This document shows, piece after piece, positions 1 to 64,000 of a stretch of DNA of 64,000 nt (positions are counted from its first letter, which is position 1; each line of letters opens with the position of its first letter). The notes beneath the pieces were generated by a model, which searched no databases, was not told where the DNA came from, and worked only from the letters and a program-made list of their open reading frames with translations. The position numbers and the translations under genes were made by a program. The DNA is from a virus, in IMG/VR virus record IMGVR_UViG_3300025141_013434, positions 81,244 through 145,243 of that record; one strand, given 5' to 3'.

Positions 1-493
1 CAGATTCCATCACCCACCCAATGTCAGTAGAGCAGCTTAAAATTGATCCGTGATAAAGGGCGATATTGATGCGGTCACTATCAGTTGGATCCATCCAACC
101 ATCCTCATCGAAAACGGAAAGAACATTTAAAGAAAAGTCATCACCTAGAAGAACCTCTCCCGAATTCTTGATCAAATGAAGATCCGGATGATTCATCGCA
201 TCCACGATTGGAGTCAATGCATCCTGCCTACTGCTATTTTTTAAATTGCCATCATGGTTGCCCAAAATAATATATGTCGGTGCAATGTTTGCTAGATTCC
301 TAAAGAAGTCAGTACATAACTCCACAAACTCTGGAGATATTTGCGTTTTTGTATGCGCAATGTCACCGCAGTGAACGATATAATCTATTTCTTCTTCTAG
401 TAAGGAATTATATAATTGTTTGAATACTTCCCGGTATTCGTGGTGATATTTTAAGTTGCGGATATGCGTATCCGCAATATGCGCAAATCGCAT
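1..493 (-). CDS. 47: Mre11/SbcD-type nuclease subunit, T4 gp47-like (partial, C-terminus beyond window)
   Basis: Calcineurin-like metallophosphoesterase that in T4-type phages pairs with the gp46 ATPase to resect DNA ends during recombination-dependent replication. The 164 visible residues show the metal-binding motifs in order: ADTH with D8 and H10, HCGD with D44, GNHD at 78-81, and YHGS with H148. The gene runs off the left edge, so the capping domain is missing here. The ATG at 493-491 has a GGAGG four bases upstream (498-502). A consensus sigma-70 promoter lies about 30-60 bp upstream, so this gene can be transcribed separately from the operon above it. A bacterial SbcD-like exonuclease is the alternative, but the primase/resolvase neighbourhood favours gp47. 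Confidence 0.85.
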   Translation of the reverse strand, partial: MRFAHIADTHIRNLKYHHEYREVFKQLYNSLLEEEIDYIVHCGDIAHTKTQISPEFVELCTDFFRNLANIAPTYIILGNHDGNLKNSSRQDALTPIVDAMNHPDLHLIKNSGEVLLGDDFSLNVLSVFDEDGWMDPTDSDRINIALYHGSILSCSTDIGWVMES

Positions 494-522
494 ATAGCCT
501 CCGTATCTAAATAGTTTTATTT

Positions 523-551
523 ATTATAGGATAGTTTTGTTCTTAAGTCAA
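523..551 (-). promoter_or_regulatory. Consensus sigma-70 promoter for the gp47-like gene
   Basis: On the minus strand the -35 element TTGACT (551-546) and the -10 element TATAAT (528-523) are separated by exactly 17 bp. The -35 box contains the TGA stop codon of the gene at 548-739. It is the only full consensus promoter I noticed in an intergenic position. It would let host RNA polymerase read the recombination gene early and independently of the long upstream operon. Confidence 0.75.
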
Positions 552-739
552 GAGTTTTCTTCGTTTAGAAAACCGACAAAACGATTTAGAAAGACCTGCT
601 GGTCCTGAGGTGTAAGGTTGCGAAATTCCTTAATAATATTTTCGGCCATTTCGCTTCCCGCACTAGATTCTTCAGTCTCCACCATTCTGCTTATCTCTTC
701 TCGAATGATCTGCTTAAGCCTACCTCTAGTGATTTCCAT
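548..739 (-). CDS. Small conserved-type phage protein, function unknown
   Basis: A 63-residue charged protein. Its N-terminus (ITRGRLKQIIREE, residues 3-15) resembles a short helical signature that recurs at the start or end of many small marine-phage proteins; its role is unknown. The rest is predicted helical, with no cysteines or membrane segment. A strong AAGGAGG seven bases before the ATG overlaps the stop codon of the primase gene, indicating coupled translation. It sits between primase and gp47-like genes, so a replication or recombination accessory role is possible but unproven. Confidence 0.65.
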   Translation of the reverse strand: MEITRGRLKQIIREEISRMVETEESSAGSEMAENIIKEFRNLTPQDQQVFLNRFVGFLNEENS

Positions 740-751
740 GTTCGCGCCTCC

Positions 752-1681
752 TTAAAAATTTAAGTACTGATATAAGTAGTCAGTATTGTCAACAACAGTC
801 GCCTCTTTCTGCAGTTTTAAGAAAGTCTCTTTTGGCATGTCTCCGACGTCCAAGTAAGAACCCAAACTTATCTTTCTTACTTCTACATCGTAATCCATCA
901 AATTCTTAACTATCTTTCTTTCTTTGTGTTCTGCATCAGAATCTAAAGCTATATAAACCTCTTTGCGACACTTTACAATCTTTCTGAATAATTTTGAGTT
1001 TACTCCCAGGCTTGAACCCAAGATAGGAATTGCGTTTTCCGCCCTCATTGCGTCAAAGACCCCCTCGACCAAAACAACCGGCTCGTCCCAATCAATGTAT
1101 AAATCGTTGAAAACCACATCGCGACTTACAGGTGGATTTTTATATTTCGGAAAATGACCTGCATAAGATCTAGCTATAAAATAATTTAAATCTCCATTCT
1201 CATCAAAAGAAGGTATACAAATCCTTTTTGCATAATCTCCAGCATCGCAATATCCTATTTTCCATTTCAAGATGTCCTCCCTATCTATACCCCTGCCCTT
1301 TAAATAAGACAAGGCATGTCGAGCGCCGAAGGATCCTGTCTTGCCGGTCAGCGTTTTAAAGGATTCCGGTAAATGAACTATTGACTTTTCCTCTTTTTGA
1401 ACCTCTGTTGAGAAGATATCTTCGAATCGAGCAAGGTCGACCACTTCTTCGAAAGAAGCCCACTTAGAATATTCAGAATATGGGGCGTATCGTTTTACCA
1501 GTGCAGAAATGTCTATACCTGAGTATCCACAAATCCAGCACTTAAAAACATTTTTATCAACATTTACAGATAATTTACGTTTAGAGTGTTCGCACTTCGG
1601 GCATTTGAATAAATACTCTTCACCCGTCTTAAAAAATCTTCCAAAAGACCTTTCTAAGATTTCAACTTTTTCTCTTTCCAT
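752..1681 (-). CDS. DNA primase with CHC2-like zinc finger and Toprim domain (T4 gp61-like)
   Basis: Synthesises RNA primers at the replication fork. The 309 residues contain an N-terminal four-cysteine zinc ribbon (C27, C30, C48, C51). A Toprim fold follows, with the acidic loop VEGVFD (E206, D210) and the IALDSD strand (D247, D249), which bind catalytic metal. The size is close to T4 gp61 (342 aa) and much shorter than bacterial DnaG, and no helicase domain is attached. The start overlaps the end of the RuvC-like gene by 28 bases with no strong Shine-Dalgarno sequence, suggesting translational coupling. The helicase partner is not in this window. Confidence 0.85.
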   Translation of the reverse strand: MEREKVEILERSFGRFFKTGEEYLFKCPKCEHSKRKLSVNVDKNVFKCWICGYSGIDISALVKRYAPYSEYSKWASFEEVVDLARFEDIFSTEVQKEEKSIVHLPESFKTLTGKTGSFGARHALSYLKGRGIDREDILKWKIGYCDAGDYAKRICIPSFDENGDLNYFIARSYAGHFPKYKNPPVSRDVVFNDLYIDWDEPVVLVEGVFDAMRAENAIPILGSSLGVNSKLFRKIVKCRKEVYIALDSDAEHKERKIVKNLMDYDVEVRKISLGSYLDVGDMPKETFLKLQKEATVVDNTDYLYQYLNF

Positions 1682-2193
1682 TTTAAGAAGCCAGCTTTCG
1701 CTATGACCCAGCTGTCGGCTCTATCAAAAGCTCCGGGGCGTGGGTTTCCATGTTTTGTATATTCTACAACGAAACCGGGTAAAATGTCAAGTACATGTTT
1801 CAAAACTTCTTCTTTTGCTTTCGAACCCCTTGGAACCTTTATTTCACAAGCCTTTCTGGCGGAGGGGGCTGATATGTATTCTGGCTTTATTCCCAAGGAT
1901 TTAAAACAAATCCAAGATACAATTCCATTAAATCTAGATAAAGTGGATAAAGTCTGCGCAGACGAAAAGCCGGATCGAAAAGACTGAAGTGATTGTTCTA
2001 TATAAACCTCTTTTATTTGAAACTTGTGCGACAAGGCAAATATTTGCAATCTTATAAAATCCGCCTTTTCAAAAAGGTCTTTAAACTTGTTTGCGTTCCT
2101 GGTATCCCAACTTTTACAAAAAACTACTTCGCCTTTTTCGTTTAGTATTGTGGCACCGGTTATGCTCGTCGAAACATCTAATCCCAATATCAT
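1654..2193 (-). CDS. RuvC-like Holliday junction resolvase
   Basis: A 179-residue RNase H-fold nuclease of the RuvC type, expected to cut branched DNA before packaging. The catalytic acidic residues are placed as in RuvC: D6 in GLDVST, E66 in YIEQ, and D157/D160 in FDRADSW near the C-terminus. T4 itself uses the unrelated endonuclease VII (gp49) for this job, so this is a substitution of resolvase type. I chose the ATG at 2193 rather than the GTG at 2199 because it forms an ATGA overlap with the stop of the J-domain gene. Its 3' end overlaps the primase start. Confidence 0.8.
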   Translation of the reverse strand: MILGLDVSTSITGATILNEKGEVVFCKSWDTRNANKFKDLFEKADFIRLQIFALSHKFQIKEVYIEQSLQSFRSGFSSAQTLSTLSRFNGIVSWICFKSLGIKPEYISAPSARKACEIKVPRGSKAKEEVLKHVLDILPGFVVEYTKHGNPRPGAFDRADSWVIAKAGFLKWKEKKLKS

Positions 2194-2807
2194 TTGCACG
2201 TCTCATAAATAAATTGAATATATCTCACCATTAGTATTTCTTTCACCTTATCATCTGCATTATACCATTCCCAAGAGGCTGTAGACTTCATTCCTTTTAA
2301 TTCTTTTTTTAGTGTTTCTATTTCTTCGTTTAAGATTTCAATTTGGCTATCATCAGGCGGTGGCAGTTCAACTTTTAGTTTTTCCGAAATCTCGTACAGA
2401 TCGCTCAAGTTCTTTTTATCCGCGGCTTCTTGAGCTACTTTAAATAATTCCTCTTTCTCTTTTCTCTCGTTGTCAGTCATTTCGACAAGCTTATCTGGAT
2501 GGATTTCTTTTGCTATATTTCTGAATATCTTTCTTACTGTACTAGAAGGTGGTTGAATTTCTTTTATTTCTTCTTTTTGAACTTCCTCTGCTCTCTTTTT
2601 CGAATTGTCTATCATCCCCTTCTTTGTAATATCCTCAAAAACCTTCCTATCTTCTTTTGAAAGGTTGTTTTTAATAAAATTATTAAAAGCCGAAGCAAAA
2701 TGGGCTGAAGCAGCTGATGCTAGATCTCTATTTATTTCTAATTTTGCTTTTAAGAACTTTAATTCTAAAAGCCGAAGATCGAACTCTTGCTTTGTCACGG
2801 AGGGCAT
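2190..2807 (-). CDS. J-domain (DnaJ-like) protein
   Basis: A 205-residue, mostly helical protein. The HPD tripeptide that activates DnaK ATPase is at 103-105. It is flanked by a basic helix (VRKIFRNIAKEI, 91-102) and a second helix (116-132), matching J-domain helices II and III. The usual helix I consensus is not obvious, and no glycine-rich or zinc-finger segment follows. The C-terminal part (155-205) is a likely coiled coil. A plausible role is to recruit the host DnaK for folding virion proteins, or to remodel host replication complexes. The start codon overlaps the upstream structural gene's stop as TAATG. Confidence 0.7.
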   Translation of the reverse strand: MPSVTKQEFDLRLLELKFLKAKLEINRDLASAASAHFASAFNNFIKNNLSKEDRKVFEDITKKGMIDNSKKRAEEVQKEEIKEIQPPSSTVRKIFRNIAKEIHPDKLVEMTDNERKEKEELFKVAQEAADKKNLSDLYEISEKLKVELPPPDDSQIEILNEEIETLKKELKGMKSTASWEWYNADDKVKEILMVRYIQFIYETCK

Positions 2808-4087
2808 TAAAAATCCAGTTTGAGCTTGAAAGTGTATTCTCTTTCTTCTGTCTTCCTCACTGGCTTAGCAAGCTTGGCTATACCGATAAGGTTTCTATCT
2901 TTATCATACACCCCTATCTTCGAAATGTAAACCTCTTTTTTATATGATCCTGTGGGATCCACATATTGAGAATTGTTAAGATTAACAAACTCCAAATCGT
3001 CAAATTCTTTAAAATGTTGACTAGAAGTTTGTGGAGTTTTTGATTGATCGAACCTCGTTACTGTTGGATTTGTTGAATTATTTAATTTGCCGCGGCCCGC
3101 ATGAGCCATCATCGTTACAGTTGGGATGTAGTTAACTCCCTGATATTCTAGCACGAATGCCGAACCTGTCACTACGCCGGCGGCTGTACCGTCAAAAGCA
3201 CCTGCGCCAAAGTCCGTCCACTTTGGAGTCGAAAAAGCCCCGCCAGTGTACTTATCTTGAAAATCTGCGTTTATGTTCCAGCTACCAGTAAGTGCAATAA
3301 AACCTTCATTGTACAAGACAACGCCAGCAACTTTGTCATTATAAGCAGTAGAAGACCCGGCAGTGCCGGATACCTGAATTAATTCGCCGTTCTTCTTCTT
3401 GTCCGTAATTTCTGCAGCTAAAGCGCCAGTGATATAAAATTTTAAAGATACTGATCCTTTTCTTATGGAGGATCCGTAAAATATCGAAGGTATCTCTATG
3501 AGATTTAGTAACTGGCGGCCCTTGTCCCAGTTTACATCAGGTGGTGCAGCTTCGACCGATGAGGAAGAAAACAAATAGTGTTTACTGATATTAGAGTAGC
3601 TATTGAAAACGTTCTTTAAAGCTAGAATATTTTTCTTACTATTAGCAACCTGGGTGACTTCACCTTGCACAAATCTGTCTGTTATCGATGCCGTTGGTGG
3701 GCCGACCGCAAAACGAGTCCTGGTTATACTTGCCGTAAGGGGGTAATTACTTTTTATAATATCCCCGTAATTGAACTGATTGGCAGAGTCAAATTCACTG
3801 GTACTTATTGTCTTAAATGCTGTACGAGCGCCGTTCTTTGTTACGAATGGAAAGATTGAACCTGAACCAGGAGGTTCTGATGTGCTTTGGTCAATTACCC
3901 TGTCTATATTGAGTTCATATAAACTCAAATATCCCTGTGTAGTTGCAAGCTCGTTACTAAGGAGTGATTTGCTAGTCTTTATTCCGTCAATATAAACTTT
4001 AGAATCGTATATAAAAAAAGATTTTCTGGGATATGCTTTTACTCTGTTGTAGAACAGGTCTTCTGAATTGAATTTGTAAAGTGGCAT
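2807..4087 (-). CDS. Virion structural protein, paralogue of the adjacent gene
   Basis: A 426-residue beta-rich protein, rich in Ser, Thr, Gly and Ala, with no signal peptide. Its last roughly 50 residues (KIGVYDKDRNLIGIAKLAKP followed by a short acidic stretch and KLKLDF) align with the C-terminus of the next gene (SVGLYSPDNELMATAKLSEP, then RVRLDY), so the two share at least a C-terminal domain. This is the last structural gene before the replication block. I cannot assign a T4 counterpart; a neck, collar or tail-decoration protein is possible. The start lacks a clear Shine-Dalgarno sequence and follows the previous gene by 15 bases. Confidence 0.6.
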   Translation of the reverse strand: MPLYKFNSEDLFYNRVKAYPRKSFFIYDSKVYIDGIKTSKSLLSNELATTQGYLSLYELNIDRVIDQSTSEPPGSGSIFPFVTKNGARTAFKTISTSEFDSANQFNYGDIIKSNYPLTASITRTRFAVGPPTASITDRFVQGEVTQVANSKKNILALKNVFNSYSNISKHYLFSSSSVEAAPPDVNWDKGRQLLNLIEIPSIFYGSSIRKGSVSLKFYITGALAAEITDKKKNGELIQVSGTAGSSTAYNDKVAGVVLYNEGFIALTGSWNINADFQDKYTGGAFSTPKWTDFGAGAFDGTAAGVVTGSAFVLEYQGVNYIPTVTMMAHAGRGKLNNSTNPTVTRFDQSKTPQTSSQHFKEFDDLEFVNLNNSQYVDPTGSYKKEVYISKIGVYDKDRNLIGIAKLAKPVRKTEEREYTFKLKLDF

Positions 4088-4102
4088 AGCATTTCTTAAA
4101 TC

Positions 4103-5443
4103 TTAATAGTCTAGTCTAACTCTCAGAGTCAGTTCGTTTGTTGGATCTTTTCTAAGCGGTTCTGACAACTTCGCGGTTGCCATCAATTCATTGTCCGGAG
4201 AATATAAGCCAACTGAAGTTATATAAGATACCGGCATATCGCTTGGGCTGTTCTTTACCCTTATCTTACTTTCTGTCAAGTAAGTTGGGTTGGAACTATA
4301 ATTAAACTCATTGTGATTCGCACGACAGAAATAAACTGTTGAATTAAGTTCTGTCGTGTTGTTGAAAGAGATCTGCTTAATTCTGCGCCTAAGTGCGCTA
4401 CAACCAGTTTGAATTGTAGAACCCGTCAACATAGAGTATACATCTGCTTGAGCTAATGCTGTGATATCAATACCAGCTGCATCTACAATTTGCTTGTGCA
4501 TCATGCAGCTTGCTGAATTGAGAATACCTCCAGTAAGAGCATATACAGTTGGGTTTCCGGCCGCTTTGGCATGGTGGCCTCCGCCGGCGGTAGTAGACGC
4601 GGTAACAAAGCGATTTACTGCACCGCCGAAGCCGGGCCCAGTGGTCTGGTCCGTTGGGGCGGCAGCTTTTGCAAAAACTCTAGCATCCAAAACAACAATG
4701 CCAGCCTGATAGAATACCAACCCTATATTTCCTGGTTTGGTCGGATGAAGAGAGCCCGTTGTCGCGCCATGCGCTATAGCGCCGGATGCTTGCGTAGAAG
4801 AAGCTGACAATATTCCATATTCACCGGCGGGAGAGTTGATCCTGTAATCGTTTTGTGCATTTGTATCTTTTACAGTGATTGTTCGACCAGTATATTTTCG
4901 TAAATCACCGCTAGTCTCTGAAGGAGAGTCTGGTGAACCATAGTTCGGCGCAACACCGAGTTCCATGCTGAAGCTGCCTTTCTTTATTTCATCTTTGACC
5001 AAAAGCCTTGCAAAACTGATGAAAAATGCTTCATTGATCTTCCCTCTCTGACTATCCACAACATCACCGTCTTGATCAAACGCTCTAACGTTTCCGTGCT
5101 GATCGTGACCCATAAGAATCTGAGCCATTTGATTGTATATTGCTATCTTTTCTTCTTGCTCTGTTCTTGCAACTTCCGCAAGAACACCAGATAGTGCCGA
5201 CCCTGTACTGAACCCAAGAGTTATATCAAAAATGTGATTTGCGGAAGAACTAAGATAAGGGTAGTCATATACGCTTTGAAACATTTTGTGAGAATAATTC
5301 TTAATGTTCAACTCTGTCGAAAGACTACCGTCTTTGTTGTAAGTCCCGGAAACAAGAGACCCGGTAATCGGTATTGCCTCGTGCAACAAAGTCTTTGTTG
5401 TTACGATGTCACTGTTTAGGAAGGGTTTGAAAGTTGTCGCCAT
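4103..5443 (-). CDS. Virion structural protein, paralogue of the 2807-4087 product
   Basis: A 446-residue Ser/Thr/Ala-rich beta protein. Residues 75-165 contain a recognisable helix-containing segment (EEKIAIYNQMAQILMG). The C-terminal domain (from about 395) matches the neighbour's, with the conserved pattern G-L/V-Y-x-x-D-x-x-L-x-x-x-A-K-L-x-x-P and a terminal aromatic residue after L-x-L/V-x. An AAGGA sits ten bases before the ATG at 5443. It lies in the run of structural genes between the giant fibre proteins and the replication genes. Function beyond a virion part is unknown. Confidence 0.6.
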   Translation of the reverse strand: MATTFKPFLNSDIVTTKTLLHEAIPITGSLVSGTYNKDGSLSTELNIKNYSHKMFQSVYDYPYLSSSANHIFDITLGFSTGSALSGVLAEVARTEQEEKIAIYNQMAQILMGHDQHGNVRAFDQDGDVVDSQRGKINEAFFISFARLLVKDEIKKGSFSMELGVAPNYGSPDSPSETSGDLRKYTGRTITVKDTNAQNDYRINSPAGEYGILSASSTQASGAIAHGATTGSLHPTKPGNIGLVFYQAGIVVLDARVFAKAAAPTDQTTGPGFGGAVNRFVTASTTAGGGHHAKAAGNPTVYALTGGILNSASCMMHKQIVDAAGIDITALAQADVYSMLTGSTIQTGCSALRRRIKQISFNNTTELNSTVYFCRANHNEFNYSSNPTYLTESKIRVKNSPSDMPVSYITSVGLYSPDNELMATAKLSEPLRKDPTNELTLRVRLDY

Positions 5444-5458
5444 TTATACAGTCCTTTT

Positions 5459-6496
5459 TTATGAAGTTCCAGACTTCTTAAGATATCTAATTGGAACATC
5501 AATCGATGCCCCCGTTGTTGCTGCCGTTATTCTAATGTACGTGTCTATGTAGAGATATGTCTTCGATCCCCGAAAACCCGGGCACGCGCCAGATGTATCT
5601 TCGACCGAGGTAGCGCCGGTTGTAGTTTTTGAACTTCCAAGTTTCTCAAATAAGTAAGTGGAAGTTTGAAGATTGGTGCTTGGTTGTATCTTGAAATTAA
5701 GCATTTTTCCTCGGGGTCCACGCATGCGATGCCTAGTATGAGCACCACTGGTGTCGGTGCCGGTGCCGCGAATGCCGTCGAAGGGGTCGCCAATCAATCC
5801 ATTATTGGCGGCATTTGCACTCAAATAATAAGAAGCAATTTGATCATCGTCAATAAAAGAAACAGGTACCTGACTGCCGGCAGGGTCGAGAAGATGACCT
5901 AGTCTGTCGTCCATCTCAACAATGAATTGGTTTTCCTGCAAGTCAATCGGGAGATTAATCGCCGGAGATATTTGTGTCGTATCTAATCCTGATTCTATCA
6001 TTATGGAATTGGTAGTTGGGCCCTGGGCCTGAGCCCCTAGCAGAATACCCTTACTTCTGACGTTTGCATTGATCAGGGATTTTTGGACATCCTCCGTATT
6101 CGGATCAACTGTTACAATGTAATATCCGCCGCCTTGCTCATTCGCGCCGGCTGCGGTGGTTTGACCGGAAGTACCAACGTTCTCCTTCCTGTACCCTCCA
6201 TTATGAATTTTAAGAACGGGGAGGTGCAGAGCATTAGTTCTTGTGATTGTCATGAGCTTTGACTTCATCGCAGATGTGTTGTTCGTGAAAGCTTCCAAGA
6301 TCGGAGTTTTTAAGACCTCCAAATCGTAGTAGGCAGAACCACTTGGATGACTTCTGTTGAAGAGAGAATAGTCTATCTCATCATCACCAAGGGCAAATTT
6401 TGTAATTTTAAAATCGCCGCGGGCCATTCGAAATCGGCCTGTGTCCGTAAGAACTGCATCGAGGAGGATATCTCCTGAATTATCAAGAAACGCCAT
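5459..6496 (-). CDS. Virion structural protein with N-terminal LT-G-DDE domain
   Basis: A 345-residue protein. The first 45 residues carry the pattern D-I-L-L-x(4)-L-T-x(2)-G-R, then RGDFK (26-30) and FALGDDEIDY (34-43). The same arrangement opens the product at 13776-14852, so these are paralogous at the N-terminus. This N-terminal motif resembles one I recall from structural proteins of marine T4-like phages, where it probably acts as an assembly or docking module. The rest is beta-rich and low in cysteine. An AGGAG sits upstream of the ATG. A 76-base spacer with an inverted repeat separates it from the preceding gene. Confidence 0.6.
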   Translation of the reverse strand: MAFLDNSGDILLDAVLTDTGRFRMARGDFKITKFALGDDEIDYSLFNRSHPSGSAYYDLEVLKTPILEAFTNNTSAMKSKLMTITRTNALHLPVLKIHNGGYRKENVGTSGQTTAAGANEQGGGYYIVTVDPNTEDVQKSLINANVRSKGILLGAQAQGPTTNSIMIESGLDTTQISPAINLPIDLQENQFIVEMDDRLGHLLDPAGSQVPVSFIDDDQIASYYLSANAANNGLIGDPFDGIRGTGTDTSGAHTRHRMRGPRGKMLNFKIQPSTNLQTSTYLFEKLGSSKTTTGATSVEDTSGACPGFRGSKTYLYIDTYIRITAATTGASIDVPIRYLKKSGTS

Positions 6497-6524
6497 ATTG
6501 TATGCTCCTAGTTTTTTTTACTAG

Positions 6525-6562
6525 AATAATTAGGATTCTAATCAAATAAAATTCTAATTATT
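6525..6562 (-). repeat. Inverted repeat in the widest structural-gene spacer
   Basis: The 76-base spacer 6497-6572 is AT-rich and is the longest non-coding gap in the window. It contains a perfect 9-base inverted repeat (AATAATTAG at 6525-6533 and CTAATTATT at 6554-6562) with a 20-base loop. Closer to the start codon a second small stem, CTAGT/ACTAG, encloses a run of A. There is no GC-rich stem with a T-tract, so a classical terminator is unlikely. An RNA-processing or regulatory hairpin is more plausible. Confidence 0.5.
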
Positions 6563-6572
6563 TGTCCATTTA

Positions 6573-9503
6573 TTATCTATCAACTATATTACTATAGTCT
6601 TTTGTAAAATTAAAATTTAAATCAATCTGTTTTCCTGTTGATTTAGATGTAATTCTAATTTTAAATTGCTTTCCCCACACAGGGTGATCTGAAATTCCAA
6701 CTGGGCCCGACTTGCCTGGAGCTGATTCCCAACTATTAAAAGACCCGTCTGCTGGTAAGTCTAGCATCTTCTGAGAAAATGCTGGTTCTATGAGAATGTC
6801 CTTCTTGAAGGACAATGTTCTTTTTCTTTCTTCTTTTGGAAAATAGAAAAGATCCGACTTCAAATATACCGCATCGAGATCGCTAACTAGCTCAATTTGA
6901 TATATGTTCGATGGATTAGAAACATGCCCATGGATATCCTCGGTTCTAAATGTGTACCAGTATTTTTTATTCGGAACTATTTTATCTATAAATGATCCCG
7001 CGGTTGCGTCAGATTCCACTCTGCCTATTTTTGATTGAAAAAACGAACCCCAAGAGGTTGGCTCTCGGTCTACCCTGAAAACTTCGAATACTTGAGTTGG
7101 GTCATCGTTTTTGAATTCTACTGCGGAATTCAATATTTCTTCTCCAAGTTCGGGATCTGCTCCTTGACTTATGGCTATCAAGCTAAACTGAGACACGTCA
7201 TCTGGCTCCAACACTACTGGCTTTGCTGCAAAATTCCCAGTCATGCTGTCCATATTGAACATCAGCCTCTTCTTGTCTCCCTTGAAAGGTATCACATCAA
7301 CATTCGGAGATATCGGGGGATTATCCATTGTTATAATTTCTTTAGAATATACCGGGTACTCCAATATTTTAACTGACGGAGTGTGAATAACTCCCATATA
7401 AAAATCCTGGAATCCTCGCTGGGATGCGCCGGTGGGATCCCAAAAATCAACAAGACCCGGAGAAGACATACAGTCAGAATAGGCGTATACCGTCCCGACA
7501 ACAACCACCACTTGATAAATTGTGTACCTATACCTCTTTGAGTATTTCACCTGACTATCTACCATTTTAATGACTTCTGTTTTATCATTTGTTGCAAGAT
7601 AGGTTACTTGTATTGTTTCTCCGGTTTCTGCATCTTTCTTTTCGATCTTAAAACCAACGACTTCTGAATGTGCTGGCTTTCCTCTCAAAATATCCATGAA
7701 AGATCTTTCATTTCTCTTGACGATATTCTTAATTCTTGTCTTCATTAAATTCTTCGTAAAAAGTAGTCTGAATTTCTCTACCGGGTGGAGATCTCTGCCC
7801 TCAACGTTGAACCAATCACGGAACAAGCTTGCAAACCACACTTCTCTGATCTTTGGGCTGCTAATTCTTGACAGAACTAACTCCTGAACATCTTCTGCGC
7901 TTTCGACAACTTGCTCTACTGCATTCCAGTTGTGATTGCGATTGAGACCTTGACGAGCCAAAATTCCGAAGATATTCTCGATAGCTGATGTATCTTCTCC
8001 TTCTCTCAGAGACTGGGCTATTAAAGATTTCTCTACTGAAGTTATTTGAATATCGGTGTACATCGGAAGAAACGGCCGATCGTTCTCGTAAACGGATCTG
8101 AATTCTTCTGAGGAAGGATCGCCATATGAAGATGTGAAAGGAGACCGGCCGGGCAATATACCGAAGACTTCTACGAGATTTTCTTCTGAAATTCTTTCCT
8201 CTGCGGTGAGGTGGCCATCTTCGTCTACTCTTATGTGTGCCCCGGGGCGTCGTATATAATAATTTGGCAGTTGCCTTTCTTCATAATTCTGTAAAACTAC
8301 ACTTTCGTAAAGATTACTGTAAAAATTATACTTCCCTTTTACAGAAATCGTAGGAGCGCCTCGAAGCTGATTATCTTCTGTCTCTTTTTCGCTAAAAAGA
8401 ATAGGAAAATTTGTGGCATAATCGTGAAAATAGTGTCTGCCGGTAAATGGAGGATTATACACCGGCGAGTTGACGCCATTGTGTTGTCTTGATACGGGTG
8501 ATTCGAGCTGCCATGGAACCGGGGTACCATAAAACGGTATAACTGGAAATAAATTTTCTGAAAAGTTGGACCTTTGAGTACTCCAGTTTTGATGATCGCT
8601 CGTGTATGTCTGTAAGCGGCCGTATCGGGCTCTTCGATGTTCGTCTCTCAATTCTCTCCAATTTTGTTCTATCATTTCACGAGGTGTGCCGTCAGAAAAA
8701 TCACCATTCTCTTGCAAAGTTGGTCGACCATACAAATAACATGGCCATTGCCATCGCTGTTCTGGAGTGAAGACATACGGAAAGCGTAACTTTAAAGGCT
8801 CATACCTGATCGGGCCTAGGCGTCTTTCGCTGCGAAACGGTGGTCGATCGAGCAAATCTTCCTTCTCCCAGAACCTTGTCGGGTTGATTGGACCATCATT
8901 GACAGCAAGCTGGCGAAAGCTTTGTTCGGAAACGGATTCGATGTAAGGAGCGCCGGCGTAGAGTTGGTCGTCCACCTGGGGGCCACGAAAAAGTATAGCT
9001 GAGGGATTATGAAAAGAGATGCTGTCCCTTCGATTTGCTTCAACTTGAGCCATGAGATTCGGAACAAATGTTTGTATTCCATTTTTCCAAAACTTTCCTG
9101 TCACATATCTAAAACTATCTATCATTGTTCGGCCATCGGGGCCCGGGACGTTCGCAGGAATTCCGGCCGGGTTCAATGGATCAAACTTTGCATTAGAGTA
9201 AAGATAGGTCGTTTCATCTGTTGGCTCTCCAGCCAAATTATGTGAATGAAATAGCCAAACGCTTTTGCCGGCTGCATACTCTTCGTGATGAAGTCCAAAC
9301 TCTTCCCGGTCTGGAGACACAGAAGAGAGCAAGATCTCTTCTGGTGCGCTCCCAGTTATGCCTGTCTCTGAATCCCCACCAGGGCCATTATTATCATCAA
9401 GATCGGTATTCTGATCGCCGCCATCACCTTCGAATGGGTCATCATCGCGAGAAACCGGAGGAGCGAGGCATGGATCTAATATATTGTCATTTTCTTCTGC
9501 CAT
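6573..9503 (-). CDS. Large virion structural protein with fibronectin-III-like C-terminal part
   Basis: A 976-residue protein beginning with an acidic, Gly/Asp/Asn-rich disordered leader (1-60). The central part is rich in aromatic residues, Pro, Arg and Asn. The C-terminal third looks like beta-sandwich repeats: strands around 650-680 (RYRYTIYQVVVVVGTVYAY) and around 845-875 (WYTFRTEDIHGHVSNPSNIY) resemble the F-G strands of fibronectin type III domains. It belongs to the tail-fibre/baseplate series and follows the 1420-residue protein by nine bases. No enzymatic motif was seen. Confidence is high that it is a real structural gene and low for its exact location in the virion. Confidence 0.6.
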   Translation of the reverse strand: MAEENDNILDPCLAPPVSRDDDPFEGDGGDQNTDLDDNNGPGGDSETGITGSAPEEILLSSVSPDREEFGLHHEEYAAGKSVWLFHSHNLAGEPTDETTYLYSNAKFDPLNPAGIPANVPGPDGRTMIDSFRYVTGKFWKNGIQTFVPNLMAQVEANRRDSISFHNPSAILFRGPQVDDQLYAGAPYIESVSEQSFRQLAVNDGPINPTRFWEKEDLLDRPPFRSERRLGPIRYEPLKLRFPYVFTPEQRWQWPCYLYGRPTLQENGDFSDGTPREMIEQNWRELRDEHRRARYGRLQTYTSDHQNWSTQRSNFSENLFPVIPFYGTPVPWQLESPVSRQHNGVNSPVYNPPFTGRHYFHDYATNFPILFSEKETEDNQLRGAPTISVKGKYNFYSNLYESVVLQNYEERQLPNYYIRRPGAHIRVDEDGHLTAEERISEENLVEVFGILPGRSPFTSSYGDPSSEEFRSVYENDRPFLPMYTDIQITSVEKSLIAQSLREGEDTSAIENIFGILARQGLNRNHNWNAVEQVVESAEDVQELVLSRISSPKIREVWFASLFRDWFNVEGRDLHPVEKFRLLFTKNLMKTRIKNIVKRNERSFMDILRGKPAHSEVVGFKIEKKDAETGETIQVTYLATNDKTEVIKMVDSQVKYSKRYRYTIYQVVVVVGTVYAYSDCMSSPGLVDFWDPTGASQRGFQDFYMGVIHTPSVKILEYPVYSKEIITMDNPPISPNVDVIPFKGDKKRLMFNMDSMTGNFAAKPVVLEPDDVSQFSLIAISQGADPELGEEILNSAVEFKNDDPTQVFEVFRVDREPTSWGSFFQSKIGRVESDATAGSFIDKIVPNKKYWYTFRTEDIHGHVSNPSNIYQIELVSDLDAVYLKSDLFYFPKEERKRTLSFKKDILIEPAFSQKMLDLPADGSFNSWESAPGKSGPVGISDHPVWGKQFKIRITSKSTGKQIDLNFNFTKDYSNIVDR

Positions 9504-9513
9504 TTATAACTCC

Positions 9514-12500
9514 TCAAAAACCACCGTAGCCGCCGGGTCCAGATGTTGTAGTGCCACCAGTCGGTGCACCGCCGCCGCCGGGGGATGGTGGAGTGCCGCC
9601 GCCGCCAGGGCCAGGAAAACATTCATCATACAGTGTCGCCATGTCTTCGGGCGGGGGAGATTCCTCTCCATGATACTGACTCTCGTTTGGCATGTAGAAT
9701 ACTATTCCTGGATATTCTAAAAAGGTGTGAGCGTGGGTTTCTAAGCCCTCTATCGGCTCACACACACTTGTCAAGTATAGTGGATAGAAATATCCAGTCA
9801 CGCCACTAGTGTCTCCCGAATCGCTGGTGCCGAACAAATAGTAAGGCCCGCAACCACATACTTCCTGAGGTGCTGCCTGCCTTGATGCTTGGGTTCTCCT
9901 CCTATTCCTGCGGCGAGTGCGTTTAGTCCTGCGACTTGGAGGGCTAGCGGGGACTTCAAAATATGACTGACCCTGCGCTGGTCTAGTAGCGGAAGTGTTT
10001 CCTCCATCCGCCTCTCCAGTGTATGGCCGCCAATTTGCAGCGGTTTGGTTTCCCGCCTCAGTTGAAGAGTCCTGAGCATAACGAAGTCTGTATTGGCCGG
10101 ATAATACCCTACCAGCAGCAACCATGTCTTGATTTAGAGTGCTAAAAATTGGACGTCCTAAGTTTATATTCCCATCTGCATCCCTGGCAAAACCATCCAT
10201 CCTCTCCACTACCACTGCGGCGTCAGTAACTGCACGACTAACCGCTGGGTAGGGTACCGGGTCGGGACGGCTTTCGCCCCGGGGGCCGGCGAGGCCACCA
10301 ATACCTGGACCTAGACCCTGAAGGCCATCCGACGTTCCTTGCACCAAGTTGCTTGTTAATACGTCCGGATTTATTACGTTTCCCATGTCACTTACTAAAA
10401 CTCTCGATAAATCCAAAAAGCCAGTGTTGGCCCCTGCCAAAGAGCGCCAATGTTCATCCCAATCAAAAGGAAACCCTTCGGGTTCATCTGGTTCATTCCC
10501 CACGCCACATAACTCGCCCTCATTAGGAATAGCCTGTGTGTCATCAGATAGAAGTATTTCAGATGGCACCGTAACAGAAAAGTTAGTTACTGACGAAAGC
10601 TGTGCTGCCATTCTTGCCGTAATTGTATTTAGGGCGGTCGAGGGTTGATCAAAAGGATTAGCTGTGCCGGCTTGGCCATCATTTGGACTAGCAGCCTCAT
10701 TTACATCTCCCCAGTCAAACGACTGTATTGCAGGATCTTGTGTAGCTTGTCTAGACATATTGATGACATCCATAGCTCTATTGACCTCTGCTGCACCTGC
10801 TTGCCAATTGATCACAAAAGACCCCGGGGTCGTCATATTGTCCCCCCAGGTAAAATGTGAGTTCGTTTGCGTTGCATTGCCGCGGTAAGAGCTAAAAGTC
10901 AATACGGCAGAATTACCCAAATAACTTCTCATTGAGGAACCCCAACGTGTAGTTTCCGTATTCATTCTTCCTGCAAGATTTGCCGCTGTTATAACGGGAA
11001 AGGTAGAAGCTACTGATCTGGCCGTTGTCACCGGTGAGGGCAGGGGTAAGAGCGGAGGCCTGGGAACCGGATCTGTGGTGGGTGGCCTATCAAGAAATGT
11101 ATCTTCAGAAAGCTCGAAACCTGGGGTAGCAAAATCTTGAAGAGTCTCTGTCCTTTGTGGGTTGTCCGGACTGTCTTGGATGGTCGGCATTGTTGCCATG
11201 CTCCGGAGCCTAGCGCCGGCGGCGCGACGGTCAGCTTGACGTTGATTTTCGGCTAGCCACCGGTTTTCTTGTTCAACAAAACTAACAGAGTCGAGCTTTC
11301 TTTTGCTACAGTCGACATAATATGAACTGGGTTCGCTATCTCTGTGGCCGGTGAACCACCTCTTGACTCTCAATGTTCTATTTTTTCCGGCCGTGAGATT
11401 TCTTCTGCCGCCGATCTCGGAAGACAAGCTGGACTGATCTGCTGATGAGCCCCCGCCCAAAAGTTTATCTACTTCAGCTGACAGGTCTTTAAAGGATTTC
11501 AATATTTGTAAAATTTGCTCTGGTCTGGAATTGTTTGGATTGAGAAGGGTAGCGACAAGGCCGACCATTGCGTCATCCCTAAGTGAGATTGCAGAGTCGA
11601 CGGTGAAGAGGCCCTCCGAAACCGCGGCTTCGACAAAGTCGCCTTCGCCTTGTGCTGTCAAGTGTTCTGCAAATTTAGACGCCGAAATAATAAATTTCTT
11701 ATTTGCGTATACCAAGCCCAAAAGTTCAAAAAAAACTGCCTGCATAGCTTCAAAATCAAACCTCTCCATGGCTTCACTTACGAAAGAGGGTGAAAACTTT
11801 TTTGTTGCTGTGTTGTAATTTCCCACCGGAGTGAATCGAACTCTATCAACATTGAGAATTTCGTCTCGGGAGGGCCCATTGCCGCGAGTCTCCCTGAAGG
11901 ACTTTCCCGTTATTACTGGAATGTTTGCTAGGTTATAATATTCTTCCAATTGGAGAATTTGCTCTTTGAGTCGATTGAGTGCATGCTCGAAATATTCATA
12001 AATACTATCTTCGTATTCTAACTCTATTCCGTATTGATAAGTCCCATCAACTGTTTTCATTAGTGAATAATCGCGGCCATGGAAAATTCTATAAAACGGA
12101 AACAAGGGAGTACCTGCTAGTCTGGACTCTGACGAGTTGTCAATTGGCATAGGATCTTCGGGGTTGCCTGTTAACCAACTACTCAAGTTATCGAAATTGG
12201 CTCTCAATTGAGTCATAAGGTCTCTCACGAGCAAATCTGATATTGTTCCGGTCTCTCGACTATTATCGTTGGCACCCAAAAGAAACCGCGGGGCCGCAAA
12301 TGCCGCGGGTAAAATTGCGTCGACGAGGTTGTCTTCATGTTCATATAAATCTGAAGGTAAACCAGCGCGCTTCATTGACCTTTCGTTCCGATTTAAGAAC
12401 CATTCTTGAGATGCCTCTGCTACAACAAAATCTGGGGTGTTTTTGTCGAAAAGATCTTTTGCCGGAAAGCCAAGCGAATCAATTCCAATACTTCTGTCTG

Positions 12501-13776
12501 TAACCCTCCTTCTTAACACCCTTGTATTTAAGAGTTTGAAATTTACTTTCGGCCGGAGAATTTCATATTTTGTGAGATTTGGCAGATACTTAAACAGGTG
12601 ACCCAGGCTCGATTCTTTTTCTAAAATTTGCTTTTGATCTATTATAAATTTATAATCAACAACTCCGGAATCAGGGTTTTGATGTACAAACAGTTGTGCA
12701 TTGAAGTTTTTTTCTCTTTTGCTTTTTAAAAATTTTCTAACTTGACCCTGTTGCATTATACTGGGTAACATTAGCGGAGTATACAAGTCGTTCGTTCTCT
12801 GCATTTTTCTAAAGTCTTGAATTTTCGTATTAGGTACATTTATCGCTGTTAGATAGTCGTCAGGACCAGAAGCGTCAGAATGCCTCAACCCCTTCATAAA
12901 CACGGTTGTTCGATCGTCTTCGGGAGGCATCATATGGTATGGACCGCCATAAGGAACTCCCTTGCTGTCCCTCAATACCATAGTATAAGAGTCGACTCGA
13001 CCTCTTCTCAGTATTGTGTCCTTACTTTTTCTACCGTGAAGTAAGTTTAAATATTTAATATCTGAGTGGTCGAGATCAAGACCCAGCAAAGAAAAATCTA
13101 AATATGTAAAAGCATGAACAGACAATTCAGTAGTATCTCCAGAGATCAATTCATTTGGAATTTCTGGATCATTACCTATCGTAATTGTATATGGAATTCT
13201 GTAAAACGCAGGTTGAGTTCCAACGTTAGTTACCCTGAAATGTTCTGAAAAATCATCAAAATATTGATTAGGAAGAGCCTGTCTTGCCGGTTCAGTCTTT
13301 ATTAAAAAAGGGTGAAATCTTACATTCTCTCCGGTAGGTGAGTTGTCATGAGCAGAGCCCTTCTTGGTGGTAGTTTTAAGCTTGTCTAAGAAAGCCCCCA
13401 TCGAGGCGGCGCGGCCACGCATGCCCGCTGGGAGGTGCCGCGAGACGTCTCGCTCGGAGGCTCCTTCGTCGATAGCGACCCTGTATTTCGCAAGCTTGTT
13501 GAATTGCCTGTTTATCCACGTATCGCGGCCGTGATGTGAGATGATTATCCCAATCTTAAGAGCTTTCATGAACTCCTCTTCTTTTGGCATTCCAGCATCA
13601 GCATCAAAAGAATTTGGAAGAGACATAATAAAACCAGCGCCTTCAGATGTGAGATGGTCATCAATATAATAATCAAGTGTCAAAATTATATTATTATTTG
13701 CACCCGACTCCAAAGTTGCCCTCCTCATCTTGACGGCAGGAAGGATCTGATACATTAAGTCACCTTCTCTTGACAT
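9514..13776 (-). CDS. Very large virion protein with metal-site-like and glycine-rich C-terminus
   Basis: A 1420-residue protein with a mixed alpha/beta body. Long helical stretches occur around residues 600-780, and a Ser/Thr/Pro-rich linker around 860-960. Near the end are a C-G-C-G motif (about 1303-1306), HAHTF (about 1345) and FYMPNE followed by YHG (about 1355-1370). This spacing is reminiscent of small metal-binding tip domains of phage fibres. The protein ends in about 35 residues of Gly/Pro/Thr repeats. A GGAGGAG precedes the ATG, which overlaps the upstream stop as TAATG. A distal fibre or receptor-contact role is an inference. Confidence 0.6.
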   Translation of the reverse strand: MSREGDLMYQILPAVKMRRATLESGANNNIILTLDYYIDDHLTSEGAGFIMSLPNSFDADAGMPKEEEFMKALKIGIIISHHGRDTWINRQFNKLAKYRVAIDEGASERDVSRHLPAGMRGRAASMGAFLDKLKTTTKKGSAHDNSPTGENVRFHPFLIKTEPARQALPNQYFDDFSEHFRVTNVGTQPAFYRIPYTITIGNDPEIPNELISGDTTELSVHAFTYLDFSLLGLDLDHSDIKYLNLLHGRKSKDTILRRGRVDSYTMVLRDSKGVPYGGPYHMMPPEDDRTTVFMKGLRHSDASGPDDYLTAINVPNTKIQDFRKMQRTNDLYTPLMLPSIMQQGQVRKFLKSKREKNFNAQLFVHQNPDSGVVDYKFIIDQKQILEKESSLGHLFKYLPNLTKYEILRPKVNFKLLNTRVLRRRVTDRSIGIDSLGFPAKDLFDKNTPDFVVAEASQEWFLNRNERSMKRAGLPSDLYEHEDNLVDAILPAAFAAPRFLLGANDNSRETGTISDLLVRDLMTQLRANFDNLSSWLTGNPEDPMPIDNSSESRLAGTPLFPFYRIFHGRDYSLMKTVDGTYQYGIELEYEDSIYEYFEHALNRLKEQILQLEEYYNLANIPVITGKSFRETRGNGPSRDEILNVDRVRFTPVGNYNTATKKFSPSFVSEAMERFDFEAMQAVFFELLGLVYANKKFIISASKFAEHLTAQGEGDFVEAAVSEGLFTVDSAISLRDDAMVGLVATLLNPNNSRPEQILQILKSFKDLSAEVDKLLGGGSSADQSSLSSEIGGRRNLTAGKNRTLRVKRWFTGHRDSEPSSYYVDCSKRKLDSVSFVEQENRWLAENQRQADRRAAGARLRSMATMPTIQDSPDNPQRTETLQDFATPGFELSEDTFLDRPPTTDPVPRPPLLPLPSPVTTARSVASTFPVITAANLAGRMNTETTRWGSSMRSYLGNSAVLTFSSYRGNATQTNSHFTWGDNMTTPGSFVINWQAGAAEVNRAMDVINMSRQATQDPAIQSFDWGDVNEAASPNDGQAGTANPFDQPSTALNTITARMAAQLSSVTNFSVTVPSEILLSDDTQAIPNEGELCGVGNEPDEPEGFPFDWDEHWRSLAGANTGFLDLSRVLVSDMGNVINPDVLTSNLVQGTSDGLQGLGPGIGGLAGPRGESRPDPVPYPAVSRAVTDAAVVVERMDGFARDADGNINLGRPIFSTLNQDMVAAGRVLSGQYRLRYAQDSSTEAGNQTAANWRPYTGEADGGNTSATRPAQGQSYFEVPASPPSRRTKRTRRRNRRRTQASRQAAPQEVCGCGPYYLFGTSDSGDTSGVTGYFYPLYLTSVCEPIEGLETHAHTFLEYPGIVFYMPNESQYHGEESPPPEDMATLYDECFPGPGGGGTPPSPGGGGAPTGGTTTSGPGGYGGF

Positions 13777-14852
13777 TAATATTCTCCTCCTTCGGGATCA
13801 TCATCCCCTGGACCGCCGGCAAGAGTAGAACTAGTATCACCTTCTGATATTCCCTGGCCAGGGGTTGCTCTTTCAAAACCTTCGTACAGGCTATCTTCAC
13901 ATATGTCATCATCGTGTGGACCGAAGTCATAAAGGCCCGGCTGTTCCTGCTCTTCAAACATTTCTTCAGGTATGTTTTCATCAAACTTTATGTCAAGATA
14001 CGTATTTATATTATCTGATCTATCCCACTCATTCGGTTTCGCAATATACAACTTAGTTACAGTCTCCATTCTTCTCGATGGTCCGGTTGTGGCCTCGACG
14101 AGTTCATCTTCGATGACAAAAACCTCGATATCAAAATTCTCGTTTTCAAAATCCACGTTATCTTCCGCCACTGATAGCAATATCGAATTTTCTTTCATGG
14201 TCAGTTTTATTCCACCCCTGAACGTTATTTCCTGTTCTGTTCCGTTCTGATATGAGTATTCATATTCTGGGAGGTCGTCTTCATCTTCTTCTGATGCTAA
14301 GATCAAGTGACCAACCGACATTGATAATTGCGGCCTAGAAAGCCCATACCCTGCAGAAGAACTTAGCGTAATTGGAAGTATAAACTTTTGATTGTTTCGA
14401 CTTCTTATGTTCCAAGACGGCACCTCTTGAGAACCCAGTTGTGAGGTGCCTATCAGGTTTCTGATAATCTTTCTGTCATCGGGTGCCATAGACACATGGT
14501 CCGCGTAATCACTACCGTAGACATCATCAACCGGAGTTCGATTGAGGTTCGCTCTCTTCCTGTTGTTGTTACCGGGCAGTTTCTCTAAGATATGCGCGTT
14601 TAATTGGGCCACGCGAGTTTCAATTCCATCTGTTTCATACAAAGCCTTGAATCTCACAGTGTCGTTTTGAATTCTTTCGTGAGCTTTTGCAGCCAACTCT
14701 TTTGATCCACTGACATATGCTACATCGTATAGTACTTCATCGTCCGAAAAAGCATAAAAGGCCGGCTTAAACCTGCCCTTTGATACCAAGTATTTGCCAT
14801 ACTGGGTAAGCTGCAAATCCAAAACATCTTCTTTTCTATTAAAGAAAGTCAA
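13776..14852 (-). CDS. Virion structural protein with N-terminal LT-G-DDE domain (second paralogue)
   Basis: A 358-residue protein. Its first 42 residues repeat the pattern of the 5459-6496 product: DVLDLQLTQYGKYL, KGRFKP and FSDDEVLYD. Residues 150-260 form a beta-rich middle (LPITLSSSAGYGLS onward). The last 60 residues are strongly acidic and Gly/Pro-rich, probably disordered. It lies three bases after the 3957-residue protein, and its stop overlaps the next start. The shared N-terminus suggests that both paralogues dock to the same virion component, each bringing a different body. Confidence 0.6.
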   Translation of the reverse strand: MTFFNRKEDVLDLQLTQYGKYLVSKGRFKPAFYAFSDDEVLYDVAYVSGSKELAAKAHERIQNDTVRFKALYETDGIETRVAQLNAHILEKLPGNNNRKRANLNRTPVDDVYGSDYADHVSMAPDDRKIIRNLIGTSQLGSQEVPSWNIRSRNNQKFILPITLSSSAGYGLSRPQLSMSVGHLILASEEDEDDLPEYEYSYQNGTEQEITFRGGIKLTMKENSILLSVAEDNVDFENENFDIEVFVIEDELVEATTGPSRRMETVTKLYIAKPNEWDRSDNINTYLDIKFDENIPEEMFEEQEQPGLYDFGPHDDDICEDSLYEGFERATPGQGISEGDTSSTLAGGPGDDDPEGGEY

Positions 14853-14855
14853 CTA

Positions 14856-17800
14856 TTATTCCTCACTGTCGGGATCACTCTCACCTGTAGGAAATCCATA
14901 GTTGATTGCATCGAAGGGGTCCTGGAAGTCACCTCCCGGTAGACCACTATATTTTCTATTTACTCCCTGTAACAAATCTGTTGTTCCTTGTGCTGAAAGT
15001 TCTGGCGTATTATACACCACTTCTGTGTCTAATCTAACTAGTTCTATCATTGAGAAATAATCATACGGCCAGTTATAACCATACTCAAAAATATCGTCTT
15101 CCACGTTTAAGGCCCGATGGGGATGATTTGCTGGTAATCTATCTCTTTTCATCTTCTTAAAATAATTGTTTTCTGCTCTTTGCTTAACCTTGAAAACAAG
15201 CCATTTAACATTTTCGCCGAAAGTGCCACCGTACATATCATCCCCAGTCATCGATAGGTCGTGAGTCACTGATGCCTGTGTCACCAAGGTATCTCTGTCA
15301 TTATTGTAGAACATGTTCAATGCCAAGTCTGGAGCGGTATTTTGCCAAATGTAAGCAACATCCTTCTTGCTCAACGTGTGTTCGAATTCAAAGACATACA
15401 TCAAAAAGGGCCTGACATAATTCTTGTTTGTATTGTTGTATTTGAGAAAGTTAAATTTCGGAGGAAGAACATAATTCATCATGCTCTTGACCATCTTTTG
15501 TATATTGCTTCTGACTGGCATGCCCTGCTCATTCGCAACTCTTATGAGTCTGTCGACAGTTGCATCCCAGGCTCCGCGGTTGCCATCGGTGAATCCATTG
15601 CTGTCTCTGAACTCTCTCACGATCCTATTCATATCTTCATTGTCGCTAGATCCATTTTGCATAATGGTATTAACATAAGCTTGCTTTGACTCTTCCAGGA
15701 ACTGTCTCTTATATTGGGCATGCCCCAGGTTGACAACTGACTGATAAACTTCCGGCCTGGGCAGATTGAAAAATGATCTGGCTTTCCCTTCCCCTTCTGT
15801 AAAAGGTATCGCGACGACTGCTTCTTTAATCTTTCTTTGTTCTGGCAACTGGCCGATGGGCCTCGTTATTAGACGGCCAGTACCCGAATCTTCGCCGACT
15901 TTCAATCCCTTTTTCTGGAAGTGCATGCCCAAAAGGCTTGCTAAGTTTCCATATTGAGGATCTTCTGGGGGCCTTATTTCTATTCTTGCCACCGGAGTAT
16001 CATATGTTCCTGTCTGGTGCCACATCCCCTTAGCTGTTCCGATATGGTGCGGTCTGGGTGCAGTAGGGGTAACCTTGCTAAAATCTAGATTTGGTACTTC
16101 CCATTTACTCTGGACTGCCCAAGACTTTCTAATGATGTCTCTCCTGACTGGGTTTCGAGGGTCGTTGTTCTCCTCTTCTCTGTCCTCATATATAGGTATT
16201 GCACTATCTTCGCTGAAATCTAGTCCGTAAAAACTGGCAGATAATTGCATTGCATGAGTTTTATGAAGTGATCCGGTCGCCGTAGAGATGACGCCGTCCA
16301 CGCCGGCGGTGGCAGTTTGCGCAAGAGTGGAGTCTGTCATGCCCGATCCCCAGGATTTATTGTATGATCCCGTGGCTCTAATGAATCTGCCATATTTTAT
16401 AGAAGGTCCCCGCTCTTGGTACCTGTTATCTGCTGTTATGGATGCCAACACTGATTCAATCGTATCGAAGCTGGTCCTATCTGTGGCAGTCGACCCTGTT
16501 GATTGTCCTGGGTTGAAAGTATATTCCACCTCTGCATAAGAATCATAATGGGGAGGAGTATATGGAGCAAACCCGTGACCCATGAAAAGACCACTCGTCG
16601 AGACATTGTCCGGAGGTGAGGCGTCGACGGGAGGCCCGAAAGATGAGGGTCTATTATAAATTGGAAAGTCTAGCTTCGATGGTCGGGTCAGCCGGAGTCT
16701 CATCTTATAAACTTTTCCATGGTCGACAATTTCCCGTAAGTGATCGCTCGATGCGATAACCGTTGTTTCTCTTCCATCTAAAAAGAAGTTCACACATTCA
16801 GAATAGAAATTATTTGCTGCTTTTGAATATGTCGTGTACGGCAAAGATCGGGCAACCGATAAGTCTAGACTACAGCTAAGGACTGAAGACGTGCATGGTG
16901 TGCCCCAGAAAATATCGTAGTCAGAACCGCCAACATCATATTTGCCATCTTTATCAGCGTCCGGGCGGATCTTTGATCTCAAAAACCCTGCTGGACTAAA
17001 ACTAGAACTTGGATGAACTTCGTTATCATAGAACGCAAATCGTTCTCTAATTCTCGCTTGATTCGGGGTCATCCCCACTGTGTCTATCTTGTTCGGTTTT
17101 AAAGCCTTTATGGGATCTATCAAAGCTTCAAAGGGAACTCGGTGCACTTTTTGTACTCCGCCTATGCCGTTATCCTTGTGCCACTTTGTCCAATAGTTCT
17201 GAGCGCCATGCCCCTTATGGAAGCCACCCGAACCCCCGGGGATCCGCCGCGGGCCCGAGATGCCCCAACTTGCAGAGCCTATTCTTGGTATACCACCATC
17301 AGCTGTTTCATTGTAGGCGGATCCAGTTATCCAAGAAGGATAATTATAACTTCCTGTCAGGCGACCCGCTACGCCGTTCAGGAGGCCATCGCCCAAGAGA
17401 GTAATTCCGTAACCACTAGCAGCCTTATCACTTGCCGCGGACCAGAGATCGGAGAAGTTTCCAAAATCTCCTTTTGTTACAGAGGTGAACTTGGCTTCGG
17501 GATGTCCACCGGCTGAGGCATATGCGTGGCCCACATCTTCGTACATTGGCATCGCATGATTAATCAAAGGAGAATTATTGGTCATGTGGACAGACCCGGT
17601 GCCGGTGTATATATAGCCCGCGTCGTTACCCATCCTGTACCACCCGATTAGGTTACCAGCATCAGAATCTTCTACGCAAAGATCTGGTCGGAAGGGGCCG
17701 CGATGGAGGACACCTCCTCCTGCGAGGCCTGCGACAGACTCGACACTAAGATCTGTGTTCCAAATCGACACCTCTCCGATTCCACACTTCATCGAATTCA

Positions 17801-20800
17801 GTGAATGATTAGTTTGAGTGTGGGCATAGCGATGATTGCCGATCGTACAATTACCGCGGTAGCCTACGCCACCTTCGGAACCTGTTGAGTCCATCGCGAG
17901 GTCTAATTCTACAAGATTGCTAGCAGAGCCAATAATACCTGCAGCAGTGGTGCCACCCTGAGTTGTTACGGCTGTACCGTCAATGTAAAAGCTTGGGGCA
18001 CTGCCATCAAACTTTTTCGTAACACAAAGATGATACCACTTCATTGTTGTCGTGATTGATTTGTACGGCTTTGTCCACCATTTTTTATAATTAGAGCTAT
18101 CGTTGAACATCGAAAGCATAATGCGGCCGCCATGTTTCGTGAATTGTATACCCTCCGTCTGACTATTTGAACCATCATCTTTAAACACAAGAAGGCTACC
18201 AGAAGTCTTATTATCGGCATCAGCATCTGGATCACCTGTGAGATCGCAGTACCACATAGAAATTGACAGGCCGCCAGCAGAGCCAGTTTGTTTTGCAAAA
18301 GAGCCCGTCATAAGATTTGCCCATTCACTAGACATGCCAATATTCACATAATTGTCGTCTGCGTCGGCGAAGGCTGTGACGAACTTATTAAACGGCCGAT
18401 CGCGGGCAGGCTCAAAAATAGGATAATCTACCGCTAGGCCCGACTTAATAGAGTTATAACAAATGCCAGGGGCATAAAATGCTGACAACATAGGTCGGAT
18501 ACCTGTTACATCTACCGCTTCTTGAGTTTCTGGCATTATACTCTTTCTGGCATAGGACTCGCTCATCAGAGTTGCAAGCTGCAGCGTTCTTTGAACGGGG
18601 TAGAACCCCTCGTATGGCAGAAACTTCTTCATCGCTTTACATCTCAGGGTGAGCATTCCCGGATGCTTGTTTACAGTAGCCTGATCTGCAGTGACTTCAT
18701 CAAAATGTCTTAAAAAGTCGCTATGGCCGTAAACCTTAAAGAAGTCCGTCTTGCTGCTGTCTGTGAAATCATCCGCAGCCCCAGTAAGCTCAAAAATCCC
18801 ATCTGGATGGCAAGTAAAGAACGGATCTTCAACTTTTGAACTATCAACATAGAAGGGCATGTGTTCGCTTATTCTATATTCAGGAAGAATTGAGAAATCT
18901 TTTGCTTTTCTCCTTATCACTTGTTGCCAATCTTCATAATCCTCGTATGGAAAAGGATTCCTGCCTGACATCTCGCCAACTTGCCACTTTGCTCCGCCCG
19001 CTAGGTGACGGCTCACTTTTGAAGTTGGTCTTAATAATTTTGTCAAGCGCGCATCTGCGTCATCAAACTGATTGCCTAGATAATCTCCTGCCCAGTCCTC
19101 GCCAAGATAGTGGCCGGACAAATATGAATTTTCCCAAACGCCTTTAAACTTTATCAACACTTTATTGTTACTACTATCACGGTGAACCGTAACAAGGTCT
19201 TTCCACCCAGAAGGGGCCTCAGCAAAGTTATCAACAATAGCTTTCGACAATTGACTGGCATTTGTAACAGTGCCAGACAGTGGAACTACCCAAACCAAGT
19301 GTTTTGGGTCAGACACATTTGCTTTTAGCGTATTTCCAGTTGTCGCATTCGAGGAAAAGAACAAAAACAACGGCAATGCATCGCCGGCTGGTGGATACAT
19401 TAGTAAATAATCGCCAGTATTATAACCAGGAGAGTCACTGCTTCCATAGAGCAGATTCTTGTTTGAAACGTGAGAAGCACAATTAAGTATAACCTGATAA
19501 GTAGTCTCTGGAAATTTTCTTGAATATACGGCTGAGGCGCTTGGGATTCTCGTGATTGGGTACCCGCCTCCTCTCGATCCGGATCTAAAGATTGAAATGT
19601 TTGAAACTAACTGACCTTCTCCGAAGGTATTCGGATCATCGGTACCTAGGCTTATCTCATTTGCAGTGCCGAAATTTACCTGCGCATCGAGGGGCCAAAC
19701 ACTACCTGTTATACCTTCGCCGCGAGAAGTTGAACCAGAAGGTTGACTCACTAGCCTGTCTGCCCTATTCTGCTTCCACCAATCAACCCTAAATTGACTT
19801 CGTGATCTTGCCTTTTTAAGATAAGAATTCTCATCTCGTGGATAAACTGTCTCAAAATAAGTGTTAAGTACAGAATTCCTAGTTATGGGAATGTTAAGCC
19901 TTTCTCTCATCCTCCCTTCATTTATACCAAACAAGAGCCTCATTTGCTTATTGGAAAAACTAGCTAGCGCGTTGCCATAAGTAAAGCGAAGTTCTTTTAT
20001 GTCTCTTCTGCCCAAGCCTCTGGAGGCTGCCCCGTTTGTATCTAAAAGGTCTTCTATTCTAGCCTCAGAAGTAACAGAAGGATTGCTAGCAAAGAACTCC
20101 TCTCGGGGAGTACCCCTTTCCTCAATCGGGGGAAGAACCTGAGTTTCAAGAACTGAAAGTTGTGTTATCGGTCCAAACTTAGAACTAACTACAGATTCTG
20201 TGAGTCTATATCTCGAAGCAGATGATCCCCTGGTTGTCGTTGCAGACCGATGATCAATTGAGTCGGGCCAAGAATAATTACCGCCCCTATTCGATTCGTA
20301 AGATAAAGCCTTCGCTGGAGAGTTGGGATCTATCTGCTCAACCGATGGAGCATAAATATTGTTTTCTCTTAGCTTTCTTGCAATAGGATGTTGGGCCACC
20401 CTCAACTGTTTCCAGCTAGGCCAACCATATGGGCCCTGGCGGTTATGTATCAGTGAATTGAGAAACAGCACATCAGTTTGATATAAGTGATCGTGATATC
20501 CCAAATAACCATAAAATATTCGAGCATCTCCTTCTTCCCCAGTTAGATGACCGTTTGGTTCCGCAAGGAGTCGGCGCTGGCGAATAGTATTCCCGTCAGA
20601 ATCGGTATCCGACCCAACCACATACCCATTAGAATTCCATTCAATATTGTCTGACCCTATTTTGTTCGAATCTAAATGCACAGGCTCCACTATAACCTGA
20701 TTCATACCAACGAAATCAACTGGAAGGAAAGACGCGTTTGCCTTAGTTTCTGCGTAAGCCCGATACCCATGAACAGAACTATAGTCTCCCGCATCCAAAA

Positions 20801-23800
20801 ACCCACCATCACTGGCACTAACAAACTCAGGAGAGCTTGCAGTTACGCTTGTAAGGGAGTAAGATGTTGGATCATCCTGCCCAGAAGGATGCGTAAAAGC
20901 ACTCTCTAAACGGTTGTAGGAGGCCGTAGTTTCCGTCGTAGCGGCCTTTATCCAAGCATACTGTAGGTCACTCTGGGGTATTTGATGTTGAACAAAATAG
21001 TTGTCATGTTTTGGCCTCACGCCCGGTTCGGTTGTCGTGTCCGTTCCCACATACTTCGTATTTCTATGAATTTTGTGAGGGTTGGCAAATTTCTCAAAAA
21101 ATGCATGCGAAAATACTGGAGAGCTTCCTGTTGTATGCGACCCGCTGATGGTGAAACTTGTTGGGTCTTGAAGCGGCGTTATATATACAAACTGCTCTTT
21201 GACTGAGCAAGATATTGGCAAGAAGTCTTCTTCTGCTGCCTTTCTCAGAGAGGTATACAGCGAATAAGCCAGTGCCTTAGCTGTAGAGATACCATTTACG
21301 CCGATGACAGTAGGAGAGGAAGCGGTCGCTGGAGTTGCTGTTTTAACTTTCGCATTATACTTTTTACCATTTTCAAATTCAAACGAAACAGACGGAATAT
21401 GCAAACTGTCCTTTAGTCCCGTAACGCTACAAGTTATTGCTGCAGGGCCGTAAGTATATCCGTGCCTTCTTGTGGTATTCATATAATGGCCATCAAGAGG
21501 GTATCTTACCGCTAGATTTCTATAGTTCAAGCAATTATAAACCGAATATTGGTTCGTTGGGCGATCAAGAAATGCACCGCCAAAGGCATCGCCGGCAGTC
21601 TCTGGGCCGCCGGGGGCTGAAAATCTATTAACAAAATAAGTTTTTCTTATCGGCCTTGATACAATTTTTGTCGAGTCTTTAACTGTGGCGATACTATCGC
21701 CGGAGCCAGAACCGAAGAGGTCTGTTTTGTTTCCACCTCTCCAGGCCGTTTCTCTAACTAAGAAAACCTTGTTTACTTCCGGGGAGGTACCTTGAACAAT
21801 TTGATAATCATGCTGATAATTACCCGCCTTGATACTTCCGCTCTTTGCATACTGTCTTATATTGCGAATATTAACTGGTCGTTTGGCCAAAGGCTCCCTC
21901 AAAACATGAGCGCGGCCGGCGTAACTACTGGTGGAAGAAATCTTGAAAAGAGACGGTGATTGTCCATGGAAGTTCGGGCCGTACATATCTGGATTTATAA
22001 CATAAAGGTTCCCTTGAGACATGGTAATGAAGAACCCTTCTATTCTCGTTGTCCTATCATCAAGACCTCTTAACGTCACTCCCTCTGCACCATCACTATC
22101 AGATGAATGGCTTGCAGTGTGATTTAAATCAACATGCCTGTGAAAATGGCCACCAACATGTCTTTCTGTGAACGGGCCCTGCATAGGGATTTCCCGATCA
22201 TCACCATATGCGTCCGAATGAAGATTCGTGATTTCCACACCTTGTTTGAAATTTCTATAAACCTGCGCTTTGTAATCTTTTGGATCGTCGATAGAACTAC
22301 TAAAAAGACTAAAAGGCACCACTGTATCCAAATCATAATCATTCTTTGTATAGCTGACGTCGACCTTTCCTTTAAACCTCTTCTTTTCGTAAACTATCGC
22401 TCCGCCGGCAGATGGACCTGAGTGCCACCGGCCATTGTCAAAATATTCGGTGACGCGATGGCGGCCGCCGTATCTAGGCTTATTTATATCTGAACAGTCT
22501 CTTCCTACGTCAATATCAGAGCCGCTGATTCTTATATACTGCCTACTTTCTGGATGTGTTGTGCCGAGAAAGAAATCCTTTTTCTTATTATAATGAAAAT
22601 TATCGCCGCCGTGGATTGCTGGCATCACAGAAACTGAAAGTCTATATGGTCTCGAAAGTTTGTTGATAACATACGTCGAACCTGAAACTTGCTTATTGGC
22701 AACTTTTCTTATGTTTTCTCTGTCTGAATTAAATCTACGAAGAGGAGGATCCGCAGACGCCGGGTCCACAGACGCCGAAAGTGGGAATTCCTTTGTTCTT
22801 GACGCCCTATCTCTCCACCAAAGGCAGTTTTCGTCTTCGGCCCGGGCGTTCTTTCCACCAGTGAACGCAGATGGTACATCCGGGTTGGAATTAGCTAGCC
22901 AATTTGCCTGATCGCTGAGCGCAATAGATGTATTGCCGCGCTCACCACCAATATCTTGAGTTAAAAGTACTACTCCACTACTCGGATTAGTTGCTGTAAT
23001 TTTTAAAGCTGACGCATTAACCGAGGAGACCATTATACTAGCCATACCCGCTGCATTATTAGTAGGCGGGTCCATAGCTATAGCTCCAGCAACTGAAGCA
23101 CCATCACCAGTACCAGAAGCATTATCAACTTCAAAAGTAGCTGATGTTCCTACAGCGTCAGTAAGTGTTATCGTAGTTTCTTCATTTGCTTTATCGGTAA
23201 AAGTCCATGTTGCAGTGGCTGCAACTGGGACCGACAATTCAGGCAACGGGGCATGCCCATGTTCCCAGTCATACAACAGTTCATTTATGCCCAAAATGTG
23301 ACCAACAGGTTCTTTACTCTTCATATCAAGAGTTGGGAACTTTGTCCAATATTTGCTCCTCTCAAGTAGGTGGCTCTCGACCATGGTCCGGATATCTTCC
23401 GAGAATCTAGCTGTGGCTGGCTTGAACTGATCTAGCATGACTGAAAGAGATGCATCTATCCACTTATAAAACTCCACATATTTCTCTAAGTCCATATCGT
23501 TGGCGATCTTTCTAAAGAAAATCTGTCTGAGTTTCTCCATCGCCTTGTATTGCGGGCGATACCTGTTAACTGGGTCTCCTATTATATCTCCGAAGTCAGA
23601 TATCGAAGCAAAGAAGTCCAACATCTCTTGCGAGATAGTGTGGTACATACTCTTTTCCATAGAAAAGAAGTGAGATACCGGGGTGGATTCTCTGGTGAAT
23701 GTTTGATCATCTCTTGTTAGCGGCTTCACCATGTTTGAAGAATTAATCTGTTCTGGGTGTCTCTTTCTTGCAGAATATAAATACTCCACATCAACACTGG

Positions 23801-26729
23801 CTGTGGTGCTAGCTTCAAAGAATCTTCCTTGTCCAGGATGATAATTTCCTACTATCTTTCCAGCCCAACCATAGTTGTTCTTGAGGTACACCGAACCAGA
23901 AGAAAAATCGGAAACTACAAATATGCCGTACTTATCGGATCCCGTAACTTGTGCAAAATCCCAATTCAAAGCCAATGTATCAATTTTTGGAACCCTAGAG
24001 TTGTCACCTTTTATGAAAGTAAAGCTGTCTTTATGTGGACCAGGAACACCATAAGACATTGGGTCAATTGCGTGTGCCTCAATTGTGTCATTATCCAAGT
24101 AAGATATCCAGTGCCTTAGGGACGAAAATTTGACATCAGTAGATGTTTGCACAGATCCTGTAAAGTTTTGCCTGTGCGCGCCGATATAAAACCTCTTTGA
24201 AAATTCGTGAAACCTTTTACCTTGGGCCTGAGTCAAAGAAGATGATATGAAGAATTTTTCTTTTATTTCACCTGCGTCAGTTTGGACTCCGAAGAATTCC
24301 ACATTATATCCCCTGGCCATAGAACCAGATACCATGTCTCCAAACAAGTGGGCCTTGGGAGCAACTCTTACTGCGAAGTTCCATTTACTGTTATCGTAAA
24401 CATCGTAATAATAATCTGTCTCTATGCCTGGGATAATCCCAGAAGTCGACCTCAGGATAAATTTTGCGTCCTTTGAATTTTTCTTGAACTTTTTAGCATA
24501 AACCTCGAAGTTTGCGAAATCTTTAGCAGAAGTTCTCCAAGTGAAAACGTCAGCTGTTGTGCTTGTGAAAGTCTGCGGCACTGTATGGCAACCAAAAAGT
24601 GAACTTGACAAGGGCGTAGAGAAATGGAAAGCAGAATTTATGTCAAAATGTTTTGGAAAAATTACTTCTGCTTCTGTCGTAAAAGCCATGCCAGATGCGG
24701 GAAACGTAGATGCAGTTATATAGCCAGAAAGAGCCCATGGGGCCGCCTTATGGCCGCCATATCCAAGATATGCATGCGGTGAAGACCCCGGATCAAAACT
24801 AGAACTAGCCTGATAAACAGTTGCTTTTTGATTTGATTCTTTATTGAAATTTATAGTTGGCTTCTTTATAGCACCTATTCTATAGTTTTCTTTGATAGGA
24901 TAAGTTACCCCATCTGCGTAAACGTTGATGTTTATTAATTCTTCGTCTATACCATAACAACGAAGAACATTTCTAAAAGCCCTTTCCGTGCCTTTCGATT
25001 TACATATTTCAACTAAATTATTATAAATATTTCTGTATATTAAATTCTTAACATCATGAAGATTTTGTTCAAAAGTCCTGTCCTCTGTTCTCTTTCCTAT
25101 CGTTTCAAGAACTTCGGCATCAACAAAGATCTCTGGTGCGTCGACGCCCAAAGAGCCAAGCATACGATCCATAAAGGGCAAAGGCTTGTGTTTGTAATCT
25201 GAATATTTTCTGTGTTTAAGTTCATTAAGGGCCTCTATCTTTAAAAATAAACTATCAAAATAGCTGGCAATAATATGAACCATCTTCTTAAGATCACCAT
25301 TGTCATCTTCTAATATCCACAAGGGAAACGAATGATACAAGCATGCTGAGTTGACCAAGTCATGGGACTTTCCTTGGGACTCTTTTTCGTCTTTTAGGGA
25401 AATAATATCCGGATGTTCAGAATGAACTATGGGGTCCTCGAATTCACTCAAAGATGCAGATGACTCAATTATTGCAGATCTAGTGGAGCGACCTGCTGAA
25501 GAATACCCTGTCCAGGCACCATTAGAAACCCTTCCCGAATAATCTAAAACTATTTTATCAATTGTACTATCTTGAACTATACCTTCGTTGAACTTATAAT
25601 ATATTCCGAGATCAGTATTCCCCTCTTCGTTGTTTGCACCTCCTCCAACTTGAGTAAACCAGTGTCTCCCGATGTCTTTAGACGACCTCTTGGTTTTCCA
25701 AAACCGAAATTCATCCAAAGAGCCAGATAACTTTCCGAGACCTAAAGCGGGTGTTCTTACCGCGGTCGAATCTTCGATATCTGATCCGGTACCGTCTTTG
25801 ACGGCCACCAGAGACCCAATGGTCCCAATAAGGGCAGTGTTTATACTACCTATTGAGGACCCGGCCAGAACAGATCTGTGTAAATTGCCATCAATGTAAA
25901 GTCTGGCGTTTATTTTACTACCCGTATTTTGCATGGCGATTGCGTAATGATGCCATGTATTATCTGAACCACTGGCATTGACGGGAGATGCTCCGCCACC
26001 TGGAGTGCCTTCGATTCCCAGAATTAAATTTTTAAATCCGGATGAGCCCGATCGATATGTTATTTGGAATGGAGACTTCGTATTATCTGTTCTTCCGTCC
26101 AGTTCCACAGTCAAGCGCCCGTAGCCGTGATCACCTGGGAAGGAGCCGGTGGTCCAAACGTCAAAAATTACTTCTTTTGTTGTCAGACCGTTGTAACCAC
26201 CCTTCTTGAGCCAGAACTCAACGGTATTTCCGCGGTTGCCGTCTATTTCCAGGTTAGAAGTTCTGTTGCTAGCCGTGTGCCACACATTATCTAAGTGCGG
26301 GCCGCCTTTTATGTAAATGTACTCTTTTGTGGCTGGGTTACCGTAACTTCCAGACTGGGATACCTTTGAACCCCAACCAGAAGGAGAAAACCTTACATAA
26401 CCCGTTGTTCTGGGATATTCGTTTCTGAAAATATGTAAATCTAGGCCGTTTGATTCGTTTAGCCACTTCTCTTTTTCGTAAAGAGATCCATCATATGGAT
26501 ATGTTTGGTGAGTTCTCTTAATGGCTACATCATAATACTCTTCTGCCATGCCGAACTTCGCAAAGTTTGAGGCAGTGTAGTAATCAATCGGAGGCTCCAT
26601 CCGATTCCTATTTTCAATGTAGGCGTCTACAAATCTATCCGACTCTACATCTTCTAAGGCCTGATTTGCGCTGGCTTTAGGGAGAACAGTGTTGGATTTT
26701 ACACCTTTAAAAAGCTTCTTAAGACTCAT
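14856..26729 (-). CDS. Giant 3957-residue virion protein with two LamG-like domains
   Basis: One uninterrupted open frame of nearly 12 kb. Residues about 155-400 form a concanavalin/LamG-like jelly roll (NTVEFWLKK, DNTWHHYAIAM, ARLYIDGNL, GSLDEFRFWK). A second copy lies at about 2775-3010 (LSISMWYCDL, KWYHLCVTK, SFYIDGTAV, GIGEVSIWN). Three other segments (about 1165-1285, 1780-1870, 2440-2535) look like copies of a small beta/alpha/beta module also present in the next gene. The C-terminal 500 residues are more helical and end in an acidic tail. LamG folds typically bind carbohydrate, so an adhesin or giant fibre role is likely. It sits immediately after the DNRLRE-like and gp6-like genes, pointing to baseplate attachment. 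Confidence 0.75.
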   Translation of the reverse strand: MSLKKLFKGVKSNTVLPKASANQALEDVESDRFVDAYIENRNRMEPPIDYYTASNFAKFGMAEEYYDVAIKRTHQTYPYDGSLYEKEKWLNESNGLDLHIFRNEYPRTTGYVRFSPSGWGSKVSQSGSYGNPATKEYIYIKGGPHLDNVWHTASNRTSNLEIDGNRGNTVEFWLKKGGYNGLTTKEVIFDVWTTGSFPGDHGYGRLTVELDGRTDNTKSPFQITYRSGSSGFKNLILGIEGTPGGGASPVNASGSDNTWHHYAIAMQNTGSKINARLYIDGNLHRSVLAGSSIGSINTALIGTIGSLVAVKDGTGSDIEDSTAVRTPALGLGKLSGSLDEFRFWKTKRSSKDIGRHWFTQVGGGANNEEGNTDLGIYYKFNEGIVQDSTIDKIVLDYSGRVSNGAWTGYSSAGRSTRSAIIESSASLSEFEDPIVHSEHPDIISLKDEKESQGKSHDLVNSACLYHSFPLWILEDDNGDLKKMVHIIASYFDSLFLKIEALNELKHRKYSDYKHKPLPFMDRMLGSLGVDAPEIFVDAEVLETIGKRTEDRTFEQNLHDVKNLIYRNIYNNLVEICKSKGTERAFRNVLRCYGIDEELININVYADGVTYPIKENYRIGAIKKPTINFNKESNQKATVYQASSSFDPGSSPHAYLGYGGHKAAPWALSGYITASTFPASGMAFTTEAEVIFPKHFDINSAFHFSTPLSSSLFGCHTVPQTFTSTTADVFTWRTSAKDFANFEVYAKKFKKNSKDAKFILRSTSGIIPGIETDYYYDVYDNSKWNFAVRVAPKAHLFGDMVSGSMARGYNVEFFGVQTDAGEIKEKFFISSSLTQAQGKRFHEFSKRFYIGAHRQNFTGSVQTSTDVKFSSLRHWISYLDNDTIEAHAIDPMSYGVPGPHKDSFTFIKGDNSRVPKIDTLALNWDFAQVTGSDKYGIFVVSDFSSGSVYLKNNYGWAGKIVGNYHPGQGRFFEASTTASVDVEYLYSARKRHPEQINSSNMVKPLTRDDQTFTRESTPVSHFFSMEKSMYHTISQEMLDFFASISDFGDIIGDPVNRYRPQYKAMEKLRQIFFRKIANDMDLEKYVEFYKWIDASLSVMLDQFKPATARFSEDIRTMVESHLLERSKYWTKFPTLDMKSKEPVGHILGINELLYDWEHGHAPLPELSVPVAATATWTFTDKANEETTITLTDAVGTSATFEVDNASGTGDGASVAGAIAMDPPTNNAAGMASIMVSSVNASALKITATNPSSGVVLLTQDIGGERGNTSIALSDQANWLANSNPDVPSAFTGGKNARAEDENCLWWRDRASRTKEFPLSASVDPASADPPLRRFNSDRENIRKVANKQVSGSTYVINKLSRPYRLSVSVMPAIHGGDNFHYNKKKDFFLGTTHPESRQYIRISGSDIDVGRDCSDINKPRYGGRHRVTEYFDNGRWHSGPSAGGAIVYEKKRFKGKVDVSYTKNDYDLDTVVPFSLFSSSIDDPKDYKAQVYRNFKQGVEITNLHSDAYGDDREIPMQGPFTERHVGGHFHRHVDLNHTASHSSDSDGAEGVTLRGLDDRTTRIEGFFITMSQGNLYVINPDMYGPNFHGQSPSLFKISSTSSYAGRAHVLREPLAKRPVNIRNIRQYAKSGSIKAGNYQHDYQIVQGTSPEVNKVFLVRETAWRGGNKTDLFGSGSGDSIATVKDSTKIVSRPIRKTYFVNRFSAPGGPETAGDAFGGAFLDRPTNQYSVYNCLNYRNLAVRYPLDGHYMNTTRRHGYTYGPAAITCSVTGLKDSLHIPSVSFEFENGKKYNAKVKTATPATASSPTVIGVNGISTAKALAYSLYTSLRKAAEEDFLPISCSVKEQFVYITPLQDPTSFTISGSHTTGSSPVFSHAFFEKFANPHKIHRNTKYVGTDTTTEPGVRPKHDNYFVQHQIPQSDLQYAWIKAATTETTASYNRLESAFTHPSGQDDPTSYSLTSVTASSPEFVSASDGGFLDAGDYSSVHGYRAYAETKANASFLPVDFVGMNQVIVEPVHLDSNKIGSDNIEWNSNGYVVGSDTDSDGNTIRQRRLLAEPNGHLTGEEGDARIFYGYLGYHDHLYQTDVLFLNSLIHNRQGPYGWPSWKQLRVAQHPIARKLRENNIYAPSVEQIDPNSPAKALSYESNRGGNYSWPDSIDHRSATTTRGSSASRYRLTESVVSSKFGPITQLSVLETQVLPPIEERGTPREEFFASNPSVTSEARIEDLLDTNGAASRGLGRRDIKELRFTYGNALASFSNKQMRLLFGINEGRMRERLNIPITRNSVLNTYFETVYPRDENSYLKKARSRSQFRVDWWKQNRADRLVSQPSGSTSRGEGITGSVWPLDAQVNFGTANEISLGTDDPNTFGEGQLVSNISIFRSGSRGGGYPITRIPSASAVYSRKFPETTYQVILNCASHVSNKNLLYGSSDSPGYNTGDYLLMYPPAGDALPLFLFFSSNATTGNTLKANVSDPKHLVWVVPLSGTVTNASQLSKAIVDNFAEAPSGWKDLVTVHRDSSNNKVLIKFKGVWENSYLSGHYLGEDWAGDYLGNQFDDADARLTKLLRPTSKVSRHLAGGAKWQVGEMSGRNPFPYEDYEDWQQVIRRKAKDFSILPEYRISEHMPFYVDSSKVEDPFFTCHPDGIFELTGAADDFTDSSKTDFFKVYGHSDFLRHFDEVTADQATVNKHPGMLTLRCKAMKKFLPYEGFYPVQRTLQLATLMSESYARKSIMPETQEAVDVTGIRPMLSAFYAPGICYNSIKSGLAVDYPIFEPARDRPFNKFVTAFADADDNYVNIGMSSEWANLMTGSFAKQTGSAGGLSISMWYCDLTGDPDADADNKTSGSLLVFKDDGSNSQTEGIQFTKHGGRIMLSMFNDSSNYKKWWTKPYKSITTTMKWYHLCVTKKFDGSAPSFYIDGTAVTTQGGTTAAGIIGSASNLVELDLAMDSTGSEGGVGYRGNCTIGNHRYAHTQTNHSLNSMKCGIGEVSIWNTDLSVESVAGLAGGGVLHRGPFRPDLCVEDSDAGNLIGWYRMGNDAGYIYTGTGSVHMTNNSPLINHAMPMYEDVGHAYASAGGHPEAKFTSVTKGDFGNFSDLWSAASDKAASGYGITLLGDGLLNGVAGRLTGSYNYPSWITGSAYNETADGGIPRIGSASWGISGPRRIPGGSGGFHKGHGAQNYWTKWHKDNGIGGVQKVHRVPFEALIDPIKALKPNKIDTVGMTPNQARIRERFAFYDNEVHPSSSFSPAGFLRSKIRPDADKDGKYDVGGSDYDIFWGTPCTSSVLSCSLDLSVARSLPYTTYSKAANNFYSECVNFFLDGRETTVIASSDHLREIVDHGKVYKMRLRLTRPSKLDFPIYNRPSSFGPPVDASPPDNVSTSGLFMGHGFAPYTPPHYDSYAEVEYTFNPGQSTGSTATDRTSFDTIESVLASITADNRYQERGPSIKYGRFIRATGSYNKSWGSGMTDSTLAQTATAGVDGVISTATGSLHKTHAMQLSASFYGLDFSEDSAIPIYEDREEENNDPRNPVRRDIIRKSWAVQSKWEVPNLDFSKVTPTAPRPHHIGTAKGMWHQTGTYDTPVARIEIRPPEDPQYGNLASLLGMHFQKKGLKVGEDSGTGRLITRPIGQLPEQRKIKEAVVAIPFTEGEGKARSFFNLPRPEVYQSVVNLGHAQYKRQFLEESKQAYVNTIMQNGSSDNEDMNRIVREFRDSNGFTDGNRGAWDATVDRLIRVANEQGMPVRSNIQKMVKSMMNYVLPPKFNFLKYNNTNKNYVRPFLMYVFEFEHTLSKKDVAYIWQNTAPDLALNMFYNNDRDTLVTQASVTHDLSMTGDDMYGGTFGENVKWLVFKVKQRAENNYFKKMKRDRLPANHPHRALNVEDDIFEYGYNWPYDYFSMIELVRLDTEVVYNTPELSAQGTTDLLQGVNRKYSGLPGGDFQDPFDAINYGFPTGESDPDSEE

Positions 26730-28703
26730 TTACTTTTCTACTCTAAATTTAAATACCTGCTCTTGTACAATATTTTGACCGCCATGGTCATAAGCCAGTT
26801 GTATGGCATAAGAATAATCCGACTCGAACATGGACATGTCTAAATCAAAATAGTTGCCCTTCTCGTCATAAGACATTCTCGTATATTTGCCCTGCTGGCC
26901 TGAACCCGTACCAAATGGTATTACATCAAACTCGTCAATAATTCTATACACTCTATAATATGCATTTTCTATATATTCTGCTTCTGCAGTGTTCTTGGCA
27001 ACATTGTAAATATTTGGCTGCCAATCTTTTTGCCTAACATGTACTCTAAATCTTGGCTTATCTCCTTGGGAATATGCGCTTTTCAAGTTTGTTATCTTGG
27101 TAACGTAGCGATTACCCGGATTATAATGCAAAGAGCCAAACTTCTTGACATCGAATACAGAACCAGTTACTAGCTGAATTCCTTGTATTACTTTGGTAGG
27201 CTTGCTCCAAATATCAAAAATCTCTTTTTCAGAGCCAGTAAATGCAAAAGATGCGGAATATATTCCGGTCGAAACCCAACCCCCACTTATCACAGTAGCT
27301 CCGTGGACGGTGACGCCGCCGCCGATGGGCAAACTTTTCGCCTTTATAATTTTATTCTTTATATTGCCAGAAGGAAAAACCTGCACATGTATGCTTGTAT
27401 GTGCATCGTTACTTCCGGAATTGCCGCCCAAGACTGGTATATTCTTTAGTTTGCCTCTTACATAATTGTACAGATACAGAGTGTTTAAATTGTCTTCTCC
27501 AGATGCCAAAGAACTGCTCATAAAGAAATTTCCGCGGTCGTCTCTTTTTGAGCTGTCCCAACGAGCTTCGATCAGAGGCCTCTTATAAAAGAATTCACTA
27601 GTACGAGAAAAGAACTTTTTAGTATAATAAGATCTGCCTCTGGTCCCGTCTTCGTAGGAGGATTCCGCCGTAGATGAACCCGATAACCTTATCATCACGC
27701 CGTGATTTTCTCTATCGGGGTCTGTAGCACTTTCTGCTTTTATCCATTCTTCCACTAGTGAAGTTATGTTGACCTCCAAATTCTCGGGACCTTTTGTAAA
27801 AGACTGCACATAATGTGGAAGGTTTCGACCAGCAGTATAACCTATTTCATGAAAATCTCCGCCAGGATTCGTCCACACGGTCATGCCACCAGTTTGTTTC
27901 GTTTCTATAGAAAGATGAGCGGTACTCACCGACCCCTGATATGACCCGGAAATACCACCCTCAGATGTAACTGTTATTCTTACTGTTGCTTGGGTTGCTT
28001 CTGCTGTGTCGCCGGCGGTCCAAGAGGCAGAGAGGCCCGTTACAGTTGTACCATCTTGAGAGCCCGTGTTTACCGCTCTGGCGAGTTGTTTTGCAAACTC
28101 TTTGGCAGTGTCAATCGCCGCACCAGTAAGAGGTACTGTAACCTCGGTTCCCTCTGGGTTGGGCCCACCATCGCTGGATTCTACCATGAACCAGAAATTG
28201 TATTTTGTACCTTCTTGATTATGTATCGAAAAATATTTATTTTGATAATTGGTCTTTGTGTTTGTGAGGAATTTAACATCGGTTATGTGCTTCTGTTTTG
28301 TAGTGTTAGCAACGTCCCAGTTCGCAACGCCCTCGTCGCTATATTGTTCCATATCCAGGCCAGTGCCCTCCGTGAAAGATCTAGAGAGGGGCAAGATTTG
28401 TAATTTATAATCTTTAGGGAGAGTTTGTCCATGAGGACAATTAAAAAGCCTCAAATAAAAATTCACACTTCCAGAGTGCGGAATAGTTCCTGCGTTCCTG
28501 TCCGATAAGATTGTAGATACCGGAAACTTCAAAAGGGCGCGAGACTTCTCCACAGAAGAGGTATTTGCTTGACCATATATTGAAAACACCTCTAATACAT
28601 CAGATGCGCCCATATTGGAGCCAGTTGCAGAAGAAGAAAGATTCGTCTTGTAAGCATTGCTTATGGTTGTATCCGACGTTGCTGTATATCTCTTTATTGT
28701 CAT
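26730..28703 (-). CDS. DNRLRE-like beta-sandwich fibre/baseplate protein
   Basis: A 657-residue protein. The N-terminus (TSDTTISNAYKTNLSSS, then GASDVLEV, SRALLKFPVST) and the later NLEVNITSLVEEWIK segment match the layout of DNRLRE domains, which are CBM-like beta sandwiches. Inserted at about 157-273 is a module beginning YFSIHNQEGTKYNFWF, with PLTGA-x(3)-TAKEFAKQLARAVN, of the kind also found in the giant neighbour. The C-terminal third continues as beta-rich repeats. The start overlaps the gp6-like stop as TAATG. It probably links the baseplate wedge to the 3957-residue protein. Confidence 0.65.
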   Translation of the reverse strand: MTIKRYTATSDTTISNAYKTNLSSSATGSNMGASDVLEVFSIYGQANTSSVEKSRALLKFPVSTILSDRNAGTIPHSGSVNFYLRLFNCPHGQTLPKDYKLQILPLSRSFTEGTGLDMEQYSDEGVANWDVANTTKQKHITDVKFLTNTKTNYQNKYFSIHNQEGTKYNFWFMVESSDGGPNPEGTEVTVPLTGAAIDTAKEFAKQLARAVNTGSQDGTTVTGLSASWTAGDTAEATQATVRITVTSEGGISGSYQGSVSTAHLSIETKQTGGMTVWTNPGGDFHEIGYTAGRNLPHYVQSFTKGPENLEVNITSLVEEWIKAESATDPDRENHGVMIRLSGSSTAESSYEDGTRGRSYYTKKFFSRTSEFFYKRPLIEARWDSSKRDDRGNFFMSSSLASGEDNLNTLYLYNYVRGKLKNIPVLGGNSGSNDAHTSIHVQVFPSGNIKNKIIKAKSLPIGGGVTVHGATVISGGWVSTGIYSASFAFTGSEKEIFDIWSKPTKVIQGIQLVTGSVFDVKKFGSLHYNPGNRYVTKITNLKSAYSQGDKPRFRVHVRQKDWQPNIYNVAKNTAEAEYIENAYYRVYRIIDEFDVIPFGTGSGQQGKYTRMSYDEKGNYFDLDMSMFESDYSYAIQLAYDHGGQNIVQEQVFKFRVEK

Positions 28704-30496
28704 TACTTAATAGTACCTACAATGTCTAAGTTTGGATATTTAAGCTCAAATATATGGGTCTGAGGAGGGGTTATTACTCTTCCGTCTGCTGAAGTATTTT
28801 TAGCAATATCGAAAACTACTTGAGAATATGCTCCTGCAACCTTATTGATTATTCTAACTTCCACGACATCTACCACTTCGCGGACATCTTTCAGGGCTTT
28901 GAATATGTCTGTTATTATTATTGGTTCTCCGATCTCTTTTGTCATTTTAAGTAAACTTCGTATGGCTAAGTTTGAGGCCCTAAGGGCGGCATGCCTATTT
29001 ACGCCAGATTCAATAACAATGTCATATTCTATTCCAAAATTTATAATATGCGCATCAAGTATATCAACTGTATCGTTTATCATTCTATAATGATTTAGCC
29101 AAGTCTTTAAATTATTTTTAATTGTTATGTTTGTTCTAACAAGATGATTGTCTTGATTTTCAGATATCACATACAAATTCAAATTCCTGTTAAAGGCATC
29201 ATCGTCTCTTTTCACACAACATCTCTTAACTGCGCCAAACTGCGCAGGCATAGTATATGTTGCGGCAACATAATCCTCTCTAGTAACTGCTCTATTTTGT
29301 GCTGCGAAGGCGTCTATTGCTCTTATTTTTAATTCTTCTACGGTTGGCAGACTTATATCTCCCAATATTGGCTCGCCGTTTGTAACCTCTAATGAATTAG
29401 CTACAAAATCCCTTGTGGCCTCGGTTAAAGACGTAATATTATTAAATTCCACGTTTGCCTGAACAACACTATTTATAGAGTTTGCTGCTACATTTGTATT
29501 TTCTTCTGTATTTGTCCTATAAATTATTTTCAAAACAGTGTTTGACGGGCCGACTCCAAACTTATCAGTGGAAGTCAACTTTACAGGGTCGAAAGAAGTA
29601 TCTGAAATGAAATCTCTGCCCAATCTTCTCAAAACCACATTAGATGGATCAGCTATCGATCCGCTCATTATTTCGTTTTCTGAGCCGTAGCCAAATTGTA
29701 AAATTGTTTCATCGTCCAGGTGCTCAACAGTATACCTTCTCGGTACCGCAAAGGGCTTCATTACGCTGGGTACTCCATCTTTTTCGGCCTTTCTGTTTAC
29801 GACTGACTTAAAAATAATGTTTTGAGAAAGATGATCTACCTCGTAATACTCGTGCCCTTCTGCGTCGACAACAGATAAAATTTCCGAAATTGATTCTCCC
29901 GGTAAGGAGATCGATCTAAACTTTTTAAAATCTCCCACTGTGACTCTTTCGACTTCGTTTCTTCCTGAGACAACTCGGCCTTCTGCTTTTATTGCAAAAT
30001 ATGTTGGTGCACCTGTAGATTCATTAACTCTTGCTATTACAAGCTCATTTGTTGTGTCTGCAAAATTAACATTTTCTATTAGTGTAAATGGCGCATCGTT
30101 AATTGTTGAAAGTCGCGTGCCACTCCTCAGAACAGGGGCGTATCTCATGTCTGGTGCTCCTGTGTTTGAAACCGCGGGCACCAACATAAAAAATTGACAC
30201 AACCCATGAGAAGAGGGGTTCTTATTAAACTTTAGGCCCTGGGCCCTTGAAAGTTTTAAAACATTTTTATACTCTGCAGCTGTTTCCAAGAATGACTCGT
30301 TTGCTTGATAATCCAGATAAAAAGATAAAACGTCGCCGACGTAGGCTACCGTATCTATCATCAAGGATCCAAACGAAGCCTCATTAAAGTCTTTGTACGT
30401 ATTTGGGTAGTATCTTTTCGCATGTCGTACCAGAGAGTCCCGGATTGACGAAAAGTCTCTATTGGTATATTTTATTGGGATTATCTTTTTAGCCAT
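28703..30496 (-). CDS. 6: Baseplate wedge protein, gp6/J-like
   Basis: A 597-residue baseplate J-family protein. The N-terminal signature is typical of T4 gp6 relatives: FGSLMIDTVAYVGDVLSFYL, then a short conserved run ending NESFLE, and LKLSRAQGLK. Residues about 385-420 (SLPTVEELKIRAIDAFAAQ, AVTREDY) match the family's conserved middle motif. It forms the ring that surrounds the hub in contractile tails. I place the start at the ATG 30496, with AAGGA nine bases upstream, rather than at the TTG 30514. The gp25-like gene lies 29 bases upstream, the same pairing seen in most contractile-tail systems. Confidence 0.88.
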   Translation of the reverse strand: MAKKIIPIKYTNRDFSSIRDSLVRHAKRYYPNTYKDFNEASFGSLMIDTVAYVGDVLSFYLDYQANESFLETAAEYKNVLKLSRAQGLKFNKNPSSHGLCQFFMLVPAVSNTGAPDMRYAPVLRSGTRLSTINDAPFTLIENVNFADTTNELVIARVNESTGAPTYFAIKAEGRVVSGRNEVERVTVGDFKKFRSISLPGESISEILSVVDAEGHEYYEVDHLSQNIIFKSVVNRKAEKDGVPSVMKPFAVPRRYTVEHLDDETILQFGYGSENEIMSGSIADPSNVVLRRLGRDFISDTSFDPVKLTSTDKFGVGPSNTVLKIIYRTNTEENTNVAANSINSVVQANVEFNNITSLTEATRDFVANSLEVTNGEPILGDISLPTVEELKIRAIDAFAAQNRAVTREDYVAATYTMPAQFGAVKRCCVKRDDDAFNRNLNLYVISENQDNHLVRTNITIKNNLKTWLNHYRMINDTVDILDAHIINFGIEYDIVIESGVNRHAALRASNLAIRSLLKMTKEIGEPIIITDIFKALKDVREVVDVVEVRIINKVAGAYSQVVFDIAKNTSADGRVITPPQTHIFELKYPNLDIVGTIK

Positions 30497-30525
30497 TTCA
30501 GAATTCCTTAACAACTATCTTATTA

Positions 30526-30924
30526 TTAATTAGTGCTTTGATCAGTACTTAATGTAAGAATATTTACATCATCCATGCTTTCTATGGAATAAACTATTTT
30601 TATAGATAAAAAATTTGATGTTGATTGGAATCTGTCATCGTCTGGGTCACTCATTATAATCTCATGGATGTCCACAAAGGGAAGATATTTTGCAGTTTGC
30701 GAGCGTATTCTCATCCTTACAGAATCATAAGTCGGCGGAGTTGCATTTTGAAACAAATACTTATATAGCCCCACTCCGAATTCTGGATCCATCATTCTTT
30801 CTCCGGGGACCGTCAAAATAAGATTCTTCAAGTTTTGCTGAACTGCTTCTGGTATGCTTTTTGTAGAACCATACCCGCCCTCTTCAGACATTGCCAGTGG
30901 CAATTTTGGTGATATTTTAGGCAT
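30526..30924 (-). CDS. 25: Baseplate wedge protein, gp25-like
   Basis: A 132-residue lysozyme-like-fold wedge protein (GPW/gp25 family). The family core is clear at 31-59: LKNLILTVPGERMMDPEFG followed by LYKYLF. A strong AGGAGG lies before the ATG and overlaps the stop of the 2614-residue gene. It joins the gp6-like protein in the inner baseplate. Length and gene order agree with T4-type and contractile injection systems. Confidence 0.9.
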   Translation of the reverse strand: MPKISPKLPLAMSEEGGYGSTKSIPEAVQQNLKNLILTVPGERMMDPEFGVGLYKYLFQNATPPTYDSVRMRIRSQTAKYLPFVDIHEIIMSDPDDDRFQSTSNFLSIKIVYSIESMDDVNILTLSTDQSTN

Positions 30925-30927
30925 CTA

Positions 30928-33900
30928 TCATTCCTCCTCTTCAGTCACAATATCATCGACACAGAAAGGCGGTGGCTGCATTGGCCGGCCGGGTGTGTCG
31001 CACGAGATGCATTGAAACTCCTTTTGCTTCTTCCAATGTTCTTCCCCTGGAAGCTCTCTTATAGACAAGCCCCAAAGTCCTGGAAGAAAAAGGAGTTTTC
31101 CATATTTTCCTGTTTCTTCTCCGGCTCCAAGATTTTCTAAAAATTCAGTACCGAGAGCTGTATTAACTAGGTGCTGAACTGTTCCTTTTATCGGTTTTGC
31201 TGCACGCGACCACGAAGGCCCGAAAGGAAGAGCCGCCATAATAAGAGCCACCACAGATTTGCCAATATCCCCGGCGACCCGGTTAACTGGAACATAAAGT
31301 GGCAGTGCACCGCCTGCGCCGCAACGGGTGAGGCCCTCTTTTGTCAATTTTCTGGGTCGCCCTGCATATGGGAAAGAGTTAACCACAACCCCTTTATTTG
31401 ATAACGATCCCATGGTTAGGCCCCTTCTTAGCTTGCAGGGGTCTTTTTTATAGACCTTGTTCATTTCTTTGTAGGCCGGATCCAAATGATTTGCGGTATT
31501 TCTTATAGCAATTATCGGAGCCATCTTTATTGCTTTCTTTATCATGGGCCAGAAATCTTTTAGTTTCCTCTTGAGTTCTTCCATTGGGCCCTCAGAGCCT
31601 TGAGACGCCATGGCAGCACTAAACATATCACCATCGAGGGAAAGGTGACTGTCGTCGAGAGTCGGAGGGGTAATCATCGCCCTTAAGATCATGTTTGCTG
31701 CAGCTCGGGTACCATCAAACAATTCTGCTAAATCTTCATTTCTGTCTAGGATTGTTATGTGATTTATTAAAAATAATGAAACATACCTATCTAGAGGAAA
31801 AACGAAGTCAAAAAGATACCTTATGTCTTCCGATGGCTCTGAAGTTAGCCTCCACCGTACCTCATTGATCGACTCATCGCGGATAAGGGACCGTGGGTCG
31901 GTGTCTTTTTCCATCCCAAAATGCTCCTTCAGGAGGGCTTCTTTATAATTCTGCATCAATCCTTGGATTTCACCTAAGAAAATCGTATTGAAGACGCGCG
32001 TCTCGACCTCACCTTCTGTATCGAACGCGTTCTTATAGTTGAGCAGGAACTTGCCCAAACAATCTATCGATTTCTCGAAGTTGTAAATAGGAGTCGGTGT
32101 CATGTCGCCGCGGCCTTCTGGCGGCCAAACGCCGGCTTGACTTATACCCCTTTTGTCTTCATGGGAGAATTGATCCATCTCTGGCTGCAGATTAATATGG
32201 ACATTGGAAGGGATTGTACCCCCGTCTTTCACGCGCATAGGGAAAACAGTATAAGTTCCCCAAGGGTCTCCTCTGTGAGCGCTTGGATCTCCTTCTTGGC
32301 CCGCACCGCCCGCACCGCCAGCAGCTTCGGCACCACCGGCACCGGTACGTTGACCCATGGTGGATGTGTCGATATCTTTAACGTGCATCGCCCCAAAAAC
32401 GCCCGAAGACATGTCAACACCTTGAACGATGCTGCCTTCATCTGCCAGTCCGGACGGGGTACCAACACCCCTGCGTGGAAGTAGAGGAAATATATTTGGG
32501 TGGTTTGGCTCACGATTATAAAGATTTTCTTGCTTTTCAATGGGATATTCACCGCGAAGAAGTTCATTAAATCGGTCGAGCCTTTGCTGTGGTGTCATCT
32601 CTTCATGGATTATTCCCACCGCCTCAGGGTGAGTGCCGGCATGGATGATGGTATTCTCAACGTCGGCGGCGTGGCCATGTTCTTGCCAATGTTTTTCTTG
32701 TGCCGCAACCAGAGCTTCCATTTCCCCTTGACGCCTATAGAACCAGTTATGAGTTTCAAATCCAGCCGTTGGACTACCAAGAAAGGCGCGAGTAGTTGTG
32801 ATAAACTCATTTGCACCCTTGTTCCATTGTTTATGCACCGTGAAGTCGCGACTTCGTTCATTCGAGGTATCGCCCTGGGTGAACATCTGGTGATTATTGC
32901 TTGCAAGCGAAGGTTGCGAAAACCGGATTTGGTTTTGTCGCCCCTGTTGGAGTCCCTGGTCTATTTTAAGGCCGTCGTCGTATTGTCCAACAATTTGGTT
33001 AAACGACATATCCCTTCCAATAAGAGCCCGAGGTTGGATCGGTCGAGAATCTGATTTCCATCCCGCGGGTCTGACTGCCTGTCGCGATTCGTCGTATTCG
33101 TCTTCGTTCTGGTACCAAACACGACGATTATGCCTAATTGAACGCCGAATCGATTCATTTGCCGGCGGTATATACATTAATCTAACTCCGGCAGTCAGGG
33201 CCCCGGGCTCACTTATAAGATATTTTGCCAAAGTCTCGTATTCATCAGCCTTGGCTTCGGGGAAAATTTCCCCATCTAGTTCAGATCCTCCGACAAGAGT
33301 GGGGGAACCATGTTCCGCAAAATAATTTAACAAGCCATTTAATTCATGCTCATTGAATGGTCCGAAATATGCATTCAGCGGTATCAGATTTCTTTCGCTC
33401 GCGCCTCGCCGATGTCGATGGTCACCCACGGGTACTTCTCGGCGACCATGGCCGCCTTCATGTACATCTTCATAGTTACGAAGCCAATCACTATCCGCCA
33501 TCAAGCCTACCAAGAAAGTCTTACTGAATCTGAAATATTCCTCTAAATAGAAACAGCCATGAGTAAGTTTCATTTGACTTACCGAACCGGCCGTGATTTG
33601 CTGGTTGCCTGCAGCATCATATGAAAACTTATGATTATTGAAAAACTTTCTTCCTATGTTTATATATCCTCGACGGATAGGGTTTTGTATTTGTTTGTAA
33701 CCCTCTATTTTATCACTGCCAAGAGCTAGCTCTTCAAAGAACTTCTCTTTGTAAGATTTATATTTGGGCATAAAAAGCTTGTTTGAAACGCTTGTAATTG
33801 TCTTCTTCGCATTTTTCATAACTCTCGCTATCAACTTATCCAAAGCAATATTGAAGTCATCCTCGTTTGTTATTTTTTTAATTCTATCTACGATCCTTTG

Positions 33901-36900
33901 GCTATCTTCTTGCTCTTCCTCTCCAAAGACCTCTTCTAATATTTTTGACTCTAGATAGTCTTTCATATAAGAAGATATTATTCTTGTTTGCATAATATCT
34001 TCTCCGTCAAATTCAGAAAAGAGGAATATCCCCTTCATTACAAATTCCAAGGCAAAAGACATTATATATATGAATATCATCTGATCTGCAATGGCGTTCT
34101 CAAGAGGGCCGGGTTCTCTGAAGTCTCTCGTTACAGGGTCATTTTCTGGTTCGCACAATGATTCATTATAGGCCTTCATTATATCTTTCTTAAGTTGTTC
34201 GAAATCTAAAGCAATATCATTCTTTTTGATGCAGGGCTTTTCCGCTGTGGCTGGAACGATTGCTGAGGGGCTCTGCTCTTCCTCTGGGACATCAGGATCC
34301 CCTTCATTTCCCATTGGGCCTTGGCATGGTTCCTCGTCACACTCAACAAAGGCTGCAACCAGTTTTGTATTTAATGCCTCTAGTTGTGCCGGATCGAAAA
34401 ACTTAGACTCGGATATACTCTCGCCGATGGCCTCAAGAAATGCCGTTGCTTGTGCTCGATAAAACCCTTGATAATTGTTATCTGGCCATCCGGCCAAGTT
34501 ATTGAGGCTTTGGTGGGTATTCAGAAACTCAAGGCTCTGGTTTATCCACTTATCCTGAAGGTTTCTGGTCTCAGCGGTGCGCGGGTCGGTGATTTGTTCA
34601 ACGTCTGAGTTAAAAAATGGAAAACGACTGTTAATCTGATGTCGCATAGGGTCATGACCAAAAGCATACTCCGACGATGTAAAGGCTGCCTCTCGGGCAG
34701 CGCGAATGAAAGGTAAATTATCTCGGTGGGCTTCGAGTTCACGTATCCAAGCATTCACAAACAAATCAGCAAACATTGGTGGACGAAGCGATCGTGGCGA
34801 GTCGGGGCCGGGGCTGCCCATGGCCTTCTCATTGGCCAAGTTAAGTCTTCTCGCCTTAAATTCTGGCGGAATTATAAAATTTGCTGTCCTTACCCTGTAA
34901 ACCATTTGTTCCTCTCTATCTTCCGGTCTCAGGGTCCTGTCGATGGTGTGACTTATTATATTAAAACAATCTTTAATATCGTGGTCGTGACCTCCAATCG
35001 GCAACTCTTGATAGGCTATATCATCATGTGTGATATCATTCAACTGTGCAATCGATGTATTTTTATTGGTACCAAGAACAACCAACTCATGGCTATCATC
35101 CATAAACCCTTCTCTTTTGGGTAAATTATTTATAAAATTTTCCATTTGCCCAGCAACAGGCAATGGGTAGGTGCCGTTCCAGAGGCCAGGAACATTTTTA
35201 TAAGAATATCCAAAAGCATAGTTGCTCTTCATCAAACTCTTCAATAGTGGTATAACTTTTGTTTTTCTGACCGCATTGGCAGGTAAAAATCTCGAAGCGA
35301 GGCGTTCTTGAAATAATTTTCCATCCTCTATTGTGGATCGATATGCTGTCACATGTTTTTTAATGTTGTCTATACTTTTCCATCGCTTTTTCTCGTCTGA
35401 TGCTGTGCTCGGATGAAAAACCAAAATTGGATACCCCGCCCTTCTATGTTCTTCTGGGGTTGCAAGAATCTGTATTTTCTCATTTTCGTCTATCCAAAGA
35501 TACGGTTTATAGATGTTCCCCTTCTCACCTTCGGATGCGATCCACTGGCTCTCTGTTGATGCTCGCCTTGGGTCTCTAAATGTAGGGTCTTCGCCCCTAG
35601 TCTGAAGATCTTGCATCTGTTTCATCAGATTCATATGAATGTGAAAATCTATCACATCCATATCGTCCTCTCCCGGGAGATCCGCAGTCTGTTCGAAGAA
35701 CGCTGGCACGTACGATGTCAAGTCCATCTTATAAGACATCTCCAGTGCGTTCAAGGCCCCCTTCACCGCTACGGTATTGGCCTTCTGTGAATGCTCGTTG
35801 TCATAAGGTCCCGGCAGACCGCCCTGGTCCGGACACCCGACAGGCGGGAGAGAATCTTGTAGCGGATCTTTTGCGAAGAGATCCTTAATTGCATCCCTCT
35901 TTTTTGCAGCATCAGCCATGGCTGCTTTAATCTCCTCTGGAGATGCTCCAAGATCCTTTAATCTTTGTCTTAGAGATGGAATTTCTTTTTCTGGACAGAC
36001 CTCATCCGAAATTACAACGTTCGAAAGTCTGGCTATCTTTCCGCACACCGAGGGATCAATCAAGTCTCCCATACAAGAGAAAAACATTTCTATCTGACTT
36101 TCTGTTCCGATGTAATCCTTAAGCGTGGGCTTTGTTTTGTTAATTATCTCTTTAATAATTCCGATAACTTCTGGAGGTGCGTTGCCACCTAATAGAGCAC
36201 AAAGTTCCGCAGGTGTGAGAACCAGAGATACTTCATCAAACAAGTTTGCTAATTCCGAATAGTGCTCAACGGGGATACCCATCTTTTCCAAGCAATCAAC
36301 CCCTTTGTCAATACACTCAGCTCTTGAGCTTGCTTCTGGCCCGAGGAGTTCACACAACTCTTTATCACCAACATCCAAAAGATCTTTACAGCCAGGAAAT
36401 CCCGGGATGGACAAAAGATCTTTTAGAAGATCTAGAATCGCCCTCGCAATACCGCACAAAATGCCCAATATTATACTAATAATCATTAAAAGTAGCATTT
36501 CCAGTAGAAACCCCAAGGGATCCCATGATGGAAGTTTCGGCAACATAGGAAGTTGAAAATCGAAATCCCAATCAAACTCCAATGGCCACGGAATATCAGG
36601 AATACAGCCGGCGAAATTACAAAAAAGAGAAGTAAAATCAAAAATGTCCAAGAACTCTGCAAAAAGACCCTCTAAGGTGCATGCCGCTCCAGCTGGCAAT
36701 TTATCCGTAATAGACGCAGGATTCATTGCTTGTTCTGCTGTTATTGATGCTTTCCATGCCCCTCCTGAAGCAATAGCTAAATCTTCTTCTAGTTTTTTAG
36801 CAGCTGTTTTTAGTTCGTTAGAAAACGGAGGAAACGTACTCTTGAATTCATTCAACAAGAAAACAGTCTTAAGTGCCGGTATCCTGTGTGTGAATTTTTT

Positions 36901-38772
36901 AAAAAACTTCGTTCCTGGCATTGGCTTTGTTGTAGAACAAAGATTACTGTTTCTTGATATCTTATACATTTCTTCAATATTATAAAGATATCCCATCGTC
37001 CGTGGATTGTTCCATGGCCTCTCATTAGTCATCAACCAATCAATTCCAGAGGTAAATTCTATTTCTTCTTTGTTCTTCTTTACAATATGTACGGACAACA
37101 CCTTAAGACCAGCCGTCACGAGCTGCATCGGAGGCTTCTGGGCCCAGGGCTGGAGATTTGCTTTATGATCTCCTATTTCAAATTTTGTAGCCAAGCCCTT
37201 TATCGAGCCGAAAAGCGGCCTAACTCTTTCGAGCCTCTTTACTTCATCGAAACAGAAGCGAATCTTGTCGCCGGGCTGGGGAGTATAATCGTTTGTTCTT
37301 ATCAGTTCCTTTGTGGCCTCTATGACTCTCTTTAATTCTCTCGACTCGCTAGGAACTCTCAGACCGGGCTGGAACCGGCCGCCGACCAGACGCCATGGTT
37401 GCATTTGGATTTCATAGTTGTTCATTCTTGTTACGACTGTCTGAATTAACCCTTCACCGCGGAAGCTACCATGCTCATCTCTGATTTCGCCGGCCAGGAG
37501 CGCATCTATGTTATACTCTCGACACGCTGGAAAGCTTTCGTCTGAAACGTCTTTTGCGTGCTTTTCTGCTCTGGCTAATAATTCGTCTCTCAGGGCTGCT
37601 CGAATTCCATCTTTGTCTAAGCCATCAGATTCAGAATTTCTCGCCATTCGAGCTATACATTTTTCAACTATTTCAGAAGTCGCCTTGTCTATCTCATCTC
37701 TTGAGCTTTCCAACCAATTTGACGCAGCATCTGCAGCCAGTTGCTGAACTTCGGCTTTAGCTTCCTGAAGAGCATCAAGATCCTCTGGACTAGGAAGTTC
37801 ATGAAGCGTCCCTTTTGCTGGAATCGGATCAAACAAGTGTCTATTTATTGCAACTGAAAATTTAAAAGTAGAGCCGGGACGTTCCCCGGGGCTGTGTATT
37901 TTTTTGATGGCAGCGAAAATAGGCTTGGCCCTTTCTCTCAAATCCTGACCGTATAGTATATCCACAGTAGGTGCGCTGCCAGCCAGAGCAGCGGTCGGAA
38001 CAGGTGCAATAGTAAGCTGTAAATCTTCATTTCTTAAAGAAGTTGGAAAATTTTGATAATCCATTATCTCGTTCCAGGTACCCTTGTTGGGATCTGGCTT
38101 CCACACTGGAGATTTGCCATAAAATTTAAAGGCTTTAACAACTGCTGATCTAAGAGCCAACTCACTTGTAGATTCTACAAAATTCCTATAACTGGGATCA
38201 TCCCCTATGTCTGCTCGGGTTTTTCCAGAAAGCCACGTAACATATATAAATTTGCCGTCTCTGGTTGGCGGGCGATCAGTATCTTCCGGGACTCCAAACT
38301 CATTCCAATAATCTTTAGAATCCAAGTCTGAACCCTTTATAAGCTCAGATTTTGTATCTAAATATTCCAGAACCCTTTGGGCGGATTCTTGTATTTTTTT
38401 GAGACCGGTGTTATCGAACGTTGCGCCGGGGACCTGCATCATTGACATAAAGGTTGCGGGACGAACTACACCAAATTCCGAGAACCAACCGCGGTCGGCG
38501 GAAGATGAGTTGTCTTCATCAATGATAAGGCCTGCGAATTCGCTTATTTCTGTTTTGTGCTCTAACTGCCATTTTCTAAGTGCGTCTTTGGTAGCATCAT
38601 CAAAGACATCACTCTCAAACATGCCAACTCCCAGAAAATCACGTATTACTAGAACTTGAACTCCCTTGTCGCCCTTTTTCAGCGGGAGTTCAAAAGTTAT
38701 AGCCCTTTCATCGGTCCCCGGCAGCCCGGTGACAACAAATTTAGATGCCTTTAAAATTTCACTGTTACTCAT
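30928..38772 (-). CDS. Giant 2614-residue baseplate/tail protein with peptidoglycan-binding N-terminus and hydrophobic segments
   Basis: Residues about 30-95 resemble a PG_binding_1 domain (PLKKGDKGVQVLVIRDFLG, then DVFDDATKDALRKWQ). A Cys-rich region at about 700-960 encloses a strongly hydrophobic stretch (about 753-780, LLEMLLLMIISIILGILCG). Further hydrophobic stretches lie near 1560-1580 and 2505-2520. The remainder is mostly helical with His/Gly/Arg-rich loops, and the C-terminus is acidic (DDIVTEEEE). It lies between a spike-like gene and the gp25/gp6 pair, so it is a baseplate or hub-associated protein. Very large virion proteins occur at this place in some T4-like marine phages, but I cannot name a characterised homologue. 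Confidence 0.65.
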   Translation of the reverse strand: MSNSEILKASKFVVTGLPGTDERAITFELPLKKGDKGVQVLVIRDFLGVGMFESDVFDDATKDALRKWQLEHKTEISEFAGLIIDEDNSSSADRGWFSEFGVVRPATFMSMMQVPGATFDNTGLKKIQESAQRVLEYLDTKSELIKGSDLDSKDYWNEFGVPEDTDRPPTRDGKFIYVTWLSGKTRADIGDDPSYRNFVESTSELALRSAVVKAFKFYGKSPVWKPDPNKGTWNEIMDYQNFPTSLRNEDLQLTIAPVPTAALAGSAPTVDILYGQDLRERAKPIFAAIKKIHSPGERPGSTFKFSVAINRHLFDPIPAKGTLHELPSPEDLDALQEAKAEVQQLAADAASNWLESSRDEIDKATSEIVEKCIARMARNSESDGLDKDGIRAALRDELLARAEKHAKDVSDESFPACREYNIDALLAGEIRDEHGSFRGEGLIQTVVTRMNNYEIQMQPWRLVGGRFQPGLRVPSESRELKRVIEATKELIRTNDYTPQPGDKIRFCFDEVKRLERVRPLFGSIKGLATKFEIGDHKANLQPWAQKPPMQLVTAGLKVLSVHIVKKNKEEIEFTSGIDWLMTNERPWNNPRTMGYLYNIEEMYKISRNSNLCSTTKPMPGTKFFKKFTHRIPALKTVFLLNEFKSTFPPFSNELKTAAKKLEEDLAIASGGAWKASITAEQAMNPASITDKLPAGAACTLEGLFAEFLDIFDFTSLFCNFAGCIPDIPWPLEFDWDFDFQLPMLPKLPSWDPLGFLLEMLLLMIISIILGILCGIARAILDLLKDLLSIPGFPGCKDLLDVGDKELCELLGPEASSRAECIDKGVDCLEKMGIPVEHYSELANLFDEVSLVLTPAELCALLGGNAPPEVIGIIKEIINKTKPTLKDYIGTESQIEMFFSCMGDLIDPSVCGKIARLSNVVISDEVCPEKEIPSLRQRLKDLGASPEEIKAAMADAAKKRDAIKDLFAKDPLQDSLPPVGCPDQGGLPGPYDNEHSQKANTVAVKGALNALEMSYKMDLTSYVPAFFEQTADLPGEDDMDVIDFHIHMNLMKQMQDLQTRGEDPTFRDPRRASTESQWIASEGEKGNIYKPYLWIDENEKIQILATPEEHRRAGYPILVFHPSTASDEKKRWKSIDNIKKHVTAYRSTIEDGKLFQERLASRFLPANAVRKTKVIPLLKSLMKSNYAFGYSYKNVPGLWNGTYPLPVAGQMENFINNLPKREGFMDDSHELVVLGTNKNTSIAQLNDITHDDIAYQELPIGGHDHDIKDCFNIISHTIDRTLRPEDREEQMVYRVRTANFIIPPEFKARRLNLANEKAMGSPGPDSPRSLRPPMFADLFVNAWIRELEAHRDNLPFIRAAREAAFTSSEYAFGHDPMRHQINSRFPFFNSDVEQITDPRTAETRNLQDKWINQSLEFLNTHQSLNNLAGWPDNNYQGFYRAQATAFLEAIGESISESKFFDPAQLEALNTKLVAAFVECDEEPCQGPMGNEGDPDVPEEEQSPSAIVPATAEKPCIKKNDIALDFEQLKKDIMKAYNESLCEPENDPVTRDFREPGPLENAIADQMIFIYIMSFALEFVMKGIFLFSEFDGEDIMQTRIISSYMKDYLESKILEEVFGEEEQEDSQRIVDRIKKITNEDDFNIALDKLIARVMKNAKKTITSVSNKLFMPKYKSYKEKFFEELALGSDKIEGYKQIQNPIRRGYINIGRKFFNNHKFSYDAAGNQQITAGSVSQMKLTHGCFYLEEYFRFSKTFLVGLMADSDWLRNYEDVHEGGHGRREVPVGDHRHRRGASERNLIPLNAYFGPFNEHELNGLLNYFAEHGSPTLVGGSELDGEIFPEAKADEYETLAKYLISEPGALTAGVRLMYIPPANESIRRSIRHNRRVWYQNEDEYDESRQAVRPAGWKSDSRPIQPRALIGRDMSFNQIVGQYDDGLKIDQGLQQGRQNQIRFSQPSLASNNHQMFTQGDTSNERSRDFTVHKQWNKGANEFITTTRAFLGSPTAGFETHNWFYRRQGEMEALVAAQEKHWQEHGHAADVENTIIHAGTHPEAVGIIHEEMTPQQRLDRFNELLRGEYPIEKQENLYNREPNHPNIFPLLPRRGVGTPSGLADEGSIVQGVDMSSGVFGAMHVKDIDTSTMGQRTGAGGAEAAGGAGGAGQEGDPSAHRGDPWGTYTVFPMRVKDGGTIPSNVHINLQPEMDQFSHEDKRGISQAGVWPPEGRGDMTPTPIYNFEKSIDCLGKFLLNYKNAFDTEGEVETRVFNTIFLGEIQGLMQNYKEALLKEHFGMEKDTDPRSLIRDESINEVRWRLTSEPSEDIRYLFDFVFPLDRYVSLFLINHITILDRNEDLAELFDGTRAAANMILRAMITPPTLDDSHLSLDGDMFSAAMASQGSEGPMEELKRKLKDFWPMIKKAIKMAPIIAIRNTANHLDPAYKEMNKVYKKDPCKLRRGLTMGSLSNKGVVVNSFPYAGRPRKLTKEGLTRCGAGGALPLYVPVNRVAGDIGKSVVALIMAALPFGPSWSRAAKPIKGTVQHLVNTALGTEFLENLGAGEETGKYGKLLFLPGLWGLSIRELPGEEHWKKQKEFQCISCDTPGRPMQPPPFCVDDIVTEEEE

Positions 38773-38786
38773 ATTTTGATTTTCCG

Positions 38787-40973
38787 CTAATTAACATTAT
38801 TATACCTACTTCTTATACTCATTTTACCGCCGCGTTCCAAATATCCCAGTTTAGACCTTGCGAGGTTCCACTTTTGCGCAACTCCAGAAAAAACATCTTT
38901 GCTAGCATTTTTTGTAGCAAGGGTAATATCCAATGGAATCAAATTCGGAGAAGGCCCCGAGAAAGCAGCTGGGCCGGTGTTGATATGTATGTGGGACGCC
39001 AACGCGGTATGGAGCATGATTTGATCAAGTAAGAGCGACTCAACAGTTCCCACGACCATGTCTATAACCTCTGTGAGATCTGTAAGGCATCTTGTTAAGT
39101 TGTTTCCTAATACCATTGGCTGCAAAGCTCTTTGATTGTTGTTCGCAATAATATCCACGCCTCTTATCTTTGTTATCGGACCACCTTGAGAATTAAATTT
39201 ATCTGATCTTGTTACTAATTTAATTCCTTCATTTCCTATTACCCTTACTGCATCAGCTTTTATACCTATTCCGGAACGTGCAACACTTGACCCAACGCGG
39301 CCATCGGTCAGCTTAAAATTTGAATCTATGTCAGTTTTTTGGCTTATGTGAATTCTCGCAGCATCGCATACGTATCCATCCTTTAATGGCTTATTCGGCT
39401 TTGGCCACGAACGAACATTAAACTCGGGATCGGCATATATCTTTTGTCCGTCAGAGACTGTAACAGAACGTGGACCTGGGTTACCTGCATGGCGACCGAC
39501 AACGATATCGATGGCTCCGCACTGGGTATGGCCCTTGCCTCCATAACCGGATATTCTATTGCCAGGGCGATCGACACCCAGAACAATAAATGAGTTGTAT
39601 CTACTTTTCGGTTCAAGAAGCACTTCCGCGTCAGCTTTTGCAAACTCAGGGACAGGATCAACGCGGTGAGTGCACCCCACTCCAGAGTTCAAATTTTTGT
39701 CTCCCTCTGATAAGTTCTTTAATGCTTCTTTTGTTGTTGAATCTGCTCCATCAGTATTAACTGCAGCACGAGCTTGCATTGCCGGCTCGCCAGCGCCGGA
39801 TGCATCTTCTTCCTCTGCAATTAGTTCTTTTTCTTCATCAGGCTCATCCCCAACTTCATGTTCAGACTCTTCAGATAGCCTCATTCCTTCGACTTCTAGC
39901 TCCTCTGGGCATCCATTGTTTTCTAGGAGTTTTTTGAGCATTTGGGCGCGCGCGCATGAAAACGTTTTCCCAGCCTCTCGTTCGGCTGGATCTTCATGGG
40001 AATCTTCACACAGACGCTCCCATTTCTGGATTTCTTCCCTGGTTGGGATACATTTACGAGGAGAGCCATCTGGGCAGGGGCCACTCCAAACACTTGGGGT
40101 AAATCCTTCTCTACAGGGGCCGCCGGCGTTGCCTGCCTGGGGTGGTGATGCCGGATCAGCGTCTTCAGTGAGATTTGCTTGTCCTCCAGAATACGTCGCT
40201 CCGTAAGGGGGGCCATCGTCGGTGACAGACGGGGTAGAGCTTCTGGAATCTCCTCTTCCGAAGCCGGACAAATCAAACCGAGATCCTCGAACTGTTAATA
40301 GATTGTTTGTTAAGTCGTCCAAATTTCGATCTAGGTCTGGATTTGTACTTGGACTATCAGGACTACGACTAGGGACAGAACTATCTCCGAATATCGCTTC
40401 AAAATTTTGTATTTGGCCCGCAGCGAGAAAACTAGCCCTTAATAACTCCTGGTACTGTTGCCATTGAACTGAGTTTTGTTCTATATCTTCTATATTGACT
40501 GGTCTGGACAAATTTCCAGTAAGAGTGACCGGATCAGACAGCGGCTTCTCTTCTAGTGCATATGGTACGTAATTAGGATCCCCGGGCAGTGGCTGACTCT
40601 CTGACCACCGAGAATTTGGAGACTCCCCTGTATTAAGGGGAGAGTCCGGAATCATGGTTGAAGGGTCCCTATCTTGTGCGTATACTGTACCTTCTTTTGC
40701 TATTTTGCCTGTTTTGTCAGTTATATAATTGGTGCTGGATATGACTGTACCGTCTGAGTCTATGCCTTCCAAGGTATACTCTTCATGGTCAGGGTCCGTT
40801 AAATCGAAACCGTACTCTTTCCAGAGAAATTCAAATGCCTTATCTAAAACAGATTTACTTGGAGTTTCGTCAAAAATCTTTTCTCTTTCTAGATTGCCGA
40901 AATCTGCATTTATTACCAAAACTTTTAGCTTTTGGTTTTTGAAATTTTTTATATGAAAAGTTTTTCTACTCAT
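38787..40973 (-). CDS. Probable baseplate central spike-like protein
   Basis: A 728-residue protein. The first 90 residues are a compact charged domain. Residues 100-280 are Ser/Pro/Asp-rich and probably disordered. Residues 285-370 are Cys-containing (PCREGF, SGPCPDG, KCIP, ERLC), and 370-440 are highly acidic. The C-terminal part (about 545-640) has short alternating strands (ARIHISQKTDID, VARSGIGIKADAVRVIG, GIKLVTRSD) typical of a beta-helical spike shaft. It is encoded between the two lysins and the giant baseplate protein, where a cell-puncturing device is expected. No lysozyme motif was seen in it; that activity may be supplied by the adjacent lysins. Confidence 0.5.
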   Translation of the reverse strand: MSRKTFHIKNFKNQKLKVLVINADFGNLEREKIFDETPSKSVLDKAFEFLWKEYGFDLTDPDHEEYTLEGIDSDGTVISSTNYITDKTGKIAKEGTVYAQDRDPSTMIPDSPLNTGESPNSRWSESQPLPGDPNYVPYALEEKPLSDPVTLTGNLSRPVNIEDIEQNSVQWQQYQELLRASFLAAGQIQNFEAIFGDSSVPSRSPDSPSTNPDLDRNLDDLTNNLLTVRGSRFDLSGFGRGDSRSSTPSVTDDGPPYGATYSGGQANLTEDADPASPPQAGNAGGPCREGFTPSVWSGPCPDGSPRKCIPTREEIQKWERLCEDSHEDPAEREAGKTFSCARAQMLKKLLENNGCPEELEVEGMRLSEESEHEVGDEPDEEKELIAEEEDASGAGEPAMQARAAVNTDGADSTTKEALKNLSEGDKNLNSGVGCTHRVDPVPEFAKADAEVLLEPKSRYNSFIVLGVDRPGNRISGYGGKGHTQCGAIDIVVGRHAGNPGPRSVTVSDGQKIYADPEFNVRSWPKPNKPLKDGYVCDAARIHISQKTDIDSNFKLTDGRVGSSVARSGIGIKADAVRVIGNEGIKLVTRSDKFNSQGGPITKIRGVDIIANNNQRALQPMVLGNNLTRCLTDLTEVIDMVVGTVESLLLDQIMLHTALASHIHINTGPAAFSGPSPNLIPLDITLATKNASKDVFSGVAQKWNLARSKLGYLERGGKMSIRSRYNNVN

Positions 40974-40984
40974 ATCAATATCAC

Positions 40985-42451
40985 TTAAGCCAGCTCCGGG
41001 ATATATCTCTGGGGGTCTATTCGCGAGGATTTTGCAATAGCATGCGTAGAATGCAACTGCATATGCAAATGAGGCTTAGAATCAAATATAGCAGTATCCC
41101 CTGTTCTGCCAATAATTTCGCCTTGCTTAACTTCTTGACCTTTTTTTACATATATCACGCTCATGTGCCCATAATAAGATCCCCATTTTTTACCATTATC
41201 GTCCATGTGTGCGATTCGTACCGATGCTCCGCCGATGCCGCCAGCAGATTTATATCCCGCTACGCCGGCCTTTTTAGCATCTCGCCAACGTGAAGAGACA
41301 ATATCACGTCGAAATATCTTTTTTACAAGCTTTTTAAATTGCAACCAGTCCGCAGCTGCGAGGAGTTGTTTCTTTTCGTCTGCAGTAAGGCCCTTTCCGT
41401 GGGCGCGGTCATTTCTAAAAAACTTATTCGAATTTTTGCCCTTTATTGTAAGATTTGCCCAGTCGTCATTGGCAACGGCGTTACGTAAACTCTGGAATTT
41501 TGAACCCGTCATTCTTGCCGTTGCGGACCTAATTATCCCTACTTTTCCTGGTGCGATTGCTCGGAGCGGGGTACCAACCGGAACATTTTGATCTATGGAT
41601 TTGTGACTTGTCTTTCCTCCGCCATGAGCCCGCCTACCTTGGCCGTATGTTGCATGAACCGCAAAGAACCCCTTAATCGGCGCAATCATGGGACATCCAT
41701 CAAAAGTTGGGATATGTGCCTCAAGTTGAACCGATTCAGTGCATACGGGGTCTGGTTCGGGCTGTTGTTGCCATTCATCTGGAATCTCTAGCGTCTCCGC
41801 TCTTGATGAGGCCTCTTCAAAGGGTTTCTGAGCACCAGTCGGCTTCGACGTGCTTCTGGAACTGACCTGGGTAGATGTTTCGTTAACTGGTCCAAGTAGC
41901 CAGCCCCATGATTGTAACTGCTTGTCGACAAATTCGACATACACTTGATTTCCGGCGGTGGGGGTGGCCATGCCCGGAGTAGCGTAAAACCTAGGGTATC
42001 TTATAATTCTAGTATAGTCAGTTGCAACTGATTTTGCTGGATCAGAATCCGGCAGCTCTGTGGGGTCGATTGGAACAGTCAACATTGAGGATGTACCTCC
42101 TGCAACAGGACCGTAAACAACTAATACTTCTGTCAATGTTCCTCCTGCCGCCTCTGCTTGGCTTTCCAGCACTGCTACAACGGAAGGATCTCTGATATCT
42201 TCTTTCGGTACTGTTTCATAGTGCACCACTAGACAAATCCTCTTTCCCCCTATGCCGTCATCAGCTCGGGGTTCGGAATAGTGATCCATGGTCATATTAC
42301 TCATGGCTTCCAAAAGGTCTATGTTGTTGCTAGCGCCGGGACGCATTGATGAAGGCATACCACGAGCAAATGCCGGCGAGACTTGGCCGAATGTCCCATA
42401 GTCTGGCCTTTGAAACTCCCTGAACCTGTCAAACTTGTCATCTTTAGGCAT
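40985..42451 (-). CDS. Virion-type lysin: shared N-terminal domain plus M23 (LytM) endopeptidase
   Basis: A 488-residue zinc metallopeptidase expected to cut peptide cross-links in murein. The C-terminal M23 motifs are present: SHKSID (H283, D287), YGHMS (H429) and HLHMQLH (H461, H463), with the usual GTPLRAIAPGKV strand. About 100 helical residues are inserted between the first and second motifs. The N-terminal 190 residues are closely similar to those of the next upstream gene (REFQRPDYGTFGQ, EDIRDPSVVAVLESQAEA, VVYGPVAGGTSSMLTVP). I start it at the ATG 42451, where the paralogue also begins, not at the longer in-frame 42538. GGCAT/ATGCC (42447-42459) could form a small stem covering this start. 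Confidence 0.8.
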   Translation of the reverse strand: MPKDDKFDRFREFQRPDYGTFGQVSPAFARGMPSSMRPGASNNIDLLEAMSNMTMDHYSEPRADDGIGGKRICLVVHYETVPKEDIRDPSVVAVLESQAEAAGGTLTEVLVVYGPVAGGTSSMLTVPIDPTELPDSDPAKSVATDYTRIIRYPRFYATPGMATPTAGNQVYVEFVDKQLQSWGWLLGPVNETSTQVSSRSTSKPTGAQKPFEEASSRAETLEIPDEWQQQPEPDPVCTESVQLEAHIPTFDGCPMIAPIKGFFAVHATYGQGRRAHGGGKTSHKSIDQNVPVGTPLRAIAPGKVGIIRSATARMTGSKFQSLRNAVANDDWANLTIKGKNSNKFFRNDRAHGKGLTADEKKQLLAAADWLQFKKLVKKIFRRDIVSSRWRDAKKAGVAGYKSAGGIGGASVRIAHMDDNGKKWGSYYGHMSVIYVKKGQEVKQGEIIGRTGDTAIFDSKPHLHMQLHSTHAIAKSSRIDPQRYIPELA

Positions 42452-42452
42452 T

Positions 42453-43718
42453 TTATGCCACCCCGCTGATAGCAGGCTTGCTAAACCTGATATGATAATG
42501 ATGATGGTGGCCAGCGACGTGAAACAGCCTTTGGTCACGTATACCCATCAGGGCTATCAGATTGCGATCAAGAAAAATAGAATGAACTGTTCCAGATCTC
42601 AAAAGTTCTTCAGTGAATCTCTTATTTGCCTCTACATGAAAATGTTGTTGATTTGTCTCAACAGCATCAATCATAAAATGGTCTCCGAACCTCTTCGTCC
42701 AAATAAAACCAGTATCTATGTCTAGCCCGTTTTGGTGCGATTTATGGATTACGCCACCACCGCCCTGAGCTTTACAACAAACTCCGCCGTCCTTAAGAGA
42801 AATATCGCCCATATATATGCGGCTTGTTTGATCTGGAAACTCTTTGAAGACGGTGTCCATAGCTTTTATTAGTCCGTTTATTAACACGGGGTTGGCCCAT
42901 TGTCTGGCTTTTCTGGCCCTATGCCATTTGAATAAATCTGGCCTTTGGCCGTGCATATTGACACCGTTTATTAATTGACCATCTCTGTTCCAGCGACCGG
43001 TCGATATGGTTTTATTATTGGGATCGTGTGTGAGATCCCCCACAGTTGTAGGCCTAGTGGTTGGCAGAGGGCTAGAAGGCACATCTTCATGCGCATCTCT
43101 TGCGCTTGGGGGAGTTGGAGAACCGGCCGATCTGGAACTGATTGCACCTGAACCTGCATCCATCATGCTATGAAACCAACCCCATGATTGTAGCTGCTTG
43201 TCAACGAACTCGACCCGACAAAGATGACCGAAGAGCGGAGCTGCCTTGGAAGGAATGGCGTAAAATCTAGGATATCTTATAATTCTAGCATAGTCGTCTG
43301 CTATGGTTTTCGCAGGATCGGTATCCGGCAATTTTTTAGGATCCACGGGCACAGTCAACATTGAAGATGTTCCGCCGGCAACAGGGCCGTAGACGACCAA
43401 CACCTCTGTCAATACCTCTCCTGTCGCTTCTGCTTGGCTCTCCAGCACTGCAACAACGGAAGGATCCCTAATATCCTCTTTTGGTATTGTTTCGAAATGA
43501 GCAACTAGACAGATCCTTTGACCCTTGATCCCATCATCTCCACGTTGTGAGGAGAAATGATCCAGCGCCATGTTTTTTGCTGCTTGCCAAAGATCTATAT
43601 TATTACTAAGGCCCGGGCGAGTAGAGTTAGGTACGCCGCGGTTAAAGGCAGACCTTATTTGTCCAAACGTTCCATAATCTGGTCTTTGAAATTCTTTAAT
43701 CTTTTCATCTATGGACAC
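42453..43718 (-). CDS. Virion-type lysin: shared N-terminal domain plus M74 (MepA-like) murein endopeptidase
   Basis: A 421-residue protein. The N-terminal 190 residues match the adjacent M23 lysin. The C-terminal domain carries MepA-type zinc motifs: SHQNGLDID around residue 335 and GHHHHYHIR near 410, matching the family's H-x(6)-D and H-x-H signatures. MepA enzymes cleave D-alanyl-meso-diaminopimelate cross-links, pointing to a Gram-negative-type wall. The start codon is GTG (43718), with GAGGA upstream that overlaps the previous stop. It is the first gene of the tail block and precedes its M23 partner by one base. It could be tail-associated or a lysis enzyme; the shared N-terminus favours attachment to the baseplate. 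Confidence 0.78.
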   Translation of the reverse strand: MSIDEKIKEFQRPDYGTFGQIRSAFNRGVPNSTRPGLSNNIDLWQAAKNMALDHFSSQRGDDGIKGQRICLVAHFETIPKEDIRDPSVVAVLESQAEATGEVLTEVLVVYGPVAGGTSSMLTVPVDPKKLPDTDPAKTIADDYARIIRYPRFYAIPSKAAPLFGHLCRVEFVDKQLQSWGWFHSMMDAGSGAISSRSAGSPTPPSARDAHEDVPSSPLPTTRPTTVGDLTHDPNNKTISTGRWNRDGQLINGVNMHGQRPDLFKWHRARKARQWANPVLINGLIKAMDTVFKEFPDQTSRIYMGDISLKDGGVCCKAQGGGGVIHKSHQNGLDIDTGFIWTKRFGDHFMIDAVETNQQHFHVEANKRFTEELLRSGTVHSIFLDRNLIALMGIRDQRLFHVAGHHHHYHIRFSKPAISGVA

Positions 43719-43723
43719 TTCTA

Positions 43724-44017
43724 TTAATCCTCGTCTTTTTTAGACTGGATGATATCAAACAATTCGTCTTTTTCGATATCTGTTATTCCTTTCTCTCCGG
43801 AGGATTGTTTCTGTATCAAGGCAGCAAGCTTTACCAACTGTTCGTTCGACCTTTGTAAAGTCTCTACATATTTTGCTGCAACCATCCCCACTTCTTTATG
43901 ACGATCATCTTGAACTGTCATATACTTTATCAAAGTAACAAGGAGAGCTTTTGTAGCTGCCCTATCTTCTTTGATGTTTTGAGTTGCTTTGTTTATATAA
44001 TCTGTCAGATCTTTCAT
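43724..44017 (-). CDS. Small helical phage protein, function unknown
   Basis: A 97-residue, highly charged, all-helical protein with a likely coiled coil (residues 40-70, KYVETLQRSNEQLVKLAALI). It has no cysteines, signal peptide or membrane segment. The block YVETLQRSNEQLVK looks like one I have seen in small proteins beside gp55 in marine T4-like phages, but I know of no function. It lies between the sigma factor and the lysin pair. Confidence 0.6.
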   Translation of the reverse strand: MKDLTDYINKATQNIKEDRAATKALLVTLIKYMTVQDDRHKEVGMVAAKYVETLQRSNEQLVKLAALIQKQSSGEKGITDIEKDELFDIIQSKKDED

Positions 44018-44037
44018 GTAATAAATAGGGTTTATGT

Positions 44038-44748
44038 TTAAATTCTATTGATACTTTCGTAGTCGCCGCGGTCCCACTTTATCTTAAAAATTCTATATTT
44101 TTGCCGCAACTTATTCAAATTATTGACTATTTGCTTGGTGTTGAGGCCCGTTATTTCTCTCAAATATAGGTAGACCGCTTTTTTGTTAAAAATTTCTATC
44201 TCTTCTGCGTTCGTAAGAAGAATCTTTATTGCTTCAATCACTTTTCTTTCGTTGACTTTTAAGTCTGCGCCTTCCCAACGATCGATCTCTGACATTAATG
44301 ACATCCAGAATTCCTTATACTCTCTCTTTTCTACATAACTCTCTTCGTTTGTCACCAGATCTTCATGAATTGCCTCTTTTACCAGATCATCATAACTAAC
44401 TTCTCTTTTTGTTTGAGTCGAGTTCTTTTTTAATTTATGTATAAACCAATGTTTTGTCACAACGCTAAAATATGAGAAAGCTTTAGATCCCTTATTAGGA
44501 TCGTATTTGTCCAAAATTGTTGTCAGCCAAATTTTACATTCGTCTTTTAGTGGGTCTATGTTCGGCAGAGATGTGAATTTATAAGTGTAAGTTATTTTTT
44601 CAACCATTTCGTGAAAAGCCGGTTGTATGTAATCTACATATAATTCTGTTCTCTTTATATTACATTCAGTATTTGTATAATCTATGATTGCGTTTTCATG
44701 AACCTTTGTAAAATAATGATTCTTATTCCGCTTCCGTCTCTTCTTCAA
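44038..44748 (-). CDS. 55: Late-transcription sigma factor, T4 gp55-like
   Basis: A 236-residue protein. The middle section (LTTILDKYDPNKGSKAFSYF followed by VVTKHWFIHKLKK) matches sigma-70 region 2 as found in gp55: a helix, the (F/Y)DP-x-KG turn, the aromatic AFSYF and a basic end. The C-terminus (ITGLNTKQIVNNLNKLRQKY) looks like a helix-turn-helix. Gp55 redirects host RNA polymerase to late promoters, usually with sliding-clamp and gp33 partners not seen here. The best start is the TTG at 44748, which has a perfect AGGAGG six bases upstream. The upstream ATG at 44832 lies deep inside the preceding gene and lacks a ribosome-binding site. Confidence 0.75.
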   Translation of the reverse strand: MKKRRKRNKNHYFTKVHENAIIDYTNTECNIKRTELYVDYIQPAFHEMVEKITYTYKFTSLPNIDPLKDECKIWLTTILDKYDPNKGSKAFSYFSVVTKHWFIHKLKKNSTQTKREVSYDDLVKEAIHEDLVTNEESYVEKREYKEFWMSLMSEIDRWEGADLKVNERKVIEAIKILLTNAEEIEIFNKKAVYLYLREITGLNTKQIVNNLNKLRQKYRIFKIKWDRGDYESINRI

Positions 44749-45064
44749 TGAGTGCCTCCTCTTGTTCTGGTGAGTCGTATTCATCGAAATCAACGACCAG
44801 TTCGTAAATGTTTTCATATTTTTCCAGTTCATTAGAAAGATCTCTGGAGTGATCCAACAAGCTTTTTAATGTTTCATCTCCATAAAACGTTTCTAATTCA
44901 TAAATTGAATCCAGATGTTCTCGGAAAGACTTTATCTCTTCTTGAATTGAACTTAAGTTACTTGATATTACATATATCCTTTTGGCTGCAGCCACAGAAT
45001 AAAACCCTAGAGCAACATTTACAATTATTGAAATAAGTAATATAGTACTAAGAATAAATGTCAT
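44723..45064 (-). CDS. Small membrane-anchored coiled-coil protein
   Basis: A 113-residue protein with one N-terminal transmembrane helix (residues 3-25, FILSTILLISIIVNVALGF) followed by a charged helical segment (35-90) and a very acidic tail. It is predicted to sit in the host inner membrane with its coiled coil in the cytoplasm or periplasm. The ATG forms an ATGA overlap with the upstream zinc-ribbon gene, and its end overlaps the sigma-factor start by 26 bases. Function is unknown. A lysis-accessory or host-takeover role is possible, but nothing in the sequence demands it. Confidence 0.65.
   Translation of the reverse strand: MTFILSTILLISIIVNVALGFYSVAAAKRIYVISSNLSSIQEEIKSFREHLDSIYELETFYGDETLKSLLDHSRDLSNELEKYENIYELVVDFDEYDSPEQEEALIEEETEAE
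44755..44760 (-). promoter_or_regulatory. Shine-Dalgarno site that sets the TTG start of the sigma factor
   Basis: AGGAGG on the minus strand, six bases before TTG 44748-44746, lies inside the 3' end of the membrane-protein gene. It decides between the TTG start and the upstream in-frame ATG at 44832. A TTG start should lower sigma-factor synthesis relative to its neighbours. Confidence 0.7.
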
Positions 45065-45312
45065 TTGTACTCCTGATTTTTTAAGATCCTCTTTTCTTCT
45101 TTTAAATCTTTTTTAGAATTCTTTATAAATTCTTTAACCACCTTTCCAGGTGCTTGCGAATCAATAAATTTAAAATTACCTATCATGCTTGGTACTTTCT
45201 CTACAGAACCAGAAGCCTCGCAGAGATCGCACACCTCACACACCTCACTCATTAAATGAAAAGTATCGAAAGTCTTCTCGCACTTCTTACAATGGTACGA
45301 ATATATTGGCAT
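45061..45312 (-). CDS. FmdB-type zinc-ribbon protein
   Basis: An 83-residue protein. Its N-terminus (MPIYSYHCKKCEKTFD) is the FmdB/CxxC regulatory-protein signature, with C8 and C11 pairing with C25/C28/C31 to bind zinc. The usual second half is replaced by a basic tail (KKDLKEEKRILKNQEYK). I use the ATG at 45312 because FmdB proteins begin MPIY; the in-frame TTG at 45321 is less likely. FmdB proteins are small nucleic-acid- or protein-binding ribbons of ill-defined function and are common in T4-like phages near late-transcription genes. Confidence 0.7.
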   Translation of the reverse strand: MPIYSYHCKKCEKTFDTFHLMSEVCEVCDLCEASGSVEKVPSMIGNFKFIDSQAPGKVVKEFIKNSKKDLKEEKRILKNQEYK

Positions 45313-45317
45313 AAATG

Positions 45318-45542
45318 TCAATCGCTGCCAACTGTAGAGTTTGTATCGAAATCATCGTCAGTTTCTGGCTCTCCTTCAAAGGCACCCGCATGCACGATCG
45401 GAGGGTTTGATACTACAAGCTCTTCCTCTTTATTCGCTTCAAAGTCGAAGCCTTTTAAAACCGGGACTATGTCGGTCTGTTCCATTAAGCTTTTTTGAAG
45501 CGCCAACATCACCGCTCCTAATGCTTGGTTTGAAAGTTTCAT
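45318..45542 (-). CDS. Small acidic phage protein, function unknown
   Basis: A 74-residue protein with an N-terminal helix (KLSNQALGAVMLALQKSLME) and a disordered Asp/Glu-rich C-terminus. The N-terminal block and the NPPIV motif (about 46-50) resemble a small conserved protein I recall from T4-like marine phages, without known function. A strong AGAAGGAG precedes the ATG. It separates the late-transcription cluster from the sugar operon by two bases. Confidence 0.6.
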   Translation of the reverse strand: MKLSNQALGAVMLALQKSLMEQTDIVPVLKGFDFEANKEEELVVSNPPIVHAGAFEGEPETDDDFDTNSTVGSD

Positions 45543-45544
45543 AA

Positions 45545-46405
45545 TTATTCTCCTTCTGTTTCTTCCACTACTGCGCGGCCTTTAAGATTTTCCCAATCTT
45601 TTTCTGGCCGAACCTGCAAATTTGTTTGCCACGCGCCTTTTATCACGTTTGCTTGAATATCCAAAGATTCTGAAAAGTTAATAAACGCGTTTATATCTTT
45701 TGGAAAACAACTTCCTCCAAAGCCCCATTTACCATCAGGGCCTGGAACATTTAAATGTGAATCTCCGACTCGGCCGTCTGCAGCAAAGCCAGCAAGAGCA
45801 GCGTCCCAATTAACTCCTGCTTTTTCTGAAATTAGTTTCATTTCGTTCGCGAAAGCGACCTTTACTGAGAAAAAGACATTATTAAAATATTTTACGAACT
45901 CTGCTGTAGTACTATCCATCTCCATAATATTACAATGCTTGAATCTGAGTCTATAAAGTTCTGCTACTTTTTGGGTATGTTCTTTTAATCCGCCCAAAAC
46001 AATTCTCGATTGATTCAAGAAGTCATATTTTGCATGCCTCTCTGTTAAAAATTCCGGATTGAAAACAATATTTAGATCTGGGAATTCTTGAGCAAAAGAC
46101 TCGGTGGTACCCGGAATAACCGTAGATTTAATAATCACAATGTTATCTTTTCTTGAGTTTACTCTGCTTATATCTTGTAAAACAGACCTAACAATTCCTA
46201 AACTTATTGAACCGTCCCTGTTCATTGGCGTTGGTACCGAAACGAATACTACGTCTGATCTGTTAACAGTCTCTTCTAGAGAGTTCATGCTTCGGAGTGG
46301 GTCTTTGTCATGCACGAATATTGGCAAGACTGGTACGAAACCAAATCCTATTGCTTGGCCCACAAATCCGTTTCCAACAACTCCTACGGCCTTAATTTCA
46401 CTCAT
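45545..46405 (-). CDS. Short nucleotide-sugar dehydrogenase (UDP-glucose/GDP-mannose dehydrogenase family)
   Basis: Expected to oxidise a UDP-hexose at C6 to the uronate using two NAD+. The N-terminal Rossmann motif GNGFVG, the STVIPGTTE strand, the NPEFLTER loop and the catalytic-cysteine motif GGSCFPKD (C233) are all present. At 286 residues it contains the NAD-binding and central helical domains but lacks the roughly 130-residue C-terminal UDP-binding domain of the usual 400-450-residue enzyme. The ATG at 46405 has GGAG upstream and overlaps the epimerase stop by eight bases. Together with the epimerases it would supply uronic-acid-type sugars. Activity of the short form is not certain. 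Confidence 0.8.
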   Translation of the reverse strand: MSEIKAVGVVGNGFVGQAIGFGFVPVLPIFVHDKDPLRSMNSLEETVNRSDVVFVSVPTPMNRDGSISLGIVRSVLQDISRVNSRKDNIVIIKSTVIPGTTESFAQEFPDLNIVFNPEFLTERHAKYDFLNQSRIVLGGLKEHTQKVAELYRLRFKHCNIMEMDSTTAEFVKYFNNVFFSVKVAFANEMKLISEKAGVNWDAALAGFAADGRVGDSHLNVPGPDGKWGFGGSCFPKDINAFINFSESLDIQANVIKGAWQTNLQVRPEKDWENLKGRAVVEETEGE

Positions 46406-47246
46406 TTGCAAACTCCAAAAAACACTCTTTTATTCCAGTTGTTATATTTATTTTCGGACTCCACCCGAGGGCCTTGAGGGGTTGTATATTGGCCCTCGTC
46501 AGCAAAACATCACCCGGGCGGGGGTCGACATATTCAAAATCCAAATCCGGGGCAGCCTCTAAAACAAGATCTTTCATCTCATTAAGAGATATATTCTTTC
46601 CTGTCCCGACGTCAAAAACTTGGCCATGCAATTTATCGTTCTTTATATTGTCTAAGCAAAAGATGTTAGCGGATACAACATCTTTAACATGAGCCATGTC
46701 TCTCCTTTGTTCTCCATCACCAGTTATGAAAGGAGTTTCTCCGCGTTTGATAAAACTTCTCCAATTAGCAACACAAGTTGCATATGGGCCATCGGCCTTT
46801 TGATCTTTAGAATATACATTGAAATATCGCAAAGAAACTGTCCTAACTCCATAAAGCTCCCAATACAAAACAGTTTCAAGCTCGGCAGCAAACTTCGACA
46901 AAGCATATGGATTCGTCGGGCCATTGCCATTTCCGATCACAGAAGATGAACTAGAATACACGACCATTGCGTCAACATTCTTAGCAAACTCTAGAATAAT
47001 AGAAGTAGTATGTACATTATTGTACATCACTGCTTTCGGATATTTCACACTATAGGCAACTCTGGGAATTGCTGCTAAATGAAAAATTACCTCAGGATCA
47101 AATTCATAATGTTTCAGCCCTATATCTGTTAGTATGTCTTCTTCTTCTTTGAGATCTATACCCATAACTTCGTGACCTAAGTCCTGAAGCTCCTGAAACA
47201 AGTGCGATCCAATGTACCCTTTATGGCCTGTTACCAAAACTCTCAT
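46398..47246 (-). CDS. NAD-dependent sugar epimerase (extended SDR, UDP-glucose/GlcNAc 4-epimerase-like)
   Basis: A 282-residue extended short-chain dehydrogenase. The dinucleotide-binding motif GHKGYIG is at 7-13, a serine-rich catalytic segment (VVYSSSSSV) lies near 95-103, and the catalytic pair is in YALSK (Y114, K118). The substrate-binding half includes LRYFNVY and the DMAHVKDV motif typical of GalE relatives. The family interconverts C4 epimers or forms 4-keto intermediates. It is adjacent to the dehydrogenase at 45545 and overlaps it, so the two probably act on the same nucleotide sugar. Confidence 0.8.
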   Translation of the reverse strand: MRVLVTGHKGYIGSHLFQELQDLGHEVMGIDLKEEEDILTDIGLKHYEFDPEVIFHLAAIPRVAYSVKYPKAVMYNNVHTTSIILEFAKNVDAMVVYSSSSSVIGNGNGPTNPYALSKFAAELETVLYWELYGVRTVSLRYFNVYSKDQKADGPYATCVANWRSFIKRGETPFITGDGEQRRDMAHVKDVVSANIFCLDNIKNDKLHGQVFDVGTGKNISLNEMKDLVLEAAPDLDFEYVDPRPGDVLLTRANIQPLKALGWSPKINITTGIKECFLEFANE

Positions 47247-47935
47247 TCAATATAACCCGCTTCTTTTAGTTCTCGTTCAAATTCTTCGATCTCACTTTCG
47301 TGGCAGAGATTTTTATATTTTTCTAGGTTTTTGCCAATCGAATCCTCTGACAGTTTTCTTTTTCCATAATCTGCACTAGCATCCGCAATACCTAATCGGC
47401 CCTGTACAGACACATTCCAATCATAAACCCAGTCTTCCACATACTTTGGATAATCCGAAAAATTATGATTTTTCTTAATCTTGAAAGCCTTCATGATTCT
47501 TTTTTGAACTTCGTCTGGACTTTTTACCAATTCTTCATAGGATATTTCCACATCAATAATTTCTGAATATTCTTTCCTCTGAGACATAGAAGATATCCAA
47601 CGGCGAGGAGAAACATAATTGCCGTCCGAAAGTACCACGTCGCGGCCGTCCCTTATTACGTTGATAATCCCTATGTTGCTGCTCTTTACCCACTCTGCCT
47701 GTTCCGTGAATTGCGTTTCAGTCGAGCGGGTATTGCTTAATAACGCCGGAGGGAGCCTTTTGCCTATCAAGAACTTTTTGTCACTCTCCTTTTCTACAAG
47801 CTCGTCTATCGTCAACTCGTGTCCGTTGAAGCCCTCTTTATATAGAACTTCAGTGTCTTTGAAGGCGTAACACATCCTTAATAATAAAGTTGTTCCAGTC
47901 TTGGCACACCCTGTAATGAAAATCTTTTTTGTCAT
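47243..47935 (-). CDS. PAPS-dependent sulfotransferase-like protein
   Basis: A 230-residue protein. Residues 9-18 (GCAKTGTTLL) match the 5'-phosphosulfate loop, and VIRDGRDVV (93-101) matches the 3'-phosphate-binding motif of sulfotransferases. It would transfer sulfate from PAPS to a glycan hydroxyl. The start is taken at the ATG 47935, which makes an ATGA overlap with the glycosyltransferase stop; an in-frame GTG lies nine bases further up. No membrane segment is visible, so it acts in the cytoplasm on a precursor. A P-loop kinase is the less likely alternative. Confidence 0.75.
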   Translation of the reverse strand: MTKKIFITGCAKTGTTLLLRMCYAFKDTEVLYKEGFNGHELTIDELVEKESDKKFLIGKRLPPALLSNTRSTETQFTEQAEWVKSSNIGIINVIRDGRDVVLSDGNYVSPRRWISSMSQRKEYSEIIDVEISYEELVKSPDEVQKRIMKAFKIKKNHNFSDYPKYVEDWVYDWNVSVQGRLGIADASADYGKRKLSEDSIGKNLEKYKNLCHESEIEEFERELKEAGYIE

Positions 47936-48549
47936 ATTTTCCACGTCTCGTATTCCGGCTGTTTGGTTTTGTTGTTATTATGCATTCTATATCTGTAAAA
48001 GGGGATCTTTAAGTGGTGGATCCTGTATTTATCGCCCAGGCGTTTTCTTAGCTCTTCTTCTTCTTTATGTCTCATTTTCGGGTTGTAGCCGCCAAGCTTC
48101 TCAAAAAGATCCCTTCTGTACATTATAGCACAAGATATATTGTTTTTATCCGCATACCTTCTTTCTAGCGTGTTTTCGTATTCATCGACCATCAAATAGT
48201 CAGAAGAAACACAAAATGCATCATGATTTGCTTCGAGATAAGTTTTCATAATAAAAGCCATATCCTTGTTGATATAATCATCAGCATCGACGCGGAAAAA
48301 GAATTGCCCCCTACAGTTCTGTATTCCCAGATTCGATGCCACTGCAACACCAGAGTTCTTCTTTGTTTTTAAAATTCTTACTTTGTCAGCGAAGGGCTTT
48401 ATTTTTTCTAGAGAATCGTCTGTGCTACAATCATCAACAAGAATGATTTCTACATTCACGTTTGCCTGAGACAAACAACTTCTCAAACATCTAGGGAGAT
48501 AATCTCCATAATTATAATTCGTAACAATTATCGATACTTCTGGCAACAT
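47932..48549 (-). CDS. Family 2 (GT-A) glycosyltransferase
   Basis: A 205-residue soluble GT-A enzyme: SIIVTNYNYGDYL at the N-terminus, the first acidic site VDDCS (38-42), and the metal-binding VDADD (87-91) after the strand GQFFFR. It has no transmembrane anchor and is short even for this family, leaving little room for acceptor-specific domains. It lies one base after the NeuB-like gene and may transfer the nucleotide sugar made nearby. Confidence 0.85.
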   Translation of the reverse strand: MLPEVSIIVTNYNYGDYLPRCLRSCLSQANVNVEIILVDDCSTDDSLEKIKPFADKVRILKTKKNSGVAVASNLGIQNCRGQFFFRVDADDYINKDMAFIMKTYLEANHDAFCVSSDYLMVDEYENTLERRYADKNNISCAIMYRRDLFEKLGGYNPKMRHKEEEELRKRLGDKYRIHHLKIPFYRYRMHNNNKTKQPEYETWKI

Positions 48550-48550
48550 A

Positions 48551-49252
48551 TTACTTTCTCAAAATGTCCAATTCTTTTGTCAAGTCTCTAAATTGTTTTA
48601 GAGACTTGTTGTCAAAAGAACAAAGATGTGCGCCTTCGAATTTGCTTTGCGCAAAAATATCATTACTAAAGTGCTTTTCCAGAATCTTTGCGCCGCGGTG
48701 ATGGGCTTGCACTGCTGCTGCGATACCTATCGTGTGATCACTATATCCCGTAAAACTACTCTTTTCAAAATCTTTTGGCATCTTTTTCAACTGCTCATCA
48801 TGGAGAAACGTCGGATATTTAGAGACACAAAATAAATATTGAATGTTTTCAAACCCATACGGAAACTCACCCTCTGGCAGCATGCCTGTTGATATAATCG
48901 TTGGAAGGCCTTTTTCCAATATCTTCTTACATAGCCGCGGGTTTGTGGCAGCTGTCCTACTGGCTATCTTGTGGCGCTTAACATAAGTGCCCTCAAGCCA
49001 TTCAAGTCGTTCTTCATCGAATACTGACGCCATAAACTCTACACCAATAAAATCGCAAAAGGAACTAATCTCGTGAAGATCATCATAACTAATATCTCTA
49101 TATTTCCTATCTGTATTTCCAAAGAACTTTTCAGAATCCATCAATTGCACCTTCACAACGTCTGCGCCGGCAGTAAATGCGGAAAGAGCCATCCGCTTTA
49201 ATTCTTTTATGTCTCCGTGGTGCTGATTGCACAAATCAACTATTATTTCCAT
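48551..49252 (-). CDS. neuB: Short NeuB-type nonulosonate (sialic-acid-like) synthase
   Basis: Condenses an N-acyl-mannosamine-type sugar with phosphoenolpyruvate to a nine-carbon 2-keto acid. Family motifs are in order: NQHHGD (9-14), VKVQ (33-36), STGM (121-124), CVSKYP (142-147), GYSDHT (169-174) and the metal/catalytic LEKHF (191-195). It is only 233 residues, compared with about 340 in bacterial NeuB, and lacks the C-terminal SAF (antifreeze-like) domain. The first motif begins VDLCN where the family has AEI-x-N, and KIASRT stands where KI-x-S-x-D is usual. The substrate could therefore be a different aldose. Overlaps the formyltransferase by 17 bases. Confidence 0.78.
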   Translation of the reverse strand: MEIIVDLCNQHHGDIKELKRMALSAFTAGADVVKVQLMDSEKFFGNTDRKYRDISYDDLHEISSFCDFIGVEFMASVFDEERLEWLEGTYVKRHKIASRTAATNPRLCKKILEKGLPTIISTGMLPEGEFPYGFENIQYLFCVSKYPTFLHDEQLKKMPKDFEKSSFTGYSDHTIGIAAAVQAHHRGAKILEKHFSNDIFAQSKFEGAHLCSFDNKSLKQFRDLTKELDILRK

Positions 49253-49946
49253 GTAAAAACTCCGTCAGCACCCTTTTGGTTTTTGCTTTTATTTCTGTCA
49301 TTATTTCACCATTCATGTCTTTAGCTTGGTATAATTTACCACGAGAAGTAAGAGGCTTTGGTTCAATTTTGTTATTTAATATATTATACACGTTTTCTGC
49401 TAAAAGGTCAAACCCTGTTTTACAAGTTTTCATAAAAACATCATCAGGAGAATCGCGCGATGATAATCCCTGTGTCTGTCTCTGTAATATTATGTCGCCG
49501 CCGTCAATCGAATTATCGATATAATGCACTGTCGCGCCTATGGTCTCTGGGCGCTCCTCTTGCAACGCCCAATATGAACTATCAACGCCGCGGTGGTACT
49601 CAACAAGTCCAGTATGTATGTTAATACAGCCCAGACGGGGTATCGAGAATATTTCCCTTTCTAATAAAGGTGCACCGAAGACAAAACATATATCTGGATT
49701 TAATCTTTTAATTTCTTCTATTATTTGTTTTGAATGCAACTCTTTTGGAGCGCAGAATACCGGGCGCATTCTTTCGATCCACCGGGGCCAGCCTTCTCCG
49801 AAATGATTTAATTCTGATTTTCTAAAATCATCTATACCATTCAATTTAGAAACAATTATTGAATTGTTAATCTCTATTTCTTCTCGTAATCTGTTAATGA
49901 AGGCGAGGTGTCTTAAGCAATTTGATGTTATTATGAGCGACTTCAT
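49236..49946 (-). CDS. N10-formyltetrahydrofolate-dependent sugar formyltransferase
   Basis: A 236-residue formyl_trans_N protein. The catalytic triad of the family is visible: N109 and H111 in INIHTGL, and D148 in NSIDGGD. The YHRG turn (117-120) corresponds to the usual LLP-x-x-RG segment. It would N-formylate an amino sugar. The start overlaps the PIG-L deacetylase stop as ATGA. A deacetylase directly followed by a formyltransferase suggests swapping an N-acetyl for an N-formyl group on one sugar. A hydrolase or GART-like enzyme is less likely given the context. Confidence 0.8.
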   Translation of the reverse strand: MKSLIITSNCLRHLAFINRLREEIEINNSIIVSKLNGIDDFRKSELNHFGEGWPRWIERMRPVFCAPKELHSKQIIEEIKRLNPDICFVFGAPLLEREIFSIPRLGCINIHTGLVEYHRGVDSSYWALQEERPETIGATVHYIDNSIDGGDIILQRQTQGLSSRDSPDDVFMKTCKTGFDLLAENVYNILNNKIEPKPLTSRGKLYQAKDMNGEIMTEIKAKTKRVLTEFLHGNNS

Positions 49947-50626
49947 AGTTTTATTGGATTCCTGCCCATTCTTGTAAAGGCTTCTCCCCTATTTGCGTCA
50001 ATAGAATAGCCCCTGATTTTAGTTATACCGTCTATATAACTGCATATATCGTTGAGGATCCCATGTTGCGAGAGGTAAATATCTAGTGCGGCCTTTTTGT
50101 GCATATAGGTTTCTGTTATATCAACTACAATATCTGGATTTGGGTGGGGATCCAATATTTCAAACGACCATAGATCTTTCACTCTGTGGGGCTGACCTAG
50201 TTCTTCTAAAATGTTTTCGTGTGCCTTCCAACATGCTTCTTCTGCCAGGAGAGATGTCCTTTTGTGATCTCTGTGTTTACAAATTTGGTTATGAGTTATT
50301 ACTAAATCCGGCCTTACTTCCCGTATTTTTTGTATAAATTTATGAAAATTTGCTTTCTTATTCGATACCTTTTGGCATTCTAAACCAAAGTTGTGCAGTT
50401 TATATACGCCCAGTGTGGCCGCGGCGTTGTGCGCTTCTTCCATTCTTGTTTCTACGATGTCGCGCGGGATGGTACCTTGTTCCACTCCTGTCGAGCCATC
50501 TGTCACAAAACAGACATGAATTTCAGATCCTTGATTTGACCATTTCTTAATAGTGCCTCCACAACCTATCACCTCATCGTCCTGGTGGGCTGCAAAAACT
50601 AAAACTCTTTTTGGGATATTAATCAT
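49943..50626 (-). CDS. PIG-L (LmbE-like) family N-deacetylase
   Basis: A 227-residue zinc-dependent deacetylase. The signature AHQDDE (13-18, usual AHPDDE) and the second metal motif HRDH (118-121) are present, and a final HG motif follows near 190. Such enzymes remove N-acetyl groups from GlcNAc-type sugars or conjugates. The start is the ATG at 50626, overlapping the NeuA-like gene by eight bases; the TTG at 50644 is less likely. It is positioned between CMP-sugar activation and N-formylation. Confidence 0.82.
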   Translation of the reverse strand: MINIPKRVLVFAAHQDDEVIGCGGTIKKWSNQGSEIHVCFVTDGSTGVEQGTIPRDIVETRMEEAHNAAATLGVYKLHNFGLECQKVSNKKANFHKFIQKIREVRPDLVITHNQICKHRDHKRTSLLAEEACWKAHENILEELGQPHRVKDLWSFEILDPHPNPDIVVDITETYMHKKAALDIYLSQHGILNDICSYIDGITKIRGYSIDANRGEAFTRMGRNPIKL

Positions 50627-51224
50627 GTTTCGTTCTCGATTCAACGAACTTTATATCTTCAATAGTATGCACGTCATGGACGTTACAAACATATGCGCCC
50701 GTCTTTATGCTCAGATCCCTTTGGAACACGTAACCCGACTTCATAATCCTAAAAGCTGCATTTTGCATTAAATTTATATCAACGCTTATCAGTTCATTCC
50801 TATCGTGCTTAATAAATTCGCTAATTGCATCATCTAGAATATTCGAAGTAATCTCTGGAGAGTTTGCCTGAAGAGATACGTATATCTGCGATTCCTGAAA
50901 ATTATCTTCTATATATTCCACTGTCGATCGAATGGCTTCCATTTTAAATATATGATCTTCTGACAGCCTTGGGTCTCTGCGATGTATTTTTGCGCCGTAT
51001 TCCGATGCTACTTTTATTATCTCTTCGTCTTCTGTAGATACCCAGACGTCCGAGATCAACTTACTTTCTTTTGCGGCTTTGATCGACCAAGATAACATTG
51101 GCTTGCCCCATATGGGATGAATATTTTTTCTAAGGAGCCTTTTAGAGCCTCCGCGGGCGGGTATAATTGCCGTTATTTTAGGAGCCTTATTGTGTGCAGC
51201 TATAACATCTGCAAGGCCAGTCAT
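50619..51224 (-). CDS. neuA: CMP-nonulosonate cytidylyltransferase (NeuA-like)
   Basis: Activates a 2-keto sugar acid with CTP. The nucleotide-binding motif IIPARGGSKRLLRKN lies at 20-34, VSTEDEE follows near 62-68, and LQANSPE (118-124) takes the place of LQPTSPL. Length (201 residues) is close to the minimal cytidylyltransferase domain (about 220), with no esterase domain. The start at ATG 51224 is set by GGAGG five bases upstream (51230-51234); two further in-frame ATGs at 51239 and 51236 lack such a site. With the NeuB-like and WecB-like genes it completes a CMP-nonulosonic acid route. KdsB-type activation is the alternative. Confidence 0.82.
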   Translation of the reverse strand: MTGLADVIAAHNKAPKITAIIPARGGSKRLLRKNIHPIWGKPMLSWSIKAAKESKLISDVWVSTEDEEIIKVASEYGAKIHRRDPRLSEDHIFKMEAIRSTVEYIEDNFQESQIYVSLQANSPEITSNILDDAISEFIKHDRNELISVDINLMQNAAFRIMKSGYVFQRDLSIKTGAYVCNVHDVHTIEDIKFVESRTKHD

Positions 51225-51229
51225 CAAGC

Positions 51230-51234
51230 CCTCC
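51230..51234 (-). promoter_or_regulatory. Shine-Dalgarno site selecting the third in-frame ATG of the NeuA-like gene
   Basis: GGAGG on the minus strand lies five bases before ATG 51224. It sits between two earlier in-frame ATGs (51239, 51236) and the chosen start, which makes the downstream start the best supported. It directly follows the stop codon of the FkbM/dioxygenase gene. Confidence 0.65.
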
Positions 51235-51235
51235 A

Positions 51236-53251
51236 TCATGGATTAGCTTGCAAAAAGCTAAAAAAGGCATATTTGGGACTTACACACGCAACGCTGGAGA
51301 ACGATATGTTTCTTCTTTCTTTGAAAATTGCCCTAGAGCCTGAATGCAATGCACAAGAATCAAAAAAGATAACATCTCCTGCCTTTCCAGTGCAGACAAG
51401 CAAATCATACTTTGAATCTCCGACTGTTACTGTCTTTTTTCTGTCGACTGGTAGCAACTCGTTGGGTGCACTATCCGGAGAGACGTATCCACAATGTGAT
51501 TTCGGCTTCTTTAGAGAATGTTTAGGCCAAGTGCGAGCTTCACCGTTCTTTGTTGGCCAGTTTGATTCATCGCCATACTTACTAAAACCAGTAAAAGAAA
51601 ACCTATCATGCAAGTGTTGTTTGTCATACTTCTTCTTCGCCCTGTGTGAACCTAGAGCGAAAAGCAGAGGAGCTGTAAACTCATCAACATCCTCCAAGAG
51701 AACCATCGCCTTAAGTCTGGTCACAGAAACATCGCGGTGCCAGCCATTGTGATTTATCGGAGATGGATATATCCATTCCGTGTTGCTCCTCCAATCATTA
51801 CGGGCAGGAACATTTTCATAGCCCGCGAATATGGCTTCAAAGATCGGATTTTTTGTGAGCTTCTCAACACCAGGGGGATGATTGTTGTTAAATATCTTCG
51901 ACTGCATTCTTAGCTGACCATCGTTTGGAAGAGAGGGGGTGTTCCAAAAAGCATCGGGCTTGACGGGGCCCAATATCTCTCTCCAATTGTCAACAAAAAT
52001 TTCCCACCGCTTGGGCCCAATTGCGAATTCTTGTATAACTCTCGAATTAACATATCCCGATATATACTCCCTGGGGTGGAGCTTATCTTTTATCATGTCT
52101 TGAAAGTCTTTTATTTCTTCTAATTCTTCTTCTGAAAAAAGCTTTTCTACTTTTACTATTCCGTTTTTAAACAATTCTCTCACATGCGGCCTAGCTTCTT
52201 CCGGGCAGGAAGAGGACTTTAAGTATTTTTCTTGCTCTTTGTCAAAGAAATTATACATATCAACGAAAAAATCCTTATCTTCTCGCATATTATCACCGAC
52301 AAGGGTCAACTCAGAGAAATCGAATTCTCCTGTATAACGAGATTGCATTTGCTTTTTTATAGAAACATCAGAATTCCAGTCAAGATCTTTTACTGCAGAA
52401 TACGCTCTTTCGGCGATAGACCTTGCCAAATCTTTTCCCTGTGCTGTTTTTTGCACATTTGTCTTAAAAAACCAAAAATCTAAACAATTAGTTTGAAGAG
52501 TTGCTCGGGTTCCTGGTAACTTTATGTTGTGACCTCTTGGCGAACATATGACTTTAAATCCATTTTGCTCGAACCTCTCTACGATTTTATTGGTTTTCGC
52601 GACGGCGGCTTCAGAGGACATATTCAAAACTTCACGAAGATATTGTAGATGAAATTCTCCGGTTAATTTTTTACAATTATTTAAAATAAACTCAAAACTT
52701 TCCTCGTTGTCAAAAATGGAATATTCCGACCCCTCTACATCTATCTTCATAAAATCAATATTAGTGATGTTATTCTCTCTCACTAAATCCATAAAGGAGA
52801 TTGTTTCCACATAATCCCGATTGCTCCTTAGGAGCGAATCGTCTGACGATTCGCGCTCGTCCACAGCGATACAATTTACGGTCCCCCATCTTTTGCCACC
52901 TGTTATGTTTGTATCTATCTTAATGAACTCACCAGTATTATCGCCGGTAATAGCACGGCAAATTGGGAAAAAATTCTCTCTTCCTAATACTCGATTCCAG
53001 TCCTTTAAGGCTGATTCTAGAATTTCAGAATTTGAATTTGAAGCCTCTATTGCATAGCATTTTACATTTTCGACGTCGAGGCACATTGAAGTAAAATCTC
53101 CCTTAGACGCGCCGAGGTCGACAACTACGTCACCTTCTTTAATTTTGAAATATTTGAAATATCCATTTTGCCACCCACTTTTTAATAACTTGGGGATCTG
53201 AAAGTCTTTTAGAGATTTTGTTTCTTTGTTTTGTTTTTCTTTGCTTGTCAT
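51236..53251 (-). CDS. Fusion of an FkbM-type methyltransferase and a PhyH-like Fe(II)/2-oxoglutarate dioxygenase
   Basis: A 671-residue two-domain enzyme. The N-terminal half has SAM motif I (DLGASKGDF, 45-53) and the FkbM signature KIDVEGSEYSIF (169-180), indicating an O-methyltransferase. The C-terminal half (about 360-670) has the HxD facial-triad motif in WHRDVS (H505, D507) and the distal H636 with R640 in ALHSGSR, as in phytanoyl-CoA dioxygenases. It could hydroxylate and then methylate one sugar. A helical linker (270-350) joins the halves. AGAGGA sits six bases before the ATG. Both catalytic sets look intact. Confidence 0.8.
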   Translation of the reverse strand: MTSKEKQNKETKSLKDFQIPKLLKSGWQNGYFKYFKIKEGDVVVDLGASKGDFTSMCLDVENVKCYAIEASNSNSEILESALKDWNRVLGRENFFPICRAITGDNTGEFIKIDTNITGGKRWGTVNCIAVDERESSDDSLLRSNRDYVETISFMDLVRENNITNIDFMKIDVEGSEYSIFDNEESFEFILNNCKKLTGEFHLQYLREVLNMSSEAAVAKTNKIVERFEQNGFKVICSPRGHNIKLPGTRATLQTNCLDFWFFKTNVQKTAQGKDLARSIAERAYSAVKDLDWNSDVSIKKQMQSRYTGEFDFSELTLVGDNMREDKDFFVDMYNFFDKEQEKYLKSSSCPEEARPHVRELFKNGIVKVEKLFSEEELEEIKDFQDMIKDKLHPREYISGYVNSRVIQEFAIGPKRWEIFVDNWREILGPVKPDAFWNTPSLPNDGQLRMQSKIFNNNHPPGVEKLTKNPIFEAIFAGYENVPARNDWRSNTEWIYPSPINHNGWHRDVSVTRLKAMVLLEDVDEFTAPLLFALGSHRAKKKYDKQHLHDRFSFTGFSKYGDESNWPTKNGEARTWPKHSLKKPKSHCGYVSPDSAPNELLPVDRKKTVTVGDSKYDLLVCTGKAGDVIFFDSCALHSGSRAIFKERRNISFSSVACVSPKYAFFSFLQANP
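52823..52854. repeat. Pair of adjacent palindromes inside the FkbM domain
   Basis: GCTCC-TTA-GGAGC (52823-52835) is followed directly by a 21-base inverted repeat with two perfect 10-base arms around one central base (GCGAATCGTC at 52834-52843, GACGATTCGC at 52845-52854). It encodes residues 132-143, a Ser/Asp/Arg-rich stretch between the SAM motif and the FkbM signature, probably a surface loop. It could form two stacked hairpins in RNA or DNA. Confidence 0.6.
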
Positions 53252-53272
53252 CGATGTTCCTCTTTTATAGCC

Positions 53273-54295
53273 TTATATTAGCATATCCAAGATCCTTTTG
53301 CAAGATTCTTTATGATCAAAAAGGTGATTCTGTCTCGCCCTCTTGAATTCTTCTGTAAGATCCGCGGACGTCAAATAAGTAGCGGCTGCTTGAAGTTGCC
53401 CCGGAGTGAAGTCTGTTTTCAGTTGGATGCAATAATCATAATCATATAGATAATCATGCGTCACTCTAAATCTTTTTTTATTCCCGTTTCTCACGCTCGG
53501 CTTGATATCAAAATTTATAAGCGGAACATTATGCATTACGCACTCTTCTACAGTGGTTGATCCAAAGTTAATGACAAGCTTAGAGACCTCTAAAAGTTCC
53601 TGTGTGGTGTGAGGAAACCAAGATCGATCTTCTAAATGACGGCCCCCGCTCTTCTTCAACATCTCTTTATACTTTCTTGGAATCGGATCTTTGCCTCTGG
53701 TTTTTGCTAATACCCGGAATCCTGACTTTAACAAAAGTTTTAACAACCTTTCCATATTAACTCTACCCAAATCTCTGTTTTTTGGCCAAATTAAAAGAAC
53801 GTTGTTTGTATCTTGTAGTTTATTGTTTTTGAGAGCTTCAGCCTCAGTGAAAGAAACATCGTATTTCGGAATACCGAGATAGAGGTTATTCCCTTCGGTG
53901 CAGCTGTAGTATTTTGCACAAAACTCACTGGGCATAAGGATGTAATCTGCCACTTCTTTATAAAAGTTGTTATAACTTTCTACAAAATCTGTCTGATAAG
54001 TGCACACAACTTTTTTTGTACTAGGAATCTTTTTTAAGATCTCAATTCCCCATCTGTTTTCGCTGGAAAATAAAACGCCAGTACATTTTTTAACCTCTCC
54101 GATCGACCTAATTTCAATATTGTGCTTTTTCGCTAAATCTTTTATTTTGTCCCTGTAGAGAAATGGACAATTATATTTTTGCGAAGGTGCAATATAGAAA
54201 ACAGACTTTAACCCCCTGCTGTTACCCTCTAGCACGAGAGGCATCCAGTATCTAAGGTGGGTCATTTCCCTGAGAACAAATCCAACCTCACTCAC
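53273..54295 (-). CDS. GT-B-fold glycosyl/glycerophosphotransferase-like protein
   Basis: A 340-residue protein with two Rossmann-like halves. The C-terminal signature INFGSTTVEECVMHNVPLIN (242-261) resembles the donor-binding loop of CDP-glycerol phosphotransferases and UDP-GlcNAc epimerase-fold enzymes. YLGIPKYDV (139-147) matches the interdomain G-x-P-x-x-D turn. The donor cannot be named. The start is GTG at 54295, with AAAGG seven bases upstream, overlapping the previous gene by eight bases. No membrane segment is visible. Confidence 0.55.
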   Translation of the reverse strand: MSEVGFVLREMTHLRYWMPLVLEGNSRGLKSVFYIAPSQKYNCPFLYRDKIKDLAKKHNIEIRSIGEVKKCTGVLFSSENRWGIEILKKIPSTKKVVCTYQTDFVESYNNFYKEVADYILMPSEFCAKYYSCTEGNNLYLGIPKYDVSFTEAEALKNNKLQDTNNVLLIWPKNRDLGRVNMERLLKLLLKSGFRVLAKTRGKDPIPRKYKEMLKKSGGRHLEDRSWFPHTTQELLEVSKLVINFGSTTVEECVMHNVPLINFDIKPSVRNGNKKRFRVTHDYLYDYDYCIQLKTDFTPGQLQAAATYLTSADLTEEFKRARQNHLFDHKESCKRILDMLI

Positions 54296-55205
54296 TCTTT
54301 AACCTTTCTAGGAACTCTTGAATCAACCTGTCGAAGGCCTTTCGGTCGACGTCTTTCAAGTATCCCTCTTCTAAATAATATTTTATCAGATCATCGCCAA
54401 ACAATGAGGAAAACCTCTTACACATCTCGACGTGATCGGGCTTTGCCTTCCATTTATTTAAAAAAGAGGCGTCTTCTTTTCTAATATAATTATATTCGCC
54501 GGGACCCAAGCATGGACCATGACGGTGGCAATATAAGACCTCCTCGAATCTTTCGCCGCGAACATGTACTTTTTTTCTTATCACCTTTTCAGTCCCACAA
54601 GTACTGCACTTATTTAGAATTTTCAAATCCTTATTTTTCACAACAGGAATATCTAAACACCTAAATATCCTACCTAATTCAGAATCAATATCATTAAAAA
54701 AGTGTTCAAAACTTATTATATGATCTGTTTCTGGCCTGAACGTTTGAGCTAGTTCGAAAAGTGAGGACATAAACGTAGTTTTAAACCACTCGAAGACGAT
54801 ATCGTCGGAAACTGTTTTACCATACCTTCTTTCTCCGTATTCTTTCCATTTCTTTATCCAAGTATAATAAAAAGAAACAGGATTTCTAAAGATATACAAT
54901 ATAGAAATATCTGGGTGGAAAGTCCTATGATAATTTATCATCTTAAGCGGCGGCTTATTTAAAACAAGCCACTCGCAATTGTTTATATCTTTTGCTGGTA
55001 AGAGTTGCTCTTTTACAATCTTTTTCGGGACCAAGCCTCGCGACAACATTTTCTTTAGGTCGCCCTTTGTTGTTCCACCTTGAGACCTAAATGATAATTC
55101 CTTCAAAGCAGCTATAGATGGGTGGCCATGTATCTTGTGTAAAACAAAGTGTGACCCGATGCCGCCGCTGGCTGTTATTAGTGCAGAAAACTTAAATTTA
55201 CTCAT
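54288..55205 (-). CDS. Sulfotransferase-like protein with a four-cysteine zinc insertion
   Basis: A 305-residue protein. ASGGIGSHFVL (12-22) is in the place of the 5'-phosphosulfate loop, although it lacks the usual K/R-T-G-T pattern. ISILYIFRNPVSFYYTWIKK (100-119) matches the 3'-phosphate motif RNP-x(2)-S followed by aromatic residues. Residues 200-232 add C-x2-C...C-x5-C (C200, C203, C226, C232), a probable zinc knuckle not part of the family core. The start overlaps the upstream glycosyltransferase as ATGA. It probably sulfates the same glycan as the 47243 product. A nucleotide-binding enzyme of another kind cannot be excluded. Confidence 0.6.
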   Translation of the reverse strand: MSKFKFSALITASGGIGSHFVLHKIHGHPSIAALKELSFRSQGGTTKGDLKKMLSRGLVPKKIVKEQLLPAKDINNCEWLVLNKPPLKMINYHRTFHPDISILYIFRNPVSFYYTWIKKWKEYGERRYGKTVSDDIVFEWFKTTFMSSLFELAQTFRPETDHIISFEHFFNDIDSELGRIFRCLDIPVVKNKDLKILNKCSTCGTEKVIRKKVHVRGERFEEVLYCHRHGPCLGPGEYNYIRKEDASFLNKWKAKPDHVEMCKRFSSLFGDDLIKYYLEEGYLKDVDRKAFDRLIQEFLERLKSE

Positions 55206-56107
55206 TTAGTTAAATCCTTTTCAAATAAATTAAAATATTGATTAAGGCAAGACTCCCAGTCTGTTGGTTGCATCTTATTTTGTTTGTATTTTTTCGAAGT
55301 AATTATTGATAATAATTCTTCTGTATCTTTAAAAACCATATCTTCCCCTGCAAACTCGATACAACCTCCTCCTTCGGTGTACACGTAGGTTGGTATTTTA
55401 CAAGCCAAGCTTTCTAATATGTGGTTCGGGCCAGGATCGAATCGTGACGCGCTAATATATAAATCATATTTTCCTAATTCTCTCCCCAGTTCTTCTCCGA
55501 AAAGTGGCGGTATAACTTTGGTGTTTTTGAAGGTTCCCATTTCCCGGCCAATATAAGTAAAAGTAAAGTCTTCGTTTTCACCTACAAAATTGTCTATCTC
55601 GTTGTAAAAATCAAAACCTTTCATAAAATTATCCGACCAGTGATGGGTTACAATATTGACTTTGCCATTATTAATTTTTTCTCGTTTTTGAAATATCTCC
55701 AAATCTGCACCGTTATAAATGGTTGAATAGTTTTTGCATTTCCATCCCTTTATTGAATGGTAGTTTTGCATCCAGTTAGACACAAACACAGTATGATCTA
55801 ACCACTCGCTACAAGACAACAGAAAAACATCCATAAAGTCTGTATTTTTCCTAGCATCACATTCATTTATCCTTTGTACAAGTTTTGTATTCTTATGAAA
55901 CTTACGATAATGAATCGCCTCATTAATCCCTATTCCAACTTTTGCACTTGGTCGAGGATCTTGTAAAAATATTAAATCTATATTATCCTCAAAAACATTT
56001 GTTATCTTATGGCCCCTTTTTGTACCGATTTCATAAAAAGCTTTAACAAACTTATTCCCTCCTCCCCAGGGGCCATTCACTATTTGCCTATTGATTAATA
56101 TCTTCAT
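55202..56107 (-). CDS. Family 4 (GT-B) glycosyltransferase
   Basis: A 301-residue retaining glycosyltransferase of the GT4 type. The N-terminal glycine loop GPWGGGNKF (12-20), the hinge VFVSNWM followed by STIYNGADLEIF (128-139), and the donor-site motif SRFDPGPNHILES (221-233) with its conserved Glu are present. It is shorter than typical GT4 enzymes (350-400) mainly in the N-terminal domain. No membrane anchor is seen. It is expected to add one sugar to the growing glycan in the cytoplasm. Confidence 0.82.
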   Translation of the reverse strand: MKILINRQIVNGPWGGGNKFVKAFYEIGTKRGHKITNVFEDNIDLIFLQDPRPSAKVGIGINEAIHYRKFHKNTKLVQRINECDARKNTDFMDVFLLSCSEWLDHTVFVSNWMQNYHSIKGWKCKNYSTIYNGADLEIFQKREKINNGKVNIVTHHWSDNFMKGFDFYNEIDNFVGENEDFTFTYIGREMGTFKNTKVIPPLFGEELGRELGKYDLYISASRFDPGPNHILESLACKIPTYVYTEGGGCIEFAGEDMVFKDTEELLSIITSKKYKQNKMQPTDWESCLNQYFNLFEKDLTK

Positions 56108-56118
56108 GGACGTGCCTG

Positions 56119-57060
56119 TTAATAAACTGGGGTGCCATTAGTGTTTGGTGGATTTTTTGGCTTTATCCAACTGCCTTGAGAATCGACTGGCAAATTCCAA
56201 CCCAAAGCCTCCGAGACATCTTCTATAGACACTGGAATTTTATTGTTTTTGTGCTTTTCCAATAATTCTTGATAATCGTGAATCTTGTAATATTTTACTT
56301 TCTTATCATCACCGGGTGGGGCCCAATAATCACCGTATCTGGTCATTCCTCTGATTCTTGCGTTCTCTCCCTTTTCATTGAAGATACCAACCGAAACGGG
56401 AATTACCGGGGCGCTATAAAAGACAGTCATTGAATTTTCTCTCAATAATCTTTCTGCTTTTTTCAACATCTTTGTCTCGGAGTCTTCACCGCCTTCGTGG
56501 GACAGGTTGTCTATATCCCAAGGATAAATTAAGTCTAACATTTTCTTTGTAACCATACAGTTCATTGCGCCCATTACGGGATTTCGATTATAGTGATACA
56601 GGAATTTAAAATCACTACTACCCAGGGCATTTGAGTATGTGCCGGCACGATTTCTCACTCTTCTTTGTGCATCGAAAGAGATACACCCAGTAGTGTCTTC
56701 GTAGTTTTCAAAAAAATCAACATATTCTTTTAACCAGCCACCTTTGATGATAAATTGAAAATCTGCGGGGATGGGCGCTACATACTTCCCTGTTGCATTT
56801 TCTACTACGATGTTTAATGCCTTTGCATACTCATTCGAAGGGTTTCTCTCTTTTTGTCTAAAAACCTTAAATCCCCTTTTATCAAGATTCTCTAGATATT
56901 CCTCTGTACCCTCTTCTGTCGAGGCGTTATCAACAACTATTATTTCCTTTTCTGGATAATCTTCTGTACAAATTAAAAAAGATTCTAAACAACTTCTCAA
57001 ATAGTGAAGTCGATTACAGTTTATGAAACCAAAAGTAACTTTGGGTAATTTATTTTTCAT
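56119..57060 (-). CDS. Family 2 glycosyltransferase with altered metal site
   Basis: A 313-residue GT-A protein: TFGFINCNRLHYL at the N-terminus, VVDNAS (42-47) as first acidic motif, and a later EDSETKML-type helix near 200. The metal-binding D-x-D is replaced by PADFQ (98-102), leaving a single Asp. An extra C-terminal segment (250-313) ends in a Pro/Asn-rich tail. The single Asp may still suffice, as in some GT2 enzymes, or the protein may have lost metal dependence. Overlaps the methyltransferase by 11 bases. Confidence 0.75.
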   Translation of the reverse strand: MKNKLPKVTFGFINCNRLHYLRSCLESFLICTEDYPEKEIIVVDNASTEEGTEEYLENLDKRGFKVFRQKERNPSNEYAKALNIVVENATGKYVAPIPADFQFIIKGGWLKEYVDFFENYEDTTGCISFDAQRRVRNRAGTYSNALGSSDFKFLYHYNRNPVMGAMNCMVTKKMLDLIYPWDIDNLSHEGGEDSETKMLKKAERLLRENSMTVFYSAPVIPVSVGIFNEKGENARIRGMTRYGDYWAPPGDDKKVKYYKIHDYQELLEKHKNNKIPVSIEDVSEALGWNLPVDSQGSWIKPKNPPNTNGTPVY

Positions 57061-57907
57061 GATCTTCTATAACCTTTTCTGTTTTTTCTATGTTATGAGT
57101 TAGGTCTAGGCCCTTTTCAAGTGCGTCCGAACCAGAAAACGCAAAGACCACCTTATTATTTACTTGTTCTTTTCTCACTTGAGAGAGCAAGTCCGCAAAC
57201 ATGGTTTCAGTTTCTTCTGCGGTCTGGTTGGGCGGAACTTCAAGCAACATTACATGATCTTCCCGGTATAAGAGGGCCGGAGTGTGATGTGGAAACACCC
57301 TTTTGTCTAACTTCCATCCAGGGTTATTTTCAACGAACTCATCTACTGCAGTCTTTACCCCCCGCTTTTTCCCCTGAGTGTCTTTTGGTTTAGCCAAAAG
57401 ATGCAAGTGTTCCTCGTATCCATCTACTTCTGAAAAGTATTCATCATCTTCTGCCCAGCGGCCGTCGTAATCATCTATGACCATCAGACCTGTTTTCGCC
57501 AACTGGTTTGAAAGAATTTCCAATTCTTTGGATACTGTATAATAATTGTGATCACCATCCAAAAAGACAACATCCCAATATCCCCATTCCTTGTAGGACT
57601 CGTCAGCATCTAATATTACTTGAAATTTCTCTAAAAAATCTAAACTATTGTTTCTTAGCATCATCACTGTTTGTTTCTCTGAGTCGAGGTCACCGGTCAG
57701 GTTGGCTAGTATGATTCCAAGGGTTTCATCCTGCATGACGTCGACCCCCGTGAGTTGGAAATTTTCTCTATTCTTCATAAGGTGGGCGACGAGAGGTATA
57801 AAAGTTTGACCTTTATGTACGCCAATTTCTAAAATTTTTGGAGTTATCTCTTGACCAAACCCAGAGAGGTAACCTCTTATAAATCCTAAATATCCCCAAT
57901 AAGCCAT
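57050..57907 (-). CDS. Class I SAM-dependent methyltransferase
   Basis: A 285-residue protein. SAM motif I is ILEIGVHKGQT (25-35), and the acidic strand with the metal-type site is WDVVFLDGDHNYY (111-123), followed by VIDDYD (about 147-152). This resembles macrocin-O-methyltransferase and Methyltransf_24 enzymes that methylate sugar hydroxyls. The C-terminal 80 residues are helical, acidic and without homology that I recognise. One base separates it from the WecB-like gene. Confidence 0.75.
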   Translation of the reverse strand: MAYWGYLGFIRGYLSGFGQEITPKILEIGVHKGQTFIPLVAHLMKNRENFQLTGVDVMQDETLGIILANLTGDLDSEKQTVMMLRNNSLDFLEKFQVILDADESYKEWGYWDVVFLDGDHNYYTVSKELEILSNQLAKTGLMVIDDYDGRWAEDDEYFSEVDGYEEHLHLLAKPKDTQGKKRGVKTAVDEFVENNPGWKLDKRVFPHHTPALLYREDHVMLLEVPPNQTAEETETMFADLLSQVRKEQVNNKVVFAFSGSDALEKGLDLTHNIEKTEKVIEDHEK

Positions 57908-57908
57908 C

Positions 57909-58982
57909 TTAAATTATCTCCTTTATTATTCTTGAAATTCTCTTTCCGGATTTGCCGTCCCACAGTTCTGGCTTCTCGAACGGTGGCAGATTCTTTGCTT
58001 TTATCATGTTCAAAGAGGATACAACCTCACTTTTCGAATCTACCAACCGGTTGCTTCCTGCATGAATTGTTGAGGGTCTTTCCGTATTTTTTCTAAGTGT
58101 CAAGCATGGAATACCCAAAGCTGTAGTTTCTTCCTGAATGCCCCCTGAATCAGTGAGTACTGCAGCACTGTTTTTCATCAATGCAGAAAACTCAAAATAA
58201 CCAACAGGATCTATCACTTCTAGTTTTTCTATAGAGTTAAGATCATTAAGTAAACCAAAATTTGCAAAACTATTTCTCGTTCTAGGATGTATGGGGAAAA
58301 TCATTTTAGTACTTACCGATTTACAAATATCCAGTATTTTATTTAATCCCTCAAGATTGTCAACATTGGAGGGTCGATGTAAAGTAACCAAAATATAATC
58401 CTCATCCGCGGGTGAGTCTTCTATCAACGGAAGAACATTATAAAGAGAATCTATCATAGTATTACCCACAAAAAAGATAGAATCTTGACTAGCGCCCTCA
58501 TTCAAAAGATTTTTAACAGCTGAGTTTTCTGTCACAAAGTGAAAATCAGATATTCTATCTACAATTATGCGATTTGTTTCTTCTGGCATTGACCTGTCAA
58601 AACTTCTGAGGCCAGCTTCTATGTGAGCAATTGGAATTCCCATCTTTGTTGCTGCAATAGCAGCGCCGAGAGTTGAGTTGACATCACCATAAACTACCAC
58701 AAGATCGACCCTCTTGCCTGTGAGATATCTTTCTATACCAGTAATGACATCTGCTACTTGCTTTCCTTGCATTCTTGAAGATGCAATCTTTAAGTTTATA
58801 TCTGGCTTTGGAATCTTCAAAGCTTTGAAAAAAATATCAGATAAATTTGCATCATAGTGTTGCCCAGTGTGTATAACAATCTGCTTTAAATCTTTTATTT
58901 CTTCCTTTAGAGCGTTAATGACTGGTGCGGCCTTAACAAAGTTGGGCCTTGCACCAACTACATGTACAATATTTTTAGTCAT
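57909..58982 (-). CDS. wecB: UDP-N-acetylglucosamine 2-epimerase (WecB/NeuC family)
   Basis: Full-length (357 residues) GT-B-fold epimerase. Diagnostic motifs are all present: GARPNFVKAAP (10-20), HTGQHYD (38-44), GDVNST (99-104), HIEAGLRSFDRSMPEE (120-135), IHPRTR (231-236) and DSGGIQEE (278-285). The closest pattern is the non-hydrolysing WecB/MnaA group, giving UDP-ManNAc; the hydrolysing NeuC/LegG group gives free ManNAc for NeuB. Because a NeuB-like gene is in the same operon, the hydrolysing role must be considered. The start overlaps the second formyltransferase by eight bases. Confidence 0.88.
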   Translation of the reverse strand: MTKNIVHVVGARPNFVKAAPVINALKEEIKDLKQIVIHTGQHYDANLSDIFFKALKIPKPDINLKIASSRMQGKQVADVITGIERYLTGKRVDLVVVYGDVNSTLGAAIAATKMGIPIAHIEAGLRSFDRSMPEETNRIIVDRISDFHFVTENSAVKNLLNEGASQDSIFFVGNTMIDSLYNVLPLIEDSPADEDYILVTLHRPSNVDNLEGLNKILDICKSVSTKMIFPIHPRTRNSFANFGLLNDLNSIEKLEVIDPVGYFEFSALMKNSAAVLTDSGGIQEETTALGIPCLTLRKNTERPSTIHAGSNRLVDSKSEVVSSLNMIKAKNLPPFEKPELWDGKSGKRISRIIKEII

Positions 58983-59961
58983 TTATAAGATTATCTCCTG
59001 TCTTTATTCCGGCCAATTGGGCCCAATGGTCGGCCCACAACTCGTTCCCATTTTCATCTGAAAGTCTTGTTATTTCTATACAATCGCCATCACTCACTAT
59101 TACCGAAAGGCCTGCACAATTGTTCTGACGATTGTTGATACAGACGACATTTCCAACTTTATAAGGAAAATAACCATACTTTCTTCTCAGGTTCCATATG
59201 GTTATTTTTCCATATTTTGTTTCTAAAAATGCGCCTGGATAAGGATGAGTCAGAGCCCGGGTGAAATCACAAATCTTCTTAACTGGCCAATTTAAATCTA
59301 TCTTACCATCCTCTGGAGTTCTTTTATAATATCTTGTTGCTTTTGAGTTATCTTGTGGGGCTATTGTTTCCTTGCTTTCTGCTATCTTTGGTATAGTTCT
59401 CTCCAGCATGGTCAGGGCTGTCTTGTCTACCTTGAGATAGGCAGTTCGAATATCATCCCTCTCTTCTATAATAAAGGGTTCAAAGTCTAACACGCCGCCA
59501 GTATCCGTCTTTTCTTCCATAATAAAAAGACTATTTCCCCACTCAACGGACTCTTGGTTGCTTTCTATTATCTTCCAGTTTATTACTGCTGCGCCGCGGC
59601 CGATAGGAAGAGGAGATGGGTGAATTCCTATGCAATATTTTTCAGGAACATTCAAAAGGTCTTTTTTAAAAATCTGTGACCAACCACATTGTACAATAAC
59701 TTCCGGGTTTCTTCTGGAAATCCAATCAACAGTCTTTTTATTATTAATGTTATCAGTCCAGAAAACGTTATAGGGGTTTTCTTTGTAAAATTCTGCCATG
59801 CAATCGTAGTTTGATTTAGTAGTGCCCAGGGATGGTTTTAAATTAACGACGCCAACAAGATCAGATATTTCATCCAAAAGAGACACTACTTTTCTGGCCA
59901 GGGGAGTACAGCCGACAACAAGAGTTCTTAAGTTTGAGACTCTAACATTTTCATTGCCCAT
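58975..59961 (-). CDS. Second sugar N-formyltransferase, with C-terminal formyl_trans_C-like domain
   Basis: A 328-residue protein. The core motif IGIHPSPLPIGRG (111-123) and KTDTGG (D153) identify the formyltransferase fold. The usual catalytic Asn two residues before H114 is Gly, a variation that I recall from some sugar formyltransferases. From about 210 a C-terminal domain follows with DGKIDLNWPVKKI and RALTHPYPGAF, the classical second-domain signature. It would N-formylate an amino sugar with N10-formyl-THF. It overlaps the SGNH gene by 34 bases, the longest glycan-operon overlap. Confidence 0.8.
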   Translation of the reverse strand: MGNENVRVSNLRTLVVGCTPLARKVVSLLDEISDLVGVVNLKPSLGTTKSNYDCMAEFYKENPYNVFWTDNINNKKTVDWISRRNPEVIVQCGWSQIFKKDLLNVPEKYCIGIHPSPLPIGRGAAVINWKIIESNQESVEWGNSLFIMEEKTDTGGVLDFEPFIIEERDDIRTAYLKVDKTALTMLERTIPKIAESKETIAPQDNSKATRYYKRTPEDGKIDLNWPVKKICDFTRALTHPYPGAFLETKYGKITIWNLRRKYGYFPYKVGNVVCINNRQNNCAGLSVIVSDGDCIEITRLSDENGNELWADHWAQLAGIKTGDNLIND

Positions 59962-60485
59962 CTTCTTGCTATCTCCTTGTGACCTTCGTTCGTGAAGTGA
60001 ACCCCATCAACGTAATATTGTTCAATTCCAAACATGTCGCAAACATCAAAATCCATTTTAACAGACAACTTCATTATAACATCATTATAGGAATCAATCA
60101 AGAAAGTATTCTTAAAATATAGAGGGGTGAAAGCTAGAGAAGGAAGAGTCGCGACAATGACGTGCATTCCATGTATTCTGCACATTGTAATTATTTGTCT
60201 TAAATTATCCTCATATATCTCTGTGGGCATAGCCTTTTGAGTATCGTTTGTACCTATCATAATTAAAGCAATTTTAGAATCCTTATGGGCCCTGGTGGCG
60301 TTCCAAGTTCTACGTAATAAATCAGAACTGGTTTCTCCGCTTATACCGTGGTTATGACAAATATAAACCTCTCCAGACTGTTCTGTCATTATTTTTGATA
60401 ATTCTACTGTAGGCGAGCGTCCGTATTCATCTCGTGCACCGTAAGTGATAGAGTCACCCAAACAAAGTATTTCATTCCAAATCAT
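59928..60485 (-). CDS. SGNH/GDSL-family esterase or O-acyltransferase-type hydrolase
   Basis: A 185-residue single-domain SGNH hydrolase. Block I is GDSIT (nucleophile S12), block II HGISGET (46-52), block III GTND (78-81), and block V DGVHFTNEGH supplies D160 and H163. It lacks a signal peptide, so it acts in the cytoplasm, most likely removing or adjusting O-acyl groups on the glycan precursor. The start forms an ATGA overlap with the FkbM-type gene. Confidence 0.85.
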   Translation of the reverse strand: MIWNEILCLGDSITYGARDEYGRSPTVELSKIMTEQSGEVYICHNHGISGETSSDLLRRTWNATRAHKDSKIALIMIGTNDTQKAMPTEIYEDNLRQIITMCRIHGMHVIVATLPSLAFTPLYFKNTFLIDSYNDVIMKLSVKMDFDVCDMFGIEQYYVDGVHFTNEGHKEIARRWAMKMLESQT

Positions 60486-61555
60486 TTTGGCTTCCTTTCA
60501 ATAGTTGACTGTATAATCGGCTTCCTTCCAAGGGCTTGTTGTATAATCTTATTAATATCTATGACCGAAAAGGAAGAACTATACGTCTGGCCCGGCTCTA
60601 CTTTTAAAAAAATCATGAAATCATCAACAATCCTGATACAATAATTGCCGCTGTCACTCAAAAACACACGATCATAGTAAGCCTGAACTGGATGGAGAGG
60701 TGTTTGACTGGAGTTTTTTCTTATTTCTCTTGTTTCCCCGGCAGACGGAGGAAACTCCAAAAGATATGCTTTTTCGATCTTTTCTTTTGTCATATAATAA
60801 TTTGGCGGTCTTTTTTTTGTCAGGTATACGCGATCTTGCTTTTGGCAACTTACCAAGCAAGTCAAATTAGATAAATCAAACAAATCTAAAACATTTGTAG
60901 TGATTTCTCCTAGTTTTGATATATGATCGTCACTAACAAAAATTAAATTTGACCCCGTACAAGCAACAAGAGAATAGCCCTTCTCTTTTGCCAACATTAC
61001 AAAAGACTTAATGGAAGCACCGGTGCCCAAATATTTCTGTATAGGATCGACATATTCTAAGTTTGGAGGTATTGTTTGGTTATACTCTATAACAACACAT
61101 TTTGGTTTATATTGTTCAAAATTCGACCATATATGATAGTCATTGCCATCGACATCGATTGATACCAAATCAAAATCTTTCTCAAATTTGATCCCGTGGG
61201 GTTCGTGCTGAACATTGAAATCATTCAAGATTGCATCCAAGTGATAATGGCCTTCATAATGCTCTGGGGAGTCTTTAGGGTATGCATCAACGAAACAATT
61301 AAGAGTAAAGACGTTTTTGAACTTTTCAACGTTTTTATTTAATTTATCATATTCGTCGATGCCGGGTTCAATCAGAATGGTTTGCCAACCTTTTTTATAA
61401 AAAGGAGCCGTGTTGGAATTCCACAAGCCATCATTTGCCCCAAATTCCACACAAGTTCCCTTTTCTATGCCCAGTCTTTTAAAAATTTCGATAAGAATTC
61501 CGTTAGTTCCATCTCCCGAGGTTATGTCTGATGCATATTCGTTTAAATTTTCCAT
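60482..61555 (-). CDS. FkbM-type methyltransferase
   Basis: A 357-residue protein. The N-terminal half has SAM motif I (CVEFGANDG, 35-43) and the FkbM-like signature SIDVDGNDYHIW (132-143) followed by the VVIEYN strand. The C-terminal 130 residues are a separate beta-rich domain containing a long aromatic/Ser stretch (SDSGNYCIRIVDDFMIFLKV) and ending with two short similar segments, GRKPIIQ and ERKPK. It is a second FkbM enzyme beside the fusion protein at 51236, so the glycan may carry two O-methyl groups. One base separates it from the epimerase gene. Confidence 0.78.
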   Translation of the reverse strand: MENLNEYASDITSGDGTNGILIEIFKRLGIEKGTCVEFGANDGLWNSNTAPFYKKGWQTILIEPGIDEYDKLNKNVEKFKNVFTLNCFVDAYPKDSPEHYEGHYHLDAILNDFNVQHEPHGIKFEKDFDLVSIDVDGNDYHIWSNFEQYKPKCVVIEYNQTIPPNLEYVDPIQKYLGTGASIKSFVMLAKEKGYSLVACTGSNLIFVSDDHISKLGEITTNVLDLFDLSNLTCLVSCQKQDRVYLTKKRPPNYYMTKEKIEKAYLLEFPPSAGETREIRKNSSQTPLHPVQAYYDRVFLSDSGNYCIRIVDDFMIFLKVEPGQTYSSSFSVIDINKIIQQALGRKPIIQSTIERKPK

Positions 61556-61556
61556 G

Positions 61557-62504
61557 TTATAGCCTATAATACTCTTTCATCCATTGAACTGTCTCCCACA
61601 CTCCCTCTTCAAGAGATACTGTGTTCTTGTGGTCCAAGTCCCTTACAGACTTTGCTGCGTCGACGTGTTTATGTTTTGTTGTTAAAATTTCATTGTGATC
61701 TCGATAATCAACCAAAGATGCGTCAGCCTTTGTGTACTTTACCAAAATTTTTGCTAAATCTTCAATACTATGTTCTTGGTCTGAGGCAATATTATAAATT
61801 TCACCGTCAATGAAATTATCCGCAATATTTGCCAAGGTCCGAACACTGTCATATATGTATGTACTTGTCCTGGAGTGACCCTTGAATACTGTTATTGGCT
61901 TTCCGTGGAGCAGATTATATGTGAAGAGACAGTTCACACTCCGAAAAGGGTGATACCACTCTCCGGGCCCGTATGTATTGAAAAACCGAACCATCACCGT
62001 CTGGGTATTATGTTGAGATCTGGAATTGTAAACCTGCATCTCATTGACCCTCTTACTCATTGCATAATCGTTCATCTGGATAATCGGGGTTTGTTTTAAA
62101 ACATCCTCATACATCATACCTTCGTAGTCTCCGTACACCTCGGAAGAAGAACAGTGCACCAATTTAAAACCATGTTTTTCTTGGAGTCTGATAATATGTT
62201 TCATTCCTATAACATTTGATTTCCAGACTTTTTCATAAAAATGTTCACCGTTCCAGCGGCCAAATTCTGCTGCGCAGTTATATACCAGATCAGGCTTAAC
62301 ATGCTCAATGATGTTTTCTATCTGCCTGAATTCACCGATATCACATCGAAAATAGTCATCTTTTTCTATCTTGCCCAGGCCATGGCCATAGTTTCGATCT
62401 GTATGATACAAATCAACACCAAAAACTTCGTGTCCTCTAATCTTGAGAATTTCTTCTAGCTTGCTGCCAATAACTCCTAAAACACCTGTAACTAATATTT
62501 TCAC
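61557..62504 (-). CDS. NAD-dependent epimerase/dehydratase (extended SDR)
   Basis: A 315-residue extended SDR. GVLGVIG (7-13) binds NAD, CSSSEVYG (118-125) provides the catalytic Ser, and Y147/K151 in YAMSK complete the site. FFNTYGPGE (about 174-182) is typical of dTDP-glucose 4,6-dehydratase and UDP-glucuronate decarboxylase relatives. It probably makes a 4-keto or deoxy nucleotide sugar. The start is GTG, overlapping the carbamoyltransferase stop as TAGTG. The exact substrate is unknown. Confidence 0.8.
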   Translation of the reverse strand: MKILVTGVLGVIGSKLEEILKIRGHEVFGVDLYHTDRNYGHGLGKIEKDDYFRCDIGEFRQIENIIEHVKPDLVYNCAAEFGRWNGEHFYEKVWKSNVIGMKHIIRLQEKHGFKLVHCSSSEVYGDYEGMMYEDVLKQTPIIQMNDYAMSKRVNEMQVYNSRSQHNTQTVMVRFFNTYGPGEWYHPFRSVNCLFTYNLLHGKPITVFKGHSRTSTYIYDSVRTLANIADNFIDGEIYNIASDQEHSIEDLAKILVKYTKADASLVDYRDHNEILTTKHKHVDAAKSVRDLDHKNTVSLEEGVWETVQWMKEYYRL

Positions 62505-64000
62505 TATTCTTCTCTCCTGCTGACTAACAAACCTTGTTCATAAAAATATAAATAATCTATCTCAGTTCCAAGAAAACAATTTATGGCATGCTCTGGATTT
62601 TCGCAGATAGGCTCCCTATCGTTGAAGCTTGTATTAAGTAGAATTGGAACTCCGCTTTTTTCACGCCACTTTGTTATGAGGTTATAGTACCACTCGTTGT
62701 CATTTTTTGTAACAGTTTGCAACCTAGCAGAACCATCAAAATGCACGACAGCTGGTACCTTATCTCTTACCTCTTCTTTGAACTTAACGACATAACTCAT
62801 ATAGGGGCTATCAACATCCTTTTCGAACCAGTTTTTAACTTCCTCTCTCAATACCGATGGGGCAAATGGCCGAAACCACTGACGATGTTTAACTTTTTCG
62901 TTTATTATATCCTTCATGCCTGGAGATCTTGGATCAGCAAGGATACTTCTGTTTCCGAGCGCTCTTCTACCCGACTCCGAACCTTCTCCGAAAACGGCCA
63001 CGATCTTCTGATCATCCAATAGATCTACCACTTCATCGACAGAAGATTCTCTAACTTTAATTTTTTCTTTAAATTTCTCAAGAATTGGACTCAATATATG
63101 AGAATAATTTCTCCCTAAGTAGGGAGTGAAATTATCCTCCCAGATAATCCTAGGATTATCTAAAGTCTGATGCCAAACATACTGCGCTGCGCCGATCGTT
63201 AATCCGCCGTCATGTGGTGTTGGAGTTACATAAAAATTCTTGTCTGGAAACCAGTCTAACATTTTACCCATCACTACCGAGTTTAAAGTCACGCCGCCGG
63301 CGAAACAAAGATTTTTGTGGTGGCCATGAGATTCCATGAACTTTTCCAAGATTGATCTCAAATATATTTCAGTGGCCTTTTGTAGGCCGGCGGCCAAGTC
63401 AAACTGAGCCTGTTCTCCTTCTCTCGCTATCAGTGTCCATTTGTGCAGATAAGGATGCTTTGGATCAGTGCCTATGTTTTCATCTGGCTGGCCTGCAGGC
63501 TTATGATAAGCTTGTCTTAAATCTCTTGTAAACATATTATAAAAATCATTGAAATATTTATCAGGATCGCCCATACAGGCCATGGCCATAACTGTACCCG
63601 CTTGATGGCCTCGTGGATATCCAGACTGTAATCCAAAAATATATCTTGTTGAGCGTGTCCAAACGCCACCAATATTGAGATTATCTATCGGAAAAACATG
63701 AATAGGTCTTATTTTATTATCTTTACCCTCCCAGACGGTAAAAGAGGTTATGAAGCCTTCCTCTGTCTCAATCCCTCCACCATCAATAGTAATAATGAGT
63801 GCCTCGTCGAAATTGCTAGAAAAGAAAGCATTCGCCGCATGGGCTTGGTGATGACCCACCACATAAAGATTGCCACCATTGCTCTTTAGTGTGCTTTCCA
63901 GTTTAGTTAGAGAATCATTATAGGCTTGTAATTTTTTGAAAGAATAATTCGTAGCAAAATATTTCAAATCTTTAAGAGGACCGAAGTCATCGAACATAAA
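62504..64000 (-). CDS. Carbamoyltransferase, NodU/CmcH/TobZ family (partial, N-terminus beyond window)
   Basis: Transfers a carbamoyl group from carbamoyl phosphate, through carbamoyl-adenylate, to a sugar hydroxyl. The 498 visible residues include the Kae1-like core, VGHHQAHAA (47-55) and IDGGGIETEEG (71-81), then FAGGVTLNS (232-240). The YrdC-like C-terminal half follows with GEGSESGRRALGNRSILADP (337-356) and RQWFRPFAP (372-380). Family members are about 570-600 residues and begin before the HHQAHAA segment, so roughly 100 N-terminal residues lie past coordinate 64000. The in-frame ATG at 63997 is an internal methionine. This is the first visible gene of the glycan operon in transcription order. 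Confidence 0.88.
   Translation of the reverse strand, partial: FMFDDFGPLKDLKYFATNYSFKKLQAYNDSLTKLESTLKSNGGNLYVVGHHQAHAANAFFSSNFDEALIITIDGGGIETEEGFITSFTVWEGKDNKIRPIHVFPIDNLNIGGVWTRSTRYIFGLQSGYPRGHQAGTVMAMACMGDPDKYFNDFYNMFTRDLRQAYHKPAGQPDENIGTDPKHPYLHKWTLIAREGEQAQFDLAAGLQKATEIYLRSILEKFMESHGHHKNLCFAGGVTLNSVVMGKMLDWFPDKNFYVTPTPHDGGLTIGAAQYVWHQTLDNPRIIWEDNFTPYLGRNYSHILSPILEKFKEKIKVRESSVDEVVDLLDDQKIVAVFGEGSESGRRALGNRSILADPRSPGMKDIINEKVKHRQWFRPFAPSVLREEVKNWFEKDVDSPYMSYVVKFKEEVRDKVPAVVHFDGSARLQTVTKNDNEWYYNLITKWREKSGVPILLNTSFNDREPICENPEHAINCFLGTEIDYLYFYEQGLLVSRREE

What the first reader, a model, noticed from the sequence alone, without database searches (positions are those of the whole stretch)
48551..58982. 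Phage operon carrying a WecB-NeuB-NeuA trio for a CMP-nonulosonic acid
The three enzymes that convert UDP-GlcNAc to a CMP-activated sialic-acid-like sugar are all recognisable by motif (57909-58982, 48551-49252, 50619-51224). They sit in one co-oriented operon of a T4-type phage genome. The PIG-L deacetylase and a formyltransferase lie between the NeuA-like and NeuB-like genes, suggesting an N-formylated nonulosonate. This could mask the infected cell, block superinfection, or decorate virion fibres. It is the best candidate for a new biological system in this window.
Basis: partly seen in the sequence, partly recalled or inferred. Interest (0 to 1): 0.8.

Follow-up and report, generated by a model that had tools for sequence, protein, structure and literature searches.

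The report
Phage cassette for unusual sugar acid
A marine T4-like virus of bacteria carries a surface-sugar cassette built around stripped-down relatives of the two sialic-acid enzymes NeuB and NeuA; they probably make an activated acidic sugar that is not ordinary sialic acid, and the same core recurs in every related virus examined.

Summary

WecB is the non-hydrolysing type, which makes UDP-ManNAc rather than free ManNAc, and its family is found on only 5 of 26 related phage records. The constant core is a GT-B-fold protein ("X"), NeuA, NeuB and a GT2 glycosyltransferase (26/26). PIG-L and formyltransferase form an optional pair (15/26).

The NeuB is a bare TIM barrel (233 aa). Mn/PEP-site residues are intact, but the SAF domain with Arg314 is absent and Glu134 is replaced in 23/23 phage copies. 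The NeuA lacks the ~40-residue dimerisation arm that binds sialic acid, and its second metal aspartate (Asp211) is His in 22/22 phage and 6/6 bacterial relatives, against Asp in 28/28 canonical ones. Both form their own clades with rare bacterial relatives in polysaccharide loci. One Pelagibacteraceae genome fuses the GT2 to the short NeuA.

Best reading: a phage surface-glycan module making and transferring a CMP-activated 3-deoxy-ulosonate of unknown structure, optionally N-formylated.

The parts
53273..54295 (-). X: GT-B-fold protein, constant partner; NDP-sugar hydrolase/epimerase-like or glycosyltransferase (unresolved)
   Evidence: 26/26 related phage records; AF2 model pLDDT 82, Foldseek hits are mixed GT-B enzymes including UDP-GlcNAc 2-epimerase, NeuC and MurG; only weak Pfam hits
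51236..53251 (-). FkbM methyltransferase fused to PhyH-type dioxygenase; optional tailoring
   Evidence: PF05050 and PF05721; PhyH homologue inside the module in 2/26 records
50619..51239 (-). Short NeuA-like cytidylyltransferase, no dimerisation arm, DxH in place of DxD
   Evidence: PF02348 E 1e-24; column analysis; own clade, SH-aLRT 100
49943..50644 (-). PIG-L family N-deacetylase (AHQDDE and HRDH metal motifs kept)
   Evidence: PF02585 E 7e-28; 15/26 records, always together with FT1
49236..49946 (-). FT1: sugar N-formyltransferase-like (NIH...D motifs)
   Evidence: PF00551; best NCBIfam hits are a sugar formyltransferase and ArnA, below cutoff
48551..49252 (-). Short NeuB-like PEP-type synthase, TIM barrel only, no SAF domain
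   Evidence: PF03102 E 1e-33; AF2 pLDDT 94; Foldseek top 14 are NeuB/PseI/SpsE/DAHP synthases; residues
47932..48549 (-). GT2a: family 2 glycosyltransferase, constant partner
   Evidence: PF00535 E 2e-30; 26/26 records; fused to short NeuA in L135:7476-8714
47243..47944 (-). Sulfotransferase-like
   Evidence: PF13469; 12/26 records
46398..47246 (-). NAD-dependent sugar-nucleotide epimerase/dehydratase
   Evidence: PF01370 E 7e-42; 20/26 records
45545..46411 (-). Minimal UDP-sugar dehydrogenase without the C-terminal domain; GGSCFPKD kept
   Evidence: PF03721 and PF00984 only; 22/26 records
57909..58982 (-). WecB-type non-hydrolysing UDP-GlcNAc 2-epimerase; same gene string, optional, probably a separate UDP-ManNAc branch
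   Evidence: TIGR00236 303.6 bits, cutoff 210; NeuC 86.7, cutoff 236; PF02350 on 5/26 records
58975..59961 (-). FT2: second formyltransferase with C-terminal domain, ArnA-like, next to WecB
   Evidence: PF00551 and PF02911

Best explanation
A surface-glycan module, resident in T4-like marine phages, makes and transfers a CMP-activated 3-deoxy-ulosonic acid that is not one of the known nonulosonates. Proposed order: an amino-sugar aldose is supplied by the host or by the GT-B protein X acting as a sugar-nucleotide hydrolase (inferred). The short NeuB condenses it with PEP (inferred from the intact Mn/PEP residues). The short NeuA activates the product with CTP (inferred from the intact CTP motif). 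GT2a, or X, transfers it to a glycan (inferred from 26/26 linkage and a GT2a-NeuA fusion). In about half of the phages PIG-L removes an N-acetyl group and FT1 replaces it with N-formyl (inferred from pairing). WecB is an accessory branch. The glycan most likely goes on the infected cell's surface or on the virion; the data do not say which. Shown here: gene content, linkage, folds, residue changes, phylogeny. Not shown: any reaction or product.
For: Core X-NeuA-NeuB-GT2a in 26 of 26 phage records; a separate NeuA-based scan returned 14 loci, all on contigs that also hold NeuB. Short NeuB is a confident TIM barrel whose 14 best PDB matches are all PEP-condensing NeuB/PseI/SpsE/DAHP synthases. 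Nm positions K53, Q55, K129, S154, Y186, S213, H215, E234, H236 are kept in 23/23 phage copies; E134 is lost in 23/23 and the SAF domain is missing. Short NeuA keeps the ARGGSK..KN motif, Q104 and D209 but lacks the arm and has D211 as H in 28/28. Short NeuB (100) and short NeuA (100) are each separate clades. A Pelagibacteraceae locus holds the short pair plus a canonical NeuA/NeuB pair 5 kb away, arguing for a different product. GT2a-NeuA fusion in L135. Bacterial copies sit in polysaccharide loci.
Against: In N. meningitidis NeuB the R314A mutant is inactive (PMC6795526), and in NmCSS D211A lowers kcat 15,000-fold and R165A is inactive (PMC2901514), so these proteins might not do the parental reactions at all. 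No substrate, product or transfer is shown. Known CMP-ulosonate transferases are not GT2 (own knowledge). The fusion is a single case. The role of X is unresolved.
Confidence: 0.55

Rival explanations
1. One reading: WecB, NeuB and NeuA turn UDP-GlcNAc into an ordinary CMP-nonulosonate (Neu5Ac, Leg or Pse type), then PIG-L and FT1 N-formylate it.
For: Family-level matches. NeuB scores best against TIGR03569 and NeuA against PseF. WecB also opens the short NeuA-NeuB-GT2a clusters of two Anaerolineales genomes.
Against: WecB is non-hydrolysing and its family is absent from 21/26 records. No NeuC/PseG-type enzyme was identified by family search in the window. All NulO equivalog cutoffs are missed by a wide margin. 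Sugar-recognition elements are lost in both enzymes.
Confidence: 0.15
2. The short NeuB and NeuA are repurposed scaffolds with other chemistry: a non-condensing aldolase/lyase or epimerase and a nucleotidyltransferase for a non-ulosonate substrate.
For: E134 and, in one clade, E25 are changed; metal D211 is His in the whole family; new invariant residues appear in NeuA (K99, R104, E149, QNAAFR).
Against: The complete PEP/Mn set is kept over two deep phage clades and ten bacterial sequences apart from S132 and G156, which vary in bacteria; the two proteins stay paired in all phages and most bacteria.
Confidence: 0.25
3. Host contamination or a mis-binned polysaccharide locus, not a phage cassette.
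For: Similar clusters exist in bacterial genomes.
Against: The cassette abuts the late sigma and baseplate genes in the window, and the gp55-like gene lies within the ~8-10 kb fetched on each side in 17/26 independent records. Cassette G+C is 38.6% against 43.4% for the structural genes, while Pelagibacteraceae loci are 22-26%.
Confidence: 0.02

Closest known systems
Nonulosonic acid pathway (NeuC/NeuB/NeuA, LegG/I/F, PseG/I/F)
   Same: NeuB-superfamily synthase with Mn/PEP residues next to a CTP-dependent NeuA-superfamily cytidylyltransferase
   Different: No hydrolysing epimerase identified; NeuB lacks SAF/Arg314 and Glu134; NeuA lacks the dimerisation arm and has DxH; separate clades; constant GT2a and X partners
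LPS/O-chain gene islands of T4-like marine phages (pelagimyophages, PMC7029224)
   Same: Glycosyltransferases and sugar enzymes incl. UDP-glucose 6-dehydrogenase near the tail region; proposed surface change against co-infection
   Different: That paper does not mention sialic acid genes in its main text; here a conserved NeuA-NeuB-GT2-X core is defined. Host GC suggests another host
Complete marine viral genome encoding Gmd, WcaG, ManC, NeuA, KdsA, WaaG (PMC5332604)
   Same: Virus with ulosonate-type cytidylyltransferase and a PEP-condensing synthase
   Different: KdsA (Kdo8P synthase) instead of a short NeuB; relation of that NeuA to the short family not tested
Leptospira borgpetersenii NeuB-like 6ncs
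   Same: Best structural match (TM 0.86); 290-residue chain, shorter than the ~350 of SAF-bearing NeuB
   Different: 29% identity; not examined for the short-family residues

Membership tests
NeuB/PseI/LegI nonulosonate synthase | TIM barrel with Mn ligands His215/His236 and PEP-site Lys53, Gln55, Lys129, Ser154, Ser213 | tested here: met
   23/23 phage copies; fold
NeuB/PseI/LegI nonulosonate synthase | C-terminal SAF domain carrying Arg314 | tested here: not met
   233 aa, ends after the barrel; relatives 226-251 aa
NeuB/PseI/LegI nonulosonate synthase | Three glutamates Glu25, Glu134, Glu234 | tested here: not met
   Glu234 kept; Glu134 lost in 23/23; Glu25 is Asp in 11/23 incl. the window
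NeuB/PseI/LegI nonulosonate synthase | Equivalog score above NCBIfam cutoff | tested here: not met
   TIGR03569 108 vs 400; TIGR03586 88 vs 340
CMP-NulO synthetase (NeuA/PseF) | CTP-binding ARGGSK..KN motif | tested here: met
   R29 in 20/22 (K in 2), S32, K38, N39 in 22/22 phage copies
CMP-NulO synthetase (NeuA/PseF) | Metal aspartates Asp209 and Asp211 | tested here: not met
   Asp209 kept, Asp211 is His in 22/22 phage and 6/6 bacterial short forms; Asp in 28/28 canonical
CMP-NulO synthetase (NeuA/PseF) | Domain-swapped dimerisation arm with Arg165/Gln166 | tested here: not met
   ~40 columns absent; the arm's R.Q motif is invariant in 28/28 canonical proteins
KdsB (CMP-Kdo synthetase) | Scores best with, and above cutoff of, KdsB models | tested here: not met
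   68 bits vs cutoff 193; PseF 112 bits is higher
NeuC/LegG hydrolysing 2-epimerase | Above TIGR03568 cutoff | tested here: not met
   86.7 vs 235.9 bits
WecB non-hydrolysing 2-epimerase | Above TIGR00236 cutoff, nearest solved structures non-hydrolysing | tested here: met
   303.6 vs 210; best PDB match 4neq, E 8.5e-86
Nonulosonate pathway | CMP-nonulosonate detected | not testable with these tools
   needs biochemistry or LC-MS

The most novel reading that the evidence does not exclude
The SAF-less NeuB and arm-less DxH NeuA are a co-evolved enzyme pair for a new class of CMP-activated ulosonic acid, with a dedicated GT2 transferase that uses a CMP-sugar (a donor type not known for GT2), kept mainly by marine T4-like phages to remodel the infected cell surface or virion.
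Probability: 0.3. Interest if true: 0.7.

Novelty: new variant of a known kind. Interest (0 to 1): 0.5.

Why it matters
If right, it adds a branch to the NeuB/NeuA superfamilies in which both enzymes lost the domains thought essential for recognising sialic acids yet stay together across 26 phage records and several bacterial phyla. That gives a concrete, easily expressed two-gene target for finding a new acidic sugar, and a way to test whether marine phages coat their hosts or themselves with sugars of their own making. It also warns against naming such genes neuA/neuB and inferring phage sialic acid from annotation.

Tried and rejected
WecB as the first step of the NeuB pathway: rejected on model scores and distribution. 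Product assignment to Neu5Ac, Leg or Pse: not possible from sequence; all cutoffs missed. Role of X: fold search gives generic GT-B hits (UGTs, MurG, WecB, NeuC), Pfam hits to Glyphos_transf are sub-threshold, so transferase versus hydrolase stays open. T4 late promoter TATAAATA: 7 matches, 3.9 expected, none on the coding strand of the cassette, so no timing evidence. Pelagibacter as host: relatives of the pair occur in 7/297 Pelagibacteraceae, but their loci are 22-26% GC against 42% for the window; host left open. Phage collection search with NeuB gave only a Moritella contig with canonical genes. L123 'short' NeuB is cut by the locus end, not truly short, and was not counted in the bacterial short group.
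Full report
WHAT IS THERE. The window is the last 64 kb of a 145,243-base virus record. Primase- and RuvC-like genes, T4-type baseplate wedge genes and a gp55-like late sigma show a T4-like myovirus; the nearest full-length baseplate matches are about 31% identical, so no close named relative is held. From 63997 down to 45545 runs a string of co-oriented, mostly overlapping genes for sugar chemistry: carbamoyltransferase, SDR epimerases, FkbM methyltransferases, GDSL hydrolase, two formyltransferases, a WecB, sulfotransferase-like proteins, glycosyltransferases, a PhyH dioxygenase, X, NeuA, PIG-L, FT1, NeuB, GT2a and a minimal UDP-sugar dehydrogenase.

WECB IS NOT PART OF A TRIO. It scores 304 bits against the non-hydrolysing WecB model (cutoff 210) and 87 against NeuC (cutoff 236), its best solved relative is a non-hydrolysing enzyme, and it has the HIEAGLRSFDRSMPEE signature. 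By established biochemistry that enzyme gives UDP-ManNAc, whereas NeuB enzymes use a free aldose. A search of 26 whole related records found any Epimerase_2 protein on only 5, although several lacking it exceed 160 kb. Some records are fragments, so absence is not proof for each one. In favour of some link, two Anaerolineales clusters start with a WecB of the same subtype.

THE CONSTANT CORE. Scans of viral contigs with NeuB and NeuA profiles gave 26 distinct records. X, NeuA, NeuB and GT2a are near one another in all 26; the UDP-sugar dehydrogenase in 22, the epimerase in 20, PIG-L with FT1 in 15 (FT1 alone once, PIG-L alone never) and WecB in 5. Several records are near-duplicates, so the number of independent lineages is about 21. 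PIG-L/FT1 stand before NeuB in one phage clade and after it in the other, which suggests the pair is functionally coupled to the core rather than merely inherited in place. The NeuA scan, made independently, returned 14 loci, all on contigs that also carry NeuB.

SHORT NEUB. An AlphaFold2 model (33-row alignment, pLDDT 94) is a complete eight-strand barrel. Against N. meningitidis numbering, K53, Q55, K129, S132, S154, Y186, S213, H215, E234 and H236 are kept in all 23 phage sequences; E134 is T, L, M, V or G; E25 is Asp in one phage clade (including the window) and Glu in the other. The protein ends after the barrel, so the SAF domain and Arg314 are missing. Published work shows R314A is inactive (PMC6795526) and describes three glutamates and two histidines as catalytic (PMC7591256). 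Hence the PEP/metal half of the site is intact and the acceptor half is rebuilt.

SHORT NEUA. Compared with 28 canonical NeuA/PseF from bacteria, the 22 phage and 6 bacterial short forms keep the CTP motif, Gln104 and Asp209, but lack about 40 columns that hold the invariant R.Q of the dimerisation arm, and have His in place of Asp211 without exception. In NmCSS D211A costs 15,000-fold in kcat, R165A is inactive and the arm binds the sugar carboxylate (PMC2901514); the arm is the 39-residue specificity element in V. cholerae CMAS (PMC6580227). New invariant residues (K99, R104, E149, QNAAFR, Q173, LS) presumably form another sugar pocket (inference). Both enzymes thus lost their sialic-acid recognition parts together.

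ORIGIN. Short NeuB forms one clade of 23 phage and 10 bacterial sequences (SH-aLRT 100) and short NeuA another (100), each by a long branch from canonical enzymes. Of 10 bacterial genomes with short NeuB, 8 have a short NeuA; two others have an SpsF-like cytidylyltransferase instead. The family is rare in cells: 7/297 Pelagibacteraceae, 1/350 in the Chloroflexota sample, 1/385 in the sample of the Pelagibacteraceae genome's class. Bacterial copies lie in polysaccharide loci, often beside a GT-B protein of another family in the place of X. One Pelagibacteraceae locus has the short pair and a canonical pair 5 kb apart. Another has GT2a and short NeuA fused in one 412-residue frame, followed directly by short NeuB, a Rosetta-stone link between activation and transfer, though a single case.

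MECHANISM AND LIMITS. The best-supported chain is aldose + PEP (NeuB), CTP activation (NeuA), transfer by GT2a or X, with optional N-acetyl to N-formyl exchange. Every chemical step is inferred. X has a GT-B fold but cannot be called hydrolase or transferase. Where the sugar goes (cell surface, superinfection block, virion) cannot be decided; marine T4-like phages are known to carry LPS-type islands for which surface change is proposed (PMC7029224), and a virus with NeuA and KdsA has been described (PMC5332604). So a phage with ulosonate genes is not new in kind; the stripped enzyme pair with its fixed partners is the new variant. A literature search for SAF-lacking NeuB found nothing relevant in the open library, which is weak evidence of novelty.

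Noticed in passing
L135:7476-8714 (+): Pelagibacteraceae gene fusing the GT2a glycosyltransferase to the short NeuA (412 aa), overlapping a short NeuB downstream.
   Followed up: partly
L127:6529-8474 and 12620-14414: One Pelagibacteraceae polysaccharide locus carries both the short GT2a-NeuA-NeuB set and a canonical-length NeuA/NeuB pair.
   Followed up: partly
L137, L138, L139, L140: In other Pelagibacteraceae the short NeuA (DIH motif) is followed by a GT-B gene (FISDVGFGHMVRQ...) and a different NeuB-like protein of about 320 aa: a third architecture.
   Followed up: no
45545-46411: UDP-sugar dehydrogenase of only 288 aa, with shortened N-terminal domain and no C-terminal domain; conserved in 22/26 related phages.
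   Followed up: partly
51236-53251: FkbM methyltransferase fused to a PhyH-type dioxygenase; the dioxygenase part stands alone between NeuA and NeuB in two other phages.
   Followed up: partly
40985-43718: Two adjacent genes with similar N-termini but different peptidase ends (M23 and M74), probably tail-tip lysins.
   Followed up: no
14856-26729: A single 3957-aa reading frame among the tail genes, function not examined.
   Followed up: no
L049:4624-8717 and L053:5232-8696: Balneolaceae/Flavobacteriales loci pair short NeuB with an SpsF-like cytidylyltransferase, a GT-B protein and, in L053, a 2-hydroxyacid dehydrogenase-like gene.
   Followed up: no
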